Source: Rothia dentocariosa ATCC 17931
GTDB taxonomy: Bacteria > Actinomycetota > Actinomycetes > Actinomycetales > Micrococcaceae
Length of the DNA: 64,000 bases
Direction: 5' to 3'
Assembly: GCF_000164695.2 (NCBI RefSeq)
Contig: NC_014643.1
Span: 434,001 to 498,000, forward strand
In this document: positions 1-64,000 of the stretch, in pieces
How positions within the stretch are numbered: the stretch's first letter is position 1
How the letters are laid out: every line of letters starts with the position of its first letter
Translations under genes and position numbers: made by a program
The notes under the pieces: model-generated
Told to the model about the DNA's origin: nothing
Seen by the model: the letters and a program-made list of their open reading frames with translations, nothing else
Databases searched by the model: none

Positions 1-930
1 GACCGGATGCGCGGCGAGCGCGGATACAGCGGCGGCAAGCGCATCGTCACTCGATAGGTCTGCCTCAATGAGCGTTCGAACCTGACGGGCTGATTCGTCC
101 CCGGCCTCTGCAGCACGGTTGAGCAGAATAGTCGGCAGGGTCGGCACACCCTCACGCAGATCGGTGCCCTGGGTTTTTCCGGAGGATGCACCATCGCTGA
201 CAATATCGATCACGTCATCAGCGAGCTGGAATGCCACGCCCACGAGTTCGCCGTAGGTGGCGAGCATCTGAATAACCTCTTCGGAGGCCCCCGCCAAGAG
301 TGATCCGTACTCCCCCGCCGCCGCGATCAGCGAGCCGGTTTTCCCTTCAATCACGGCGATATAGTGGTCGAGAATATCCTGGTTTTCGCGTACACCGGTT
401 GTTTCGTAGAGCTGCCCCAGCACCAGGCGCTCGAAGGTTTGCGCCTGAATTTTCATGGGTCGCGTGCCCAGATCGGAGACCAGCAGCGAGGCACGGGAGA
501 AAATGAGGTCACCCGTCAGGATGGCGACGGAATTTCCCCAAATGGTCTGGGCGGTATCGACGCCGCGGCGTTTGGGCGCGTCGTCCATCACATCGTCGTG
601 GTAGAGGGTCGCCAGATGAGTGAGTTCGACAACCACCGCAGCCTCAATCACGTCGTCGTTAATCTGTCCATCCACGGCGGCGGCAAGCAGGGTCAGGAGG
701 GGACGCACGCGCTTTCCACCGGCGAGCAGTAAATGTCGGGCGGCAACATCGGCGAGCTTATCGGTGTAGCTGATAGCCTCGGCAAGCCGCTCTTCAATCC
801 GCGCCAGCGAGGTAAGAATCTGGGGGCCAAGCTGCGGGTCGGACGCAATGAGCTCAAACCCGGCGGGCAGGTTGAAATCGAGTCCTGCCATCAGGTCGGT
901 GGCTGCAATGGATTGCTCTGAGGTGCTCAC
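1..930 (-). CDS. Polyprenyl diphosphate synthase, C-terminus cut by window start
   Basis: Trans-isoprenyl diphosphate synthase, expected to build the long prenyl tail that MenA attaches to the quinone ring. The 310 visible residues open with a GTG start preceded by GAAGAAGG. They contain the GGKRVRP substrate-binding motif (about residues 71-77), the first Asp-rich motif DDVMD (about 112-116) and the second, DDVID, followed by the SGKTQGTDLR segment typical of medium- and long-chain synthases. The gene lies 68 bases downstream of menG on the same strand, which supports a menaquinone role. Chain length (hepta-, octa- or nonaprenyl) cannot be read from the sequence. The end of the protein lies outside the window. 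Confidence 0.93.
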   Translation of the reverse strand, partial: MSTSEQSIAATDLMAGLDFNLPAGFELIASDPQLGPQILTSLARIEERLAEAISYTDKLADVAARHLLLAGGKRVRPLLTLLAAAVDGQINDDVIEAAVVVELTHLATLYHDDVMDDAPKRRGVDTAQTIWGNSVAILTGDLIFSRASLLVSDLGTRPMKIQAQTFERLVLGQLYETTGVRENQDILDHYIAVIEGKTGSLIAAAGEYGSLLAGASEEVIQMLATYGELVGVAFQLADDVIDIVSDGASSGKTQGTDLREGVPTLPTILLNRAAEAGDESARQVRTLIEADLSSDDALAAAVSALAAHPV

Positions 931-998
931 GATGCCTTCTTCGGTGTGTTGGTGCGTAGCTGTATGCTGTGTGTTGCTCAATGATGGTGTGCTGAGTG

Positions 999-1724
999 TT
1001 AGTTTTGGGGTTTGAAACCACGGTGAATGGCAACAATTCCGCCGCTGAGATTACGATATTTGACGTCCTGCCAGCCCGCCTGCGCGAACTTGTGGGCAAG
1101 GGTTCTCTGATCCGGCCAATCGATAATCGACTCCGCCAAATATACATAGGATTCCGGGTTTGAGGAGATCGCGCGCGCTACGGGCGGTATCGCCTTCATA
1201 ATGTATTCCTTATATACCTTACCGAAAGGGGCGAAGGTTGGGGTTGAGAATTCCAGCACCACGATGCGCCCGCCGGGCTTAGTAACCCGGTACAGTTCGC
1301 TCAGCGCACGAGGGTAATCTGCAACGTTACGCAAACCGTAGGACATGGTGACGGCATCGAAGCTGTCGTCCTCGAAAGGAAGGTCGGTAACATCCGCCCG
1401 CACGAAGGTCATATCGGGGCGGCGTTTACGCCCGACCTCCAGCATCCCTTCGGAAAGGTCCGCAGCGATAACATCAATCCCGGCGTCGGCGAAAGGCTCG
1501 GATGAGGTTCCGGTACCGGCAGCAACGTCGAGAACCTTCTGCCCGGGACGCGCATCCACGGCGGCGACGGTCTGCTTGCGCCAGTAGATGTGCCGTCCCA
1601 GCGACAAGATGCCGTTCATCAAGTCGTAGCGCTTCGCGACGGTGTCAAACATGGCGGCGATATCGCCGGTCTTCTTGTCAAGGGTTGCGCGGGTACCCTG
1701 AACATTTTTCTCTACGTTGCTCAC
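999..1724 (-). CDS. menG: Demethylmenaquinone methyltransferase MenG/UbiE
   Basis: SAM-dependent C-methyltransferase for the last step of menaquinone synthesis, demethylmenaquinone to menaquinone. The 241-residue length is normal for UbiE/MenG. SAM motif [11 protein letters not shown], is at residues 64-73, motif II region at [10 protein letters not shown], and the UbiE signature [10 protein letters not shown] near residue 132. The start is a GTG; the only nearby ATG (overlapping it upstream) is in another frame and stops at once. Only a short GAAGG precedes the GTG, so initiation may be weak. The polyprenyl synthase follows on the same strand, so the two probably form an operon. Confidence 0.95.
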
Positions 1725-2027
1725 GCCTTCAATTGTGGCATGTTCTACCGCCCGTGGGGTAGTTGAGCACCTCCTGATACGTCATCTGAGGTGGCGAACA
1801 CTTTAACTCACGAAAATATGCACTCTTGTGCTCGGTGTTGCGCACGTGCAGTACGCTTCTCCCGCCGTCCGCTGCGGCGCGGCAGCATTCCTGGTTTTAT
1901 GCATACTATGCATACATAATTCGTCATTTCCTCAGAAAAATAGTGAATATTTATAGGCATACTTGCATTCTTTATCGTGCAGGTGCACAATGGAAAACAT
2001 CAAAATTTTCTACACACGGAGCACACC
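1725..2027. promoter_or_regulatory. Divergent intergenic region with tandem 9-bp repeat
   Basis: Separates menG (minus) from the amino acid ABC operon (plus). No gene is supported. An exact tandem direct repeat TATGCATAC TATGCATAC lies at 1898-1915 and is followed by ATAAT; a further GCATAC occurs near 1958. The repeat itself contains the palindrome TATGCATA. It is a plausible binding site for a regulator of the importer operon. The regulator is unknown. Confidence 0.4.
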
Positions 2028-2861
2028 ATGTCGATTTTCACCGCAAAACCCAGCCTCAAAAAGTCCCTCGCACTCCTCGCGCTCGCACCCCTCGTCCTCA
2101 CCGGATGCGTCTCAACCGCATCCGACGGCGAAAACGGAGAGGTAAACCTCATCAACAACGGAGTCCTCACCGTCTGCACCAACACCCCCTACATGCCCTT
2201 CGAATACGAAGAAAACGGAAAAATCGTAGGTATCGATGCAGATATCGCAAACGCTATCGCCAAAGACCTGGGCGCAGAAGCACAGCTCACCTCCATCAGC
2301 TTTGAAGGCCTCGATTCGGGCACCGGGCTCACCAGCGGACAATGCGATATTGCGCTCGCGGGTATCAGCGTGACCGACGAGCGGAAATCCAAGATGGAAT
2401 TCACCGATGTCTACTTCGAAGACAACCAAGCGATTCTGGTTCCTAAAAACTCTAAGATCTCCTCCGTCGAAGATCTTAAGAACGCCAAAGTCGGCGCTCA
2501 GCAGGCAACCAGCGGCGAATCCTATGCCAAAGAAAAAGGCGCGGATGTTGTGCAGTACGAGGACAACGAACTCATGTTCTCGGCATTGAAGACCGGTCAG
2601 GTGCAGGCCGTCTCGGCAAACCTCTCGGTTATTTCTGAGGCGCTGACCAAAGACCCCGACTCTTTCAAGATCGCCTATCAGACCTCGGAAAACGCCGACC
2701 AGATTGCCGGTGCGGTAGCCCCCGAAAAGAAAGCCCTGCTGGATAAAGCGAATAAGACAATTCAGCAGCTCAAGTCCAGCGGCGAACTCGATAAGATCAA
2801 GGAAAAGTGGACCAAGGCTAAGTCTTCGTCCTCATCCGCATCTTCATCCAGCGCAAACTAA
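2028..2861 (+). CDS. Polar amino acid ABC transporter, substrate-binding lipoprotein
   Basis: Extracellular solute-binding protein of family 3 (amino acids), anchored as a lipoprotein. The ATG at 2028 was chosen because GGAG sits about 8 bases upstream and because it gives a standard lipoprotein signal with lipobox LTGC (Cys27); a longer reading from 1977 would bury the signal. The mature part begins around GVLTVCTNTPYMPFEY and carries VGIDADIANAIAKDLG, typical of the family. The C-terminus is a Ser/Ala-rich tail. It is the first gene of a three-gene importer. The substrate (Glu/Gln, His or cystine-like) cannot be assigned. Confidence 0.94.
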   Translation: MSIFTAKPSLKKSLALLALAPLVLTGCVSTASDGENGEVNLINNGVLTVCTNTPYMPFEYEENGKIVGIDADIANAIAKDLGAEAQLTSISFEGLDSGTGLTSGQCDIALAGISVTDERKSKMEFTDVYFEDNQAILVPKNSKISSVEDLKNAKVGAQQATSGESYAKEKGADVVQYEDNELMFSALKTGQVQAVSANLSVISEALTKDPDSFKIAYQTSENADQIAGAVAPEKKALLDKANKTIQQLKSSGELDKIKEKWTKAKSSSSSASSSSAN

Positions 2862-2948
2862 CCGCGATTAGCGCGGTGCGCGTTCGTTCGTTCACGTGCG
2901 CCGCGCATCCTGAATATCACGATCAACACAGACTACGTTAGTGTAACG

Positions 2949-3752
2949 ATGGCACAGAATAAACTATCTCCCCGCAAAAAACAGGCGATGTTCCGGTACT
3001 CCCAGTACGCTCTGCTGGCGGTTATCGCGGTTCTTATTATTGCTCTTGCCGACTGGAAAACGCTTTCCAGTCAGGTATTCAACCTTGAGGTTGCGCAAAA
3101 GCAGTTCCCGAACGTTATTACGGTAGCGCTCAAGAATACGCTGATCTACACGGCCCTGGGTTTCGCCGTAGGTCTAAGCCTTGGTCTTATCCTGGCACTC
3201 ATGCGTATCTCATCGATCGCACCCTATCGGTGGCTGGCGACAATCTATGTCGAAATTTTCCGTGGCATTCCGGCACTCTTGGTGTTCTTTGCCTTCGGTT
3301 ACGGCATTCCCCTAGCCTTCAAAATCCGGTTTGTCGATAACCTCATTCCGGTAACACTCTCCCTTGGACTGGTGTCCTCTGCCTATATCAGCGAGGTGCT
3401 GCGTGCCGGCCTGCAGGCGGTTCCGAAGGGCCAGTATGAGGCGGCACGGTCGCTGGGCATGTCGCACACCCGGGCGATGCTCTCGGTGATTATTCCGCAG
3501 GCATTCCGCATCGTGCTCCCCCCACTGACCAACGAAGTTATTCTGTTGACTAAGGATTCCTCCCTCGTGTACCTGCTGGGTGTACAAATCGCGCAGTACG
3601 AGCTGGCGAAATTCGGTCGTGAAGGTATTACCGCATCCGGTGCGGGGCTCACTCCCCTAGTGGTCGCGGGTCTGTGCTACCTGATTATTACCGTGCCACT
3701 GGGGCAGCTATCCGCATATTTTGAGAAGCGCACGGGCGCATCACGCAAGTAA
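2949..3752 (+). CDS. Polar amino acid ABC transporter, permease
   Basis: Membrane subunit of the HisMQ/GlnP type, 267 residues. It has several hydrophobic segments, the first at about residues 20-40 (YALLAVIAVLIIALADW). It also has the cytoplasmic EAA loop, EAARSLGMSHTRAML, followed by a conserved Pro/Gln stretch (IIPQAFRIVLPPL), which docks the ATPase. It lies 87 bases after the binding protein and 27 before the ATPase. A single permease gene suggests that it works as a homodimer. Confidence 0.94.
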   Translation: MAQNKLSPRKKQAMFRYSQYALLAVIAVLIIALADWKTLSSQVFNLEVAQKQFPNVITVALKNTLIYTALGFAVGLSLGLILALMRISSIAPYRWLATIYVEIFRGIPALLVFFAFGYGIPLAFKIRFVDNLIPVTLSLGLVSSAYISEVLRAGLQAVPKGQYEAARSLGMSHTRAMLSVIIPQAFRIVLPPLTNEVILLTKDSSLVYLLGVQIAQYELAKFGREGITASGAGLTPLVVAGLCYLIITVPLGQLSAYFEKRTGASRK

Positions 3753-3779
3753 CCACGACAAAGACTTTGGGAGATTGTC

Positions 3780-4583
3780 ATGACTGACACAGTAACATCA
3801 GCGGCATCGGTGAGCATCACGGGGCTACACAAGTCTTATGGCAAAAACGAGGTGCTGCGCGGTATTGATATTCAGGTTGAACCGGGCGAGGTCGTCTGCC
3901 TAATCGGTCCTTCGGGGTCTGGTAAATCAACGCTTCTGCGATGCGTAAACCTGCTCGAAGAGCCCAATGCGGGAACCATTACCGTGGGCGGCGTGGAGGT
4001 GACCGACCCGGACGCCGATATTAACGCCTTGCGCACCCGCATGGGCATGGTGTTTCAGCAGTTCAACCTGTTTGGGCATCTGAGCGTGCTTGATAACTGC
4101 ACGATTGCTCAGATCAAGGTCTTGGATCGTGATCGTGCAACGGCAGAGAAGATTGCCCGCGAACAGCTGGCGAAAGTGGGGCTGGCAGATAAGGAAAATG
4201 CCTACCCGAGTAAACTTTCGGGCGGCCAGCAGCAGCGTGTGGCGATCGCTAGGGCGCTGTCGATGAACCCCGAACTCATGCTCTTCGACGAACCGACAAG
4301 CGCGCTCGACCCCGAAATGGTGGGCGATGTTCTTACGATTATGCGTGATCTCGCCGACGAAGGTATGACGATGATCGTGGTGACTCACGAGATGAGCTTC
4401 GCCCGCGATGTCGCCGATAAGGTCGTCTTCATGGCGGATGGCGTGGTCGTCGAAGAGGGACCCGCCGAGCGGGTGATCGGCAGCCCGCAGCATGAACGTA
4501 CCAAGACATTCTTAGCGCGTGTGCTTGATCCCACCCACGTGGATGAAACCCCCGCAGATCAGGATGCGGCAGCAAACGCCTAG
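3780..4583 (+). CDS. Polar amino acid ABC transporter, ATPase
   Basis: ATP-hydrolysing subunit (GlnQ/HisP type), 267 residues. Walker [10 protein letters not shown] is at residues 43-51, the Q-loop at [10 protein letters not shown], the ABC signature at [15 protein letters not shown], Walker B at [11 protein letters not shown], and the switch histidine at VVTHEM. GGGAG lies upstream of the ATG with usual spacing. It is the last gene of the operon and is followed by a strong intrinsic terminator. Confidence 0.96.
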
Positions 4584-4607
4584 TCCGTTTGCCCTGTTTC
4601 AGACCAA

Positions 4608-4664
4608 CCCCGCAGATACGCTTTCCTCCAAGTGCTCCGTGAGGAAGGTATCTGCGGGGTTTTT
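4608..4664 (+). terminator. Intrinsic terminator after amino acid ABC operon
   Basis: The arms CCCCGCAGATAC (4608-4619) and GTATCTGCGGGG (4648-4659) are perfect complements. An inner TCCTC/GAGGA stem extends the hairpin, and TTTTT follows. Placed 25 bases after the ATPase stop. Confidence 0.9.
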
Positions 4665-4721
4665 ACCGTTTCACAGAAAACCTGCTCATAACAGCTTTGC
4701 CTGTTTGGGGGAATATACGAC

Positions 4722-4755
4722 AATGTCCCGTATCCGTCGCTGGATACGGGACATT
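4722..4755. repeat. Perfect 14-bp inverted repeat, 6-nt loop
   Basis: AATGTCCCGTATCC and its exact complement GGATACGGGACATT flank GTCGCT. There is no T-tract on either side. It lies between convergent genes (ABC operon and cupin), where a second, bidirectional transcription stop would make sense. Confidence 0.6.
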
Positions 4756-4799
4756 ACCGTGCTTAAAGGGATTTTTATTTATTTCTAAGGCGTTGTGCC

Positions 4800-5177
4800 C
4801 TAGACCTGTTCAACCTCAATAGTGATATTAGGCTCCGGATGTGATTCTCCGGTCAGCATAATGACCATCAAGGTCGAGTCTTCGAGTGCCGTGACCGAGT
4901 GTAACAGCTTTGCCGTGGTGTGGATGAGTTTACCGGGTTCCAGGATAATACTCTGCCCTTTGGTACTGTACTCAACCTTGCCTTTAAGCACCTGCACAAC
5001 CACCGGGTGTACGCTGTGGTGTTCGTGCCAAGATTGACCGGCTGCCAGCTCCATCAGGGTGATGCTGCCGCCATCGGCATCGAGGATTTTCTTTGCCTGC
5101 GGCTTAGTCTCAAAGGGGGTGAGAACTTCGGTGAGCTGTGGGAAAACAAGCACACGCCCTTCGTGAGTACCCGCCAT
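4800..5177 (-). CDS. Cupin-domain protein
   Basis: Small single-domain cupin, 125 residues from the chosen ATG. AAAGG lies 9 bases upstream of that start; the frame stays open to 5240, but that part overlaps an operator-like palindrome. Cupin motif 1 is visible around GQSWHEHHSVHPVVVQVLKG (two to three metal-ligand His) and motif 2 around EPGKLIHTTAKLLHSVTAL. Such proteins bind a metal or small ligand; the ligand here is unknown. It is convergent with the ABC operon and stands alone. Confidence 0.85.
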   Translation of the reverse strand: MAGTHEGRVLVFPQLTEVLTPFETKPQAKKILDADGGSITLMELAAGQSWHEHHSVHPVVVQVLKGKVEYSTKGQSIILEPGKLIHTTAKLLHSVTALEDSTLMVIMLTGESHPEPNITIEVEQV

Positions 5178-5209
5178 GAGTTCTAACCTTTCGCCGATGA
5201 TGGTTGTTC

Positions 5210-5233
5210 TTTTAGGATACGCGCATCCTAAAA
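5210..5233. promoter_or_regulatory. Operator-like inverted repeat upstream of cupin gene
   Basis: TTTTAGGAT and ATCCTAAAA are perfect 9-base arms around a 6-base centre. The site lies 33 bases upstream of the chosen cupin start, where a repressor or activator could bind. No T-tract or gene end is nearby, so a terminator role is less likely. Confidence 0.5.
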
Positions 5234-5317
5234 TTTGCATGAACTATGCTAAATTCTATGCCCGTGTTACGAGGGTAGGCAAACAGTGACATATATATTT
5301 CATAACGTGATACGGCC

Positions 5318-6808
5318 CTAGTATTCCCACACGCGCGTATAGGGAGAAGATACCTGGTTACGCGGGCGCAGAAGCCGCACCAATATCGCCGTGGTTCCCG
5401 TGCTGACCGCCAGAATCATGCAGGTTGAGGCAACGAACACTCCCCCGGGCATGGTGGAAAACATGGTGACCGCATACATCGCAACCGCGCAGAACGAGAG
5501 GAACAGACTTGCAATCGTCAGCAGCGGCACCGCAATGGCTCCCACCACGCGAGGGGTCGGTACGTTAAATTCTGCACGGCGCAGGTACCGAAGAACGCCC
5601 AAACCGAGAACGGTCCAGAGCGCAACTACCAAAATCGCGCTGATAACATCAGCCGGGCGGTGCCAGCCGTTAATAATGGTGGATGCGCCCGTAGCGCAGG
5701 TCGCCATCGCCGCCAAGACCGCAATCGTGGGTCGAAGCGCGCGAGGCGCTGCGATAAACAGAGCGGCACCTGCAGAAGCGGCGAATGCCGTGTGCCCGCT
5801 CGGCGCGGAGTTCAAGAGGGCTTCCTGAATGCCGAAATTAGGCTTGGTAATCACATAATTCTTGAGGACGTGGACGCTCAAACACGCGCCCGTGCCCGCA
5901 AGAATACCCACGATAGCGGGCAGGATGCGGTGCTTCCAGATCAGCCCAATAATAATGCCGATCACCGCGATTACGCCGGTAATCGTCGGCAGGTTATCGA
6001 GAGCCGCCAGGGTAGGACGCTGGTATTCCGCGAACTGGCTGGCATATTCAGTAAATGCATTTTCGTCGAGCTGCTGCCCGGTACGGCTATAGATGAAGAA
6101 CTGGAACGTGGCATAGAGCAGAGCGCCGAACAGCACCATGACACCCAAATGCTGCGCCACAACCTTGGTACTCGGCGGATCATTAGGAATAGGTGCTTCT
6201 GCGGGAACGCCTGCCCCGGGGGCCGCAGGGTTCGGACGAGCGCCGTATCCAGCATAGTTCGCGGTGCTCATCGCCGGGTTAGCGGCGTGGGGATGAGCGG
6301 CGGCACTGTACTGTGTGTCCTGGGGCGCAGTCTGCATACCGGGAGCACCCGTTGGTATGGCAACCGTGGCAGGGTAATCAGCCGAAGGGGTTATATCCGG
6401 CTGCACACGGGTTTGCGGCTGGGCGGCACGCGTGTGCTGAACGTAGTGAGCACGCGGATCCTGCGATGCGCTGATGGCTTCGGTCGGTGAATCATCAAGA
6501 GCGTCGAGGGCTACCGTGTCGGAGCCTTCATGGGGTTTAAGCGCCTCGTGCGGGTTCGGGATGGCGCGGGTTGCGTCCGTGTCTGGTGAGGAAGATGGTA
6601 GATCCTGAAGGTCCAGAAATTCGGTCGCGTCATCATCGGTTTCATAGGAAGATTGGATGCTCGATAACGGAACCGTCGCATCGGCATCGGCACTGTCGTT
6701 ATCGGCTAGAGTCTGAGGAGATAGAATACGCGTAGCATCGTCCGTGTCATTTGAGGTACTGGTATGGCGAGGAACATGACCACGCGATGTGTGAGGACCC
6801 TGTGACAT
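5318..6808 (-). CDS. PAP2-superfamily membrane protein with long disordered N-terminus
   Basis: 496 residues. About 220 N-terminal residues are Asp/Ser/Thr/Ala/Pro-rich and probably disordered, followed by a multi-span PAP2 (lipid phosphatase) domain. The PSGH motif is at SAPSGHTAFA and the second His motif at NGWHRPADV. The first phosphate-binding motif reads KNYVITKP where families usually have an RP pair, and the usual SR of motif 3 is ST here, so two phosphate-binding arginines are missing. The ATG at 6808 has GGAGG 8 bases upstream; the frame continues to a TTG at 6823. Likely an undecaprenyl- or lipid-phosphate phosphatase, but activity is uncertain. Confidence 0.88.
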   Translation of the reverse strand: MSQGPHTSRGHVPRHTSTSNDTDDATRILSPQTLADNDSADADATVPLSSIQSSYETDDDATEFLDLQDLPSSSPDTDATRAIPNPHEALKPHEGSDTVALDALDDSPTEAISASQDPRAHYVQHTRAAQPQTRVQPDITPSADYPATVAIPTGAPGMQTAPQDTQYSAAAHPHAANPAMSTANYAGYGARPNPAAPGAGVPAEAPIPNDPPSTKVVAQHLGVMVLFGALLYATFQFFIYSRTGQQLDENAFTEYASQFAEYQRPTLAALDNLPTITGVIAVIGIIIGLIWKHRILPAIVGILAGTGACLSVHVLKNYVITKPNFGIQEALLNSAPSGHTAFAASAGAALFIAAPRALRPTIAVLAAMATCATGASTIINGWHRPADVISAILVVALWTVLGLGVLRYLRRAEFNVPTPRVVGAIAVPLLTIASLFLSFCAVAMYAVTMFSTMPGGVFVASTCMILAVSTGTTAILVRLLRPRNQVSSPYTRVWEY

Positions 6809-6949
6809 ACTTTTTCCCTCCAAAATGTCTGTGATGCGGTGTCTGTAAACACGACATAGAAAACACTATCTCAGGTTAAGCTATGAAAAATACGTGTTTT
6901 CTAAATTCCAAGCTGGGAGTTTACCGAGAATACCTTAAGGAGAAACGCC

Positions 6950-8002
6950 ATGTCATCCGTGCCGCCGCTAGGATACGGGTTCATCACTGAGGGCTTAGCT
7001 TTGCCGCCGTTAGAGCAGGTTTTACGCGCCGTTCGAGTGGTTGATATTCCTATGCGGGTGACCTTCCGCTCGGTCAATCGGCGCCAGAGTGCGCTGATAC
7101 AGGGTCCCGCCGGATGGGGCGAGTTCGCACCGTTTTTAGAGTATGACGATCATGAGGCGGCGGCGTGGTTAGCCTGTGCGTTAGAGTCCGCCTGGCTGGG
7201 GGCGCCGCCCGCTCGTCGAGCCACTATTCCGGTGAACGCAACCCTTCCCGCAGTGAGCGCCGAGCGGATTCCCGAAGTGCTGAACAACTATCGTGGAACC
7301 ATCCACGAGCTTAAAATCAAGGTTGCCGAGAAGGGGCAAACTCTCGACGATGATATTGCCCGCGTTGCGGCAGCGCGGCGTGCCCTCCCGAATGCACGGT
7401 TGAAGGTGGACGCTAATGCGGGGTGGAGCGTACCCGAAGCTCTCGAAGCCCTTGCGGCGCTGAACGAGTACGATCTGCTTTATGCCGAGCAGCCTGTCGC
7501 CACGGTTGATGAGCTTGCGCAGGTGCGTGCCCTGGTGGGCGAGCGCAGTCTTTCGATGCTCATCGCCGCCGACGAATCCGTGCGTAAGGCCAGTGACCCT
7601 CTCAAGGTGGCGCAGGCGCACGCCGCCGATGTGCTGATCGTCAAGGCGGCACCTTTAGGCGGGGTTCGGCGCGCGCTAAAGATCGTTGAACAGGCAGGTT
7701 TACCCACGGTGGTGTCTTCGGCGCTGGAGTCTTCCGTAGGTATCGCGACCGGTGTGTCTCTGGCGGCGGCTCTGCCGGATCTTCCCTATGCGTGCGGGCT
7801 GAGTACGGTCTCGCTGATGAGCGCCGATGTGACTGACGATTCGCTGCTTGCTCGCGATGGCGAGCTCCAGATGCGGCGGGTTGTGCCTACGGAGTCGGCA
7901 CTGAGGCGCGTTGAGGCAGAGGGCGAAGTGCGGGATGCCTGGGTGGAGCGCATCCGACGGTGCTACCTGGTGCTTCAGGAAGCCTTGCCCACGAGTCTTT
8001 AG
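6950..8002 (+). CDS. menC: o-Succinylbenzoate synthase MenC
   Basis: Enolase-superfamily enzyme that dehydrates SHCHC to o-succinylbenzoate in menaquinone synthesis. 350 residues, near the actinobacterial norm. The catalytic KxK is in ELKIKVAEKG. The metal ligands are in KVDANAGWS, YAEQP and IAADES, and the second catalytic Lys in LIVKAAPLGG. AAGGAG lies upstream of the ATG with good spacing. menD follows 102 bases downstream with its own promoter. The PAP2 gene is divergent. Confidence 0.95.
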   Translation: MSSVPPLGYGFITEGLALPPLEQVLRAVRVVDIPMRVTFRSVNRRQSALIQGPAGWGEFAPFLEYDDHEAAAWLACALESAWLGAPPARRATIPVNATLPAVSAERIPEVLNNYRGTIHELKIKVAEKGQTLDDDIARVAAARRALPNARLKVDANAGWSVPEALEALAALNEYDLLYAEQPVATVDELAQVRALVGERSLSMLIAADESVRKASDPLKVAQAHAADVLIVKAAPLGGVRRALKIVEQAGLPTVVSSALESSVGIATGVSLAAALPDLPYACGLSTVSLMSADVTDDSLLARDGELQMRRVVPTESALRRVEAEGEVRDAWVERIRRCYLVLQEALPTSL

Positions 8003-8070
8003 CCAGGTATGTTCTGAACGTTCTGGTCAGTGTTCTGGGGGCTAACTGCCCGTTTAGGGACCCCATATTC

Positions 8071-8104
8071 TTCACTCGCCCAAACACCGGTCTAGAATAG
8101 ACGG
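8071..8104 (+). promoter_or_regulatory. Promoter for leaderless menD
   Basis: A -35-like TTCACT (8071-8076) and a -10 TAGAAT (8093-8098) are 16 bases apart. The GTG of menD begins 7 bases after the -10 box, where transcription should start, and no ribosome binding site precedes it. This fits a leaderless mRNA. Confidence 0.65.
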
Positions 8105-10045
8105 GTGACTGAAAACCCCGACTGTGCCGACACCGTTCAAACTCCCCCCGCTCCAGCCGCTCCAGACTCCATGCTCTCCGCCGTCGCCGTGCTCGATTCC
8201 CTGATTCGCGCGGGCATGCGGCATGTGGTGGTCTCCCCAGGTTCTCGAAGCGCTCCCCTGGCGTATGCGGTTGCGGCGGCCGAAGAGGCAGGTGCGTTGG
8301 TTGCCCACGTGCGCATTGATGAGCGCGTGGCAGCGTTCACGGCGCTGGGTATCGCGAAGGCTTCGCGGCTGCCCGTGGGGTTAGTGTGTACCTCGGGAAC
8401 GGCTCTGGGTGAGTATTTGCCCGCCGTGATGGAGGCTTACCATGCCGGGGTTCCACTGGCGATCATGAGCGCGGACCGTCCCGTAAGGCTGCGTGGAACC
8501 GGTGCTAATCAGACGACGATTCAAACCGATTTTTTCTCTCCCTTTGTGCGCGCAAGCGCTGATTTGACCTCATACCCCGAGCATAATCCGGGGCAGCAGA
8601 CCGCCGATTTTATGGCATGTTTGGCGGCGCTGACGGGCAGCGATGCGCAGGATTGGTCGCGCACAAGCGATGAGCCCGTGGGGCCGGCGCATGTTAACGT
8701 GTGTTTCGATACCCCGCTCACGCCTTCGGCTCGGACAGCCGAAATTCTTCCTACCTGGGCCACATCGCTTGCCGAGCATATTGCCCCGGGGGCCGCATCG
8801 TACCCCGCTGAGCTTGAGCCTGCACAGCTGAGCCCTGTCGAGAAGCTTTGGCTGATTCAGCATGAACAGGTGGCTCAGGCCTCGCCGCTTAAACCCGAAG
8901 GCGCACCAGACTGCCCGAAAACGGTGGTGATCGCGGGAGACGGTGCCGAGCCGTTCGCTGCCGAGTTTGCCCGCGCGTTGAATCTGCCGCTACTGGCAGA
9001 GCCTTCTTCGCAGGCGCGGCACGGCGCTACCGCGATTCCCCAGTACACGACGGTACTCGGGGAACATGCGGCTTCCGAGCTGGGGCAGAGTATCGAGCGA
9101 ACTATTTTATGCGGGCATCCCACGCTTTCGCGCCCTATTTCTGCGCTTTTAGCGCGTACCGATGTGCAGCATGCTTACTATGCGCCTCGGCGCGCCAGCT
9201 GGTACGAACCCGGCACCCGTGCCGTTCGCGAGATTGATTCGCCCGCCGAACTTGAAGCCTTTGCGCTTATGGGATCGGGCGTGCGGGCCGATGATTCCTG
9301 GCTTGATGCTTGGGTCACTGCCGGTCAGCGAGCTCAGGAGGCATCGCTCACGTCGATCGAAGCCTACCGTTATGCCAAGTCTGAAACAGTGCATCCGCAG
9401 GCCTCTATTCCATCCGAGGAATGTCACCAAGACGGTGCATATACTTCTCAGCCTGCTAGAATTCCCGCTCAGGCGCTTGCACTCCAAACCTGGAATACAT
9501 GCGCACAGCAGCATCGAACCCTTGTCGTCGGATCATCGAGTATTGTGCGCGATCTAGATATTATCGCCCCCGCTCTTGGTGCCGATGCGCCCGCACGGGT
9601 TCTCGCAAACCGCGGGCTTTCCGGCATCGACGGGCTTATCGCAACGGCTGTCGGCGTTTCTTTAGCGGGCTACTACCCCACCGGCAACGCACGCACGGCT
9701 GCCGATGATTCCGCCCATGTAGCGGGCGCACCGATTCCGGTTACCCTCATATGCGGCGATTTGACCTTTCAATACGACATTTCTGCACTGAACCTGCCCA
9801 TGACGGAGCTTCTGCCCGATCTTGACGTCGTCGTCTATGACGACGCCGGAGGCAGTATTTTTACCGCGCTGGAACATGGCACTCTCGCCCAGAATCCACA
9901 ATTTGCCCGCGCCATCGAGCGGTTCTTCACGGTTCAGGCGGCACCGAATACGGATTTGGAACGCATGGCGGCAGGCTTTGGTGAGGAGTCAGGTATTCGG
10001 GTGCGCATTCACCGCCCGAACGATATTTTCGATACCCAAGCTTAG
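8105..10045 (+). CDS. menD: SEPHCHC synthase MenD
   Basis: Thiamine-diphosphate enzyme that joins 2-oxoglutarate to isochorismate, the first committed step of menaquinone synthesis. 646 residues, somewhat longer than typical (about 550-600). Visible are VVSPGSRSAPLAYA, the Glu that activates thiamine in VRIDERVAAF, and the diphosphate-binding region GDLTFQYDISAL with VVYDDAGGSIF. The extra length falls in linker regions in the middle of the protein. The GTG start fits a leaderless transcript. Confidence 0.95.
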   Translation: MTENPDCADTVQTPPAPAAPDSMLSAVAVLDSLIRAGMRHVVVSPGSRSAPLAYAVAAAEEAGALVAHVRIDERVAAFTALGIAKASRLPVGLVCTSGTALGEYLPAVMEAYHAGVPLAIMSADRPVRLRGTGANQTTIQTDFFSPFVRASADLTSYPEHNPGQQTADFMACLAALTGSDAQDWSRTSDEPVGPAHVNVCFDTPLTPSARTAEILPTWATSLAEHIAPGAASYPAELEPAQLSPVEKLWLIQHEQVAQASPLKPEGAPDCPKTVVIAGDGAEPFAAEFARALNLPLLAEPSSQARHGATAIPQYTTVLGEHAASELGQSIERTILCGHPTLSRPISALLARTDVQHAYYAPRRASWYEPGTRAVREIDSPAELEAFALMGSGVRADDSWLDAWVTAGQRAQEASLTSIEAYRYAKSETVHPQASIPSEECHQDGAYTSQPARIPAQALALQTWNTCAQQHRTLVVGSSSIVRDLDIIAPALGADAPARVLANRGLSGIDGLIATAVGVSLAGYYPTGNARTAADDSAHVAGAPIPVTLICGDLTFQYDISALNLPMTELLPDLDVVVYDDAGGSIFTALEHGTLAQNPQFARAIERFFTVQAAPNTDLERMAAGFGEESGIRVRIHRPNDIFDTQA

Positions 10046-10078
10046 GTTACACCTTACCCCTTCTAAGGTTCGCAGAGT

Positions 10079-10140
10079 AAAACCTCCGCGCAGGAACGCA
10101 CCATAATCTCAAAATGGTACGTACCCTATACGGAGGTTTT
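10079..10140. terminator. Bidirectional terminator between menD and MBL gene
   Basis: AAAACCTCCG (10079-10088) and CGGAGGTTTT (10131-10140) are perfect complements with A- and T-tracts on the outer sides, so the stem can stop transcription from both convergent genes. The loop holds a small GGTACGTACC palindrome. Confidence 0.65.
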
Positions 10141-10202
10141 CAGAAATTCTTATGAATATGACGATATATGTCATACCCAGTCGTCATATGTCTGCGCTTA
10201 TG

Positions 10203-11096
10203 CTAGTGCAGGCTGCCAATCGTGATAGGACCGGTGTATCCGGTGGTTTCAGAGCTGTCGGTGGGCACTTCGGTACCGTCAAGCTGCGCCATACGATCCA
10301 GCAAGAACCGGGTAGGTCCGGGTGCATAGGGCAGGTGGTACATGGCGGCGGTGGTACTCGCATCATTCGGGTCAATAGTTGAATGGCGAATAGCGTAAAT
10401 AGCCTTCTTCATGGTCTCCTGAAAACGTTCCACAAAGTCACGCTCTACGGGGTCGCCGCAGCCAGGCACGTAGACGCGGTAACGATCAAGCTCAAGAAGC
10501 GCGCCTAGGGTCTCTACCCAACGATCGGGGAAAGAGTCTTCAAAGGACGGATCGGTCCCCTGCTCCAGCAGACCGCCCGTAAAGAGCACATCGTCGATGC
10601 CCACCAAGATATCGCCCTCGGTATGTCCGGGACCCAAGTAGATGAGGGTTGCCGAGCGTTCCCCCAGATCAACCGGGGTAAAGGTAATGCCTTCCCCGCT
10701 TTGGGCAACCAGATGATTTGGCACCACGATATCGGTTGCCGCTCCCTGGTGGTGTGCCATCTCAGGTTCTAGGGTCTCCACATAAAGACGCTGCCTATCC
10801 CCGTATTTCTTGATAGCGCGCGCCGCCCGCGGGTGCGACCAAAACTCTTCGGTGCCCATAGCCGCAAAAACGTCGTTTCCGAAATAACGCTCGGGGTGTG
10901 CGTGCGTATTGACGACGACGAGGGGCATACGGGTGATACGACGAACCTCATCATAAATTTCGGTTGCCTGTCGAGGTCCTGCACCGGTATCGATCACGAG
11001 TGCTTTCTCAAGACCGAGGATGAGTCCGGTATTTAGACAGTAGTTATCGGTTGCAATACGATAAACACCGTCCGCTAGTTCAATCGTGGTTGCCAT
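10203..11096 (-). CDS. Metallo-beta-lactamase-fold hydrolase
   Basis: 297 residues from the ATG at 11096; the frame is open to 11159, but the N-terminus MATTIELADGVYRI matches where MBL domains start. Metal ligands appear in NTHAHPERYFGND (HxHxxxx pattern) and GPGHTEGDILV, with a later Asp in DDVLFTGGLLEQG. The layout resembles subclass B1-like hydrolases and glyoxalase-II relatives, so the substrate is unknown. Divergent from gluQ with a 173-base spacer; convergent with menD. Confidence 0.88.
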   Translation of the reverse strand: MATTIELADGVYRIATDNYCLNTGLILGLEKALVIDTGAGPRQATEIYDEVRRITRMPLVVVNTHAHPERYFGNDVFAAMGTEEFWSHPRAARAIKKYGDRQRLYVETLEPEMAHHQGAATDIVVPNHLVAQSGEGITFTPVDLGERSATLIYLGPGHTEGDILVGIDDVLFTGGLLEQGTDPSFEDSFPDRWVETLGALLELDRYRVYVPGCGDPVERDFVERFQETMKKAIYAIRHSTIDPNDASTTAAMYHLPYAPGPTRFLLDRMAQLDGTEVPTDSSETTGYTGPITIGSLH

Positions 11097-11269
11097 ACTT
11101 CTAACGGTACTCGACTTTAGCGTCAGATACGGAATATTTTTATAAAGGTTTAATAACACACTTGCGAATGTTTATCACGAAGTTCCCCATGAGGTTGTTA
11201 TCATTTTGTTATTTTTTGCCGCATCCCATGGCGTGAGGCACTTTTAGAGGTACCGCTAGGATTAAAACC

Positions 11270-12262
11270 ATGAGCTTACACAGCAGCAGCACCGCCCAGG
11301 ATTCTTTCGCAATGCACACTCCTTCTTCACCAGGTGCAGGCAGGTACGCACCATCCCCCTCTGGAGACCTGCATCTGGGCAATCTGCGCACAGCAATTCT
11401 CGCATGGCTTCTCGCACGACAAGAGGGACTGCGCTTTGTGATGCGTATCGAAGACCTCGATCGCGTGCGCCCCGGTGCCGCCGAACAGCAGCTCGCCGAT
11501 TTAAAATCTTTGGGGCTCGATTGGGATGCAACGCCCGGCGAAGACCCGCAGCGCCGCGACCATGTTTTACGCCAGAGCACACGACTTGCCGCCTACGATG
11601 CCGCCGTGCAGAAGCTCCAGGATGCAGGGCTGCTCTACGAGTGCTATTGCACGCGCCGTGAGATTTTGGAGGCAACCTCAGCACCGCACGGCATCCCCGG
11701 CTCCTATCCAGGGACATGCCGAAGCCTGAGTGATGCCGAGCGTGAATCTCGGCGTGAGATACGCCCTCCCGCCCTGCGCTTGCGCGCCGAAATCAGTGAA
11801 TTTACGGTACAGGATATGTTTGCCGGTGAGTACACGGGCGCCGTCGATGACGTGGTGGTTCGCCGCAACGACGGCACCTATGCTTACAACCTAGCCGTCG
11901 TGGTCGATGACCATTATCAGGGTGTAACCCAGGTGGTGCGCGGAGACGATTTATTATCTTCCGCTCCGCGCCAGGCATACTTGGCAGCACTCCTGGGGTA
12001 TGAACTGCCCCTCTATGCCCACGTCCCCCTAGCCCTCAACACGGAAGGTAAGCGTCTAGCGAAACGCGACGGCGCGGTAACGCTGAGACAGCTTCGGGAC
12101 GCAGGGTTTGCAGAGTCCGATATTTTGGAGTGGGTTCGCGCCTCCATTCCCATTCCTGATGCCCCACAGTTCCCGAAATCGGCGCAGGATTTCCTGGAAT
12201 ACTTCGATCCTAAAGCCATGAGCCCCAAGCCGTGGATCATTACAAATCCTTTAGATTTATAA
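11270..12262 (+). CDS. gluQ: Glutamyl-Q tRNA(Asp) synthetase
   Basis: Truncated glutamyl-tRNA synthetase paralogue (YadB) that glutamylates queuosine at position 34 of tRNA-Asp. The HIGH-like motif is in APSPSGDLHLGNLRTA and the KMSKS equivalent in KRLAKRDGA. Zinc ligands are in YECYCTRRE and SYPGTC. It ends after the catalytic domain at 330 residues, with no anticodon-binding domain, as expected. AGGA lies 8 bases before the ATG; a start at 11312 is also possible. Confidence 0.93.
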   Translation: MSLHSSSTAQDSFAMHTPSSPGAGRYAPSPSGDLHLGNLRTAILAWLLARQEGLRFVMRIEDLDRVRPGAAEQQLADLKSLGLDWDATPGEDPQRRDHVLRQSTRLAAYDAAVQKLQDAGLLYECYCTRREILEATSAPHGIPGSYPGTCRSLSDAERESRREIRPPALRLRAEISEFTVQDMFAGEYTGAVDDVVVRRNDGTYAYNLAVVVDDHYQGVTQVVRGDDLLSSAPRQAYLAALLGYELPLYAHVPLALNTEGKRLAKRDGAVTLRQLRDAGFAESDILEWVRASIPIPDAPQFPKSAQDFLEYFDPKAMSPKPWIITNPLDL

Positions 12263-12563
12263 GAAGCAAAAGCATCACCACACGCCACGCGTTCACGTTG
12301 TGGTCAAAGCAACCTCAAGAGCCGCGAATTTTCGGGGTCGTTTCGCCAAAATTTCCCACATAAAACCACGCTTTACCACGGCATACCTCGTATGATGTGA
12401 ATATATATTCAGCAGTATGCAAACACGCTGAATGCATTACGAGTTGGTAAATCCATTCCGAGCGGTTAGACTGTATCCCAAGCCACTCATAAAGTCATAG
12501 AGTTGCGCATAATTACACAGATAGTTACGTAACGAAATCCCAACCACTAGATAGGAATGAGAG
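12263..12563. other. Intergenic region upstream of putP
   Basis: No gene is supported. AT-rich upstream half with TATATTC-type stretches. A perfect 10-bp palindrome GTTACGTAAC at 12524-12533 lies 31 bases before the putP start and may be a regulator site. Confidence 0.35.
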
Positions 12564-14060
12564 ATGACCGACGGTACGTTCCAAGTCATCGCACTGGCGA
12601 TTTACTTCATCGCCATGATTGTGATTGGTCTGTGGGCAAACAGTAAAAACAACGACCTTGACGACTATGTGCTTGGAGGACGACAGCTCTCCCCCACCGT
12701 CGCGGCTCTCTCGGCAGGCGCCGCAGATATGTCCGGCTGGCTCCTGATGGGTTTGCCCGGCGCTGTCTATTTAGCCGGTCTTTCCAAATCATGGATTGCT
12801 ATCGGTCTGACAATCGGCGCATGGGTCAACTGGAAATTCATCGCCCCCCGTCTGCGCAGCTACACCGAAGTCGCTGGCGATGCCGTTACCGTCCCCGTGT
12901 TCCTCAGCAACCGACTGCACGATAAATACAATATTCTGCGTATTTTTGCAGGCATTATTATCCTCGTCTTCTTCACCTTCTACGTCTCCTCCGGCATGGT
13001 TGCTGGCGGTAAATTCTTCGAGTCTTCCTTCCACCAGGATTACCTCACCGGTATGCTTCTCGTCGCCGGTATCACCATGTTCTACACTTTCTTCGGCGGC
13101 TTTATGGGTGCTTCCTACACCGATATGGTGCAGGGTCTTCTGATGCTCGCCGCGTTGATTGCCGTGCCGATCGTGGCTATTACCAATATGGGCGGACTCG
13201 ACCACGTCACGGATGCCGTCGCCAACGTTCGCCCCGACGCCCTGGGACTTTTCGCGGGAACGACGTTCATCGGTATCGCTTCGGCGCTCGCCTGGGGCCT
13301 GGGATACTTCGGTCAGCCGCATATTATCGTGCGTTTTATGGCACTGCGCACCCCCAAGGATGCGAAAGCCGGGCGTCGCATCGGCATGAGCTGGATGCTC
13401 CTGACCGTGGTAGGCTCCATCAGCACGGCGTTCGTGGGCGTAGCCTACTTTGCAACCCACCCCGAAGTTTCTCTCACCGATAAGGAAAGTGCGGAGACAG
13501 TCTTCCTGGATCTCGCGCAGATTCTCTTCCACCCCTTTATCGCCGGTATGATCCTGGCTGCCGTACTCGCAGCTATTATGTCTACGCTCTCCTCGCAGCT
13601 CGTGGTCTGCTCCTCGGCTCTCGTGGAAGATCTTTACGGTGTCTTTGTGAAGAAGAAGCTCAGCTCAAACCAGTCACTCTGGCTTGGACGTGCGGGCGTA
13701 GCGATTGTGGCGGTCATCGCGACTCTCATGGCGCTCGATAAGAACAACTCGATTCTCTCGCTCGTGGAGTTCGCTTGGGCAGGCTTTGGTTCGGCCTTCG
13801 GTCCAATCGTGATCCTCTCACTGTACTGGCGCAAGCTCACCCTACCGGGCGCGGTCTCGGGCATGGTCGTGGGTGCTGTCGTCACCTTCTTCTGGCGCCA
13901 GATCTTCAACCTCACCGAAACGATCGATGTTTACGAGATGATCCCCGGGTTCTTCCTAGCCTTCCTGGTGACCGTCGTGGTCTCTCTGGCTACCTACCAG
14001 AAGAATGAGGAAATTGAACAAGAGTTCGATAAGGCCGCAGAGCTCGCCAAGGCTGGCTAA
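12564..14060 (+). CDS. putP: Sodium/proline symporter PutP
   Basis: Sodium:solute symporter family, 498 residues, about 13 hydrophobic segments, the usual length for PutP. The opening LAIYFIAMIVIGLWA and LDDYVLGGRQLSPTVAALSA match the N-terminal sodium site region; GAADMSGWLLMGLPGA is the PutP signature. It imports proline (or a related amino acid) with sodium, for nutrition or osmoprotection. Monocistronic, followed by a strong terminator. Confidence 0.94.
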   Translation: MTDGTFQVIALAIYFIAMIVIGLWANSKNNDLDDYVLGGRQLSPTVAALSAGAADMSGWLLMGLPGAVYLAGLSKSWIAIGLTIGAWVNWKFIAPRLRSYTEVAGDAVTVPVFLSNRLHDKYNILRIFAGIIILVFFTFYVSSGMVAGGKFFESSFHQDYLTGMLLVAGITMFYTFFGGFMGASYTDMVQGLLMLAALIAVPIVAITNMGGLDHVTDAVANVRPDALGLFAGTTFIGIASALAWGLGYFGQPHIIVRFMALRTPKDAKAGRRIGMSWMLLTVVGSISTAFVGVAYFATHPEVSLTDKESAETVFLDLAQILFHPFIAGMILAAVLAAIMSTLSSQLVVCSSALVEDLYGVFVKKKLSSNQSLWLGRAGVAIVAVIATLMALDKNNSILSLVEFAWAGFGSAFGPIVILSLYWRKLTLPGAVSGMVVGAVVTFFWRQIFNLTETIDVYEMIPGFFLAFLVTVVVSLATYQKNEEIEQEFDKAAELAKAG

Positions 14061-14082
14061 GGTCTGAACTTCTGTTCACAGA

Positions 14083-14123
14083 TTTGCCCCGATCCGCGCA
14101 TTACGGATCGGGGCAAATTTTTT
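14083..14123 (+). terminator. Intrinsic terminator after putP
   Basis: TTTGCCCCGATCCG (14083-14096) pairs perfectly with CGGATCGGGGCAAA (14104-14117); a T run follows. The A/T flanks on both sides allow use by the convergent minus-strand gene too. Confidence 0.9.
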
Positions 14124-14170
14124 AATATTTTCAGCTCTAGCCTCTGTCTAGGGACTAATTCACGCGGCTT

Positions 14171-15553
14171 TTAGAGCGTGCCCGCCATCAGTTCCTGGCA
14201 CCATTTCTGGATCGGGTGGCTCGCCTCCAGCAAGGCTCTGCGCAGGATGCGGTACGTTTTCGCATCCGTAGCATCATCAACGTTGAAGAGTTCCTGCTCA
14301 ATCTCGTAGCGCGGCTCTCGCAGCTGGTCGAGATGCTGCAATTCGTCCAGCGTTAGCACGCGCACCACCCCATAGTTGTACCCCGTGTGCTCGTTATTCT
14401 CGGGAACATACACGCTCCGGGCGAAAGAGGGACTGTCCTCCTCAAAAATCGTGTTCTGAAAGTTCGTGGTGTCGAGATACGCCGAATCCTCAAGATTGAC
14501 GGGGCCGGCAAAATGCGAATCGGAAAAATCGACGGAATCGTTATAGATAGAATCCCCGAACGTGGCCTCCTGCAAATAGGTCGAATGCCAGAACCATGCC
14601 CGACCGTAATAGACGCTCTTGCTCAGGTTCGCGCGCCCGCCATAGGTGCACCGGTCAAGATCGGCGAAGGTCGCGTAGGTGCTCAAAAACAGGTCTGCGC
14701 CGCGCCTGTAATCGCAGTTCCCCAGGCTTGCGTGACCCACATAGGTGCAGCAGGCAAGATCAGCGTGCCCCTCATAAATACTGTCGTTCAGGGCAGCCTC
14801 ACCCCAGTACACGTTGTAACTCAGGCTGGCGTTGGCACGGTACACGGACTCGCTGAAATCGACGTTCCCGCGGTAGTTACAGAAGCTCGCGTTAACCCCT
14901 CCGTTGTAAGTCGAAGCGCTGAAATCGGCCTCTGTGTAATAGGCGGAATTGCTGCAATCTAAATACCAGGTGTAGGTGGAACCCGAAAAATCGGCCTCCG
15001 CATAGTAGGTGCACCCGCGCAGGTTCAAGCGTCCCTCCCATTGCGAGCGCCCAAAGCTAACCGGATAGAAGAACACGCTACCCGAAAAATCGAAGGAGAG
15101 ACGGCTCCACGGTCCCGGTCCCTCGTAGCGGGGCATAACCCTCAGGTGAATGGTATCGAGAACGGTTTGGCGGAACCGCGCCTCAGCACGGAACTCGGCT
15201 TGTTCGGCGCGGAATCGTGCTTTTTTCTGGGAATCCCAGCGTTTCTTCGGTTCTCGGTTCAGCCGCATATAGTCTTTATGCCTGGAGGCGGGCAGGAATG
15301 GGGCATAGATGCACGCGCAAAACGTATCGATAATAACCTGTGCCTCGGCAAGGCGCTGTTCTTCGGGGGTGCGCTCATCCGCAAGCCACTCATCGGCAAG
15401 ACGCACCAGAGCGTTAAACCCTCCCACGCGCGTGGCAAATCCGCTCTCCCCTAAAAGCGCGGTCGCCGCCGCATACCGTTCATGCCGCATTGCATGAAGG
15501 TGGATGAGGGAATCATCAGGTGTTGCAGAAGTTCGCGACGTGTACTCTGACAT
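14171..15553 (-). CDS. 11-residue-repeat (pentapeptide-like) protein, soluble form
   Basis: 460 residues. An N-terminal helical domain (RHERYAAATALLGESG, then VRLADEWLADERTPEEQ) resembles the regulatory domain often found before pentapeptide repeats. Then comes FDFSGSVFFYPVSF and about 19 repeats of exactly 11 residues with pattern A-D/N-F/L-x-x-S/C-x-Y-x-x-x, and a C-terminal cap with NNEHTGYNY. Unlike the other three members it has no membrane segments. It belongs to the same family as the genes at 44275, 46273 and 48157. The fold is probably a beta-solenoid; function unknown. Convergent with putP and divergent from the RloA gene. Confidence 0.85.
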   Translation of the reverse strand: MSEYTSRTSATPDDSLIHLHAMRHERYAAATALLGESGFATRVGGFNALVRLADEWLADERTPEEQRLAEAQVIIDTFCACIYAPFLPASRHKDYMRLNREPKKRWDSQKKARFRAEQAEFRAEARFRQTVLDTIHLRVMPRYEGPGPWSRLSFDFSGSVFFYPVSFGRSQWEGRLNLRGCTYYAEADFSGSTYTWYLDCSNSAYYTEADFSASTYNGGVNASFCNYRGNVDFSESVYRANASLSYNVYWGEAALNDSIYEGHADLACCTYVGHASLGNCDYRRGADLFLSTYATFADLDRCTYGGRANLSKSVYYGRAWFWHSTYLQEATFGDSIYNDSVDFSDSHFAGPVNLEDSAYLDTTNFQNTIFEEDSPSFARSVYVPENNEHTGYNYGVVRVLTLDELQHLDQLREPRYEIEQELFNVDDATDAKTYRILRRALLEASHPIQKWCQELMAGTL

Positions 15554-15781
15554 ATTCTTCTGTCCTTGGTGGCTGGGCGGGCATAAATAGGCTCTTCCAG
15601 CATCTTATAGCAGGAGTGGATGCGCAAGGAATATGAAAGATGTGTAAACCCAGGACTCACCGAATCGACCTGAATTCTGATGTTATCTATATAGAACGTA
15701 AAAATGTTCTTAAACCCTCATTTTTTGAGAAAAATCATAAATTTCTAGAGTTCAGTGCAGAGTATATGATATTTTTTTGGT

Positions 15782-17146
15782 ATGCAGATTCTCAACTTTC
15801 GAGTCAAAAACCATAAGAGCCTGAGGGATGAGACGGCACTAGAGCTTCTGGATAGTTCCCTCACCACGCTAAAGCCCTCAGCGAATAAAACGTGGGGTCA
15901 ATACGTTCATACCGTTGCAGGTATTTTTGGCGCAAATGCCTCCGGTAAGTCAAATGTTCTGGACGCTCTTCGGTACTTTACGGCCGCCATCGAAAATTCT
16001 TCAACAATATGGCAGGATTCCAGCTCCTTTCCCCATGTGCCCTTCAAATTATCAGACACATCTCGAACAGCAGACAGCGCCTATGAGCTAGATTTTCTCC
16101 TTGACGACATACGTTATCGTTATGGCTTCTCCGTTAACTCGGAAGGGGTCAACATTGAGTACCTGATGCATCTTCCTAAGAGCCGCTGGCGCACAATCTT
16201 CACACGTGAATATGTAGAAGGTATAGATTCGGTAGATTTTATTGCGCGTGACGTCAAAAAACTCGAAGTTTCCCACCGAGAACTTGTGCTATCCCGCGCA
16301 GCCACTCTTGGCAGGAAAGATATCTTAGGATCTGTAGCGCATGCAATAACCCATAAAATTGATTTTGTTCTCCTCAGCGAGCGAGACCAACAGATGCGTA
16401 TTGAAGCCATCATCAACGCATTAGTGGAGCTTTCCATAACTCGTGACGATATAGCACAATTGTTGCAAGTTGCCGATATTGGGATCCAAAAGGTTGATAT
16501 ATGGCAGTCAGAGGATAATCTTGACGTCGATAATCTACCTCAAGATATGCCACGCACTGTGCAGCAGATAATCCTTCAGATACTTGCTACGGAACAAAAA
16601 TCAGCAGCAGATTCTAATGCAAAACTCATTCAGCGTCGCTTAGAATTTTTCCATAATTCTGCCGATAGTAATTCTCCACCTTTATATCTCAGCGATGAAA
16701 GTGATGGAACATTAGCATGGCTTGCAATCTCTTTTGCTGTCCTTGAAGCGCTCCGCACTGGTAAAGTAGTATGTGGAGATGAGCTCGACTCAAGTCTTCA
16801 TCCCCATCTTGTACGTCTAATCATCAGTTTATTTACCGATCCCAGTGTTAATACCCAAGGGGCACAGCTTATTTTTACCACCCATGATGCGACTATTCTT
16901 CATCATTATGAGGAATTAGGTTTATCTCCTGAAAACTTCTGGTTTACCGAGAAAAATCGTGATGGTGCTACTGGACTTTTCTCGCTTGCAGACTTTCCAA
17001 AAATCACAGGAGCAAATATCGAAAAACGCTATCTGTCGGGTCGATACGGTGCCGTTCCCTTTGTATCACACAGTATTTTCTGGAAAATTTTGGAGAATAA
17101 GAAACAGAAATTGTCTCAAGTAGAGGCTGTGAGCCATGGGTCGTAG
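15782..17146 (+). CDS. RloA/AbiLi-type AAA ATPase
   Basis: 454-residue ABC/SMC-like ATPase of the OLD-related AAA_15/21 group. Walker A GANASGKSN is at residues 50-58. A signature-like stretch SDGTLAWLAISFA precedes Walker B VVCGDELDSSLHPHL (about residue 330), and LIFTTHDATIL holds the switch His. Its gene overlaps the RloB-like gene by 11 bases, so the products probably act together. In known families this pair is associated with phage resistance (AbiL, RloAB). No ribosome binding site is visible; TATGAT lies 11 bases before the ATG. The gene is more AT-rich than its neighbours, a sign of transfer. Confidence 0.88.
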   Translation: MQILNFRVKNHKSLRDETALELLDSSLTTLKPSANKTWGQYVHTVAGIFGANASGKSNVLDALRYFTAAIENSSTIWQDSSSFPHVPFKLSDTSRTADSAYELDFLLDDIRYRYGFSVNSEGVNIEYLMHLPKSRWRTIFTREYVEGIDSVDFIARDVKKLEVSHRELVLSRAATLGRKDILGSVAHAITHKIDFVLLSERDQQMRIEAIINALVELSITRDDIAQLLQVADIGIQKVDIWQSEDNLDVDNLPQDMPRTVQQIILQILATEQKSAADSNAKLIQRRLEFFHNSADSNSPPLYLSDESDGTLAWLAISFAVLEALRTGKVVCGDELDSSLHPHLVRLIISLFTDPSVNTQGAQLIFTTHDATILHHYEELGLSPENFWFTEKNRDGATGLFSLADFPKITGANIEKRYLSGRYGAVPFVSHSIFWKILENKKQKLSQVEAVSHGS

Positions 17147-17783
17147 AAGTCGTAAGAACAGCAAGGATCTGTTCCCCAATAATCCCCGCAGTAAAGATCG
17201 TGTCCCCAAACGTAATTTCCTGATCTGCGTTGAAGGAGAAAAAACAGAGCCTAAATACTTCAAGATGCTCACAGAGCATATCAAAAACCTAGGAATTAAT
17301 ACCGATATTAAGGTAGTTAAGCCTAAAGGATCAGACCCTGCAAGCATTCTTAAGGGCTGTCTTTCCTATCTGAGAGAGGCAGAGAACGACGGTAACGCCT
17401 ACGATGATTGTTTTTGCGTAGTAGATGTCGATGCACACGCGACGCTCGATCAAGCTCTTCGAGACGCACGCAGTCACCACATTTCTATGGTGGTGACAAA
17501 CCTTAAGTTTGAAGTATGGCTGCTGTGGCATGTGGGAGACCAGCCTGGCGGATATGCTAATAACCATCAGCTGGACACTCTGGTGAAAAAGCTCTCCAAC
17601 TCAGGAAAAGCACCACTTTTAACCGGCAGTAACTATAAAGGTCTGCACCCTAATTTTCCTATCGAGAACTACAGAGATGCCGTCAAAATTGCCCGGCAGA
17701 AAGACCCTCAGATGGCGTTCAACCGGAAGGGTCAGAACCCTTCCAGCGCCATGCCTCTTTTGATTGAAAAACTTATGGGGTGA
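17136..17783 (+). CDS. RloB/AbiLii-like protein
   Basis: 215 residues matching the RloB family. CVEGEKTEPKYF (about residues 31-42) and the acidic VVDVDAHATLD (about 95) are the conserved acidic motifs; their Glu then DxD arrangement resembles a TOPRIM nuclease core. The N-terminus is basic (GRRSRKNSK). A central Trp-rich stretch KFEVWLLWHVGD is also typical. The start codon lies inside the end of the ATPase gene. Probably the effector of a two-gene defence module. Followed by menB after a 91-base spacer. Confidence 0.87.
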   Translation: MGRRSRKNSKDLFPNNPRSKDRVPKRNFLICVEGEKTEPKYFKMLTEHIKNLGINTDIKVVKPKGSDPASILKGCLSYLREAENDGNAYDDCFCVVDVDAHATLDQALRDARSHHISMVVTNLKFEVWLLWHVGDQPGGYANNHQLDTLVKKLSNSGKAPLLTGSNYKGLHPNFPIENYRDAVKIARQKDPQMAFNRKGQNPSSAMPLLIEKLMG

Positions 17784-17874
17784 GTTCTCCCATCAGATAC
17801 CCGTACTGAGTCTAAACCGGATCAAGAATTGTTCTCTGCACAGCACGGGTGCCCCACCGCGTAAAATAGGGGGC

Positions 17875-18828
17875 ATGACTGTTACGTTCCCTCCCCAGGT
17901 TTCCGATATTTTCAACCCGCAGCACTGGCGCATCGTTGAAGGGTTTGAGGATTTTACCGATATCACCTACCACCGCCAGGTGCAGCGCGACGAGACAGGT
18001 GAAATCCTGCGCGACTTGCCGACCGTGCGCATCGCTTTTAACCGACCCGAGGTGCGTAACGCCTTTCGCCCGCATACTGTGGATGAACTCTACCGGGCGC
18101 TCGATCATGCCCGCATGACCTCGGATGTAGGCACTGTACTTCTGACCGGGAACGGCCCCTCCCCCAAAGATGGCGGGTGGGCGTTCTGCTCGGGCGGCGA
18201 CCAGCGCATCCGCGGGCGCGACGGCTACCACTACGCCAGCGGCGACACCGCCGAATCTATTGACCCTGCACGTGCCGGGCGGCTGCATATTCTGGAGGTG
18301 CAGCGCCTGATTCGTACCATGCCCAAGGTCGTGATCGCTCTGGTTTCCGGCTGGGCTGCGGGCGGCGGGCATTCCCTGCACGTGGTCGCGGACTTGACCA
18401 TAGCCTCCGAAGAGTACGGCAAGTTTAAGCAGACCGATGCGACTGTCGGCTCTTTCGACGCGGGCTACGGTTCGGCGCTTTTGGCGCGGCAGGTTGGGCA
18501 GAAGTTTGCGCGCGAAATATTCTTCCTCGCCAAAGAGTACGATGCGCGGCGCATGTACGAGATGGGTGCCGTTAACGATGTGGTGCCGCACGCAGAGTTG
18601 GAAAACAAGGGTCTGGAATATGCGGCGCATATTGCCCGGCAGTCTCCGCAGGCTATCCGTATGCTCAAGTACGCCTTCAATCTGCCCGATGACGGTATGC
18701 TCGGGCAGCAAGTTTTCGCAGGCGAAGCAACCCGCATGGCGTATATGACCGACGAGGCTGTGGAGGGGCGCGATGCGTTCCTGCAAAAGCGTGACCCCGA
18801 CTGGTCGAACTATCCCTACTATTTCTAG
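17875..18828 (+). CDS. menB: 1,4-Dihydroxy-2-naphthoyl-CoA synthase MenB
   Basis: Crotonase-fold enzyme that closes the naphthoquinone ring from o-succinylbenzoyl-CoA. 317 residues. The CoA/oxyanion region is visible in WAFCSGGDQRIRGRDGYHY and VSGWAAGGGHSLHVVADLT, and the MenB-specific QTDATVGSFDAGYGS follows. The ATG at 17875 was chosen because TAAAAT ends 7 bases before it (leaderless arrangement); an upstream extension to 17764 overlaps the RloB gene and matches nothing. menE follows after 11 bases. Confidence 0.96.
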   Translation: MTVTFPPQVSDIFNPQHWRIVEGFEDFTDITYHRQVQRDETGEILRDLPTVRIAFNRPEVRNAFRPHTVDELYRALDHARMTSDVGTVLLTGNGPSPKDGGWAFCSGGDQRIRGRDGYHYASGDTAESIDPARAGRLHILEVQRLIRTMPKVVIALVSGWAAGGGHSLHVVADLTIASEEYGKFKQTDATVGSFDAGYGSALLARQVGQKFAREIFFLAKEYDARRMYEMGAVNDVVPHAELENKGLEYAAHIARQSPQAIRMLKYAFNLPDDGMLGQQVFAGEATRMAYMTDEAVEGRDAFLQKRDPDWSNYPYYF

Positions 18829-18839
18829 GGTTTCACACG

Positions 18840-20342
18840 TTGCAGAATAACCGTTCTGTTGTGCCGGAAGGCCCCCGCAATCCCCGTGAGTCCCGGGCGG
18901 ATAGCGGCGAAGCAGGCGCCACGATAGGCGCTTTCTCCGGTTCGCTCGCGCCGCTTCCTGCTCCACGCCAGGATGCGCTGCATCCGCACGCGGTCATGCT
19001 CAGCGCCGATGCGCCCGCCAATCCGCAGGAGATTCTGCGCGCCTTCGAGCGCTCTCTCACCGGGGGCTTACCGAACGGCGCTCGCGATAATCAAGACCCG
19101 CTCGGGCAAACAGAAAACCCGGAGTCTCTTGCGCTCGTGGTGGGCACCTCCGGGTCCACGGGTGCGCCAAAACAGACGGCGTTAAGCGTGCAGGCGCTGA
19201 GGGTATCCGCCCGGGCGACCGAGAGGTTTTTTGCGGACTACCCTTCGTCCGGTTCGGCGAAGCCGCAGCGGGCGGTTTCTGAGGCTCCTGCGCAATGGCT
19301 TCTTGCCCTGCCCGCGCACTATGTGGCGGGGGCTCAGGTTCTCGCCCGGTCGGTGCTCGCCGGAACGACACCGGTAGTTGCCGCATCGGTTACCGACGGG
19401 GTTAGTTTTACACCCGAAGTCTTTCTGAACGCCGCCGAGCGGCTCAGCTGCGCCCGCCGGTTCATTTCTCTTGTGCCCACGCAGGTGCACAAGCTCCTAG
19501 AAGCCGCCGAAGCCAGTCCCGCACTGGGGTCAGAAATTTACGATGCGCTTGGTCAGTTCACCGGAATCCTGCTTGGCGGTGCCCCGGCGAGCGCATCCCT
19601 ATTGGCGGCAGCACGAGAGCTCGGGCTGAACGTGGTCACCACCTATGGCAGCGCAGAAACCGCCGGTGGGTGCGTCTATTCAGGGACCGCGCTGCCCGGG
19701 GTGCGGCTGCGTGTGGTTCCCGAGGACGGAAGCTTATTAGACAGTTCTGTGGCGGGCGACGCTGCGGCAGGGGGACCCCCTAACATCGGGCGCATTTGGC
19801 TTGGCGGTGAGCACCTTGCCAGCGGGTATATGGGCGATAGCGCGCGCACCGCATCCCATTTCTTCGTTGATGCCGACGGATGCCGGTGGTACCGTACCGA
19901 CGATTACGGCTCGCTCGCACCTGCTGCCCCGAAGAATGCGCCAGAGGACGAGGGCGCCCCGATGCTGAACATTGTGGGGCGCTCCGATGATGTGATTATT
20001 ACCGGAGGAGTCAAGGTTTCCGCTCGGGCAGTTGCCGCCGTTCTTGAAAGCCATCCGGCGGTGCGTGAGGCTGCGGTCATGGGCATTCCCGATGCGCGCT
20101 GGGGCTCGGCGGTGGCTGCCGCGATCACCCTGCGGGGCGCATCCGAGGCGCAGAGTGTCCTCGATACCTCTCGGGCTACATGCGATATGCTGCGTGAGTT
20201 CTGCACCGACAAGCTAGGTGCGGCGGGTACCCCTAAATACCTGAGGATACTCGCCGATTTTCCGACCGCAAGCACGGGCAAACCCGACCGGCGGGCTATA
20301 TACAGTATGCTGTACAGAGAATACACAAATACGAGGGGCTAA
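18840..20342 (+). CDS. menE: o-Succinylbenzoate-CoA ligase MenE
   Basis: ANL-superfamily ligase that activates o-succinylbenzoate with CoA. 500 residues. The P-loop is LVVGTSGSTGAPKQTAL. The adenine region is TTYGSAETAGGCVYSG, the hinge Asp in YRTDDYGSL, the A8 motif in GRSDDVIITGGVKVSARAV, and the catalytic Lys in FPTASTGKPDRR. The proposed start is TTG at 18840, 11 bases after the menB stop; a GTG a few codons inside is an alternative. Operon with menB and menA. Confidence 0.93.
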   Translation: MQNNRSVVPEGPRNPRESRADSGEAGATIGAFSGSLAPLPAPRQDALHPHAVMLSADAPANPQEILRAFERSLTGGLPNGARDNQDPLGQTENPESLALVVGTSGSTGAPKQTALSVQALRVSARATERFFADYPSSGSAKPQRAVSEAPAQWLLALPAHYVAGAQVLARSVLAGTTPVVAASVTDGVSFTPEVFLNAAERLSCARRFISLVPTQVHKLLEAAEASPALGSEIYDALGQFTGILLGGAPASASLLAAARELGLNVVTTYGSAETAGGCVYSGTALPGVRLRVVPEDGSLLDSSVAGDAAAGGPPNIGRIWLGGEHLASGYMGDSARTASHFFVDADGCRWYRTDDYGSLAPAAPKNAPEDEGAPMLNIVGRSDDVIITGGVKVSARAVAAVLESHPAVREAAVMGIPDARWGSAVAAAITLRGASEAQSVLDTSRATCDMLREFCTDKLGAAGTPKYLRILADFPTASTGKPDRRAIYSMLYREYTNTRG

Positions 20343-20392
20343 AGACCCCGCCAAGAATCAGTTTTCGCACGCTCGCTACCGGAGGGATCACC

Positions 20393-21307
20393 GTGGCAAC
20401 ACCCGCAGAGTGGATTGAAGGCGCACGCCTGCGTACCCTACCGCTTGCCCTCGCCCCTATCATCGCCGGATCAGCCGCAGCGTACGAGATTGATGCGTTC
20501 AAGCCCTGGTATGCGTTTTTAGCGTTTTTGGTGGCGTTTTTTCTACAGGTCGGGGTGAATTACGCAAACGATTATTCCGACGGTATCAAAGGCACCGATG
20601 AGGGCAGGGTTGGCCCGATGCGCCTCGTCGGTTCCGGCGCGGCAAGCGCGAAATCTGTCAAATACGCCGCGTTTTTGTGCTTTGCTCTAGCCATGTGTTC
20701 CGGGTTGATTCTGGTGGCGCTGGCAAACCAGTGGTGGTTCTTGGCGATTGGCGCCTCCGCGGTCTTCGCCGCTTGGGGGTATACCGGCGGTAAGCGCCCT
20801 TACGGTTATATGGGTTTGGGCGATATTTTCGTGTTTGTCTACTTCGGACTGGTCGCCACCTTAGGTACCCTCTACACGCAGTCTCATGAGCTGACGGTGA
20901 CCGGGTGGGTGTCTGCGATAGCTATCGGACTTATTTCCTGCGCCCTGCTTATGGCAAATAACGTGCGCGATATTCCGACCGACCGTAAATCCGGTAAGCT
21001 TACGCTGGCAGTGCGGCTTGGGGATTGGCGAGCGCGCATTGCCTATTGTGCGGAAATGCTGATAGCACTTCTTTTAGGGGCTTTTGTGGTTCCGCATAAT
21101 CCCTGGTTTTTGGTAACTTTTATTCTTCTGGGACCGACTGTTCATTCTTGCGTAACGGTTTTGTTTAAACAGGGACCGGCGCTTATACCCGTACTCAAAC
21201 AAGCAGGAATTGTGGCACTAATCTATAGTATTTTAGTTGCTATTTCAGTATGGCTACATGGATTAAATCTATTGAGTAATACCGTTGAGGTTTTCACAGG
21301 GTATTAA
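20393..21307 (+). CDS. menA: 1,4-Dihydroxy-2-naphthoate polyprenyltransferase MenA
   Basis: UbiA-family membrane prenyltransferase, 304 residues, about eight to nine membrane segments. The first Asp motif is NYANDYSDGIKGTD and the second NVRDIPTDRKSGK, both needed for prenyl diphosphate binding. The GTG start has GGAGGG 6 bases upstream. It uses the product of the polyprenyl synthase at the window start. Third gene of the menBEA operon. Confidence 0.96.
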   Translation: MATPAEWIEGARLRTLPLALAPIIAGSAAAYEIDAFKPWYAFLAFLVAFFLQVGVNYANDYSDGIKGTDEGRVGPMRLVGSGAASAKSVKYAAFLCFALAMCSGLILVALANQWWFLAIGASAVFAAWGYTGGKRPYGYMGLGDIFVFVYFGLVATLGTLYTQSHELTVTGWVSAIAIGLISCALLMANNVRDIPTDRKSGKLTLAVRLGDWRARIAYCAEMLIALLLGAFVVPHNPWFLVTFILLGPTVHSCVTVLFKQGPALIPVLKQAGIVALIYSILVAISVWLHGLNLLSNTVEVFTGY

Positions 21308-21677
21308 GGATGAGCACCACTTTGCCGAAAACGCCCTGAACTCTGTTTTTACCGCTTATTCCCGCGGATTCCCACTATTCTTACTGACTCTCCCTCATAC
21401 TAAAGGGAGTCTTTATGTGAATTTAGCAGGTTTTCTAACGCTTTATTTACATAAAGATTCTTTTTATGTCTCGCAGGGGGCATGGTACAACGAGTGAATC
21501 TCATATGTTCTCACATCGTGAGTTTTGATGACATAATTCACCTTTTTCTGCATGTCGTATTGACATTTGAAAAGATCTTTATTTACATTAATAGTAATTT
21601 CAAGTGTTGACATATCATTCACTCAATTACATAGCGACTCTTGAATCACCACTCTACCCACCTGAAAGGACACTTTC
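21308..21677 (+). promoter_or_regulatory. AT-rich upstream region of the protease gene
   Basis: No gene is supported. Two perfect TTGACA -35 hexamers occur: at 21560-21565, followed 17 bases later by TTACAT, and at 21607-21612, followed about 17-18 bases later by CATAGC/ATAGCG. Both point towards the protease, so expression may come from tandem promoters. Base composition is clearly lower in GC than the flanks. Confidence 0.5.
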
Positions 21678-22922
21678 GTGCGCCATTCACTTCAGGGTGC
21701 CGTGCAGCGTGCACCCTTTTTTCTTGCAGCATCTTTGCTTGTATCGACAAGTTTTATCCCCGCGAATGCGGTCTCTACCCCTAACGACTCCGCATCGTAC
21801 ACCCACACCGTCTCTGAGAGAAGCGACGATTCCGCTTCCGCAGTAGCACCTCTCAGCGACGACGTTCTTAACGCCGATCCCCAGGCATCGGTTGTGGCAG
21901 GTCAGGAAGGCGAGAACCCGGGGGCTATTCCCGAGGGAGACCCGCGAGTCATTACCTATTGGACGACCGAGCGTATGGAAAACGCTATTCCTGCAGATAA
22001 CGTAGAGGATCCCCAGCAGGAGATCAACAATGCCGTCTCTCAGATGGAGACTGAAGAGCAGAATCCCGAGGTCGTTTCTCAGGAGGAAACCAACGAGTCC
22101 GGTGAGGAATACACCCCGCAGACTCTCACTCAGGAAGCTGACGAGCCTGAAACCACCGCTGAGTCTGTAGACCCCGTTCTGCCCGAACAGAAGGACGCAC
22201 GCAATGGTGTGCAGCTTCAGGGTGCATCCAAGGTAACGAACTTCTCGCACACCAACGGCAAGATTTTCTACACCGACGCTAGTGACGGTAAAAACTATGT
22301 ATGCTCCGGTGCGGCGATCAACACTCCCACCAAGCGTACCGTGGTAACCGCCGGTCACTGCGTGCACGGTGGTAAGAATAAGACCTGGCACCGCAATATC
22401 GTGTTCGTTCCCGGCTACAACCGGGGAGTGCGCCCGCATGGCACCTTCAGCGCGCAGTACCTGCGTGTTGCCAACGACTGGGTTCAGTACGGCCAGCCTA
22501 CGGGCGGTACCGGCGACAGCTACAAGCATGACGTTGCTTTCATCAAGACCAACACCAACGAGAAGGGTCAGCTCCTCGTGAATATGGTAGGCGGGCACGG
22601 TTTGAATGTGGACCGCAGCCCCATCTTCGAGAGCACCGTCTTCGCATACCCCGGCAACAAAGAGTCCGGTAGGGTTATGCACGCCTGCTGGGGCAATACC
22701 CACACGATCCGCATTACCCCCTACTACTTCCCCACGCTTTCGGGATGCGAGTTCGCGGGCGGATCCTCAGGTGGCCCGTGGCTTGCCGACTACAATAATG
22801 CGACCGGCCTGGGTAAGGTTCAGAGCGTAACCTCATTCGCAACCAATAACAATACGTCTGTCTCGGGTGCGATCTTCGACCGCCCCGTCTGGGACATCTA
22901 CCAGAAGGCAGCTCAAGACTAA
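21678..22922 (+). CDS. Secreted trypsin-like serine protease with acidic propeptide
   Basis: 414 residues. An N-terminal signal peptide (FFLAASLLVSTSFIPANA) is followed by about 150 Glu/Ser/Thr-rich residues that look like a propeptide or spacer. The chymotrypsin/glutamyl-endopeptidase-like domain has His227 in TAGHCVHGG, Asp285 in YKHDVAFIK and Ser364 in GGSSGGPW. Two Cys pairs (CSGAAIN...GHC and HACWG...SGC) could form disulfides. AAAGGA precedes the GTG start. No sortase or transmembrane anchor is seen, so it is probably released. Likely host-protein or peptide degradation. Confidence 0.9.
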   Translation: MRHSLQGAVQRAPFFLAASLLVSTSFIPANAVSTPNDSASYTHTVSERSDDSASAVAPLSDDVLNADPQASVVAGQEGENPGAIPEGDPRVITYWTTERMENAIPADNVEDPQQEINNAVSQMETEEQNPEVVSQEETNESGEEYTPQTLTQEADEPETTAESVDPVLPEQKDARNGVQLQGASKVTNFSHTNGKIFYTDASDGKNYVCSGAAINTPTKRTVVTAGHCVHGGKNKTWHRNIVFVPGYNRGVRPHGTFSAQYLRVANDWVQYGQPTGGTGDSYKHDVAFIKTNTNEKGQLLVNMVGGHGLNVDRSPIFESTVFAYPGNKESGRVMHACWGNTHTIRITPYYFPTLSGCEFAGGSSGGPWLADYNNATGLGKVQSVTSFATNNNTSVSGAIFDRPVWDIYQKAAQD

Positions 22923-22930
22923 GAGCTGCC
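22907..22930 (+). terminator. Hairpin over the protease stop codon
   Basis: GGCAGCTC (22907-22914) pairs with GAGCTGCC (22923-22930), with the TAA stop in the loop. No T-tract. It directly abuts the dispersed palindromic repeat, so the two may act as one termination region. Confidence 0.45.
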
Positions 22931-23000
22931 GCGAGCAGGTAGTTTTTGGTCGAGCAGGTAGGAAAATACTACCTGGCCGGATCGAAAACGACCTGCTCGC
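22931..23000. repeat. Dispersed intergenic palindromic repeat, copy A
   Basis: Nested hairpin. The outer arm GCGAGCAGGT pairs with ACCTGCTCGC, with GTTTT/AAAAC continuing it; the inner arm CAGGTAG pairs with CTACCTG around GAAAATA. The same element occurs at 52295-52363 and, shortened, at 58044-58093, each time between genes. Confidence 0.75.
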
Positions 23001-23117
23001 CACCTGATACATATAAGATGCGGCATCCCGCGCCCCTGCCACCGCCGGGTGGATTTGGGACTGGGGTGCCGCATCTTTGTTCTATGGAGGCAGGTTTAGT
23101 GCTGATGGGAGAATATC

Positions 23118-23405
23118 TTAGAAGTCTTCGCCCGAAACCTTCTTATGCTCATCGACGAGCTGATCTTCGAGCGTGCGGTTCTCCGCTTCATCTTTATTTT
23201 TAATGGTGGGGGCGCGTTTGAAAATTTTACGCATATCCGCGCTGGCGGCGGCGTGAAGTTTGGGAAAGAAAATATACGCCAGGGCGAAGGCGCATAGAAT
23301 AGCGGCGGGACCAGCAATAAAAATACCCGCATCTATCAGCATAAAAAGGTAAAAGAGTACTACGACGAGGCCGAGCCGCAGCAGTGTGTACTTGAACAAG
23401 TTCAT
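23118..23405 (-). CDS. DUF4229-type small membrane protein
   Basis: 95 residues from the ATG at 23405. Two hydrophobic segments (YTLLRLGLVVVLFYLFMLI and FIAGPAAILCAFALAYIFF) are followed by a charged cytoplasmic tail (KNKDEAENRTLEDQ). This is the layout of the actinobacterial DUF4229 family, whose genes often sit between menA and the cytochrome c maturation genes, as here. A TACACT -10-like box ends 7 bases before the ATG and no ribosome binding site is seen, so it may be leaderless. Function unknown. Confidence 0.75.
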   Translation of the reverse strand: MNLFKYTLLRLGLVVVLFYLFMLIDAGIFIAGPAAILCAFALAYIFFPKLHAAASADMRKIFKRAPTIKNKDEAENRTLEDQLVDEHKKVSGEDF

Positions 23406-23531
23406 AACATCCAGTGTATCGGGGTTGCAATAAGCCCCCCAAGCAAACGAGATGCGGCACGCCGGGAACGTCACAGATTATTTGACAGTTTTCATTGTTG
23501 GTTATGCTCGGAGTGTGTAACACTAGAGACT

Positions 23532-23966
23532 ATGATTCGAGCCATGATGATTATTGGTGCTTTCGCCCTGGTGGTGGGGCTAACTCTATATACTCTCTTG
23601 GATGCGCTGCGCACGCATCAGGACCAGATGCGTACCTTCCCCAAATGGCTGTGGATTATTGCGGTGATCTTCTTCCCCGTCGTGGGACCTCTCCTGTGGC
23701 TTCTGCTGGGCCGCCCGCGCGCCGTGCGAGCCCCTAAAACGCAGCAGGGCGGCGGGTTCACGAGCTCCCGGCGAGGCACACCGCCACCGGCAACGTCTTC
23801 ACCCGACGACGATGAAGAGTACCTGCGCTGGCTCAAGACGAAGGCCGACCGTCAGCGACGATCTCGCGAAAAGGATACGGGCACCGGTCCTGCGGACGGC
23901 GGTACGGGTGGACGTTCTGAAGGCGAGAGCAACGACTCGGATGGAAAAGACGACTCTAAACACTAA
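23532..23966 (+). CDS. PLDc_N-domain small membrane protein
   Basis: 144 residues. Two membrane segments (MMIIGAFALVVGLTLYTLL and WLWIIAVIFFPVVGPLLWLL) form the phospholipase D N-terminal-type (PLDc_N) domain. This is followed by GRPRAVRAPK and a long hydrophilic, charged tail (DDDEEYLRWLKTKADRQRR). The phosphodiesterase domain is absent. Found near menaquinone/cytochrome genes in many actinobacteria; role unknown. Divergent from the DUF4229 gene with a 126-base spacer holding a TTGACA. Confidence 0.8.
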   Translation: MIRAMMIIGAFALVVGLTLYTLLDALRTHQDQMRTFPKWLWIIAVIFFPVVGPLLWLLLGRPRAVRAPKTQQGGGFTSSRRGTPPPATSSPDDDEEYLRWLKTKADRQRRSREKDTGTGPADGGTGGRSEGESNDSDGKDDSKH

Positions 23967-24296
23967 GACACGGGGTACTAGAGATTTTTCATAAATATTG
24001 TGGGCGGTATTAAATACCCGGTAGGTGTTTAATACCGCCCACAAATACATTAATCACACAGATAAAACTGCTCTCAAGAAATACCACGATATAAACATGT
24101 TCAACTCACGGTATTCTCCACTCGGCATATAACAGCGCAGAGCTAGCTACCGGCAGCCGTCGAGAGCCGTTATCTCAAGCGTGTGGACCGCTAATTGACA
24201 TCCCGAAGATGATAATCACGCACCAGAGTACTTTTTGCCGCATCATAATCGGCGAAATACCCAATGCATGAATTACCCTCGGTTTCACGCCCCAGA
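23967..24296. other. Intergenic region with inverted repeat and a coding remnant
   Basis: Between convergent genes. A near-perfect inverted repeat, TTGTGGGCGGTATTAAA (23998-24014) with TTTAATACCGCCCACAA (24028-24044), is probably a bidirectional terminator. The rest holds no intact gene, only an open stretch on the minus strand described separately. Confidence 0.5.
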
Positions 24297-24337
24297 TTAC
24301 AGCCCCGAATATGAATGCAAACCCGAGAAGAAAATGT
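24191..24337 (-). pseudogene. Possible coding remnant overlapping the 3' end of ccsA
   Basis: A 48-codon open stretch bounded by stops, with no ATG, GTG or usable start. It ends in residues that read like real protein: GRETEGNSCIGYFADYDAA then KSTLVRDYHLRDVN. The 5' part overlaps ccsA in another frame. It may be the tail of a lost or frameshifted gene, or chance. The family was not recognised. Confidence 0.25.
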
Positions 24338-25409
24338 TCACGACCGTGAAATTAAAGATAATGCATGCATAGCCGATAATAGACAGCCATGCCGAGCGGG
24401 GGCCTGCCCAGCCGCGGGTGGCGCGTGCATGCAGATACGCCGCATACACCACCCAGATCACGAAGGTCCACACCTCTTTGGTGTCCCAGCCCCAGTAGCG
24501 TCCCCACGCGTGATTCGCCCAAATCGCACCGGCGGCAAGCGTGAAAGTCCACATCACAAACGCCAGCGCGTTCATGCGGAACGCAAAGTTCTCTAGAGCC
24601 TGGGCGCTCGGAACCAGGCGCATAAACGCCCATCCGCCCGATTTTCCGTTCAGGATGCGCTGCTCGCGCCTGGTCTGCACCAGCTGCAGTACAGCCATCG
24701 CGAAGGTAATCGTAAACACCCCGGAGGCTAACACCGCAATCGATACGTGAATTACCAGCCAATAGCTTTGCAGCGCAGGCTTCAAATGTCCCACCGGCGT
24801 GGGGAAACCAATTGTGGCGGCACACAGCATAATGAGCACAAGCCCAGACACCAGCGTGCCCACGAAGCGCACATCGCGGAATATGAGGGTTATCAGAAAC
24901 ACCGCAGACACCATGAGCGCGCCCGTGGTGCAGAACTCGTACATGTTCCCCCAGGGCACGCGCTGCGCTGCGATACCGCGCATTATCACGGCGGCGGTGT
25001 GCACGAGAGCGGCAAGCACCATCACAACCACGGCGATGCGCGCGGCGGGGCGGCGGACTCCCGTGTACAGCATCGCAGAATCGGCAACCTCACCTTCGAG
25101 AGCCCGGGCGGCAGCACCCTTATACCCCATGCCGCGTTCGCCGGTTCCCTGTTCGGTACCGCCCGTGCGAACCGTATCCGCAGCGGTATTCGTCGTCGCG
25201 GATGCGCCAGAAACAGCGCCCGCACCAACCTTTATCTTCGCCTTGACGGTGGATTTCTGTGCGGTACCCTCAGACCGCCCTTCCAGACGCCGGGTCACGC
25301 GCGAGTTTGCCACCACATCGGAGGTGAATGCAATAAAAACGACGGTGTAAATCAGCGCCGCAATGTACATAAATAGTTCGCTGGAGCGCGCTAATGAGTC
25401 GTTCAGCAT
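24297..25409 (-). CDS. ccsA: Cytochrome c biogenesis protein CcsA/CcsB-type
   Basis: 370-residue multi-span protein of system II, which with ResB exports haem and attaches it to apocytochrome c outside the membrane. The WWD-type haem-binding motif reads WGRYWGWDTKEVWTF, and the upstream WGNMYEFCTTGAL is also conserved. Conserved His occur in WLVIHVSIAVLASG and WANHAWG. A poorly conserved cytoplasmic loop rich in Gly/Thr (about residues 35-95) is inserted after the first helix. Starts 3 bases after the resB stop, so probably translationally linked. Confidence 0.93.
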   Translation of the reverse strand: MLNDSLARSSELFMYIAALIYTVVFIAFTSDVVANSRVTRRLEGRSEGTAQKSTVKAKIKVGAGAVSGASATTNTAADTVRTGGTEQGTGERGMGYKGAAARALEGEVADSAMLYTGVRRPAARIAVVVMVLAALVHTAAVIMRGIAAQRVPWGNMYEFCTTGALMVSAVFLITLIFRDVRFVGTLVSGLVLIMLCAATIGFPTPVGHLKPALQSYWLVIHVSIAVLASGVFTITFAMAVLQLVQTRREQRILNGKSGGWAFMRLVPSAQALENFAFRMNALAFVMWTFTLAAGAIWANHAWGRYWGWDTKEVWTFVIWVVYAAYLHARATRGWAGPRSAWLSIIGYACIIFNFTVVNIFFSGLHSYSGL

Positions 25410-25412
25410 CGG

Positions 25413-27167
25413 CTACTTACCCTCGTTTTCATCATGGTTATCATCATCAAATTCTAGCCCCCAAGCGGCGGCAAAAGCATCGGTGAGGCGTTCAGCCTCG
25501 TTCGCAAGGCGCGGATCTTCCCCGCGTGCCAGCAGACCGTATTCGACCACGAGCACGCCATCGGCGGTGTGGGCACGCACCCATACGCGGCGGCGCGCCA
25601 CGAAAAGCGAGACGATAAGCCCGACGAACGCGACCACAAAGGAGTACAGAACAATATTCTGCCCGGGGTCGTGGCGCACATCCAGACCGACATAGCGCTT
25701 ATACCCCAAAAACTCGATCTTTCCCTTGTTATCGGGCAGCACAGCTTCGGGATTCTGCGCGCTCAGTACAATGCCGTTGCCCTGTGCCATGGAGTTCAGC
25801 TCTTGTAACTTAGAGGTATCGAGCACGTACACATTCTGCGGCTGCCCCGAGTTGAGTCCCAGATCGCCCGAATAGGACTGGAAAATCAGCATGGGGTTTG
25901 CGGGGGCGGAATCTACCGAGTGGGGTACGGTAGTGCCGCGCGCATAGTCGCCGGTAGGTAGGAACATGCCCACAAAACCGAGCTGGCTGGGTTTGGCGTC
26001 CGGAACCTTGAGCACCACCGATGAGGTATATTTACCGTCCGTGGTAATACCCACCACGGTGCCCTCATAGGCGACTTTACCTTCGCCGTCCGTCACTCGC
26101 ACCACGGGCGCATACCCATTGCCCGAGAGGAAAATACTGGTACCGCCAATATCGACCGGTTCGTTCACCTTGAGGGTCTTCTGCTCGGTGCTGCCCTGCG
26201 GGTCATGTACCGTCAGCTCCGCCTTGTAGTCAAGATCTTGCCCGTAGGTATGGCTGTCTTGCTGGCGATCGTAGCGCACCTGAAAATTATTGAGCGTCAC
26301 CGCATACGGGGTAAGCCAGTCGGGGTTGTAGTTCGTGCCGGGAGTAAACGAATCGTAGCCAATCAGCGAATTGACGAAAGTTTCATCCTGAACCAGAATT
26401 TTTTGTCCACGGTATCCATAGAGCGAACCGAAGGCGACCCCTACCAGAATGCCAATCATCGCCACGTGAAAGAGAATATTGCCGATTTCGCGCAGATACC
26501 CTCGCTCGGCACCAACCGAGTAGTGTTCGTTCTCTTCGTCCCGAATTTCAACTCGGTAGTGGCTCTTTTTCAGGATGCGCGCCGCATCCTCAATCGCGCC
26601 CTTGGCGCTCAGGTTCAGCCCGGCATCCGCCACGGGAATCTCAAGCTGACGGTGTACCGGCATACGGGAAAGGTTTCTGGGGGTACGTGCCGGGGGCTTA
26701 CGCCAGTCTTTCGCGTGTTTGATGGCGCGCGGGGTTACGCATCCGATCAGCGAAATAAACAGCAGCAGATAGATGGCAGAGAACCACGCCGAGGAGAACA
26801 CGTCGAAAAGCTGAATCTTATCGGCAAATTCGCCCCAGCCGGGATGGTTCTTAATGTAATCGGTAACCTTAGTAGGGTCTTGGACACGCTGGGGGAAAAT
26901 CGAGCCAGGCACAGCTGCAACCGCCAGCAAAAGCAGAAGCATGAGCGCCGTATTCATTTTGGTCAGCTGAGTCCAGCACCAGCGAAGCATACCCACGAAC
27001 CCGAGGGCTGGCGCATCCTTGCGCGCTGATTTACCGGTTTTCTTGGTCTTCTCGGATGCGTTCACGGCACGCCCGGCATCTGCGGTTTTGCCCGCCTTGC
27101 GGTTTGCGGTGTTTGTATCCTTTGCCTCTGTTGAAGTGTTTTCATCGTCGCTGTGTTCGGAAACCAT
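25413..27167 (-). CDS. resB: Cytochrome c biogenesis protein ResB
   Basis: Partner of CcsA in system II, 584 residues. A charged Lys/Thr-rich cytoplasmic N-terminus is followed by membrane segments (TALMLLLLLAVAAVPGSIFP, SAIYLLLFISLIGCV and LFHVAMIGILVGVAFG). A large extracellular domain of about 300 residues follows, and then a last segment near VLYSFVVAFVGLIVSLF. SIFPQRVQDP and the HVAMIG segment are typical of ResB. Order resA-like, ccdA, resB, ccsA matches the actinobacterial block. Confidence 0.93.
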   Translation of the reverse strand: MVSEHSDDENTSTEAKDTNTANRKAGKTADAGRAVNASEKTKKTGKSARKDAPALGFVGMLRWCWTQLTKMNTALMLLLLLAVAAVPGSIFPQRVQDPTKVTDYIKNHPGWGEFADKIQLFDVFSSAWFSAIYLLLFISLIGCVTPRAIKHAKDWRKPPARTPRNLSRMPVHRQLEIPVADAGLNLSAKGAIEDAARILKKSHYRVEIRDEENEHYSVGAERGYLREIGNILFHVAMIGILVGVAFGSLYGYRGQKILVQDETFVNSLIGYDSFTPGTNYNPDWLTPYAVTLNNFQVRYDRQQDSHTYGQDLDYKAELTVHDPQGSTEQKTLKVNEPVDIGGTSIFLSGNGYAPVVRVTDGEGKVAYEGTVVGITTDGKYTSSVVLKVPDAKPSQLGFVGMFLPTGDYARGTTVPHSVDSAPANPMLIFQSYSGDLGLNSGQPQNVYVLDTSKLQELNSMAQGNGIVLSAQNPEAVLPDNKGKIEFLGYKRYVGLDVRHDPGQNIVLYSFVVAFVGLIVSLFVARRRVWVRAHTADGVLVVEYGLLARGEDPRLANEAERLTDAFAAAWGLEFDDDNHDENEGK

Positions 27168-27182
27168 GACAGCCCTCCTTTC

Positions 27183-28199
27183 TTAGATCGGTAGTTCGTA
27201 GGCGGGTAATGCCGCCTGTATCCATGACATCAGCTCGGTCCACAGCCCCGTCATGAGCAGTACCCCGATCAGGATGAGTACGGCACCGCCCACCCGCTGT
27301 ATGCCCAGGCGATGTTTTCGCGCCCACGCCAGGGTGCTCACTCCCCTGCCCATGCCCCATGCCACAAGCAGAAAGGGAACGCCCAGACCCAGACAGTATG
27401 CGAGAGTCAGAACGACTGCCTTGCCGGTGCCGGAACCGCCCGTATATACGAGGGTCTGCACGGCCGCGAAGGTCGGCCCGATGCAGGGTGCCCACCCCAA
27501 CCCGAAGGTTATGCCCAGAATCGGTGCACCCCACAGCCCGGCGACCGGGCGGCGATGCAAGCGCTTATCGGTCTGAAAGATCGAGAACCCGCCCAGAAAT
27601 ACGACTCCCATAAGCACAACCAGCGCGCCCAGAATCATCGTGACCCAGGACTGCCCCTTGAGCCAGGGTGCGGTGCCGAGCTGGGCGAGGACAACAGAGA
27701 GAAGCACGAAAATAGCGGAGAATCCCGCAATAAACAGGGCAACTCCGGCGAGTAACCGCCAGGTGGTTTTGCGGCGAGTTACAGCATACTCATTCGGCGT
27801 CTGAGCTTTACTCTCTGTTGTTATGGGCGCAGAAGCGCTGTGATTGTCTACTACATCCTGTGTTTGAGGCACCGTTGACGCTAAACGCCGCGCCGCCGCC
27901 GAGTTCACGAGGGCGAAAGTTTTCGCATCCACGGGCTCCTCCGCATGCCCATCAGCTTGTGATGCGCCCGTTGCCGGTATATTCGCCCCGGTCAGCCCCG
28001 CAACATATCCTAAATACCCCGGAACCAGCGGCAGCACGCATGGAGAGGCAAAAGAAATAAACCCCGCGAGCGCGGCAAGCGGTACCGACAGCCACAGCGA
28101 GCCATCTAGCACGGTCGAGCTGATGCTCGCCACGGGGAGCACCCCTACCCCGGCAATAGCGATGAGCGGCTGAACGGGCGTGTGCGGCACGCTAGGCAC
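27183..28199 (-). CDS. ccdA: CcdA-family thiol-disulfide transporter
   Basis: Membrane protein that passes electrons from cytoplasmic thioredoxin to the extracellular ResA-like protein, keeping apocytochrome Cys reduced. 338 residues, longer than typical because of an N-terminal extension and a loop of about 80 residues. The two membrane Cys motifs are ASPCVLPLVPGYL and GWAPCIGPT. Overlaps the upstream thioredoxin-like gene by 8 bases, so the two are co-translated. Confidence 0.93.
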   Translation of the reverse strand: MPSVPHTPVQPLIAIAGVGVLPVASISSTVLDGSLWLSVPLAALAGFISFASPCVLPLVPGYLGYVAGLTGANIPATGASQADGHAEEPVDAKTFALVNSAAARRLASTVPQTQDVVDNHSASAPITTESKAQTPNEYAVTRRKTTWRLLAGVALFIAGFSAIFVLLSVVLAQLGTAPWLKGQSWVTMILGALVVLMGVVFLGGFSIFQTDKRLHRRPVAGLWGAPILGITFGLGWAPCIGPTFAAVQTLVYTGGSGTGKAVVLTLAYCLGLGVPFLLVAWGMGRGVSTLAWARKHRLGIQRVGGAVLILIGVLLMTGLWTELMSWIQAALPAYELPI

Positions 28200-28833
28200 C
28201 CTTCGTCACGGTCTCGACAAGGGTTTTCAGGATGGATGGGTTAGCCTGCCCCAGCACGCGGGATGCCACGCGCCCCTTCTCGTCCAGGATGACGGTGGTG
28301 GGCACCGCCTGCGCGGGTACGTATTTGCTGAGCGAGAGAAGAACCTTGCCCGTAACGTCTTTGAAGGAAGGGTAGGTGACGTTGAAGCTGCGCTCGAAGG
28401 CTTCTGCCGTGTTCTTCTCATCGCGCACGTTCACGCCGTAAAAGGCGATTTTATCTTTGAATTCCTCGGAGAGCTTCTGCAGGTCGGGCGCTTCGGCGCG
28501 GCAGGGGGCACATCCGGCGTACCAGAAGTTCAGCAGTACCGGTTTACCGCGCAGGGATTCGGCGGTTACAGTTTTTCCGTCGAAGAGTTCGCCGGTGAAG
28601 GCGACAGGGTCACCGCGTTCGGCTTCCTGGTATTCGGTGACGGAACCATCGCCCGCGATATAGCCTTTGTTATCACCCGAATTCGCCTGTTTCGCCAGGG
28701 AATCATCGCTGGATGAGCACGCCGAGAGGAGCACGGCACCGGCGGCGGTGGCGCAAATACCCGCACCCGTGTGCAGAAGCGCGCGGCGAGTGAGTGGGGT
28801 ATTTGGCGTCGTGGGTTTTGGCATAGGGTTCAT
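28192..28833 (-). CDS. Thioredoxin-like lipoprotein, ResA/TlpA type
   Basis: 213 residues. The signal peptide ends in LLSACSSSDD (lipobox), so it is anchored outside the membrane. The thioredoxin domain has the active site GCAPCRAEAP (CxxC) after NFWYA, and the cis-Pro in QAVPTTVILD. It probably reduces the haem-binding Cys of apocytochrome c, using electrons from CcdA. The start has GGAAGGA 5 bases upstream. Confidence 0.93.
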   Translation of the reverse strand: MNPMPKPTTPNTPLTRRALLHTGAGICATAAGAVLLSACSSSDDSLAKQANSGDNKGYIAGDGSVTEYQEAERGDPVAFTGELFDGKTVTAESLRGKPVLLNFWYAGCAPCRAEAPDLQKLSEEFKDKIAFYGVNVRDEKNTAEAFERSFNVTYPSFKDVTGKVLLSLSKYVPAQAVPTTVILDEKGRVASRVLGQANPSILKTLVETVTKGA

Positions 28834-28903
28834 GCTTTCCTTCCGTGCCAGCTGGCGGCGGCATCGGTGTGTGCGAAGGCCTGCGTTCTTAAACTATAGG
28901 AGA

Positions 28904-29593
28904 CTAGCTTCCGGGAAGCTGAATTACACCGCCGTACAGGGGCGAGGCGGGTTCGGAGTATCCGCTCACCTGCGGCATTTCATGATCAAAATCCGTGCTC
29001 TTAAAGTCGAGGGAGGTGATCGAGGCAAGGTTACACTGGCGTGTGCGCGGGTCATGCTGCAGCAAGCGGCCTTCTAACCCCAGACGGGTGACCCAGATGG
29101 GCAGCTGATGCGAGACAATAATCGCTTGTGCGCCTTCGCCGCCTTTGTCGTAGGCGGTGCGTGCTGCATCCTGAATAGCGGATGCCATGCGTTTTACCTG
29201 GTCAAGGTACGGTTCCCCCCAGGATGGGCGTAGCGGGTTGTAGAGTTTGCCCCAGTGTTTACGGTTGCGCAGAAGACCCTGCCTGGTAACGTGCTCGCCC
29301 TCAAAATAGTTATCGGCTTCGATAACCCGCTGATCCGCATGTGCTTCCAGACCCAGCAGCTCGGTGATTGGCGCGGCAGATTCGCGGGTGCGCAGCAAGG
29401 GTGAGCATACCAGATGCACAATCTTGGCACCATCCTGCGCGCGCTGAGCAAATTCTTGGGCGCTCATGCGCACCATCTGCTGCCCCTTCTCGGAGAGAGC
29501 GTAGTGCGGCAGACGGCCGTAGACAATGCGTTCGGGGTTGTGAACTTCGCCGTGGCGCATCAGGTGAACCGTAACCGTGAGCTGAGTAGTCAT
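28904..29593 (-). CDS. Histidine phosphatase family protein
   Basis: Phosphoglycerate-mutase-like fold, 229 residues. The phosphorylated-His motif is HLMRHGEVHNPERIVYGR, with the second His in IIVSHQLPIWVTRLGL and a conserved Arg in SPLLRTRESA. In many actinobacteria a gene of this type precedes the thioredoxin/ccdA/resB/ccsA block, as here. Substrate unknown. Confidence 0.92.
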   Translation of the reverse strand: MTTQLTVTVHLMRHGEVHNPERIVYGRLPHYALSEKGQQMVRMSAQEFAQRAQDGAKIVHLVCSPLLRTRESAAPITELLGLEAHADQRVIEADNYFEGEHVTRQGLLRNRKHWGKLYNPLRPSWGEPYLDQVKRMASAIQDAARTAYDKGGEGAQAIIVSHQLPIWVTRLGLEGRLLQHDPRTRQCNLASITSLDFKSTDFDHEMPQVSGYSEPASPLYGGVIQLPGS

Positions 29594-29649
29594 TCTCTCA
29601 GTTTCTCAGACTTTCGGCGCTACCCCAAAATATATTGCGAAGTGTCCGG

Positions 29650-29904
29650 TTAGCGGGCAAGTTTCTTGTCGAGAATCTTACGCATGCGTTTGGGGTTAAT
29701 ACGCCAAAAATCCTTCGCTTCGCCGTCGATGCACAGCACCGGAATTTCGGTCTTGTGGCGTTTGAGTAGATCCGGGTTATCGGTAATATCGAGCTCGGTA
29801 TAGTCCAGGCCGTATTCAGCGCAGATTTCGCTCACGGTTAAGCGCGCATCCTCGCAGAGATGGCATCCGGGACGGGTCAGAAGTTCAATGACAGGTTCAG
29901 GCAT
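29650..29904 (-). CDS. Glutaredoxin-family small protein
   Basis: 84 residues, the DUF836-like glutaredoxin group. The N-terminal active site reads TRPGCHLCEDARLTV (CxxC), followed by a short beta strand and the cis-Pro in EIPVLCIDGE. It ends with a basic helix. Cytoplasmic; partner unknown. Lies 56 bases downstream of the phosphatase gene's start side, on the same strand. Confidence 0.9.
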   Translation of the reverse strand: MPEPVIELLTRPGCHLCEDARLTVSEICAEYGLDYTELDITDNPDLLKRHKTEIPVLCIDGEAKDFWRINPKRMRKILDKKLAR

Positions 29905-30096
29905 AGTTCCCAGTGTATACCCGTGCAGCTTCTTGAGGTTCTGTCACGCTGTCTTGTGTGCCCACGTCTGCACGCGATATATGTCTGATAGTTATGTTCC
30001 CCTGTGCTCTATATTCTTGTTCGCACATATGCTCGGTCGGGAATATATACAGGTCACAGCACCACATCTAGGTTTACGCACTGGTGTGCCAGAGGC

Positions 30097-30140
30097 AAAA
30101 CGCCCCGCATCCTTGCGGTTGAACCTGCTGGATGCGGGGT
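30097..30140 (-). terminator. Terminator after the small basic protein gene
   Basis: On the minus strand CCCCGCATCC pairs with GGATGCGGGG and is followed by CGTTTTG. It lies 14 bases after the stop of the 32-residue gene. Confidence 0.75.
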
Positions 30141-30153
30141 GCAGAAGCCTTAA

Positions 30154-30252
30154 TTACTTCTTATTGCGGCGCTGGTGGCGAGTCTTGCGAAGCAGTTTAC
30201 GGTGCTTCTTCTTGGACATACGCTTGCGGCGCTTCTTAATAACGGAACCCAT
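30154..30252 (-). CDS. 32-residue AURKAIP1/COX24-domain ribosome-associated-type protein
   Basis: Very small, extremely basic protein, half Lys/Arg ([18 protein letters not shown] then [11 protein letters not shown]). It matches the AURKAIP1/COX24 family, known in actinobacteria as an extra small-subunit ribosomal protein (bS22 in mycobacteria). GAGGA lies 7 bases before the ATG. It has its own terminator and a palindrome-rich upstream region, so it is a separate transcript. Confidence 0.9.
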
Positions 30253-30563
30253 AGGATTTCCTCACTTTTCTAGACCCGGCCAAACCAAACCGGTTTGGTA
30301 GCTACCCGGGTATGTTTATACCGGTATAAACGCTCTAAAAGGCATTTTAGGCACAGCAGTGCCCAGGCGTTTTGAGAACGCTACCTTCCTAGGGTACAAG
30401 GTAATAGCCTATTTTCACCATTTGAGGGACAGAAAACCTTCGATTTTGCGAGCTTTCTCTCGCCCTCGGTGTCTTTTCCACCGCAGCTGATATACATGAG
30501 GCGGCGAGAACCACGGATGCATACTCCCGAGTTCCCGCCGCCCCAGATGGTGGCGCGATAGCG
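30253..30563. promoter_or_regulatory. Upstream region with stacked palindromes
   Basis: Between the GntR-type gene end and the small basic protein start. No gene. Perfect palindromes: ACCAAACCGGTTTGGT (30284-30299), GGTAGCTACC (overlapping, to about 30306) and GTTTATACCGGTATAAAC (30314-30331). These lie 32 to 80 bases upstream of the small gene, in the usual promoter/operator zone. The regulator is unknown. Confidence 0.45.
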
Positions 30564-33482
30564 CTAGTGGCGCCTCTTGCGGTTCTTCTTCCCCTTCGAG
30601 AGGGCACTGGCGCCCTTAGAAGTACCGTTCTGAGCCGGTTTTTTAGCCTCGCTTGCGGAGCCCTGCGTCTTTGCCTGCTTCTTCTGAGCAGCAGCCGCTT
30701 CCGCCGCGTGCGCCCGCTCGACCGCTCCCAGGACGTCGAAGCCCTCAAAAGGATTCGGAGCACCGTTAGCGTCTACTGCCGTCAGAGCCTTCTTGTTAGC
30801 CGATGCAGACTTCGAAGCGCTACCTGCTACGGGCGCAGGCTTTTTCGTCTCGGGTTTCTTCGAAGCCGGTTTTGCTGATGCCTGGGCAATCTCCGAAGGT
30901 GACGGGGCGGGTTTTACCGGTGTTTTCTCGGTATCTGCCTGAGCCTTCTGCTTGGGTTGAGAATCCGCAGGCTTATTCTCAGTTTCGTTCACCGCAGAAG
31001 CAACCGGAGTCGAATCGACACCGCTCAGATTAGCCGTTTCTGGGCGGGCAACCGCTGGAACGGGCTGCGGTATGGCTGCAGCCGCAACCGAAACATTCTT
31101 CGCCGGAGCCTGAGAATCTGAATCCTTGCGATTGGGGCGTTTAACCGCCACGGGCTCAGCGGTCGGGGTCGGCACCGAATCGGGCGAAGGCTCGTCCAGA
31201 GTAATCGCGCTCTGCAACTCAGAACGTATCTCTTCCGGAGTTTCCTCCAACTCGACATTCGCCGCCGCCCTCTGAACGGGCGCATCCGAAGGATCTGCCT
31301 TCACAGCGTCAGAAGAATCCGTCTGAGGGGTCTCTACAGCGGGTTTCTCGCGCTTCGCAGAATCTACGCTCTGTGCGGGGGCGGATGCGGACTTTTCCGC
31401 AGGCTTAGCAGGCTTCGAATCTGTCTTATCCGAAGGTGCTGCCTCCGGCGCGGGCTCGGCGCTCTTAGAAGTTGCATCGCTCGATGGCTTCGAGGATTTC
31501 GGCGCCTCAGCAGGCTTGGGAGCCTCTGCCGCCTTCGCGGGCGATGGCTGAGCCGCTGGTTTCTTCGGTTCTGTGGAGGCTTCCCGCTCTTGCTCAGCCG
31601 CCGAAGACTTGGAAGTCTCGGCAGAGGCGGCGGCAGGGGCATCCTCAGGCGATGAAGCAGAAGCGGACTTAGGCTCTACCTTAGGAGGTTCTGTCGCAAA
31701 TTTCGCGTTGTCTGCGGCTTTCTGCTCGGCCGCCTCCTGTGCCTCAACCAGCTTGACTGCCTGGGTATGCGGCAGGTCAAGACCGAAGTAATGGCGAACG
31801 CGGCGAATCAGGCTGATGCGCTCGCTCGCGGGTTTCTCCGCTTTCTCTGGCTTTTCGGACTTGCGCGGCGAGAATTGCGCGGGTCGCACGGGCGGCACGT
31901 TTCGGCGCAGGGGCGCACGAATAACATCGTCCTCCCCCTCAGCTTCGGTCTGGGTTGAGGTTCCGTTCTCGGCTTGCTGTCCCATGGTGCGCCACGGAAT
32001 AAGGCCGGTCGCCACAAGCTCTTCGGCGGAAATTTTACCCACCGGAGCCTTCTCGACATAGACTTCCCTGACGTGTTCTTGTTCGTCAGGCGTCTCTTCA
32101 GCGTCTTTATCCTCGGTGCTTTCGATCGAGTCTTCGTGAGAGGCAGAGTCGTCCTGCGATGTGCCCTGCGCCTCTTCCGAAGACTTGGATTTTTCGGATC
32201 CGTCAGCAGACTTGTCGGGAGCCTTTTCTGCCGTTATCTCTTCAGCAGGCTCTTTGTCCTGTGCATCGTCAGATGCAGACTCACTGGACTCGTCAACCGG
32301 TAGAACGTCATCCTCAAATTCGGGCTGCACGCTCTCAAGCTGGGGTTCGTGCGCCGCGGTTTCCTCAAGGGGATCGATTGGAGACTCGTGGGTGCTCTCG
32401 ACGGTTTCCTGCTGCTCGGGAATGTCAGCCGTGGGAGTATCACCCGTGCTCTCGGCGGATGCGGTTTCCTCTGCCTCATCTTCCTCGAAGCCCACGGCCA
32501 CCGGGGTCGGCACGCGCATACGCCCTTGACGACGGCGTGAAACGGTGCTTCCTTCACGAATAATTTTTGGAAGCTGCGCGGCCGGAGATTTCTCCTGCTC
32601 AGCCTTATATTCTGATTCGGGAATATTCTCGTCGGTATCCTGCTCTGCTTCCGCTTCCTCGTGTTCTTCCACGTCAGCGTCGGCTTCGGGCTCTTCGGAA
32701 GAATCAGTGCTTTCCTCGGAGTATTCCTCCTCCTGGAATTCCTCGTCGTCCTCAGAGGGGTCACCAGGCATACCGTTCGGGGTATTTGCCGCCTGATCCA
32801 GCTCTATGCCAGCTTCGGAGTATAGCTCTTGCAGCTGGTGGGCAATTAGCTCGCGCGCGGTGCGGGCATCGCCATCTTTGACAGCGTCTACAATGGCACG
32901 GTTTTCCACCCGGATGCGCGTCATCGTGCTGCTCCACAGCGGCAAACGTCCCATAAGCGACAGCAGGGAATCGAAGGAAGACTGGCGGATCGCAACCAGC
33001 AAGCCCACGACCAGTTCGTTACCCGCCAAACGCACCAGCCGGTGGTGGAAGGTCAAAAGCTGGTCAAGAAACTCACCAATACTCAGAGTATCGTCTTGGA
33101 GCGTCTCAAGGGCCTCATCAACCTCATCAAATGAGACCTTGTCGGGGTCAATATTAGATACCGCCCAGCTCTCAAGCAGGATGCGGGTCTGCAGCATATC
33201 GCGGGTTGGGTAACGCGATGTAGACATGTGCAGACGAATAGGCCCCGCAGCCGCAGCCGCCGGTTCCTCATAGAGATAAGGAATGATCTCTTTACCGCGA
33301 CCAGAGTACAGGCGCATCAATTCCATATCTTCAAGGGTTTTGAGTGCATCTCGGGTTCGGGAACGCCCCACACCGATGGCGTGGGCAATCCGCTGATCGT
33401 CAGGAAGGCTTTGACCGAGCTGAATATTGCCTTCAAAAAGCTCGGTCTCAAGCCAGCGCAGAATCTTGCGATGAATAGCCAA
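30564..33482 (-). CDS. GntR/FCD-type regulator fused to a 730-residue disordered tail
   Basis: 972 residues. Residues 1 to about 70 are a GntR winged helix (IHRKILRWLETELF, GVGRSRTRDALKTLEDMEL). About 90-215 form an FCD-like helical sensor (RILLESWAVSN, DQLLTFHHRLVRLAGNELV). The remaining 730 or so are low-complexity: first Glu/Asp-rich, then Ala/Pro/Lys/Ser-rich. Embedded is one ordered-looking basic stretch, SLIRRVRHYFGLDLPHTQAV (about residue 560), and the end is GKKNRKRRH. Normal FCD regulators have 220-250 residues. The start is TTG with GGAG 6 bases upstream. Next to another regulator with the same architecture. Confidence 0.88.
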   Translation of the reverse strand: MAIHRKILRWLETELFEGNIQLGQSLPDDQRIAHAIGVGRSRTRDALKTLEDMELMRLYSGRGKEIIPYLYEEPAAAAAGPIRLHMSTSRYPTRDMLQTRILLESWAVSNIDPDKVSFDEVDEALETLQDDTLSIGEFLDQLLTFHHRLVRLAGNELVVGLLVAIRQSSFDSLLSLMGRLPLWSSTMTRIRVENRAIVDAVKDGDARTARELIAHQLQELYSEAGIELDQAANTPNGMPGDPSEDDEEFQEEEYSEESTDSSEEPEADADVEEHEEAEAEQDTDENIPESEYKAEQEKSPAAQLPKIIREGSTVSRRRQGRMRVPTPVAVGFEEDEAEETASAESTGDTPTADIPEQQETVESTHESPIDPLEETAAHEPQLESVQPEFEDDVLPVDESSESASDDAQDKEPAEEITAEKAPDKSADGSEKSKSSEEAQGTSQDDSASHEDSIESTEDKDAEETPDEQEHVREVYVEKAPVGKISAEELVATGLIPWRTMGQQAENGTSTQTEAEGEDDVIRAPLRRNVPPVRPAQFSPRKSEKPEKAEKPASERISLIRRVRHYFGLDLPHTQAVKLVEAQEAAEQKAADNAKFATEPPKVEPKSASASSPEDAPAAASAETSKSSAAEQEREASTEPKKPAAQPSPAKAAEAPKPAEAPKSSKPSSDATSKSAEPAPEAAPSDKTDSKPAKPAEKSASAPAQSVDSAKREKPAVETPQTDSSDAVKADPSDAPVQRAAANVELEETPEEIRSELQSAITLDEPSPDSVPTPTAEPVAVKRPNRKDSDSQAPAKNVSVAAAAIPQPVPAVARPETANLSGVDSTPVASAVNETENKPADSQPKQKAQADTEKTPVKPAPSPSEIAQASAKPASKKPETKKPAPVAGSASKSASANKKALTAVDANGAPNPFEGFDVLGAVERAHAAEAAAAQKKQAKTQGSASEAKKPAQNGTSKGASALSKGKKNRKRRH

Positions 33483-33591
33483 TGAGAACTCCGTTTATAC
33501 GAGTTAGAGGTGGGATGCTATGAGAACCGTCGTGCACGCGTGCGGTCTATACCGCACAACACCACGAGACGTATGCTGTGAAATATCCATG

Positions 33592-36072
33592 TTACCGGCG
33601 CCTTCCGAAAACGCGTGAAAGCAGCCCGCGCGGGGGTTCTTTCGGGGTATCTGCAGTGCCAAATGCTGAGGTGTATTCCGTCTGCGTCTGGTACGGAAGT
33701 TCCTCGTTCTTACCAGATTTTTCGGATGCCGCACTCTTCATCTTGTCAGAGGCATCGGCTGCCTCTTCGTCCTCTTGAGGACGGGCACCCTGCACGGAAC
33801 TCATTTCCGGGGTGACGACGGGCAGCACCGCTGTGAAGGTCACGGAATCTGATTTGACCGGCGCATTCTCGGCGAGTTTAGCTTCCACAGCCTTAGCCTC
33901 TTCGGATTGTGCCTGCGTCATATTCTGTGCGGCAGCAGGGGCGGCTTCCACTGGGGTTTCAGCACCCGATTTTTGCGGTTCCTGAGCGGTTGACAATGAC
34001 TCTTCCACCTGAGCCGCCGGCTTTTTCTCGGGCTCCTGAGTTTTTGCTGCAGCACCTGTGGAGGCGGTACCTTTAGCAGACCTAACCGTTGCGGGTTTTG
34101 CCGGTTCCTTGGTATCGGGCGAGCCAGCGTTCCCCTGACCTTTCTCGGTCTGCTTTTTCTGCGCAGTACCCTGTACCGCACGTTCCCCATTTTCCGTGCT
34201 CTTTTCGGCAGTGTCGATGCCGTAGCTCACGGTAGAAGATGTGCCGGGCTGGGTCGCGGTTTGTGCGTTGGTCGCCGTGGTTTCGGCGGGCTTATCCTCG
34301 GGTTTCTTCTCGGATGCAGCCGCCTGTATCGGGGATTCGGCGGGTTTCGCAGCCTGGGCTGGGGTTTCTTGAGAACCAGTGTGCGCTTCGGTTTTCGCAC
34401 CGGGTTTTCCGGTATGCGCCTGCGCCGCCCGTTCCGAACCCGGCTTCGGGGCAGAAACCTCTTCACGGATCGATTGTGCCTGAGCCGATTCTGTTTTCGC
34501 GGCAGTTTGAGCCTGCGGCGAAGGTGATTCGGGTTTCTGAGGCTTTGTCTGAGCACTCTTGTGAGCATCCTTCACGGGCTTTTGCGCTTCGGCCTTCGCT
34601 ACATGAGAGGCCTGTTTAGACTCGGCAGAGCTCGGTTTCGCGGGCTTAGCACTCTCGGATTGCTGGGCAGGCTGCTGAGCGCCCGAAACGTGCGTGTGCT
34701 CTTGAGTCTGTGCTTCAACGTGAGGCTGCTTCGTATCGTGCGAACGCGCGGGAGCCTTAGTCTGCTCGGCGCCCTTCACAGACGGTTCAGCGTCCTTCTG
34801 AGCTGACACGCCCTTGTCGGTCTTCTCGCTCTTCACTGCCTCCGGCTTTGCCTGTGCGGTGGTCCTATCCTGCGACTTTGACCGGGGAACAAAGCCGCGA
34901 GCCTCGGGCGAGAACCCCTGCTGACCGTCATCAATTCCGTCGTCATACCCATAGGACTGCTGCGGTTTCTCCTGATAGGAAGACCCCGAAGGCGTGAAAG
35001 GACGCATGGGAATAAATTCGTTTTCCTCAACGGTTCCGGCGGTTTCTGTGCCCTCTTCCGATGCGGCGGGTGCCGCCTGCTGAGCGGGTTTTGACACGAT
35101 GCGCGCGGCGGATTTAGTCGAGGTCTTCGGCCCCAGACCGGAGGTCACCGAACTCTCGGCAGAACGTGCCTCATCATCAAAAATGGCGGGTTTTGCAATC
35201 GCGGCGGTCGTCGTCTTCTTCTTAGCCGACGATTCGCCCTCAGCGTGCGAATCATGAGCGCCAGCCTCGTGGGAAGCACCCTGCCCATCGCGATCTTTCT
35301 GCCCGGAAGCCTTCTCTGCATCCCGCTCGCCCGAAAGGCTCGCTCCGGGCTTCACGCCAGCGTTCGCGGAACCGGTAGAACCCGGGAAAGCCTCGAAACG
35401 CTTGCGCTGCGAGAGAGCCTTGGATACACGTTCCTGAGGCGTCGGCTCGGGCTGCTCAACGACGGACGAGGATTCAACGGGCTGGGCGGGTGCATCCGAA
35501 TCCGAGGTCTTATCTTGATCTTGTACATCTTGAGCATGGGCAGTGGCAGCTTCACCAGCGGTTTCATCGGTAGTTTTACCGATAGCTTTAGGGCGCTGCT
35601 CTGCATCGCGTTGCTGATGCTCGTCAGTATCAGACTCGCCAGCGTGCGCAGTTTTCTCAGTCTTGACCTCTTTCTCAGTCTTGGCCTCGGCGCTGGGCTT
35701 TTCAGTCTTTTCGGTTTTCGCGGTGTCATCGTCTGAGGACTCGACAACATCGACAACCTCAATCACGGAAGCCTGTTTAATCTGTGACTCCCGCTGTTCC
35801 TTCGTGCTGTGTGCAATCGCCTGTATATCGGCAACCCAGGCGGTGATCTCGTCAAATACTTCAGGGTTCAGCGAATAGAGGCGGCGCTGCCCCTCGACCA
35901 GCACGGTGACTGCCCGTGCCTCACGTAGAACCTTAAGGTGCTTTGAGATAGTGGGTTGGCTCATGTTCAAGTGCTCAACAACGGCACCAACAGTACGTGT
36001 TTGTTCAGCCAGAAGATGAACGATATTGCGGCGGGTGGGGTCCGCGATCACTGAAAAAACGTCTGATTGCAT
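33592..36072 (-). CDS. ArsR-type regulator fused to a 720-residue disordered tail
   Basis: 826 residues. Residues 1-100 are a typical ArsR/SmtB winged helix (FSVIADPTRRNIVHLLAEQT, MSQPTISKHLKVLREA, GQRRLYSLNPEVFDEI). No metal-binding Cys/His cluster is visible. The rest is Ala/Glu/Lys/Gln/Ser/Pro-rich with no recognisable fold and ends in the basic RGLLSRVFGRRR. ArsR proteins normally have about 100-120 residues. CATAAT ends 6 bases before the ATG without a ribosome binding site, so it is probably leaderless. It precedes the GntR-type gene with a 109-base gap; they may be co-transcribed. Confidence 0.88.
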   Translation of the reverse strand: MQSDVFSVIADPTRRNIVHLLAEQTRTVGAVVEHLNMSQPTISKHLKVLREARAVTVLVEGQRRLYSLNPEVFDEITAWVADIQAIAHSTKEQRESQIKQASVIEVVDVVESSDDDTAKTEKTEKPSAEAKTEKEVKTEKTAHAGESDTDEHQQRDAEQRPKAIGKTTDETAGEAATAHAQDVQDQDKTSDSDAPAQPVESSSVVEQPEPTPQERVSKALSQRKRFEAFPGSTGSANAGVKPGASLSGERDAEKASGQKDRDGQGASHEAGAHDSHAEGESSAKKKTTTAAIAKPAIFDDEARSAESSVTSGLGPKTSTKSAARIVSKPAQQAAPAASEEGTETAGTVEENEFIPMRPFTPSGSSYQEKPQQSYGYDDGIDDGQQGFSPEARGFVPRSKSQDRTTAQAKPEAVKSEKTDKGVSAQKDAEPSVKGAEQTKAPARSHDTKQPHVEAQTQEHTHVSGAQQPAQQSESAKPAKPSSAESKQASHVAKAEAQKPVKDAHKSAQTKPQKPESPSPQAQTAAKTESAQAQSIREEVSAPKPGSERAAQAHTGKPGAKTEAHTGSQETPAQAAKPAESPIQAAASEKKPEDKPAETTATNAQTATQPGTSSTVSYGIDTAEKSTENGERAVQGTAQKKQTEKGQGNAGSPDTKEPAKPATVRSAKGTASTGAAAKTQEPEKKPAAQVEESLSTAQEPQKSGAETPVEAAPAAAQNMTQAQSEEAKAVEAKLAENAPVKSDSVTFTAVLPVVTPEMSSVQGARPQEDEEAADASDKMKSAASEKSGKNEELPYQTQTEYTSAFGTADTPKEPPRGLLSRVFGRRR

Positions 36073-36389
36073 ATAGCGATTATGACATATTTCGGCGTAT
36101 GCTCGATACCTGTTTTATGGGTTCTAGCCCGAAACTACGCGGTTTTTCGCTAAGCTTTCCGCGTATATTACCAAATGCTCATAATATTCCGTTCTAGCTA
36201 TATACCGTTTAGGGCATATACACGCCCACACAGTGCATGCACCACAACAACCGTTCCAACATTATCCCTAGAAATACCTATGATGTTCCGCTCAGCTGCA
36301 TGCCTGGGCGATACACTAGAGAAAGCTAAACATCCCCACCACGACCGTACCCCGCCCAAACTCTGCGCACGATCGGAAAGGAGGCACCC
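36073..36389. promoter_or_regulatory. Divergent intergenic region before trkH
   Basis: No gene. It carries the minus-strand -10 box (36079-36084) for the ArsR-type gene and, on the plus strand, a TACACT box near 36311 for trkH. I looked for a ydaO (cyclic-di-AMP) riboswitch, often found before such genes, and saw no convincing match. Confidence 0.4.
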
Positions 36390-37907
36390 GTGGGACGCTA
36401 TCTACGTCGCCTGCGCGCGCATCAGCGCAAACGGGTGCGCGATTTTTCTGAAGGTCGCATCTCCACCGCTATCGGCAAGGTTCCGCCTACATCGCCGATG
36501 ATGTATGAACAGGAAGAGGTCACTCGCCGCTTCAACCCCTTCGATATCCGAAGCTACGAGAAGTTGCGCAACCTTATTGATACGACTGTCTTCTCTTCAC
36601 CCTCACGAACCGCTATCGCGTCCTTCTTTCTGGTGATCGTTTTCTTCACCGTAACGTTGAGCCTGCCGATTTCTTCGGTCACGGGCGAACCTGCGCCATT
36701 TCACCATGCGTTCTTCACCGCCACCAGCGCGGTGACCGTGACCGGTTTGACGACCGTTTCAACAGCAGCCCAGTGGTCCGTATTCGGGCAGGTTATGATT
36801 CTGCTCGCCTGTCAGATTGGTGGTTTAGGTGCGTTGACCATGACCTCGCTTCTTGCCCTGGCGATCGGGCGGAAAATGGGTTTGCGCTCTAAACTTATCG
36901 CGCAGGAAGAGCTCAGTATCGGGCGTCTCGGTGAAGTCGGCAGCGTGCTTCGCACCGTCGCTTATACCTCAATCGGGATCGAATCGACGATCGCCCTCGT
37001 TCTTACCCCGCGTTTTCTGCTTCTTGGCGAGAATCTGCCCACCAGCCTGTGGCACGGTATTTTCTACGCCATTTCGTCCTTTAATAACGCCGGGTTCACC
37101 CCGCATTCTGATGGCTTAGTACCCTATGGGCACGATTTTTTCGTGCTCGCACCCGTGAGTATCGCCGTGTTCTTGGGGGCACTCGGATTCCCTGTGCTGA
37201 TGACGATTCAGCAGAAACCCTTCCGCCCCCGCGACTGGACTCTAACGACCAAACTCACGGTGACGACTACGAGCATCCTGTTCGTGCTGGGTGCCCTGCT
37301 CTGGGGCATAGCCGAATGGGCAAATCCGCGTACTATCGGCAATTACGGCGCGGGTGAGAAGATTCTCAGCTCGATTTTCGCTTCCATCATGACGCGCTCG
37401 GGCGGGTTCAACCTAGTCGACATGAACGATATTCGCCCGGTCACCGGCCTCATAACCGATGTGCTCATGTTCATTGGCGGCGGCTCAGCATCTACCGCAG
37501 GCGGCGTGAAAGTCACCACTATTGCCGTGATTATGCTTGCAATTATTGCGGAGGCACGCGGCGATCAATTTGTGATGACTTTCGGGCGCACGATCCCGGT
37601 GTCGGCGCTGCGCATCGCCATTTCGGTGACGATGATGAGTACCGGAATTGTACTTGTGGGCACCGGAGTTCTGCTGGCGATAACAGACCAGCCGCTCGTG
37701 CGCGTGCTCTTTGAGGTCATTTCCGCCTATGCAACCTGCGGACTGTCAAATGGGCTCTCCACGGAGCTGCCGCCCTCGGGCATCTATGTGCTCTCCCTGC
37801 TCATGTTTATTGGACGAATCGGCACCATTACCGCCGCCACCGGTTTGGCGCTGAGGTCTCGCCGCCGCCTGTATAAGTACCCCGAAGAAAGGCCCGTCAT
37901 TGGCTAG
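36390..37907 (+). CDS. TrkH/KtrB-type potassium transporter, membrane subunit
   Basis: 505 residues with the four-fold repeated M1-P-M2 layout. Pore-loop regions are visible at TATSAVTVTGLTTV, ISSFNNAGFTPHS, IMTRSGGFNLVD and ISAYATCGLSNG, each with the conserved selectivity Gly. The cytoplasmic N-terminus is basic. AAAGGAGG lies before the GTG. The TrkA-like subunit gene overlaps its end by 8 bases, so they form one unit. Confidence 0.94.
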   Translation: MGRYLRRLRAHQRKRVRDFSEGRISTAIGKVPPTSPMMYEQEEVTRRFNPFDIRSYEKLRNLIDTTVFSSPSRTAIASFFLVIVFFTVTLSLPISSVTGEPAPFHHAFFTATSAVTVTGLTTVSTAAQWSVFGQVMILLACQIGGLGALTMTSLLALAIGRKMGLRSKLIAQEELSIGRLGEVGSVLRTVAYTSIGIESTIALVLTPRFLLLGENLPTSLWHGIFYAISSFNNAGFTPHSDGLVPYGHDFFVLAPVSIAVFLGALGFPVLMTIQQKPFRPRDWTLTTKLTVTTTSILFVLGALLWGIAEWANPRTIGNYGAGEKILSSIFASIMTRSGGFNLVDMNDIRPVTGLITDVLMFIGGGSASTAGGVKVTTIAVIMLAIIAEARGDQFVMTFGRTIPVSALRIAISVTMMSTGIVLVGTGVLLAITDQPLVRVLFEVISAYATCGLSNGLSTELPPSGIYVLSLLMFIGRIGTITAATGLALRSRRRLYKYPEERPVIG

Positions 37908-38562
37908 TAACCATAACGCCCCCGTACTGATTATTGGGTTGGGACGGTTCGGTTCGGCGACCGCCGCCCAGCTTCACGCCCAGAATAAAGAGGTTCTCGC
38001 CATTGAGAAAGACCCCGAAATTGCGCAGAAATGGACGGGCGTGCTCACCCATGTGGTCTCGGCAGATGCTCGCGATATTGATGCGCTCAGGCAGCTGGGC
38101 GCGAGCGATTTCGGGTCTGCGGTTGTGGGTGTGGGTACCTCAATTGAGGCTTCCGTGCTGATTACCGCGAACCTGGTCGATCTGGGGGTTGAGCGGATTT
38201 GGGCGAAGGCGATCACCCCCTCACACGGCAAGATTCTAGAGCGTATTGGCGCGCATCATGTGGTCTACCCGGAGGCGGATGCGGGGCGCCGCGCCGCGCA
38301 CCTGGTGTCGGGACGCATGCTGGACTATATCGAATTCGACGACGATTTCGCGATCGCCAAGATGCGCCCGCCGAAGGAGACTCACGGGTTTACCCTGGCA
38401 GAGTCGGATATTCGCGCGAAATACGGGGTTTCTGTGGTGGGTATTAAGTCTCCTGGCGAGGAGTTTACCTACGCGGATGCGGCAACGCGCATCCATTCCC
38501 GGGATATTCTGATTGTCTCGGGGCAGGTGGATCTGATCGAACGTTTCGCGGCCCGCCCGTAG
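37900..38562 (+). CDS. TrkA/KtrA-type RCK regulatory subunit
   Basis: Cytoplasmic gating subunit of the potassium transporter, 220 residues. The N-terminal Rossmann domain has IIGLGRFGSATAAQL (GxGxxG) and an acidic ligand end at VLAIEKDPE. The C-terminal RCK_C domain starts near FTLAESDIRAKYGVSVVGIK. The start is TTG within the trkH stop region, with GAAAGG upstream. It binds nucleotide and probably a cyclic dinucleotide. Confidence 0.94.
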   Translation: MASNHNAPVLIIGLGRFGSATAAQLHAQNKEVLAIEKDPEIAQKWTGVLTHVVSADARDIDALRQLGASDFGSAVVGVGTSIEASVLITANLVDLGVERIWAKAITPSHGKILERIGAHHVVYPEADAGRRAAHLVSGRMLDYIEFDDDFAIAKMRPPKETHGFTLAESDIRAKYGVSVVGIKSPGEEFTYADAATRIHSRDILIVSGQVDLIERFAARP

Positions 38563-38587
38563 GTTCTGTCTTCCCCTTCTTCGTCAT

Positions 38588-38621
38588 AAAAAGAGCCTTT
38601 ATTTGAATAAAGGCTCTTTTT
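38588..38621. terminator. Bidirectional terminator after trkA
   Basis: AAAAAGAGCCTTTATT and AATAAAGGCTCTTTTT are perfect complements around TG. The A/T tracts suit both the trk operon and convergent proC. The core resembles the nested hairpin at 46128-46192. Confidence 0.85.
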
Positions 38622-38651
38622 ATGTAGGGAGAGGTAGGCAGGAGGCGGGGG

Positions 38652-39500
38652 CTAGTCAGCCGTGTACTGTTCGCTCAACTCAGCGGAACGAGCGGCGCAG
38701 GCGCGCATCGCATCCTCGGTGAGATCGAAAAGTCCCTTGTCAATAAAGGTATTGATAGCGCGCTCCGTGGTTCCATTCGGGCTGGTAACAGCCTTGCGCA
38801 GGGCGGCGGCATCCGGGTTACTATCCAGCAGGTACCCGGCGCCCGCAATCGTCGCGGATGCGAGCCTCTGTGCGGTCTCTTCATCCAGGCCGAGCTTCAC
38901 ACCGGCACTCGCCATAGTCTCTGCCAGCAGGAACCCGTAGGCGGGACCGGACCCCGAAACGGCGGTGACCGCATCCATCTGATCTTCTCGAACCTGCACT
39001 ACCAGACCCACGGTCTCTAGGATCTTCTCGGCGAGCGCAAGCTGCTTCTCAGTCACGTTCTCACTCACCGAGATCGCCAACACGCCCTTACCCACGCTTG
39101 AGGGCGTATTGGGCATGCAGCGGATCACCGGCTGACCTGCAGGAAGAGCCTTCTGCAGCGTATCGAGGGTGACTCCTGCCGCCACCGAAATGACGAGCGC
39201 ATCCGGGGCGAGAGCGGGCGAAATTTCGCGTGCCAATTCAACGATTCCATAGGGTTTAACCCCCAGAAGCACTACGGATGCGCCGCTAACCGCCTCACGG
39301 TTGGCTTCGGGCTTGAGCTCGCACCCGATCACGACGGCATCTCGCCCCTTAGGCCCCAACTGATGGCGCAGGCGGTCTATGGAGTTTTTGCTGCGCACGG
39401 TGGCGCGGATGGCCTCTGCGGGGTATCCGCCCGCGATGAGCCCGGCTGCGATGGAACCGTTCATGGAGCCGGTGCCGAGGAATGCTATATGTTCGGTCAT
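38652..39500 (-). CDS. proC: Pyrroline-5-carboxylate reductase
   Basis: Last enzyme of proline synthesis, 282 residues. The NAD(P) site is FLGTGSMNGSIAAGL at the N-terminus; VLLGVKPYGI, IRCMPNTPSSVGKG and AVSGSGPAYGFLLAE are the ProC signatures. AAGGA lies 6 bases before the ATG. Divergent from the ClC channel gene. Confidence 0.96.
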   Translation of the reverse strand: MTEHIAFLGTGSMNGSIAAGLIAGGYPAEAIRATVRSKNSIDRLRHQLGPKGRDAVVIGCELKPEANREAVSGASVVLLGVKPYGIVELAREISPALAPDALVISVAAGVTLDTLQKALPAGQPVIRCMPNTPSSVGKGVLAISVSENVTEKQLALAEKILETVGLVVQVREDQMDAVTAVSGSGPAYGFLLAETMASAGVKLGLDEETAQRLASATIAGAGYLLDSNPDAAALRKAVTSPNGTTERAINTFIDKGLFDLTEDAMRACAARSAELSEQYTAD

Positions 39501-39659
39501 CTTCGATCCTTACTGTCTGCTTCGTTCGTGTCGCGGGGCGCATGCCGCCCGCACCACAGGGTATGTTATCTAGCATACAATCCAACACCGGCTCCGGCGG
39601 CTCCCCGTATGTACTCCGGTACAAACAAGGGCTGCGGTTCGCGGCTAGAATGTAAAACG

Positions 39660-41030
39660 ATGAAAACACGTCTGATTCGCTGTGCTCACCTTCTGCTGTG
39701 CACCGTGCTGATTGGCGCGGCCACCGGTGGCGGGGCGATTATTTTGCACTACCTCCTGGATATCATGCAGGAGGTCACGTTCGGGCATACGGAGGCGGAG
39801 CATCCGATCGTGACGGATCACAGCGATATCGTTCGACGTGTACTGGTGCTGATCGCGGTGGGCGTGGTGGTCTCCATCATCTGGTTTTTACTTCAGCGGC
39901 GCACTAAGCTGGTGTCCATTAAGGCGCAGATTCGCGGCGAAACTCCGCAGGAGCGCCACCCGGGATTTCTACGGCAAACCCTGCACAGCCTCACTCAGAT
40001 TGTGGCCGTGGGTGCGGGTGCTCCGGTGGGTAAAGAGGTTGCCCCGCGCGAGCTGGGCGCACTGTTTGCTGGGCGTCTGGCGGATCTGATGCGCATCCCG
40101 CAGACCGTGCGCCCAGTGTTGGTAGCCTCGGCTGCGGCGGCGGGTTTAGCGGCTGTGTACCAGGTTCCGGTGGGCGGTTTTGTTTTCCTATTTGAGGCTC
40201 TCGGTTTAGCGCTGTCGCTGCGCAATATTTTCACGGGTGCGGTCCTGGTTCTTGTGGCAACCTGCACCGCGAATCTGGTGATTTCGGATGCGCCCACCTA
40301 CCCCGTCCCGCAGCTGCAGACCACCGGTGAATCGCTGCTGCTCGCGGTTGTTCTTGGTCTGGCTATCACTCCCCTGGCGCTGTGGTTCCGGGCGGCGTCT
40401 CAACGCGCAGAGAGCCGCAAAACTACGAATCGGAACGTGCTCTGGCGGCTTCCCCTGGTACTTGCGTTGGTGGCGGTGACCTCGATTTTCCTGCCGGAGA
40501 TTCTGGGGAACGGCCGCCCGCTGACCCAGCATATTTTCGATGCCGCATCCGGTTTATCTTCGAGCTCCGGCAGGCTTGACGCGACCGCCTTAGGCCAGGC
40601 TCTTCTCTATGCTCTCGCACTGCTGGCAGCCAAAGTGATCCTGGTGGTGGCGAGTCTGCGCAACGGTGCCTACGGGGGCACGCTCACACCGGGGCTGGCC
40701 CTGGGTTCCGCCTGCGGTTTCGTGCTTACGGGCGCTCTAATCCTCGTGTTCCCGACGCTGCTTCAGCTTCCACCGGGCGCGGGAGCGTTTCATGCGTCAG
40801 AACTTCTCGGGATCGCCGGGCTGCTGGGCGCGGTCACTTTCCTGAGCCTGTCGATGAACGCCCCGCTGAGTGCCTGCGCCCTGATTCTTGGGTTCGCCGG
40901 GCAAGACTGGCAGGCGTATGCGCCTTTCACGGTAGCGGTCGGCACGGCATGGGGTGTCAAATACCTGTGGATGCGCTTAGGTAACAAAACACAGCACGCC
41001 CCGCAGACCGTAGCGCCTAGTCAGCGTTAA
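39660..41030 (+). CDS. ClC-family chloride channel/transporter
   Basis: 456 residues from the ATG at 39660, about ten hydrophobic segments. The ClC filter motif normally written GxEGP reads GAPVGKEVAPRELGALF, and the third filter region is GGTLTPGLALGSACG. NAPLSACALILGFAG is also conserved. The longer open frame upstream overlaps proC and is not credible. TAGAAT ends 8 bases before the ATG and no ribosome binding site is present, so it is probably leaderless. Chloride or a related anion; channel or antiporter cannot be decided. Confidence 0.88.
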   Translation: MKTRLIRCAHLLLCTVLIGAATGGGAIILHYLLDIMQEVTFGHTEAEHPIVTDHSDIVRRVLVLIAVGVVVSIIWFLLQRRTKLVSIKAQIRGETPQERHPGFLRQTLHSLTQIVAVGAGAPVGKEVAPRELGALFAGRLADLMRIPQTVRPVLVASAAAAGLAAVYQVPVGGFVFLFEALGLALSLRNIFTGAVLVLVATCTANLVISDAPTYPVPQLQTTGESLLLAVVLGLAITPLALWFRAASQRAESRKTTNRNVLWRLPLVLALVAVTSIFLPEILGNGRPLTQHIFDAASGLSSSSGRLDATALGQALLYALALLAAKVILVVASLRNGAYGGTLTPGLALGSACGFVLTGALILVFPTLLQLPPGAGAFHASELLGIAGLLGAVTFLSLSMNAPLSACALILGFAGQDWQAYAPFTVAVGTAWGVKYLWMRLGNKTQHAPQTVAPSQR

Positions 41031-41606
41031 GACTCGGCTGGCTGAGGCTGAGCACCTGTAAGGGAATTTCGCGTGCTTTACGCGTGTCGCACAAGCGGCA
41101 TGCACGGGTTTCTTGTGTGGATGCGGCTATAATAATTTACTTTACAGTGCATCTATTTTAGGTGTGTTCAGGTTCTTCTACCCGCCGTCGGCTTCATGCC
41201 TACGGTACCGCGGGCGAAGATTCACCGGGTTTTCCGGGCGATGCACACACCCGAAAGAGGGTGCCTGCCGCGCATCCGACTGCAGGCTCAAGCTCGACTA
41301 TACATATGGTGTTGTGCAAGGTAACTTCGTGTTGTACGCTGACTTGGAGATATCTCTCGCTATCCTTAAAGAGCCCAATATTTCCGGGGTGTTTAGGCAA
41401 CTCGTGCCCGTTTTGGGTACTATTGCAGAGGTTATCCCGCGAAATTCCAGTTCGCAGCCTAGCCATACCGCTAACCGCGCCTTAGCTGAGCTCTTACCGG
41501 TGCCTAGCACCCGCTGGATTTTCTAGGCGGAAAACCACCCCGCCCGCACCGGCTCAACACCTGCCCACAGACTTTAACACCAGCCACAGCATCCGAGGGA
41601 GACACG
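41031..41606 (+). other. 576-base region without a supported gene
   Basis: Contains a perfect TATAAT at 41128-41133, which may start the transcript of the following gene and would give a leader of roughly 465 bases. A 137-codon open frame (41113-41526) runs through it but includes the -10 box and has no ribosome binding site. Its last third (NFVLYADLEISLAILKE) reads somewhat protein-like. Leader RNA, a decayed gene or a small RNA are all possible. Confidence 0.35.
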
Positions 41607-42962
41607 ATGAGCGATAAGAATCCTCATACCTCTGAGCGCATACAGGATTCGCACCACCAGGGAGGTGCTCCTTTCAGCAATCCTCGACGCTCTCAGACTT
41701 CGACGACTGTGCAGCACGCGCAGGAAGAATCACCTGCCCAAAACTCGCTGCCCCCTCAGGATGCCGGGCCGGATGCGACCGCCCAGACCCCGCAGGCGGC
41801 GCAGGATCCGCAAGACGCGAAGACTCAAGAGTCCGCTCAGAAATCTGCCGAGGATTCCTCTGCCGAGAGCGCTCACGCTACCCAGTCCACACCGTGGGGT
41901 TCACAGACCTCAAAGCCCCAGCCTGCCGAGGCCGAGAGCGCTCAACCCGCCGCCGTTGAGATCGATACGAACACCCCTGCGGAGGCGCTTCCCCAGAGTA
42001 TTTCGCGCCCGGATGCTGACGAGGCTGTTCACCACGAAAATACTCAGACCCGTCAGCTGCCGGTGCAGAGCCGACCTGAGCAGGGCCCGCTGAGCTCGTA
42101 TCTTTCGGAGAAGCCACAGGATTCTGAGGCTCCTGATCCTGCCGCTGCACACGCGGAGGCACCGGAGGCTGAACCTGTCGATAACATTCCGCAGTCCATC
42201 TCGCGCCCGGATGCTGACGAGGCTGGCGACGCGGAAGACGTGAGGACCCGCCAGCTTCCCGCCCAGGCCCAGGAACAGGGCGCATTCCAGTCCATCGCCG
42301 ATACGATGTCTGCCGCTCGGGCAGAGCGCGGGTCTAGTGCCCCTGCCGACTCCGCCGCATCCGAAGCGCAGGCTTCCGCAGAGAAAACTGGGGCTAAGAA
42401 GGTGTATGAAGACACCATGCCCGCATCCGCAATTCCGATCATTACGGCGAACACCCCGGCGGTATCGGTCGGGGCACCGGCAAGCGGTCAGATAGCCGCG
42501 ACCACGGGTTCGGTGCCTGCGGGTGCCGAGAAAACCCCCGAGCAGAAACGTTCGCGCGAGCTCAAGACCATTGTTACGGTGACCGCGATTCGTACCGTTC
42601 TGCTTGCCGCGTGCCTGGTGATGTATGGCTTCGGCTTTGGCGGCGGCGGAACCTTCAACATGATGCTTGGCTACGGCGGCGCTGTATATATGCTCGTGCA
42701 GATTGTGGCGTGTATTTTCGCAGTGCGCTCGAAGTCTACGAAGGGTATGCGCATCCTGAATGGAATTAGTGCCGGATTGGGTATTATTCTGCTGATCGTC
42801 ACGGCGATCGTCTATGCTGGCTGGTCGGGTGAGGATTCTTCAGCCGGGGCCTATATCTTCATCATGGCGGATATTATTCTGAGCGTGATTATTGCTTCGG
42901 CTCGGTCGATTATCGAGCAGCCGAAGGAGGACGTTGAACCCGAGAGGTTAGCCCGCGAATAG
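41607..42962 (+). CDS. Membrane protein with repetitive disordered N-terminus
   Basis: 451 residues. About 300 N-terminal residues are Ala/Gln/Glu/Ser/Pro-rich and contain two copies of a motif, QSISRPDADEAVHHENTQ and QSISRPDADEAGDAEDVR, each followed by TRQLP. The C-terminal 140 residues have four hydrophobic segments (TVTAIRTVLLAACLVMYGFG, MLVQIVACIFAV, GLGIILLIVTAIVYAG, FIMADIILSVIIASA). GGGAG precedes the ATG. No family recognised; a small multi-span membrane domain with a long cytoplasmic tail. It ends at a strong terminator. Confidence 0.8.
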   Translation: MSDKNPHTSERIQDSHHQGGAPFSNPRRSQTSTTVQHAQEESPAQNSLPPQDAGPDATAQTPQAAQDPQDAKTQESAQKSAEDSSAESAHATQSTPWGSQTSKPQPAEAESAQPAAVEIDTNTPAEALPQSISRPDADEAVHHENTQTRQLPVQSRPEQGPLSSYLSEKPQDSEAPDPAAAHAEAPEAEPVDNIPQSISRPDADEAGDAEDVRTRQLPAQAQEQGAFQSIADTMSAARAERGSSAPADSAASEAQASAEKTGAKKVYEDTMPASAIPIITANTPAVSVGAPASGQIAATTGSVPAGAEKTPEQKRSRELKTIVTVTAIRTVLLAACLVMYGFGFGGGGTFNMMLGYGGAVYMLVQIVACIFAVRSKSTKGMRILNGISAGLGIILLIVTAIVYAGWSGEDSSAGAYIFIMADIILSVIIASARSIIEQPKEDVEPERLARE

Positions 42963-43398
42963 GCGATCGCTTTCCCCTATAGTCTAAGGTCGGATGCACC
43001 GGGTACGGTCCTGGCGCATCCGACTTTTGTGTACACTCTTGTGAAAACACCAGGCTCTGCGGCGGAAAACTATCGGCTGGTACGGTTTGGGACTAAATGC
43101 CTGTGTACCCCGTCAAAGGGCTGCAGACACTTCTAGTCTTAGAGAAGCCTGCTTAATCGGTCGATTTGTTACAGACTGTGACGTCATGCCTTGTTTACTA
43201 GACACTCGTGCTTCTTCCCCGGTATAACACCTTCAAACCGTCGATTGAACATGTGTATATCTGAGCTGTATTTAGCTTACGAACATTAAGTTTTGATAAA
43301 TCATCCCTGAGTATGAGGGTTTTTAATGCCGCAAAGGCATAGTATAGAAACTCAACCTATACACCAGACATGCTTGCGAACCATATTTTGGGGGAATC
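42963..43398. other. Intergenic region with terminator
   Basis: The first part holds the terminator of the preceding gene. The rest is AT-rich with several TATA-like stretches leading to the next gene. No gene seen. Confidence 0.5.
42989..43028 (+). terminator. Intrinsic terminator
   Basis: GTCGGATGC (42989-42997) pairs with GCATCCGAC (43016-43024), followed by TTTT. Confidence 0.85.
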
Positions 43399-43887
43399 AT
43401 GAGCACACGAGCAGCATCTGCGGGAGCGTACACCGCCCTAGGTGGCGTTGAGCGTGCGCACGGCATCCCGCAGCGTGGCTCGGGTGAGGTTACCTTCAGG
43501 CATACGTTGGCATCCGTGGGGTACACGGTACGCGTTCTGTTTATGGTACTCCCGTATGTGATGACGTTCTTCGCGCTTCTGGTGAGTGGCGATTTGACTA
43601 GCGACTGGAGCCACATACTGTTCCACCCGATGGGGCAGTTCATTCTGGTATACGCGCTGGGGCATATTGTTGCGAACGTGTGCTTCAATTTTCGGATGGG
43701 CACCGGGCTGGTGCGGTCCGTCAATGCTTTAGGCGCGGTACTGTGTGTGGCGGTTTCTCCGCTGTGGTTCCGACTGCTCACGAGCGGTAACTTGGCGCTG
43801 GATGCGCTGTGGACGCTCACGATCGTGCCCCTTGAGTTTGTGGCGTGCTTGACGTTTTACATGCACGCGGTACGGAGGGATGGGTAG
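43399..43887 (+). CDS. Small four-helix membrane protein, unknown function
   Basis: 162 residues. Four hydrophobic segments are visible (YTVRVLFMVLPYVMTFFALL, FILVYALGHIVANVCF, ALGAVLCVAVSPLWF, LTIVPLEFVACLTFYM), with a hydrophilic N-terminus of about 35 residues. GGGG upstream of the ATG is a weak ribosome binding site. Monocistronic. No family recognised. Confidence 0.7.
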   Translation: MSTRAASAGAYTALGGVERAHGIPQRGSGEVTFRHTLASVGYTVRVLFMVLPYVMTFFALLVSGDLTSDWSHILFHPMGQFILVYALGHIVANVCFNFRMGTGLVRSVNALGAVLCVAVSPLWFRLLTSGNLALDALWTLTIVPLEFVACLTFYMHAVRRDG

Positions 43888-44274
43888 ACCCCTCCAGACC
43901 CTCGCACAGTGTCAGTGAGAGCACCTCCCTAGTGAGCACCCGACGTTCGTTCTTCCGTCGGGTGCTCACTCTCTGTCTGAAACTTTTCGCAGCGATACCA
44001 AAGCGATAGCGAAAAATTGCATGGGAACACGGTCTTCGCTTCTGAATTTTAGATACCCCGCATATTCTCGCGCGTAACAGCGCATAAGAGCGGGTAAAAG
44101 CTCCACCTGTTAAGTGCAGTGTTACCAAAATAACGCCTTGTCACGGAATATTGGAACACTGTTTATGTGGCGTGGGGTGTCTCAGATTCAACTTAAAGGT
44201 GTAAAATTCCTGCTGAAGACTAGCTCTACGACAAGTACGGCATTAGACACCCACTCGCCACAAGGAGCCCCGTC
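43888..44274. other. Intergenic region with perfect inverted repeat
   Basis: AGTGAGCACCCGACG (43931-43945) and CGTCGGGTGCTCACT (43956-43970) are perfect complements with a 10-base loop and no T-tract; probably the stop for the preceding gene. The remainder is AT-rich promoter-like sequence before the repeat-protein gene. No gene seen. Confidence 0.55.
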
Positions 44275-46092
44275 ATGGACGACCACCGCCTCAACGCAGA
44301 GTCACGCATACAAAGCATTACAGAACCGCCGCTTTTAGAACCTTCTAAGCAGCGGACTGCCAGACCTATCGCCTGGTCGATTCTTATATGCGCGATTCTC
44401 TGCGTAATAGCCGCAATTATTATTCCATTCCTCACCAAACAAACCACTCTCTCACTTGTGCTGTATGCGATCGGCGGTGTGCTCACAGTTCTCGCACTCA
44501 TCGTATTCACCCGCCGGAACCGGTCAAGCGTGGCGACGGTCGCCCACAAAAGCGTTGATATTTTTGGCGTTACACGTGCAGAACGTGAGTCTATCTACCA
44601 GCAAGCTACCGCTCAGCTTGAGGATCAGCAGGCGAAAACGCGGCAGAAAAGTCTCTATACCCTGCTTGCGCTCGTCGATAAATGCCTTGAGGACGAAACT
44701 TTAAGCTACGAAGACCGCAATAAGGAGGGGCAGCGCATTGTCAATAAGATCAGCGGGTACATTCAGTCTCCGCCGATTTTTGACCCGCACGCCCTGGAGC
44801 TTACGCACGGCGCATTTCACGCGAAGAGCGCCCTTCTGCGCGAAGAAGCTGAGCTGCGTTTCGGCCTGATGCAGCAGATTCGTGACCGTCTGCGCGCCCC
44901 CTCGGATGCGGGCGGCTACCAGGACGGCCCGTGGACGAACTTTGAATACGATTTTTCGGGAAGCACCTTCTTCTACCCCATCGAGTTCAGCCGAGTCTTC
45001 TTCAATAAGACCGCTGATTTCAGCGGGTGCACCTACAGGTACGAAGCCGATTTTAGCGGCACGATCTACCGTAACTGGGCGGATTTCCGCGGTTCTACCT
45101 ATCTGGCGCACGCAAACTTTAGTGGGTCTTCGTACCACGGCGCGGCATCGTTGAACGATTCCGTATACCGCAGCACCGCAGACTTTAGCGGCAACCTGTA
45201 CCTGGATCAGGCGAACTTTAGCGGGTCTACGTACCATGAGGCGGTAACTTTCGTGAATTCCACGTACCGCAACTGGGCGGTGTTCCGTAACTCAACGTAC
45301 CTTGGCGCGGTGGATTTCAGCGGCTCTGTTTATCATAATCAGGCGAACTTCCATAACTCCGTCTACACCGGTACCGTGACCTTCAACAGCTCCGTTTATC
45401 ATAATCAGGCGAACTTTCATAACTGCGTGTACACGCGGGTGGCAAGTTTTGGCGACTGCACCTATCATCGGGCGGATTTCAGCGGGTCTGTCTACACGGA
45501 CGACGTGCATTTCAATCACTGCCGTTACGGTGGCGATGTGTATTTCCGCCGGTCTGTTTATAACGGTTGGGCTGATTTTCAGGGTTCGGTGTACAGCAAG
45601 TGGGCGAATTACACGAGCTCGCTGTACTACGGTCTGGCGGGGTTCCAGAACTCGACGTATGCCGACAAGGCGCTCTTTAGGGGTTCCGTGTATGGTAATG
45701 CGGTAACCTTCCAGGGTTCTGTCTTTACCGGCGCGGCGCCCGCTTTCATGAATGTTGAGGCGTGGGCGCAGTACATTTCGTTCTTCGCACCGACGGAGAA
45801 TGTCTTCTCGCTGGGGCAGGGCTACTCTATCGACACCGGTGCATCCGGGCTGCCGAGCGAGTGCCCGCCACTGGCTGTGGAGCATCGGCAGTATTTGGCG
45901 CATAAGAACGGCGAGCTGCACGAGATCACCCAGCATCTTCACGGCGACGATGCGCGCAGCACCGATAGGCTGGGTCTAACCAAGGAACTTTCGGGCAGGC
46001 TAAAGTCTACCGTTGAGGAACTGCACGCCTGGCGCGAGAAAATCACGACAATCCCGCTGCAGGAGCAAGACCGCCAGCAGGTAGGGGTTTAG
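44275..46092 (+). CDS. 11-residue-repeat (pentapeptide-like) membrane protein 1
   Basis: 605 residues. Two membrane segments lie near residues 27-75 (WSILICAILCVIAAIIIPFL, LVLYAIGGVLTVLALIVF). A helical domain follows (ERESIYQQATAQLEDQQAK), then the family mark FEYDFSGSTFFYPIEFS. There are 22 tandem repeats of 11 residues, e.g. ADFSGTIYRNW and ANFSGSSYHGA, with a single 10-residue unit near residue 405. The C-terminal cap ends in a coiled coil (LKSTVEELHAWREK). AAGGAG lies 8 bases before the ATG. First of three tandem paralogues; the period of 11 does not match ordinary pentapeptide repeats. Function unknown. Confidence 0.87.
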   Translation: MDDHRLNAESRIQSITEPPLLEPSKQRTARPIAWSILICAILCVIAAIIIPFLTKQTTLSLVLYAIGGVLTVLALIVFTRRNRSSVATVAHKSVDIFGVTRAERESIYQQATAQLEDQQAKTRQKSLYTLLALVDKCLEDETLSYEDRNKEGQRIVNKISGYIQSPPIFDPHALELTHGAFHAKSALLREEAELRFGLMQQIRDRLRAPSDAGGYQDGPWTNFEYDFSGSTFFYPIEFSRVFFNKTADFSGCTYRYEADFSGTIYRNWADFRGSTYLAHANFSGSSYHGAASLNDSVYRSTADFSGNLYLDQANFSGSTYHEAVTFVNSTYRNWAVFRNSTYLGAVDFSGSVYHNQANFHNSVYTGTVTFNSSVYHNQANFHNCVYTRVASFGDCTYHRADFSGSVYTDDVHFNHCRYGGDVYFRRSVYNGWADFQGSVYSKWANYTSSLYYGLAGFQNSTYADKALFRGSVYGNAVTFQGSVFTGAAPAFMNVEAWAQYISFFAPTENVFSLGQGYSIDTGASGLPSECPPLAVEHRQYLAHKNGELHEITQHLHGDDARSTDRLGLTKELSGRLKSTVEELHAWREKITTIPLQEQDRQQVGV

Positions 46093-46127
46093 GGGGCTCT
46101 CTCCCCTGTCTCTTGCGCTTCTTGCGT

Positions 46128-46192
46128 AAAAAGGCTCTTTATTCGAATAAAGCGTACTTTTCGCCTCTTTATTCGGATAAAGAGCCTTTTTT
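46128..46192. terminator. Nested double hairpin between repeat-protein genes 1 and 2
   Basis: The outer arms AAAAAGGCTCTTTAT and ATAAAGAGCCTTTTT pair. Each half also contains its own palindrome (CTTTATTCGAATAAAG and CTTTATTCGGATAAAG), so two alternative folds exist. T-tract at the end. Confidence 0.75.
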
Positions 46193-46272
46193 AGCGGCTG
46201 AAATCTGTAGGCGGCGAATAAGGATGCGGTAGGGTGGGAAGAGGACGTACCCATCATCAGGAGTCTTCAAGT

Positions 46273-47844
46273 ATGAAAAGCAAGAAACAGCTCTATATGG
46301 AGTATCAGCCTGAAGAAAATCCTAGACTACACAAAGCATGGTCGTGGACAAAACGGTGGTGGCTACCAATTGCAATTGTGCTGATTACCAGCGTTGGGTT
46401 AGTGTGCGCTCTTTCTATTCCGCAAAAGGTTTTTCAGACTCCTGCTAATCCTGACGACAAAAGTGCTTCTGTTTTACTAGCTCAGAGCAACCTGCGATTA
46501 GCCTTTCTTTATATAACTGGTGGTGCCATTGCAGTACTAGGTCTTATCGAAACGTTTCGCAGGAACAATAACGAAAAGCTCAAGAACGATCAGGAAAAAG
46601 AGAAACACGACAAGGAACACAGGCGACAAGTTAGAGCAGAGCGTCGAGAACGGTACACCAAAGCTGTTGAACAATTAACGCACAAAGAGGCCCCTGCCCG
46701 CATAGGTGGAATCTACACACTTGTAGGACTCGTAACTGAATGGCTTGAGGATGAAAATCTATCTGAGTATGAAAAAACCAGAGAAGGACAGTTTATTATT
46801 AATAACTTGTGTGCCTATATACGTTCACCTTTCGCACTGTCTTCACATTATGATGAACTTATGCAAGATAAACCTACAGGAAGCTATCAAGAAAAACCAG
46901 ATAAATTTTATTCAGACAAAGCTACTCTTAACGCAGAAAAAGATGTTCGGCTAATTATTATCAAAGAAATACGTGATCGTCTACAGAAATCTACGCAAGA
47001 AGAATCGGGAACATGGTCAAATTTTGAATACAATTTTTCGGGAAGTACATTTTTCTATATCGTAGATTTTAAAGGTTCATATTGGAATAATTTATGTAAT
47101 ATGAAAAACTGTACATACTTAGAAGATGCTGATTTTTCTGGATCGAAATATACAGGTCTATTATATAGGAAAAACTGTAAATATAAGAAAAAAGTATCGT
47201 TTGAAAGTTCTATCTACAACCAGCCTAAATTAGAAAACAGTCAAAAATATTATTTCTTGTCATTTGAAGGTTCAGTCTACGAAGATACTGTTACATTTAA
47301 ATGGTCCCATTATTATGTTAATGTAAAATTTTCCAGCCCGGAATCTCCTTCTAAATATAAGAATGTTGCTGATTTTACTGACTCTACATACAAAGAGGAA
47401 GTTTATTTAGAATATGCATCTTATATGTCATCAGCATTATTTTATATCTCTACATACTATTCACTCGCATCATTCGCAAATTCCATCTATCATGATCAGG
47501 TGGACTTCAGTCAATCAACATATATGAATATAGTTAAATATGATCATAATATATACATAAAGTCTGTAGATTTCTCCTATTCAAACTACTATTATACTCC
47601 CAGCTTTTCTACGCACTATAACGAAGGATCACTATTTTCTTATCTACACCTTTCTTCCTTTATGGTTTCAAAAAACAGTAATTCATTGATCGTACATCCA
47701 AATGAGAGTTTACCCCCTAACTGCCGTAAAATAAGCACAAAAGAAAATACTGCCTATAATTACATGCGAGAAAACAGCTCTCTTGAAGAATTAGAAAAAT
47801 GGCTGCGGGAACTACAATCTGCCCAAAATAGCAATGAATCGTAA
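46273..47844 (+). CDS. 11-residue-repeat (pentapeptide-like) membrane protein 2, AT-rich
   Basis: 523 residues from the ATG at 46273 (AGGAG 9 bases upstream; the frame opens at a GTG at 46234). Two membrane segments near the N-terminus (WWLPIAIVLITSVGLVCAL, LAFLYITGGAIAVLGLIE) are followed by a charged coiled coil. The domain RERYTKAVEQLTHKEAPARI comes next, then FEYNFSGSTFFYIVDF. The repeats are more degenerate than in its neighbours, with several insertions between units (e.g. before ADFTDSTYKEE). Codon use is strongly AT-rich from about 46.8 kb on. Probably a diverged or transferred paralogue; function unknown. Confidence 0.83.
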   Translation: MKSKKQLYMEYQPEENPRLHKAWSWTKRWWLPIAIVLITSVGLVCALSIPQKVFQTPANPDDKSASVLLAQSNLRLAFLYITGGAIAVLGLIETFRRNNNEKLKNDQEKEKHDKEHRRQVRAERRERYTKAVEQLTHKEAPARIGGIYTLVGLVTEWLEDENLSEYEKTREGQFIINNLCAYIRSPFALSSHYDELMQDKPTGSYQEKPDKFYSDKATLNAEKDVRLIIIKEIRDRLQKSTQEESGTWSNFEYNFSGSTFFYIVDFKGSYWNNLCNMKNCTYLEDADFSGSKYTGLLYRKNCKYKKKVSFESSIYNQPKLENSQKYYFLSFEGSVYEDTVTFKWSHYYVNVKFSSPESPSKYKNVADFTDSTYKEEVYLEYASYMSSALFYISTYYSLASFANSIYHDQVDFSQSTYMNIVKYDHNIYIKSVDFSYSNYYYTPSFSTHYNEGSLFSYLHLSSFMVSKNSNSLIVHPNESLPPNCRKISTKENTAYNYMRENSSLEELEKWLRELQSAQNSNES

Positions 47845-48156
47845 AAATCATATACTAATACCAAACATTCATTCATGATAAATATAATATTCAAAGCAAT
47901 CAGGATACCATCATTACTTAGCTATTTAACACTCACAACAGAGTCTAGATTCAACACCCCAATAAGGATCCATCGAGCTCTGCGAAGCCAGAGCGGATGA
48001 TAACTCACAAAGGTATGTAATATTCTACAGTCGCTGAAGTGGCAGATATGTATAAAGTAATCCTTGAGTCAAAATCTAGGAAAATCTGATATATGAGCTG
48101 AAGGTGCGATAGAGTAGAAAAGGAACACACCACTCACTCAGAGGAATAGATAGTTA
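47845..48156. other. AT-rich intergenic region
   Basis: No gene, hairpin or repeat of note. AGAGGA 12 bases before the next start is the likely ribosome binding site. Confidence 0.4.
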
Positions 48157-50170
48157 ATGCCAGAAGAATACGAAGATGTAGAGGCTACGTTAGAACAGGG
48201 CACCACGTCAGATGCTCCACAGCAGAAGGAGAAAAGACAGGAGCAGTTTGTATGCTGGCTCAAATCCCGGCCAATTAATAAGATCGTAGGTAGTACCCTC
48301 ATCATCGAAGCGCTGTGGGTAGCCTTATTCTGGTTCATGCCTCAAGTCCTCCACTGGTGGAGTTGGAACCCAGCTGTTAGTGCCGAGCATTTCGCACAGT
48401 TCTATTTTGCTTGGGGTCTTGGGTTCCTCTCACTCGGATATATAGTGCTGATTCTGTGGCCCATTTTCAGGAAAGATGATGATCCTCGCTGGTTCCACGC
48501 ACGTATTCTTTCTAGTGGCATAGTGGGTGGCTCATATGCGTTCCTGTTACCTGTTGTTATGAGCCTACCTGAAGGCAGCGTTAATTCTGGTGGAGCGGCG
48601 GCTCTTCGGCAAGCAATTCTTCTAGCGACAGGTGGGCTTATTGCTCTTATTGCGCTCGGGGAGACTCGTCGCAAAAACGATAATGACCGTGAAGCAGCTG
48701 AGAACCTTCGGATTCATCAACAAGATACTCTTGACCAACAGAAAGAACAGTTTGAGAAGCAGCTAGAAAAACAACAAAAACAGTTTGAAGCGAATGCATT
48801 TAAAGAACGTAAAGCAGAACGCCGAGAACGGTATACTAAAGCGGTAGAACAGTTAGGCGATGAGAAAGCACCTGTTCGTATGGGTGGCGTATATACACTC
48901 GTTGGACTTGTGGATGAATGGCTTGAAGAAGAAAATCTGTCTGAGTCTGAAAGAGTCAAGGAAGGGCAGGTTATCATCAATAACCTGTGTGCTTATATCC
49001 GTTCTCCGTTTACTCTTGCTTCTCACTATGATGAGCTATCTCAAAATACCCCTCTATCCGAAGGAATATATAAAGATAAAGAACAAGAATTCTACGCAGA
49101 CAAAGCGACGTTAGATTCTGAAGCAGACGTTCGTCTAGGAATTATTAAAGAAATTCACGACCGTCTACAAGGCTCTGGCAAAAACGCACCGGGGGCATGG
49201 TCAGACTTTGAATACGATTTCTCGGGAAGCACCTTCTTCTACCCTGTAGACCTCACAAAATCCTATTACAAAAAAAACTGTTAAGTTCAGTGGCTCCACC
49301 TATAAGGAAGGGGCTGACTTCATCGGCTCCACCTACGAGGGCGGGGCTTACTTCACCGGCTCCACCTACAAGGGCTGGGCTAACTTCATCGGCTCCACCT
49401 ACAAGGGCTGGGCTTACTTCACCGGCTCCACCTACAAGGGCTGGGCTAACTTCATCGGCTCCACCTACAAGGGCTGGGCTTACTTCACCGGCTCCACCTA
49501 CAAGGGCTGGGCTTACTTCACCGGCTCCACCTACAAGGGCGAGGCTGACTTCACCGGCTCCACCTACAAGGGCGAGGCTGACTTCACCGGCTCCACCTAC
49601 AAGGGCGAGGCTGACTTCACCGGCTCCACCTACAAGGGCGAGGCTGACTTCACCGGCTCCACCTACAAGGGCGAGGCTTACTTCACCGGCTCCACCTACA
49701 AGGGCCGGGCTAACTTCATCGGCTCCACCTACAAGAGTTGGGCTGACTTCAGCGGGTCTATTTTCTGTAGTGAAATATATTTTGGCTACAGCACGCACAG
49801 CGACAGTTCTTCTCGCTTCACAGGTTGCGCCCCTCAGTTTTATAACAAGACAAACCGTAAAAACACACTTTTTGGCTCGCATAATAATGATTTTACGGCG
49901 GATACCAGCGAAGGTTATCCTATTAATCTAAATTCCGAAGGCATACCTCCTGGCTGTAAATTCCTTACTTCAGAACAGAAGGAATACCTTGCAGATAAGT
50001 TCCAAGAAATAGAAGAAACGAATAATAAACTTCTTAAGGTAAAAGATCCCAAAGAGAAGGCAGAACTCTCGAAAAAGCTGCAAACTCTTAACGAAGAACT
50101 CCATGGATGGCGCAAGGAAGCTACCACAGTAAAAGTGGAAGACGTAGAAGCAGAAGATACAGAGAGCTAA
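48157..50170 (+). pseudogene. 11-residue-repeat membrane protein 3, split by a frameshift at an A8 tract
   Basis: The reading frame from 48157 stops at 49284, directly after the family mark YDFSGSTFFYPVDL. The repeats and C-terminal cap continue in the next frame from 49283 to a TAA at 50168. The shift lies at a run of eight A (49270-49277): with seven A the frame reads YKKTVKFSGSTYK and is continuous to 50170, about 670 residues. N-terminal part: four hydrophobic segments, a Gln/Lys/Glu coiled coil (QQKEQFEKQLEKQQKQFEAN), then RERYTKAVEQLGDEKAP. C-terminal part: 13 near-identical repeats and a coiled-coil end (LQTLNEELHGWRKE). Either phase-variable, frameshift-translated, dead, or a sequencing error. 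Confidence 0.8.
49313..49741 (+). repeat. 33-bp minisatellite, 13 units, encoding 11-residue repeats
   Basis: Thirteen consecutive units of 33 bases, no gaps. All but the edge units share the core GGCTCCACCTACAAGGGC. Variants fall in blocks: units with TGG at the end (2-6), then GAG (7-11), with GCTTACTTCACC alternating with GCTAACTTCATC in units 2-5. This pattern suggests recent copying of one- and two-unit blocks. It is much richer in GC than the flanking parts of the same gene. Confidence 0.93.
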
Positions 50171-50175
50171 TCAAC

Positions 50176-50230
50176 CTGTAGAGTTTTGGGGACAGCTATT
50201 TCTTTAATAGCTGTCCCCAAAACTCTACAG
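50176..50230. terminator. Perfect 25-bp inverted repeat after repeat-protein gene 3
   Basis: The arms 50176-50200 and 50206-50230 are exact complements (starting CTGTAGAGTTTTGGGG) with a TCTTT loop. It starts 5 bases after the stop codon. There is no T-tract outside the stem, but the stem itself is very stable. Confidence 0.7.
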
Positions 50231-50280
50231 CTCTCCCCTAGTACACGAAAATACCGGCGGCTTATGTAGCCGCTCGTCCT

Positions 50281-50365
50281 TACTCCACCACCAAAGTTTT
50301 CAGGTTCAGTGGCGTACCAGTAACTCCATCAGATGCTCTAGGCACCTCAAAATCAGGTTCTCGTA
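50281..50365 (-). pseudogene. Decayed copy of the 3' end of the Ppx/GppA gene
   Basis: About 85 bases match the last 85 or so bases of the gene at 51182-52153, in the same orientation, at roughly three quarters identity by eye with a one-base indel. The end reads TPLNLKTLVVE plus stop against TPLDPKTLVGE plus stop in the intact gene. Together they bracket the SUKH gene. Confidence 0.7.
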
Positions 50366-50395
50366 CAAAAACCCAATACCCCCTGGTATGCACTA

Positions 50396-50956
50396 TTATT
50401 TCTCTTGATAGACATAATCCTTGAAATAGTCAGGGTCGCCATCGCTGTCTAGCCAGAGCTCAAACCAGCCGAGGAAGTCCTGGCGCTCACAGCAGGGGCT
50501 AACACCAACATCCGAAAAGCTCCACACCTCACCAGCGCACGACCCGGCGGTAATCAGCTCATAAGTCATGCCGCATCCTTCATCCATGAGCTCAACACCC
50601 TGGTTACCCAGCTTATGCTCAAAGGAGTCATCACTCAGCTGCTCTTCGTCCTCCTCAACCTCCCAAAGCCAACCGTCCGTGAGCGTCATCGGGAGGGAAA
50701 GGTCTTTGCGCTCAATCTCTGCGAGCCGGTGAATGGAACTGGTGCTGATGCCCTCCGTCGCCGGGTCGTTCCAGCCGTCACCAACCTCAAGCAGAAACAG
50801 CCTGTACGCCTGCGGCAGGCGGGTGTTGCAGGCACGCTCAAAAGCGATAATGTCTGCCTCCGAAACGGTAGGCCCCAGGTCGATATTCTTCTGAGCGATT
50901 TTAGCTTTAATACGCTCGATCACGGCCGGGTATTCTTCAGATGTATAGATGGGCAC
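50396..50956 (-). CDS. SUKH/SMI1-KNR4 family protein
   Basis: 186 residues of the SUKH fold. The N-terminus has VSEADIIAFERACNTRLPQA, and LFLLEVGDGWNDP is the conserved start of the SMI1/KNR4 domain. DEGCGMTYELITAGSCAGEV and WSFSDVGVSPC follow. FLGWFELWLDSDGD is the usual end. Family members are mostly immunity proteins against polymorphic toxins. No toxin gene is next to it. It lies between the intact gppA and a decayed copy of the gppA end, so it was probably acquired. Confidence 0.85.
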   Translation of the reverse strand: MPIYTSEEYPAVIERIKAKIAQKNIDLGPTVSEADIIAFERACNTRLPQAYRLFLLEVGDGWNDPATEGISTSSIHRLAEIERKDLSLPMTLTDGWLWEVEEDEEQLSDDSFEHKLGNQGVELMDEGCGMTYELITAGSCAGEVWSFSDVGVSPCCERQDFLGWFELWLDSDGDPDYFKDYVYQEK

Positions 50957-51181
50957 AAAAACTCCTCACGATAGGTCTTCGGTTTCACAGGATTAGCGCG
51001 AGCCTTTGTACGAGCCACTGCACGCTGTTGCTCTCCCAGCGGTCCTAAAGTTACGGGTGGGCTATGCCTGTCACCCACCTGAAAAAACACCTATGCCGAG
51101 GGAGAGTTGCTAGACGAATCAACTATCCTGAAATTCCGGATAGTTCGCCAAGGGGTCGGGCGGGCTCAGTAATCAGTACCT

Positions 51182-52153
51182 CTACTCCCCCACCAGAGTC
51201 TTCGGGTCCAGCGGCGTACTCGTACCTTCCGCCAGGTGCTCTAGGCGCCTCAAGATTAAACCTTCGCGCAGTGCCCAGGGGGAAACGCGCATTGTTTCGA
51301 TACCGAAGGTTTCCATCGCAGCCTCAGCCGCCATTGCACCCGCGAGAACCTGGTCGGCGCGCATCCGGGAAACACCGGGCAAGTCAGCGCGCTCGGCGGG
51401 AGCCATAGCCTCCATTCGGCGAGTCCACAGGCGCAAATCCGTCACATGCATCTCACGCTTCACATGCGGCCCCGCAGAATACGGTGCCGCCCCGCAAATA
51501 CGCGCCAGCGACCGGAACGTCTTCGAGGTGCCCACCACCATGTTCGGCTCCCCAAATGCCAGCAACCGCTGCGCCACCGGCTCAATCTGCTCGCGCACAT
51601 ACCTGCGCAGCCGCTTCGTCTGCTTCGGCGAAGGCGGCTGTTCATCAAAGAACTCGCGGGTCAGGCGGCCAGCGCCCAACGGCACCGACATTGCTGCATC
51701 CGGCAGGGCATCCGTGCCCGTGGAGAACTCGAAAGACCCTCCCCCAATATCAAAATTCAGGATGCGCCCCGCACCCCACCCCTGCCAGCGGCGCACCGCG
51801 AAATAGGTGATAGCGGCCTCTTGATCGCCCGAAATCTCGCTCAAACTCACGCCTGTCTTCAACCGCACATGCTGCAAAACCTCGGCACCATTACCGGCCT
51901 CACGAATAGCAGAGGTCGCAAAGGCAAGCAGATCTTCGGCATTGTTCTCAATGGCGAAATCGCGGGCAGACTTCACGAACTCGGTCAGCGCGGCGCGGCC
52001 CTCATCAGAAATATCACCCGACGGCGTCAAATACTGCACCAGCTGCAGCGGAATCTTATGCGAGGCGTACGGCTCAGGGCGGGCGCCCGGGTGGCCGTCA
52101 AGCAACAGCAGGTGAACAGTATTTGAGCCAACATCAAGAACACCGAGGCGCAC
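51182..52153 (-). CDS. Ppx/GppA phosphatase family protein
   Basis: Exopolyphosphatase / pppGpp phosphohydrolase family, 323 residues, the short actinobacterial form without the C-terminal HD-like domain. The ATP-binding fold motifs are LGVLDVGSNTVHLLLLD and ILNFDIGGGSFEFS; the catalytic Glu region is SEISGDQEAAITYFAVRR. The start is GTG. Whether it acts on polyphosphate or on pppGpp cannot be told. Confidence 0.92.
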   Translation of the reverse strand: MRLGVLDVGSNTVHLLLLDGHPGARPEPYASHKIPLQLVQYLTPSGDISDEGRAALTEFVKSARDFAIENNAEDLLAFATSAIREAGNGAEVLQHVRLKTGVSLSEISGDQEAAITYFAVRRWQGWGAGRILNFDIGGGSFEFSTGTDALPDAAMSVPLGAGRLTREFFDEQPPSPKQTKRLRRYVREQIEPVAQRLLAFGEPNMVVGTSKTFRSLARICGAAPYSAGPHVKREMHVTDLRLWTRRMEAMAPAERADLPGVSRMRADQVLAGAMAAEAAMETFGIETMRVSPWALREGLILRRLEHLAEGTSTPLDPKTLVGE

Positions 52154-52294
52154 GGCGCGCTCCTATCCCCCAGCCACCGCCGGGATAACGTACAACTTCA
52201 TTAAGTGTGGCACAAGTCGCCGCATGATGCGCGCAATCCACCGCCGGGTATGCGCGAGTTCGCCCGTCGCACATGGATGCACAGACCAGGGAGC

Positions 52295-52363
52295 GCGAGC
52301 AGGTGGTTTTTGGCCGAACAGGTAGTATTTTCCTACCTGCTCGGCCAAAAACTACCTGCTCGC
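52295..52363. repeat. Dispersed intergenic palindromic repeat, copy B (most complete)
   Basis: GCGAGCAGGTGGTTTTTGGC and its complement from the other side form an almost perfect stem of about 30 bp around TATTTTC. It is in inverted orientation relative to copy A, judged by the loop. Confidence 0.8.
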
Positions 52364-52661
52364 GGGGTAAGCACGCATAAAAGGCGGGAGGAAAAAACTC
52401 GCAACATGACAGGTAAAAAGCGACCGCACGAAAAAATCTCACAGGCTCAATGCCCGCGAGATTTTACGTCGGGTTTTTAGAGAAAACGGGAGGAAACCGT
52501 GTAACCAAGGGAGGTGGAGGCTCTGGCGAACGGCTTCAAGACGCGCGACTAGCAGCAAGCGCCTAAGGCTGTCGCGCACGGCAAAGCGAAGCGGAGCCGT
52601 CGTGACTGGTCGCCTTGTAAAGCGAGCGCAAGTCGCGCATCCATGTAAATCTTGCCAAGCG

Positions 52662-52715
52662 CAACAATACGGATACGTAGCCCACGCTTTCGTGAGCCAC
52701 GTATCCGTATTGTTG
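52662..52715 (-). terminator. Perfect 17-bp inverted repeat after topA
   Basis: CAACAATACGGATACGT (52662-52678) pairs with ACGTATCCGTATTGTTG (52699-52715). It lies 15 bases downstream of the topA stop. No T-tract. Confidence 0.65.
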
Positions 52716-52729
52716 GGGTGAAGAAAGGA

Positions 52730-55531
52730 CTACTCCTTCTTAGCCGCAGTCTTCTTTGCAGTAGTGGACTTTTTAGCGGTTGTTTTCTTCGCGGTGCTCT
52801 TCTTGGCGGTCGTCTTTTTCGCCGCAGTTTTACGCTTCGCAGGCCCCTTAGCACGCTTTTCGGCGAGCAGTTCGACGGCGCGCTCATGGGTGAGCGACTC
52901 GATGGTTTCCGAACGCGGCACCGTAATGTTGGTAACGCCGTCGGTAATGTACGGTCCGAATCGCCCGTCTTTGACCACGATATTCTTTTCGCTGTTTGGA
53001 TCTACACCAAGCTCGGCGAGCGGGGGCTTAGCGGCGGCGCGCCCGCGCTGTTTAGGCTGCGCATAAATATCGAGCGCCTGTTCAAGGGTGATCGTGAAGA
53101 TTTCTTCCTCAGACCCAATCGACCGCGAGTCGGTGCCCTTCTTCAGGTACGGGCCAAACCGCCCGTTCTGCACGGTGATTTCGTTGCCTTCAGCATCGGT
53201 ACCGAGCACGCGCGGCAAGCTCAAGAGCTTGAGCGCATCCTCTAGGGTTAAAGTTGCCAAATCCATAGATTTGAAGAGCGATGCGGTGCGCGGCTTAGCG
53301 GGCTTGGGCTTCTTCTTCGGCTTGGGTTTGCCGTTCTTGTAGTATTCGGTAGGCTGCGCATCCAGGTAAGCCTGAATCTGCTCCTCCGTCATCTCTTCGA
53401 TAACTTCGGTTACGTAGGGGCCGTAGCGCCCGTCGCGGGCAATAATCTGGTTCCCAGAGGCGGGATCGGTGCCGAGCACACGCCCATCGGATTTGCCCTG
53501 CTCAAGCAGCTCTTTCGCCTTCTCAGCGGTCAGCTCGTCGGGCGCCAAATCGGTGGGAACGTTGGCGCGCACGGGGTCAGATACCTCACCGGTTTCGGTA
53601 TTGACGGTACCTTCGGCCTCAAGGTAGGGGCCAAATTTACCCACGCGCAGCACAATGCCGTCAGCAATGCGGATCGAGTTAATATCGCGGGCATCAATAT
53701 CGCCCAGATTATCCACGATCGGCTTGAGCCCGCGTTTCTTCTGCACCCCGCCGCCGAAATAGAAGTCGCCCAGCCACTCCACGCGCGATTCTTCGCCGCG
53801 GGCAATGCGGTCAAGGTCTTCTTCCATCTGCGCGGTGAACTCGTAGTTCACATAGGGGCCGAAACTGGTTTCGAGCAGGCGCACCACCGAGAATGCGGTC
53901 CACGAAGGCACGAGCGAACCGGAACGCACCTGCACATAGCCGCGATCCATAATCGTTGAAATCACGGCGGCGTAGGTGGAGGGGCGCCCAATGCCCAGCT
54001 CGTCAAGAGTCTTCACAAGCGAAGCCTCAGTGTAGCGGGGCGGGGGCAGGGTCTCATGCCCGGTGGCTTCGAGTTTTTCGGCGGTGAGCGAGTCGCCCTG
54101 CGCGAGCGCAGGCAGGCGTTTCTCGGCGTTCTTGGCGTCGCGTTCTGCCAGGCGGGTTGCGTCTACGCCTTCCTCATAGGCGGCGAGGAAGCCGCGGAAG
54201 GTGATAACGGTGCCGGATGCTGCGAACTCGGCGTCGCGCCCGTTGGATGCGGTTGCCCCCAACCGCACGGATGCAGTCGAACCGGTGGCGTCTGCCATCT
54301 GCGAGGCGATGGTGCGCTTCCAGATCAGCTCGTACAGCCGGTATTCGTCGTTGGAGAGCGTGCCGCGCACGGCGTCTGGGGTGCGGAACTTGTCACCCGC
54401 AGGGCGGATTGCTTCGTGCGCTTCCTGCGCGTTTTTGCTCTTGGAGGCGTAGGTGCGCGGCGCGGAGGGCACATATTCAGTGCCGTAGAGTTCGGATGCT
54501 TGGCGGCGTGCCGCCTTCACGGCCTGGTCTGAGAGTGCCACCGAGTCAGTACGCATATAGGTGATGTAGCCGCTCTCGTAGAGGCGCTGGGCAACCTGCA
54601 TGGTTACGCGCGATGAGAAGCGCAGCTTGCGTGCCGCCTCCTGCTGCAGGGTTGAGGTGGTGAACGGCGCGGCGGGGCGGCGTTTATAGGGTTTGGTTTC
54701 GACCGAGCGTACCGCGAAGGGGGCGGCGGTGAGGGCTTCGGCGAGGGTGCGCGCATCCGCCTCTGAGAGGTGGGTGACCTTGGTGGAGGTGAGGGTGCCG
54801 TCATCGGCGAAGTCTTTGCCGGTGGCTACTCGGGTGCCGTCGACCGCCACGAGTTTGGCGTCAAAGCCTTCGTTGCTGGTGGTGATGAAATGTCCGGTTA
54901 GATCCCAGTAGTTGGCGGCGACGAATGCCATGCGTTCGCGTTCGCGTTCAACAACGAGGCGGGTTGCCACGGACTGCACGCGACCTGCGGATAGCCCGCG
55001 ACCAACCTTGCGCCAGAGCACGGGTGAGATTTCGTAACCGTAGATACGGTCAAGAATACGGCGGGTTTCTTGAGCATCGACCAGGTGCAGGTCAATATCG
55101 CGCAGTTCCCCGAAGGCACGTTCAATGGCTTCGCGGGTGATTTCGGGGAAGGTCATGCGGTAGACGGGAACCTTGGGTTTCAGAACCTCTTTGAGGTGCC
55201 AGGCGATCGCTTCACCTTCGCGGTCACCATCGGTTGCGAGGTAGAGGGCATCCACGTCTTTGAGTTTGCGTTTGAGTTCGGCGACTTTTTTCTTTTTGTC
55301 GGGGTTAACCACATAGTAGGGGTCAAAATCGTCGTCGATATTGACCGCGAACTTGCCGACCGGGCCCTTTTTCAGGTTTTCGGGCAGTTCGGAAGGCTGC
55401 GGCAGGTCACGAATATGTCCCATGGACGAATCCACCAGAAATTCGTTTCCTAAATAACCGCTGATAGTCTTCACCTTCGATGGGGACTCAACGATCAGCA
55501 GCGCTTTTCCGTTCTTTGCCTTGGTGGGCAC
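52730..55531 (-). CDS. topA: DNA topoisomerase I
   Basis: Type IA topoisomerase, 933 residues from the GTG at 55531, chosen because GAGGAGA sits just upstream; the open frame goes to 55582. TOPRIM domain at the N-terminus (LLIVESPSKVKTI; acidic DGDREGEAIAWHL). The active-site Tyr is in SGYITYMRTDSVAL. The C-terminal part has repeated topoisomerase C-terminal modules (GRYGPYVTEVIEE, NGRFGPYLKKGTD, DGRFGPYITDGVT), then a Lys/Ala/Thr tail of about 35 residues, as in other actinobacteria. Relaxes negative supercoils. Confidence 0.97.
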   Translation of the reverse strand: MPTKAKNGKALLIVESPSKVKTISGYLGNEFLVDSSMGHIRDLPQPSELPENLKKGPVGKFAVNIDDDFDPYYVVNPDKKKKVAELKRKLKDVDALYLATDGDREGEAIAWHLKEVLKPKVPVYRMTFPEITREAIERAFGELRDIDLHLVDAQETRRILDRIYGYEISPVLWRKVGRGLSAGRVQSVATRLVVERERERMAFVAANYWDLTGHFITTSNEGFDAKLVAVDGTRVATGKDFADDGTLTSTKVTHLSEADARTLAEALTAAPFAVRSVETKPYKRRPAAPFTTSTLQQEAARKLRFSSRVTMQVAQRLYESGYITYMRTDSVALSDQAVKAARRQASELYGTEYVPSAPRTYASKSKNAQEAHEAIRPAGDKFRTPDAVRGTLSNDEYRLYELIWKRTIASQMADATGSTASVRLGATASNGRDAEFAASGTVITFRGFLAAYEEGVDATRLAERDAKNAEKRLPALAQGDSLTAEKLEATGHETLPPPRYTEASLVKTLDELGIGRPSTYAAVISTIMDRGYVQVRSGSLVPSWTAFSVVRLLETSFGPYVNYEFTAQMEEDLDRIARGEESRVEWLGDFYFGGGVQKKRGLKPIVDNLGDIDARDINSIRIADGIVLRVGKFGPYLEAEGTVNTETGEVSDPVRANVPTDLAPDELTAEKAKELLEQGKSDGRVLGTDPASGNQIIARDGRYGPYVTEVIEEMTEEQIQAYLDAQPTEYYKNGKPKPKKKPKPAKPRTASLFKSMDLATLTLEDALKLLSLPRVLGTDAEGNEITVQNGRFGPYLKKGTDSRSIGSEEEIFTITLEQALDIYAQPKQRGRAAAKPPLAELGVDPNSEKNIVVKDGRFGPYITDGVTNITVPRSETIESLTHERAVELLAEKRAKGPAKRKTAAKKTTAKKSTAKKTTAKKSTTAKKTAAKKE

Positions 55532-55747
55532 GGCTCTCCTCATATTTGTATGGTGTAGATGCGATACAACAATAGCGCACATTCTGGCGGTTACGCCTAT
55601 TAGGTGCGCTTATCACGCATGTGTCTTATCACGTTTTACAGCTTGTGTTTGGATTAAGGGTGTGGATGCAACGATACCAGTTATTATGCACGTCTGTATC
55701 GAGTTGGCAACCGCAGATATGCGCCTTAGGCGAGCTGGCGGGCGAAA

Positions 55748-56191
55748 TTAGTTGTACGGAAAATACCCTTCGCCCTGGGCCGGAAGAAGCGGGTATTCGC
55801 GGCCGTACACTTTGCGCGGCACAATGCGCACCCACTGCATGAGGTGCCCGCTTTCGTAGTGGCGCAGACCGAAAGTGTGCACGAGCGGCGGGGTCATTTC
55901 GGGCGGCAGCCAGTGCGCCACGCCCTGCACGATCACGGAGCGGATGCCGTTCTCTAGTTCCTCGTCGATTTCAAAGGAGACGCGGCGGCTCATGACCACG
56001 GCGGAGAAACGGTCGCCGCGGGTGGTGCGCAGATAGATTTCGTGGTCGGCTACCCCGTAGAGGACCGGCAGCACGTCTACAAAGTTGCCGTCGGTGAGTA
56101 CGAGTCGCCCTAGATTGTTGGCCTGCAGGTGCGCCCAGCAGTCTTCGGCGCTCATTTTCTTGGTGGTGTCTGGGGTGTCTTGCATAGTCAT
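55748..56191 (-). CDS. Pyridoxamine 5'-phosphate oxidase family protein
   Basis: 147 residues from the ATG at 56191. Split-barrel flavin-binding fold: CWAHLQANNLGRLVLTD, then DVLPVLYGVADHEIYLRT and VVMSRRVSFEIDEELENG. The group contains flavin, F420 or haem-binding oxidoreductases; the cofactor cannot be told. TACACT ends 6 bases before the ATG, with no ribosome binding site, so probably leaderless. Confidence 0.85.
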   Translation of the reverse strand: MTMQDTPDTTKKMSAEDCWAHLQANNLGRLVLTDGNFVDVLPVLYGVADHEIYLRTTRGDRFSAVVMSRRVSFEIDEELENGIRSVIVQGVAHWLPPEMTPPLVHTFGLRHYESGHLMQWVRIVPRKVYGREYPLLPAQGEGYFPYN

Positions 56192-56281
56192 TCTTTTAGT
56201 GTAGGGGTTTCTTCGTGCCGAAATTTGTGATATTCGGCGCGGCAAGGCGTGTTTTATAGGTTCGCGCTGGGGTGCCGGGGG

Positions 56282-58009
56282 TTAGCTGTTTTCGTCTGCG
56301 AAGTGCAGAAAACTTTTTTCGATGAGTTCTCGAATAGCGACCAGCAGGGTGTCGCGCGGATGCTCGTTCTCGGTACCGAAGGCAGCGCGCGCATCCGGCG
56401 TGTAGTCTTCCCAGCCGAGAAGCACGGCGAGCGCACCTAAAATCTGCCCGATGCTCAGCTCACCGTCGCATGCGGAAACGAATCCGGCGGTTTCGGTTGA
56501 GAGCAGAATTGTGCGGCACAGCCCGGATCCGGCGCGCAGCAGAATTACGTTTGGATGCTCGGCGCCGGGGCGGCCGTGGCGTTCTTCGGTCACGTCTTCG
56601 GCGAGAACGAGGTGGGCTTCGGCGAGCGCCTGATCGGTCAGAGCGGTGAGGCGGTCGAAGCGTGCCACGGCCTCGGTGATGCTTTGCGCGATGGGCTGGG
56701 CTATGGGGTAGGTGATGTCTTCAAACCGGTTCAGGGGTGCGGTTTCGGTGGTGTGTGCCCGGCGGCGGAGCCAGAGCATCCCGAACCCAATAGAATGAAC
56801 GTTCCGGTTTTTAAAGTCGTCGAGATAGGCTCGGTAGGTGTTCTCGTAGTGGTCGCGGTCGCGGTTTTCGCTCGCGTCTTTGAGCCAGGTTTCCGCATAG
56901 GATTCGGGGGTGAGCACTTCGCGCTGAATTACCCACGCCTCGCTCGGGGTGCCAGTGGCTGATTCGGCGAACCAGGTGCGCAGGCGCGCGTCCCAGGGCT
57001 GCGCCTCGCCTGTGTTGTCGCGGTGAATTTCCCAGTTGCCGAGCATCTGGGCGCGCCCGCCGGGCACCAGAACCTCGGGGATGCGCCGAATAAGCGTGCT
57101 GACAATATCGTCGCCGGGCAGCCCGCCGTCACGGTACGTAAACTGGTCGTCGCTGCTTTCGTCTGCGCGGCGCGGGGTAATGACGAACGGCGGGTTTGAG
57201 ACCACAAGGTCGAACTGCTCCCCCGCCACGGGATCCAGCAAAGAGCCTTGTCGAAGGCTGACGCGGGCTTCAAGGTTCTGCGGGTCAAGTTTCAGGGCGG
57301 GGGCATTCAGCAGCAGGTTAAAACGGGCGAAGGCGAGGGCGCGCGGCGAAATATCGGTGGCCGTCACGTGGTCTGCGTGGGCGAGCAGGTGGAAGGTCTG
57401 AATACCGCAGCCGGTCCCCACGTCAAGGGCACGCGCCACGGGGGTGCGCTCGGTAATCTGCGCCAGGGTTAGGGATGCCTGCCCAATACCCAGCACGTGA
57501 TCTTTGCGCAGCACCCCGGGTCGCTGATGCGCCCCCAAATCAGAGGCCACCCACAGCTCGGTGCCGTCATCAGCCGAATGCGGTCGCAGGTCAAACACGG
57601 CGCGGTACTGCGGTTCTTCGCCGGGGTTCTCGGGGGTGCGGGCATTGTCTGACTCCGCCGGTTCCACGAGGTGTGCCGCGATCAGGTCGTTCAGCGCGGG
57701 TTCGCCGCCGAGCGCATCGGCAAGTTCCGTGCGGGTTAGGGTGCGTGCGAACAGGAAAAACCCGATCATGCGCCCCAGGCGGCGGTCGGGGTCGGTGGTG
57801 TGCGCATCATCAAGGATGTTCTGTACCCGCCAGGTTCCGGGCACAACCTGGTCGCGTGCCATTGCCTCAAAGGCGCGCTCACCCAGCAGTTCACGCACCC
57901 CATCGTAGCTGTAGTTAAGCCTCTCAAGGGCACCCCGGATGCGCTCAAGCCGGGCGGTATCGTCGCTTATGGGGGTGTCGGGGATGCGGGAGTACAGTTC
58001 ATCAGCCAT
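56282..58009 (-). CDS. Class I SAM methyltransferase (HemK-like, two-part)
   Basis: 575 residues from the ATG at 58009. The N-terminal helical domain (IRGALERLNYSYDGVRELLG) is followed by a Rossmann methyltransferase with RALDVGTGCGIQTFHLLAHA (SAM site) and VVSNPPFVITPR (NPPF, typical of enzymes that methylate a Gln or base amino group). A C-terminal domain of about 200 residues has no known function. This layout is a conserved actinobacterial protein. TAGAAT ends 7 bases before the ATG, a leaderless arrangement. Substrate unknown. Confidence 0.88.
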   Translation of the reverse strand: MADELYSRIPDTPISDDTARLERIRGALERLNYSYDGVRELLGERAFEAMARDQVVPGTWRVQNILDDAHTTDPDRRLGRMIGFFLFARTLTRTELADALGGEPALNDLIAAHLVEPAESDNARTPENPGEEPQYRAVFDLRPHSADDGTELWVASDLGAHQRPGVLRKDHVLGIGQASLTLAQITERTPVARALDVGTGCGIQTFHLLAHADHVTATDISPRALAFARFNLLLNAPALKLDPQNLEARVSLRQGSLLDPVAGEQFDLVVSNPPFVITPRRADESSDDQFTYRDGGLPGDDIVSTLIRRIPEVLVPGGRAQMLGNWEIHRDNTGEAQPWDARLRTWFAESATGTPSEAWVIQREVLTPESYAETWLKDASENRDRDHYENTYRAYLDDFKNRNVHSIGFGMLWLRRRAHTTETAPLNRFEDITYPIAQPIAQSITEAVARFDRLTALTDQALAEAHLVLAEDVTEERHGRPGAEHPNVILLRAGSGLCRTILLSTETAGFVSACDGELSIGQILGALAVLLGWEDYTPDARAAFGTENEHPRDTLLVAIRELIEKSFLHFADENS

Positions 58010-58043
58010 ACTCCCCATTCTAAGCGCCCCGTTTCTTAACGCC

Positions 58044-58093
58044 GCGAGCAGGTGGTTTTGGTACGAGCAAGTAGGAAAATACTACCTGCTCGC
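58044..58093. repeat. Dispersed intergenic palindromic repeat, copy C (shortened)
   Basis: Left outer arm GCGAGCAGGT is present, but the right outer arm is lost; the inner stem CGAGCAAGTAG / CTACCTGCTCG around GAAAATA remains. Same loop orientation as copy A. Confidence 0.7.
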
Positions 58094-58127
58094 GTTATTC
58101 CCACTCGATCTTGGGGGCGGGACTCCG

Positions 58128-59207
58128 CTATGCCTTTACCGTCAGCGCGGGTTTGATGTCCTTCACAATGGATTCGAGCATCCGCAGGTTGAAGTCCACG
58201 CCCAGCTGGTTCGGCACGGTCAACAGCACGGTATCTGCCGCCTGAACGGCAGCATCACGAGCGAGTTCTTCGGCAATCAGGTCGGGTTCGCCAATATAGC
58301 TGCGCCCAAACCGCGAGAAGGTATTGTCGATAATACCGGTGTAATCCTGCGAATCTTCCTGCGCGCGGCGACCAAAATAGCGCGCCGAATCGGCATCGAT
58401 AATGGGGATCACCGAGCGCGAGACCGAAACGCGCGGCACGCGGGTGTACCCTGCCTTGACCCATTCCTCGCGGTAGAGGCGAATCTGCTCCGCCTGCTGC
58501 TGGTCGAAAGGCACACCTTTATCTTCGAGCATCAGCGTTGAAGACATGAGGTTCAGCCCCTGCTGTGCAGTCCACACGGCGGTGCTGTCAGTTCCCGCGC
58601 CCCACCAGATGCGCTTGCTCAGACCGGGCGACTGCGGCTGCACGGGGGCGTACTTGCCCTGCACCCGCGCGGAGGGTGCCATGCCTTCGCCTTGGATTGC
58701 CTTCATGAAGATGTCGAGGTGACGGCGTGCCATCGCACTCTCATCTTCACCCTCGGCGGGGAAATAGCCGAAGCTCTCGAAACCGCGGATAACGGATTCG
58801 GGCGAGCCGCGTGAGACACCCAGCTGCAGGCGTCCGGCAGAAATCAGATCGGCCATCGCGGCGAGTTCGGCCATGTACAGCGGGTTCTCGTAACGCATAT
58901 CGATCACGCCGGTGCCAAGCTCAATGCGGCTGGTCTTCGCGGCGATAGCAGACAGAAGCGGGTACGGGGTGGCCTGCTGCTGATCGAAATGGTGCACACG
59001 GAAGAACGCGCCGTCCAGGCCGATGTCTTCGGCGCCTACCGCCAAATCGATAGCCTGGTGCAAAGATTCGGATGCGCTGTTCACGCGCGAACCGGGAATT
59101 TCGGCCCAGTGCCCAAAAGAAAGAAAACCAAGTTTTTTCTCTGTGCCCGGCTGTGGTTCAAGATTTTGTACCGCAAGTTCGGTTTTCTGAGTGTCTGATG
59201 CGTTCAT
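58128..59207 (-). CDS. LLM-class flavin-dependent oxidoreductase
   Basis: Luciferase-like monooxygenase fold, 359 residues. LGFLSFGHWAEIPGS at the N-terminus, GLDGAFFRVHHFDQQQATPY and LQLGVSRGSPESVIRGFESF are typical of the bacterial luciferase-like group. Uses reduced FMN (or F420 in some actinobacteria). Substrate unknown. Stands alone. Confidence 0.92.
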   Translation of the reverse strand: MNASDTQKTELAVQNLEPQPGTEKKLGFLSFGHWAEIPGSRVNSASESLHQAIDLAVGAEDIGLDGAFFRVHHFDQQQATPYPLLSAIAAKTSRIELGTGVIDMRYENPLYMAELAAMADLISAGRLQLGVSRGSPESVIRGFESFGYFPAEGEDESAMARRHLDIFMKAIQGEGMAPSARVQGKYAPVQPQSPGLSKRIWWGAGTDSTAVWTAQQGLNLMSSTLMLEDKGVPFDQQQAEQIRLYREEWVKAGYTRVPRVSVSRSVIPIIDADSARYFGRRAQEDSQDYTGIIDNTFSRFGRSYIGEPDLIAEELARDAAVQAADTVLLTVPNQLGVDFNLRMLESIVKDIKPALTVKA

Positions 59208-59634
59208 TGTTATGCCTTTCGTATTGCCCTACAGGGGGTATTTCCTCGTGTATGAGTATTCAGCATACAATTATTTACTTTACAGAGCAAGCTTTAAATA
59301 AGATGAGTAAAACCACTCATATAACTACTAGTCAATACGCTTTTCGACATAAAATATATGCGACATATTAGGTAATGATTCATTTATATTTTTTTACGCG
59401 CAATACTTACCTCAAGGTAACGAATGTGCATTTCTTCTACCGTTAGTATATCCATACCTCGTTCAAAACTTTTATGTATAAGACCCCGACAGAAAAACCA
59501 TATGATTCATTATTTTCTAGGTGCAGGTACTACAGACATTGCTTTTTGCCGTACCTGCTTGCCTCAGATGACGTAAATCCGGGAGCGATGTTTTGTTGCG
59601 AGTCCGCCGACAGGTGTTTCCTGGAAAACACGTT
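59208..59634. other. AT-rich intergenic region
   Basis: No gene seen. A short TTACC/GGTAA stem occurs near 59407. Base composition is lower in GC than the flanks. Confidence 0.4.
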
Positions 59635-60126
59635 TCATGATTCTTTACTCGCCTTGCGCGCGTACCATTTCCCTACGCCCCACCACATCAGCGGCGTAAA
59701 CGCCACCGCGATCAGCCAATACACAAGCCAGAAGCTACCCTTCAGACCGGTCACAAAAATCCCGGCGATAAGCAAAGCCGCCGCTATCAGACACGCCGCC
59801 ACGCATTTTCTCAACTGCTGAGCGCTGCTGACCGCAACCCCCTCCGAGGCGGAGCCAGAGAATTTCCTGTCGAACGCGTGAATAATACTCCGACCAAAAA
59901 CGATCGAGAAAGCGATATAGAAGGCCGCGAATCCGTGCATAAATTCTGCCGCGCCACTCTGGCTCAGCGTGATATAAGAAAACACCAGCAATAACAGGTC
60001 GATCACCGGGGTTGCCGCTAATAATACGATTCCGGTTCTGGGCATTTTCAAGGTATAACGAAATACGCAGCCTAACACCAGGCATGCCCAAAACATCGCC
60101 TCAGCGACAACGGTGGCAACAAGCAT
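59635..60126 (-). CDS. Multi-span membrane protein, unknown function
   Basis: 163 residues. Five hydrophobic segments are visible: ATVVAEAMFWACLVLGCVF, IVLLAATPVIDLLLLVFSYI, FMHGFAAFYIAFSIVFG, CVAACLIAAALLIAGIFVTG and FWLVYWLIAVAFTPLMWWG. A short charged loop (HAFDRKFSGSASEG) sits in the middle. No family was recognised with confidence. AGGG upstream of the ATG is a weak ribosome binding site. Confidence 0.75.
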   Translation of the reverse strand: MLVATVVAEAMFWACLVLGCVFRYTLKMPRTGIVLLAATPVIDLLLLVFSYITLSQSGAAEFMHGFAAFYIAFSIVFGRSIIHAFDRKFSGSASEGVAVSSAQQLRKCVAACLIAAALLIAGIFVTGLKGSFWLVYWLIAVAFTPLMWWGVGKWYARKASKES

Positions 60127-60482
60127 CGATTTCCCTCATATACTGGCGGAAAGGTACGTAAAGTTTAGCATCAGAATAAGTTTTTATGATGTAAATCGAA
60201 CGTATTTTCATAACTATACTTTGGTACTCGGCTCTTCAAGATGCACCTGAATTTTCAGAAATACTTGATATTTGACCGACGACCCGCCTTACTCCCCCGA
60301 AGGCCCAGAATACTGGGCATAGCTAGCGCGGAACTCGTAGCATAGAGGGTACCTACACTAATGTGGGGCGCTCGCATCCTGTTCAGATGCGAGCGCCCCA
60401 CAGGTGCATTCTGCCTCAATATTTTGGGCGGGCCGCTGCTGTTTTACCTATGAACGCAGGTCTGCGGCGGTATAGTGGGTGG
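60127..60482. other. Divergent intergenic region with perfect inverted repeat
   Basis: No gene. TGTGGGGCGCTCGCATC (60362-60378) and GATGCGAGCGCCCCACA (60386-60402) are exact complements with a 7-base loop and no T-tract. As it lies upstream of both flanking genes, a terminator role is less obvious here than at the other such repeats. Confidence 0.5.
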
Positions 60483-60950
60483 ATGCGTATTTGGTCTGCC
60501 CACCCGTCCCTTCTTGACCGTCGTGCCCTGATCGCGTGCTGGCGTGAGAGCTTGCTTGCGCAGAAAGTGCTGCGCGGGCTCACCCGAGGGTACACGAATC
60601 ATCCGCAGCTCATTCGGTTTCGTGCGCATTCTCAGCCGGTAGAGGCTATTGGGGCTTATCTGCATGGGCTCGCCGATGAGGCGCATCTGCGCGGGTATTC
60701 CTTCAACCGTTCGCTGATTGCCACTGAGCGGGGTAAGAACCTGAGGAGCTCTATTCCCGTGACCGAGGGCCAGCTTGCCTACGAATTGAGCTTTCTGGCA
60801 CACAAAGTTGCCGGGCGAGATGTCGATTGGGAGCCTATTCTTACCGAGCGTCTCGCGAAATTCACCCAGGCCGGTAAGCCCGCGGTGCACCCCGTGTTCG
60901 AGGTAGTCCCAGGCGAAATAGAGGCTTGGGAGAAGACTAAGGAGTTCTAG
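60483..60950 (+). CDS. Pyrimidine dimer DNA glycosylase family protein
   Basis: 155 residues from the ATG at 60483. The N-terminus MRIWSAHPSLLDRRALIACW with RESLLAQKVLRGLTRGYTNH matches the Pyr_excise family, related to T4 endonuclease V; many bacterial members start MRxW/MRLWSLHPKYLD. HPQLIRFRAH follows. It would cut UV-induced dimers, though the bacterial members are little studied. TATAGT ends 6 bases before the ATG (leaderless). The longer frame from 60363 covers the inverted repeat and is not credible. Confidence 0.85.
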   Translation: MRIWSAHPSLLDRRALIACWRESLLAQKVLRGLTRGYTNHPQLIRFRAHSQPVEAIGAYLHGLADEAHLRGYSFNRSLIATERGKNLRSSIPVTEGQLAYELSFLAHKVAGRDVDWEPILTERLAKFTQAGKPAVHPVFEVVPGEIEAWEKTKEF

Positions 60951-60960
60951 TCGGAGCGCT

Positions 60961-61467
60961 TTATGCCGAGGCAGGAACCTCTAGCAGCGGAACCCACAGT
61001 TCCATCGTGTAGTCTGCCGCCTGCATATCGCCGCGACCGTACACCTCCAGGCCGCCTAACGGGCGGTACTGCGGATGCGACGGGAAGAACTCACGCTCAA
61101 AGCTCTCAAAACCTGCCGGAATAGACCGCGAAATCGGCCCGGTAATCTCAACCACCGCGTAGGTGCTCTCGGGAAGGTCCAGCAGACCCAGCCCAAGTTT
61201 ATGCGCCGAGGCACGGTCATCAACCAAAATACCGGCCGTGTAGCGCACGAAACCGTCGGTACTGGGCTGAGTGCACACGCCAATGTACTGGGTAACCGCC
61301 AGAATATCGAGCATCGCCGGGGATGCCTTCTGATTCAGCTCATCCCACAGCGGCGTGAAATCATCCCCCAGCTTATACACCTGGGAGACTCCCGCCACCA
61401 GCAAAGAACCGTGTTTCTCAATGCGCGCGGGTGAAACCGTCACGGGCGCCTGTACGGACTCGCTCAT
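60961..61467 (-). CDS. GyrI-like small-molecule-binding domain protein
   Basis: 168 residues from the ATG at 61467. The ATG overlaps the trhO stop codon (ATGA), so the two are translationally coupled. The SOUL/GyrI-like fold is seen in [38 protein letters not shown] and a late Glu in the ligand-binding pocket region [10 protein letters not shown]. No DNA-binding domain. May bind a small ligand or hydrolyse cyclopropanoid-type compounds, as some family members do. Confidence 0.8.
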
Positions 61468-62378
61468 GAGATACCAGCGTGGGCGCTCTGGCGATCCACC
61501 GCGCATTCGGGCACGCAGCGGCGTTTCGCATCATCGGTGGCGCACTCGGGGCATAGGAGCACAAGTTCGCGGCAGCTCTCATTCGAGCAGTTCTCAAATT
61601 TATTAGACGGTGCCGAGCAACGCTCACACTGGCCAATTGTGACAGTATCCGGGGTGAACTCCATGTGCATGCGCTTATCGAATACGTAGAGTGAACCCTC
61701 CCACAGGGACTTATCGCCGTACTTTTCGCCGTAGCGCACAATACCGCCGTCAATCTGGTAGATCTCTTTGAATCCGCGGTTCTTCATGAGGGCGGAGAGG
61801 ATTTCGCATCGAATGCCGCCGGTGCAGTAGGTGACGACGGGCTTATCTTTCAGATCGTCATACTTGCCCGATTCGATCTCGCGAATAAAGTCGTGGGTGG
61901 TGCGAACATCGGGCACCACGGCGTTCTTGAACTTACCGATTTTGGCCTCGAATGCGTTGCGTCCGTCGAAGAAGACGACTTCATCGCCGCGTTCTTCTAC
62001 AAGCTTGTTTACCTCTTCGGGTTTGAGGTGCACGCCGCCGCCGACCACGCCGTTTTCGTCTACTTTGAGCTCGTCGGGAGCACCAAACGCCACGATTTCA
62101 TCGCGCGCTTTGACCGATAGACGGGGGAAGTCTTCGGCACCGCCTTCAGACCATTTGAATTCCATGTTCTTGAAGCCGGGGTACTGGCGGGTCTCTTTGG
62201 TGTACGCCTTAACCGCGCTGATTTCGCCGCCGAGCGTGCCGTTAATGCCGTGTTTGGAAATGAGGATGCGCCCGCGCAAACCGAGCTTCTCGCACAGGGC
62301 ACGCTGCCAGAGCATGACCGCCACGGGGTCGGTTATGGGGGCAAACTGGTAATACAAGATAATTCGATTCTGAGCCAC
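61464..62378 (-). CDS. trhO: tRNA U34 hydroxylase TrhO (rhodanese family)
   Basis: 304 residues. An N-terminal ferredoxin-like domain ([20 protein letters not shown]) precedes a rhodanese domain with the active-site Cys in [18 protein letters not shown] Cys-rich C-terminus ([28 protein letters not shown]) probably binds zinc. Catalyses oxygen-dependent 5-hydroxylation of U34 in some tRNAs. The start is GTG; TAAAAT ends 6 bases upstream, and the same 6 bases are AGGAGG, so both leaderless and RBS-driven starts fit. Confidence 0.93.
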
Positions 62379-62665
62379 CCTCCTATTTTACGCTTTCTGG
62401 GTACATCGTGTGTGCCGTGGCGGCGGAACTCGTCCCGTAACGTGGCCGATAATCCCTGTTTTCCCGCGGGATGCGCCCGCGATGATGGATTGCATGTGGT
62501 TTCTTCACCATGAGGTATGTCTCGTCGTTTTTCTGCCCCATTGCACCGGCTGGTTTCGCCGTTTTCTGGTAGCGAATACCTATCTGCCGGGGCGAGCGGA
62601 ACATGCCGGGCGTCCCTTCGAATGCCCACGCCGGTTTACCGTACCCGAGGTTTTACAATGGTGTG
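62379..62665. other. Divergent intergenic region
   Basis: Between trhO and the helicase. No gene seen. Ends with the leaderless promoter of the helicase: TACAAT at 62654-62659, start codon 7 bases later. Confidence 0.45.
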
Positions 62666-64000
62666 ATGCGCCCCGAACCTTCCTGCGACTCCCCGGCTGA
62701 TGAGCACCCCGGATTCTCCCCTTCGCTGCGCCCCGACGAGAACCTTCGCGAACAGCTGAGCAGGCTTATGCCCAAGCTCCCCGGCGACGGCTCGCTGCCC
62801 CCGCAAATCACCCATGTGCACCGCATCCCCGCACGTGAAGGGCAGTATTCGCCGTGGCCGCACTGGCTGCACCCGCGCGTGATTGAGGCCTTCGAGTCGC
62901 TGGGCGTGCACAAACCATACACCCACCAGGTGCAGGCGGCACAGGCAGCGCATTGTGCATTCGATGCTGCACTCGCCGAAGACGCGCACCGGCTCTCCTT
63001 CGGGCGAGCATCCGGGCAGGGGCACGATGAGTCGGGCACAACGGCGCGGCATGTGATTGTGGCGACCGGGACCGCATCCGGAAAATCGCTGAGTTACCTC
63101 ATGCCCGCCTTCGATGCCCTCTACCGCGGGGCGCACCGTGAACCGCTCAGCACCACGGCAGCGGATACGAGTTCCACAGGATTCCATCAGAGAGCGAACG
63201 TTCTATATATTTCACCGGCGCGGGCACTCTCAGCCGACCAGCTCAACGCCATCACCGCCTATCATCTTCCCGGGCTCAACGCCGCCACCTATGACGGCGA
63301 CACCCCGGCGCAGGAGCGGCGGTGGGTGCGCGAACACGCTAATTTTGTGCTCACCACCCCGGATATGCTCAACTACGGAATTCTGGGCAACCACCGGCAA
63401 TGGGCGAACTTCCTGCGCGGGCTGCGCTATGTGGTGCTTGACGAAGTGCACAGCTACCGCGGCGTGTTCGGCGCGCATATCGCCAATCTGCTGCGCCGCC
63501 TACGCCGAGTCTGCGCGCTGTACCGGGTGAGCCCGGTATTCTACGGGGCATCCGCCACGAGCGCGAACCCTGCCGAGTCTTTCGCCAAGCTCATTGGAGT
63601 GCCCGAGGGGAACGTAGACGCGATTACCACATCGACCGCGCCCCGCGGAGAATCCACCGTCATCCTGTGGGAACCGGAGTTCCTGCCCGATACGCAGGTG
63701 ACCGATAAACTCGCCGTCGGCGCGAGCGCCTTCGACACCCGTTCCGAGGCGGAAAAGCAGGCGCCGCAGCGTATCTCCGCTATCGAACAGGGCGCCCAAA
63801 TGCTCACCGACCTGGTACTCTCGCGCACCCGCACGCTCGCCTTCACCCGGTCGAGGCGCGGCGCTGAGCTGATCTCCCAGCGAGCGCAGCGCTACCTTGA
63901 TGAGACCGAGGCGGGGCTGGCGCATCGGGTGGCGGCGTACCGTTCGGGGTATATGCCCGAGGAACGCCGTGAGCTTGAGCATCGGCTGCGCACCGGCGAA
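62666..64000 (+). CDS. DEAH/DEVH-box helicase, Hrq1/YprA-like, cut by window end
   Basis: The 445 visible residues cover the first helicase domain. Walker A is VATGTASGKSLSYLMPA, motif Ia VLYISPARALSADQL, motif II VVLDEVHSYRG (DEVH) and motif III YGASATSANPAESF. TRSRRGAELISQR is the start of the second domain. HLPGLNAATYDGDTPAQERR is typical of the Hrq1/YprA (DUF1998-carrying) group. An upstream linker (HEHPGFSPS) is disordered. Probably acts in DNA repair. The C-terminus lies beyond the window. TACAAT is 6 bases upstream of the ATG. Confidence 0.92.
   Translation, partial: MRPEPSCDSPADEHPGFSPSLRPDENLREQLSRLMPKLPGDGSLPPQITHVHRIPAREGQYSPWPHWLHPRVIEAFESLGVHKPYTHQVQAAQAAHCAFDAALAEDAHRLSFGRASGQGHDESGTTARHVIVATGTASGKSLSYLMPAFDALYRGAHREPLSTTAADTSSTGFHQRANVLYISPARALSADQLNAITAYHLPGLNAATYDGDTPAQERRWVREHANFVLTTPDMLNYGILGNHRQWANFLRGLRYVVLDEVHSYRGVFGAHIANLLRRLRRVCALYRVSPVFYGASATSANPAESFAKLIGVPEGNVDAITTSTAPRGESTVILWEPEFLPDTQVTDKLAVGASAFDTRSEAEKQAPQRISAIEQGAQMLTDLVLSRTRTLAFTRSRRGAELISQRAQRYLDETEAGLAHRVAAYRSGYMPEERRELEHRLRTGE

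What the first reader, a model, noticed from the sequence alone, without database searches (positions are those of the whole stretch)
48157..50170. Possible phase-variable repeat protein: frameshift at an A8 tract between anchor and repeat domain
The membrane anchor and the repeat/cap domain lie in adjacent frames, and the join is a run of eight A (49270-49277). One A fewer restores a single 670-residue frame that matches both paralogues upstream. A homopolymer at this spot could switch the gene on and off, or allow transcriptional slippage or a frameshifted full-length product. The repeat and cap frame past the shift shows no decay, as expected if it is still used.
Basis: partly seen in the sequence, partly recalled or inferred. 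Interest (0 to 1): 0.72.

Follow-up and report, generated by a model that had tools for sequence, protein, structure and literature searches.

The report
Frameshifted repeat protein at A8 tract
A membrane-anchored repeat-protein gene in an oral Rothia bacterium is cut in two by a run of eight A's, and relatives broken in either direction at the same short A-run suggest that the run is a natural slippage hot spot, though whether it is a purposeful on/off switch is unproven.

Summary
A 375-residue anchor frame (48157-49284) stops just after an A8 run (49270-49277); the PF13576 repeat plus cap frame continues one frame over to 50170. The genome is a Rothia, probably R. dentocariosa. Natural relatives (P0001-P0004, P0238: 370/373 anchor residues identical; P0005: 95%) are in frame through the same junction and differ in 33-nt repeat number. 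Others are broken at the same place: of 47 fetched proteins with the Lys-Lys/Lys-Asn junction 7 are out of frame there, in both directions; of 279 without it, 0. P0199 and P0202 share an identical anchor part, and their tails can be read from one DNA in two frames for 81 residues. The genome has no mutS1 match and carries NucS, which does not repair small indels in M. smegmatis. A slippage hot spot giving off alleles is supported. A dedicated phase switch is not: a minority of fetched alleles carries the run, other frameshifts occur in the family, and the A8 was seen in one assembly, where error cannot be excluded. Recoding to full length is unlikely: the A AAA AAC heptamer leads to the wrong frame, and the repeat frame has no standard start codon before 50135.

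The parts
48157..49284 (+). anchor part: four predicted TM helices, coiled coil, conserved RERYTKAVEQLGDEK..VRMGGVYTLVGL helical region, first FEYDFSGSTFFY solenoid strand; ends KKNC-stop
48283..48657 (+). four hydrophobic helices (residues 43-61, 82-100, 117-135, 149-167); K/R-rich flanks at both ends suggest both ends cytoplasmic
   Evidence: hydropathy on relative P0238, same numbering; helices within 46-168 in the AF2 model of P0003, at pLDDT under 50
49270..49277 (+). A8 run at the frame junction; only homopolymer of 6 or more in the gene and longest in the window
49272..49278 (+). A AAA AAC heptamer in the anchor frame (classic -1 slippery form, recalled); a -1 shift here leads to the third frame, not the repeat frame
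   Evidence: sequence, frames; downstream RNA fold z -2.11, within repeats
49277..50167 (+). repeat plus cap piece in the next frame, 297 codons without stop; no ATG/GTG/TTG before 50135
49292..49755 (+). 33-nt (11-aa) tandem array, 14.1 copies, unit GSTYKGEADFT type; copy number varies in close relatives
49742..50167 (+). 142-aa C-terminal cap, identical to P0001, P0002, P0004, P0005; helical hairpin near its end in the model of P0003
49278..49931 (+). third frame, open through the array (..SSVAPPIRKGLTSSAPPTRAGLTS..); relatives P0178 and P0179 carry an anchor joined to this kind of tail
46273..47844 (+). intact paralogue (PF13576 24.9 bits, below the cut-off of 27; 62% identity to anchor residues 148-375)
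44275..46092 (+). intact paralogue with PF13576 repeats; no homopolymer above 5 near the junction

Best explanation
The gene encodes a four-TM, coiled-coil-anchored protein whose C-terminal pentapeptide-type solenoid (11-residue units) is predicted to face the cytoplasm. In this strain the A-run at the anchor/solenoid junction has slipped in DNA replication, so the product is most likely a 375-residue anchor without solenoid or cap, i.e. an off (null or truncated) allele. Such slips should be frequent because this actinobacterium has no recognisable MutS and has NucS, which ignores small indels in a relative; they are seen in both directions, so they are in principle reversible. Shown: the frames, the run, in-frame relatives, recurrent shifts at the homologous junction, no mutS1 match. 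Inferred: replication slippage as cause, loss of function, reversibility, cytoplasmic side. Not shown: that selection maintains it as a switch.
For: Close relatives in frame with the same residues at the junction (KKTVKFSGS) in 6 fetched proteins. Shifted junctions in 7 of 47 Lys-Lys/Lys-Asn alleles against 0 of 279 others (Fisher p 8.6e-7, or 3e-4 with only 4 distinct junction strings counted; in the list alone 7 of 27 against 0 of 73, p 5.5e-5). P0199/P0202: identical through SYY (244 residues), tails readable from one DNA in two frames for 81 residues; the next best of the 39 in-frame proteins tried gives 39. mutS1 has no match in the genome, found in 11 of 14 controls; NucS present. NucS does not repair 1-2 bp indels in M. 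smegmatis (PMC11551767, passages).
Against: A8 was seen only in this assembly; DNA of the other shifted alleles, and of the in-frame R. dentocariosa alleles, was not available, so their run lengths are inferred from protein. P0202 comes from one large contig of unknown sequencing method. The three anchor residues shared by P0001-P0004 and P0238 (R5, K11, G163) differ in the window, so these are not the same strain. The seven shifted proteins are not independent (three share KNLLIS, two KKLLS), and the junction strings were chosen after the sequences had been seen. MutL and other MutS types were not searched.
Confidence: 0.66

Rival explanations
1. Assembly or sequencing error in the homopolymer; the gene is intact in the strain.
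For: Homopolymer indels that cause apparent frameshifts are a known sequencing artefact (PMC9600527, passages on nanopore). The six closest fetched relatives are in frame. The cap shows no decay.
Against: Shifts at the homologous junction recur in other records and in both directions, among them a protein with 3 member sequences (P0058), one with 5 (P0178) and one on 4 contigs (P0121); none at 279 fetched junctions without the run. An error model would also have to hit what were probably runs of about 6 A in those records.
Confidence: 0.18
2. Dedicated contingency switch: the run is kept by selection so that populations hold on and off cells (true phase variation).
For: Recurrent two-way shifts at one domain junction; on/off pair P0199/P0202; intact downstream frame.
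Against: Only 47 of 326 readable junctions carry Lys-Lys/Lys-Asn; paralogues 44275 and 46273 have no A-run there; frameshifts also occur in repeats and cap (P0083, P0126, P0137, P0150, P0166, P0196, P0228, by eye); a R. aeria copy is broken at several places (by eye); run lengths of 6-8 are short.
Confidence: 0.22
3. Plain pseudogene formation in a redundant, fast-evolving family: the shift is one-way decay seen early.
For: Several relatives in the same genome (8 matches, some in one frame; 21 PF13576 matches); another family copy broken at several sites.
Against: Only one lesion seen, and the cap is unchanged; shifts at the homologous junction go both ways.
Confidence: 0.35
4. Recoding or transcriptional slippage at the run still makes the full-length protein.
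For: A AAA AAC heptamer in frame; downstream fold z -2.11; intact repeat frame.
Against: A -1 shift leads to the third frame, not the repeat frame. Eight A's is short for polymerase slippage (recalled). The fold sits in tandem repeats and is weak evidence.
Confidence: 0.07

Closest known systems
Homopolymer frameshift silencing and 'frameshift scars' in a NucS actinobacterium (M. tuberculosis; PMC8339072, abstract and section 7 seen)
   Same: indels in low-complexity coding sequence, no MutS/L (PMC9346131 passages), proposed reversible silencing
   Different: here one fixed domain junction of a solenoid family, with the shifted reading giving a truncated anchor or an alternate-frame tail; reversal not observed
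Classic contingency loci (homopolymer tracts, usually G, in Campylobacter; PMC8713573, passages)
   Same: tract-length change switches a reading frame
   Different: A6-A8 rather than poly-G; the tract is present in a minority of fetched alleles; no switching rate known
Pentapeptide repeat proteins, PF13576 (MfpA, Qnr, YjbI recalled as proteins of the wider fold)
   Same: repeats match PF13576; short strand pairs at 5- and 6-residue spacing in the model
   Different: membrane-anchored with coiled coil and helical cap; near-identical 11-aa units; no PDB sequence, PADLOC or above-cut-off NCBIfam match

Membership tests
Pentapeptide_3 (PF13576) repeat proteins | score above the Pfam cut-off | tested here: met
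   109.7 bits against cut-off 27 for the downstream piece
Pentapeptide_3 (PF13576) repeat proteins | right-handed quadrilateral beta-helix | tested here: inconclusive
   AF2 of relative P0003: short strands between 344 and 432, pLDDT about 80 there, whole model 54.4; no PDB fold match at E<=0.001
Phase-variable (contingency) gene | tract-length variants of the same gene in nature | tested here: met
   at the level of database records: P0199/P0202, window against P0238; run lengths inferred from protein, sequencing error not excluded
Phase-variable (contingency) gene | reversible switching within one clone at elevated rate | not testable with these tools
   no reads or cultures
Phase-variable (contingency) gene | tract conserved as such across the family | tested here: not met
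   47 of 326 readable junctions carry Lys-Lys/Lys-Asn
Programmed -1 frameshift gene | slippery heptamer joins the two functional frames | tested here: not met
   A AAA AAC leads to the third frame, not the repeat frame
NucS-type mismatch repair host | NucS present, MutS absent | tested here: met
   NucS_C match 137 bits; no mutS1 (TIGR01070) match; MutL not tested

The most novel reading that the evidence does not exclude
A three-layer diversification system for an intracellular, membrane-anchored solenoid in oral Rothia. The A-run at the anchor/solenoid junction selects between full solenoid, bare anchor and an alternate-frame Pro/Thr-rich tail. Tandem 33-nt units change solenoid length. Recombination among paralogues swaps anchors and solenoids. 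It would be antigenic-variation-like machinery acting inside the cell, plausibly against phage or rival-borne factors.
Probability: 0.17. Interest if true: 0.75.

Novelty: new member of a known kind. Interest (0 to 1): 0.47.

Why it matters
It gives a concrete, natural test case for how MutS-less actinobacteria generate off alleles at short A-runs, in a human oral commensal and in a fast-diversifying repeat family whose function is unknown. If tract length changes within clones, it would be a switch on an intracellular solenoid, which would be unusual among phase-variable genes (as recalled, mostly surface or restriction genes).

Tried and rejected
PADLOC gave no match; NCBIfam gave only matches far below cut-off. 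The PDB sequence search gave nothing at E<=0.01, and the fold search nothing at E<=0.001 (the model is weak overall). The genome-contig scan returned one locus, R. aeria. Sigma-70 scan of 47840-50300: 0 promoters, shuffles 3.3 on average. In print: the searches (9 papers; 2; 3; 0; 1; 2) listed no title on Rothia phase variation or a phase-variable pentapeptide protein. Of these papers I saw passages in PMC13004514, PMC8713573, PMC10128031 and PMC9600527, which were not about this gene; the rest I saw as listings only. (38 papers, 12 listed) was seen as a listing. Considered and rejected: independent start for the repeat domain; -1 recoding to full length; the tract as a statistical oddity by count. 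The idea that unit number must be even (full coils) fits this allele group (4,4,6,8,10,14 and 14 in the window), but one search shows 11-residue steps in one of the two groups it formed, and the P0019-P0037 series also has 11-residue length steps.

A first script's shift classifier failed (it printed 0 shifts in each class, labelled P0121, P0158 and P0221 in frame and four others unclear). Its rows were read by eye, p values were computed from that reading, and the recount was scripted with the same result; the junction strings were chosen after seeing the sequences. 20 of 346 proteins without the junction motif were dropped from the count.

Full report
WHERE IT IS. The window is 434001-498000 of a single-contig genome of 2,506,025 bp. 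The named relatives in the lists are from Rothia dentocariosa and R. aeria, and the one named locus is R. aeria. The length equals, from memory, that of R. dentocariosa ATCC 17931; no call names the strain.

WHAT THE SEQUENCE SHOWS. The anchor frame 48157-49284 encodes 375 residues and ends ..SYYKKNC-stop. An A8 run (49270-49277) precedes the stop. The next frame is open from 49250 to 50167 and holds fourteen 11-residue units and a 142-residue cap. TRF gives 14.1 copies of 33 nt at 49292-49755. PF13576 is found only in the downstream piece. The repeat frame has no ATG/GTG/TTG before 50135, so the domain cannot be started on its own by a standard start. The third frame is open through the array to 49931. 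A8 is the only run of 8 or more A or T in the window, against 2.31 in shuffles. The genome has 20 such tracts (22 matches, two overlapping pairs). The run is therefore rare but not improbable.

ANATOMY. Hydropathy of the relative P0238 gives four TM segments within 43-167 with K/R-rich flanks at both ends, which suggests by the positive-inside rule (recalled) that the solenoid is cytoplasmic. AlphaFold2 on the relative P0003, with 56 of the 346 fetched proteins as alignment, gave helices 46-70, 79-104, 111-135, 146-168 (all at pLDDT under 50), a long helix 180-234, helices to 337, short strands between 344 and 432 with pLDDT about 80, and a C-terminal helical hairpin. Overall pLDDT is 54.4 and pTM 0.45. 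Foldseek against the PDB found nothing at E<=0.001, so the solenoid fold rests on PF13576 and the strand pattern.

RELATIVES IN FRAME. Six proteins (P0001-P0005, P0238) read through the junction as KKTVKFSGS. P0001-P0004 and P0238 match the window's anchor at 370 of 373 residues, all differing at the same three (5, 11, 163). P0005 is one residue longer before the junction and scored 95%. Their caps match at 142/142 (P0001, P0002, P0004, P0005), 141/142 (P0003) and 140/142 (P0238). Their arrays have 8, 6, 4, 4, 10 and 14 units (P0001, P0002, P0003, P0004, P0005, P0238) against 14 in the window. The shift in the window is thus recent, and array length changes faster than the flanks.

RELATIVES OUT OF FRAME AT THE SAME PLACE. 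The three protein searches listed the top 120 of 5292, 1446 and 4930 hits, 346 distinct proteins in all. 326 had a readable junction. 47 carry Lys-Lys or Lys-Asn after SYY; 7 of these are shifted: P0058 (KKTC, end), P0178 and P0179 (KKLLSS..), P0202 (KNPLIS..), P0121, P0158 and P0221 (KNLLIS..). 279 carry other residues (mostly Ala-Lys, Thr-Lys); 0 show one of these shifts. Fisher p is 8.6e-7, or 3e-4 when only 4 distinct junction strings are counted. All seven are in the list, which favours short proteins; within that list alone the figures are 7 of 27 against 0 of 73, with 20 without motif, p 5.5e-5. These are cluster representatives and not independent, so 7 of 47 is not a population frequency. 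P0121 and P0158 have identical 119-residue tails on anchors only 42% alike over 109 aligned residues, so shifted tails appear to have moved between paralogues.

ONE ALLELE IN TWO FRAMES. P0199 (in frame, ENA, longest contig 1,305 bp) and P0202 (shifted, NCBI, contig 2,654,331 bp) are identical through SYY (244 residues). One DNA can encode both tails in two frames for 81 consecutive residues; among the 39 in-frame proteins tried the next best gives 39, then 13. For the other shifted proteins no such near-perfect partner was found: the best are 40 residues (P0121, P0158), 15 (P0221) and 12 (P0178, P0179). A R. aeria genome holds an in-frame gene with 89% identity to P0202's N part (218 of 245) and a run of six A's at this place in its DNA. 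Whether P0202's contig is error-free cannot be told; nanopore assemblies do err in homopolymers (PMC9600527, passages).

WHY SLIPPAGE IS PLAUSIBLE. mutS1 (TIGR01070) has no match in this genome, while 11 of 14 control genomes ring; NucS is present. MutL was not searched. NucS does not repair 1-2 bp indels in M. smegmatis (PMC11551767, passages of section 15), and mycobacteria show a raised frequency of frameshifts in homo-oligonucleotide runs (PMC9346131, passages). Reversible silencing by indels has been proposed for M. tuberculosis (PMC8339072, abstract and section 7).

AGAINST A DEDICATED SWITCH. The run is a minority allele in the fetched set. The two intact paralogues in the window lack it. 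Shifts elsewhere in the family are seen by eye (P0083, P0126, P0137, P0150, P0166, P0196, P0228 among others). A R. aeria remnant is broken at several places (by eye). The simplest account is an indel hot spot in a redundant, fast-evolving family; selection for switching is possible but unproven.

RECODING. The anchor frame contains A AAA AAC at 49272-49278, and the RNA downstream folds at z -2.11 (5 of 200 shuffles fold at least as well). A -1 shift there gives the third frame, not the repeat frame. A full-length product would need another kind of slip, for which there is no evidence here.

VERDICT. Observation confirmed; interpretation partly supported. The most likely state in this strain is an off allele made by slippage (0.66), with assembly error as the main alternative (0.18). 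The pseudogene and switch rivals are readings of the same off allele, so those probabilities overlap with the 0.66.

Noticed in passing
P0142, P0143, P0146, P0168-P0170, P0172, P0174, P0188, P0189, P0191, P0192, P0194, P0197 (tails): The same anchor and helical region is joined to a different C-terminal domain (..KLHLNVVNISGSLDTTGIYTKEG.. or ..YLDTVNIYGSLDTTG..); three of these scanned against Pfam gave no match above cut-off and two were read in full. The anchor seems to carry more than one kind of C-terminal domain.
   Followed up: partly
L036 (G001:C1:855000-872000), 3525-14411 minus: R. aeria carries a tandem array of family genes; successive genes are separated by only a few bases (..QRTR-stop-..-MPEKHN..) and some lack the TM anchor; a remnant copy (3525-4446) is broken at several places.
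   Followed up: partly
P0121 and P0158: 119-residue tails 100% identical, anchors 42% identical: recombination between paralogues.
   Followed up: partly
window 49292-49755 and P0001-P0005, P0238: The seven alleles of this group have an even number of 11-aa units (4,4,6,8,10,14,14); one 22-residue coil would be two units. 11-residue steps occur in other groups.
   Followed up: partly
window 50396-50956 minus: SMI1/KNR4 (SUKH-1) protein just downstream (PF09346, 27.9 bits against cut-off 25.4), a family often found as immunity proteins (recalled).
   Followed up: no
window 50176-50230: Inverted repeat with about 25-bp arms and a 5-base loop just after the stop codon, seen by eye; not reported by the terminator scan.
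   Followed up: no
window 46273-47844: Middle paralogue has G+C 35.6% against 55.9% for the window and 55.2% for the first paralogue.
   Followed up: no
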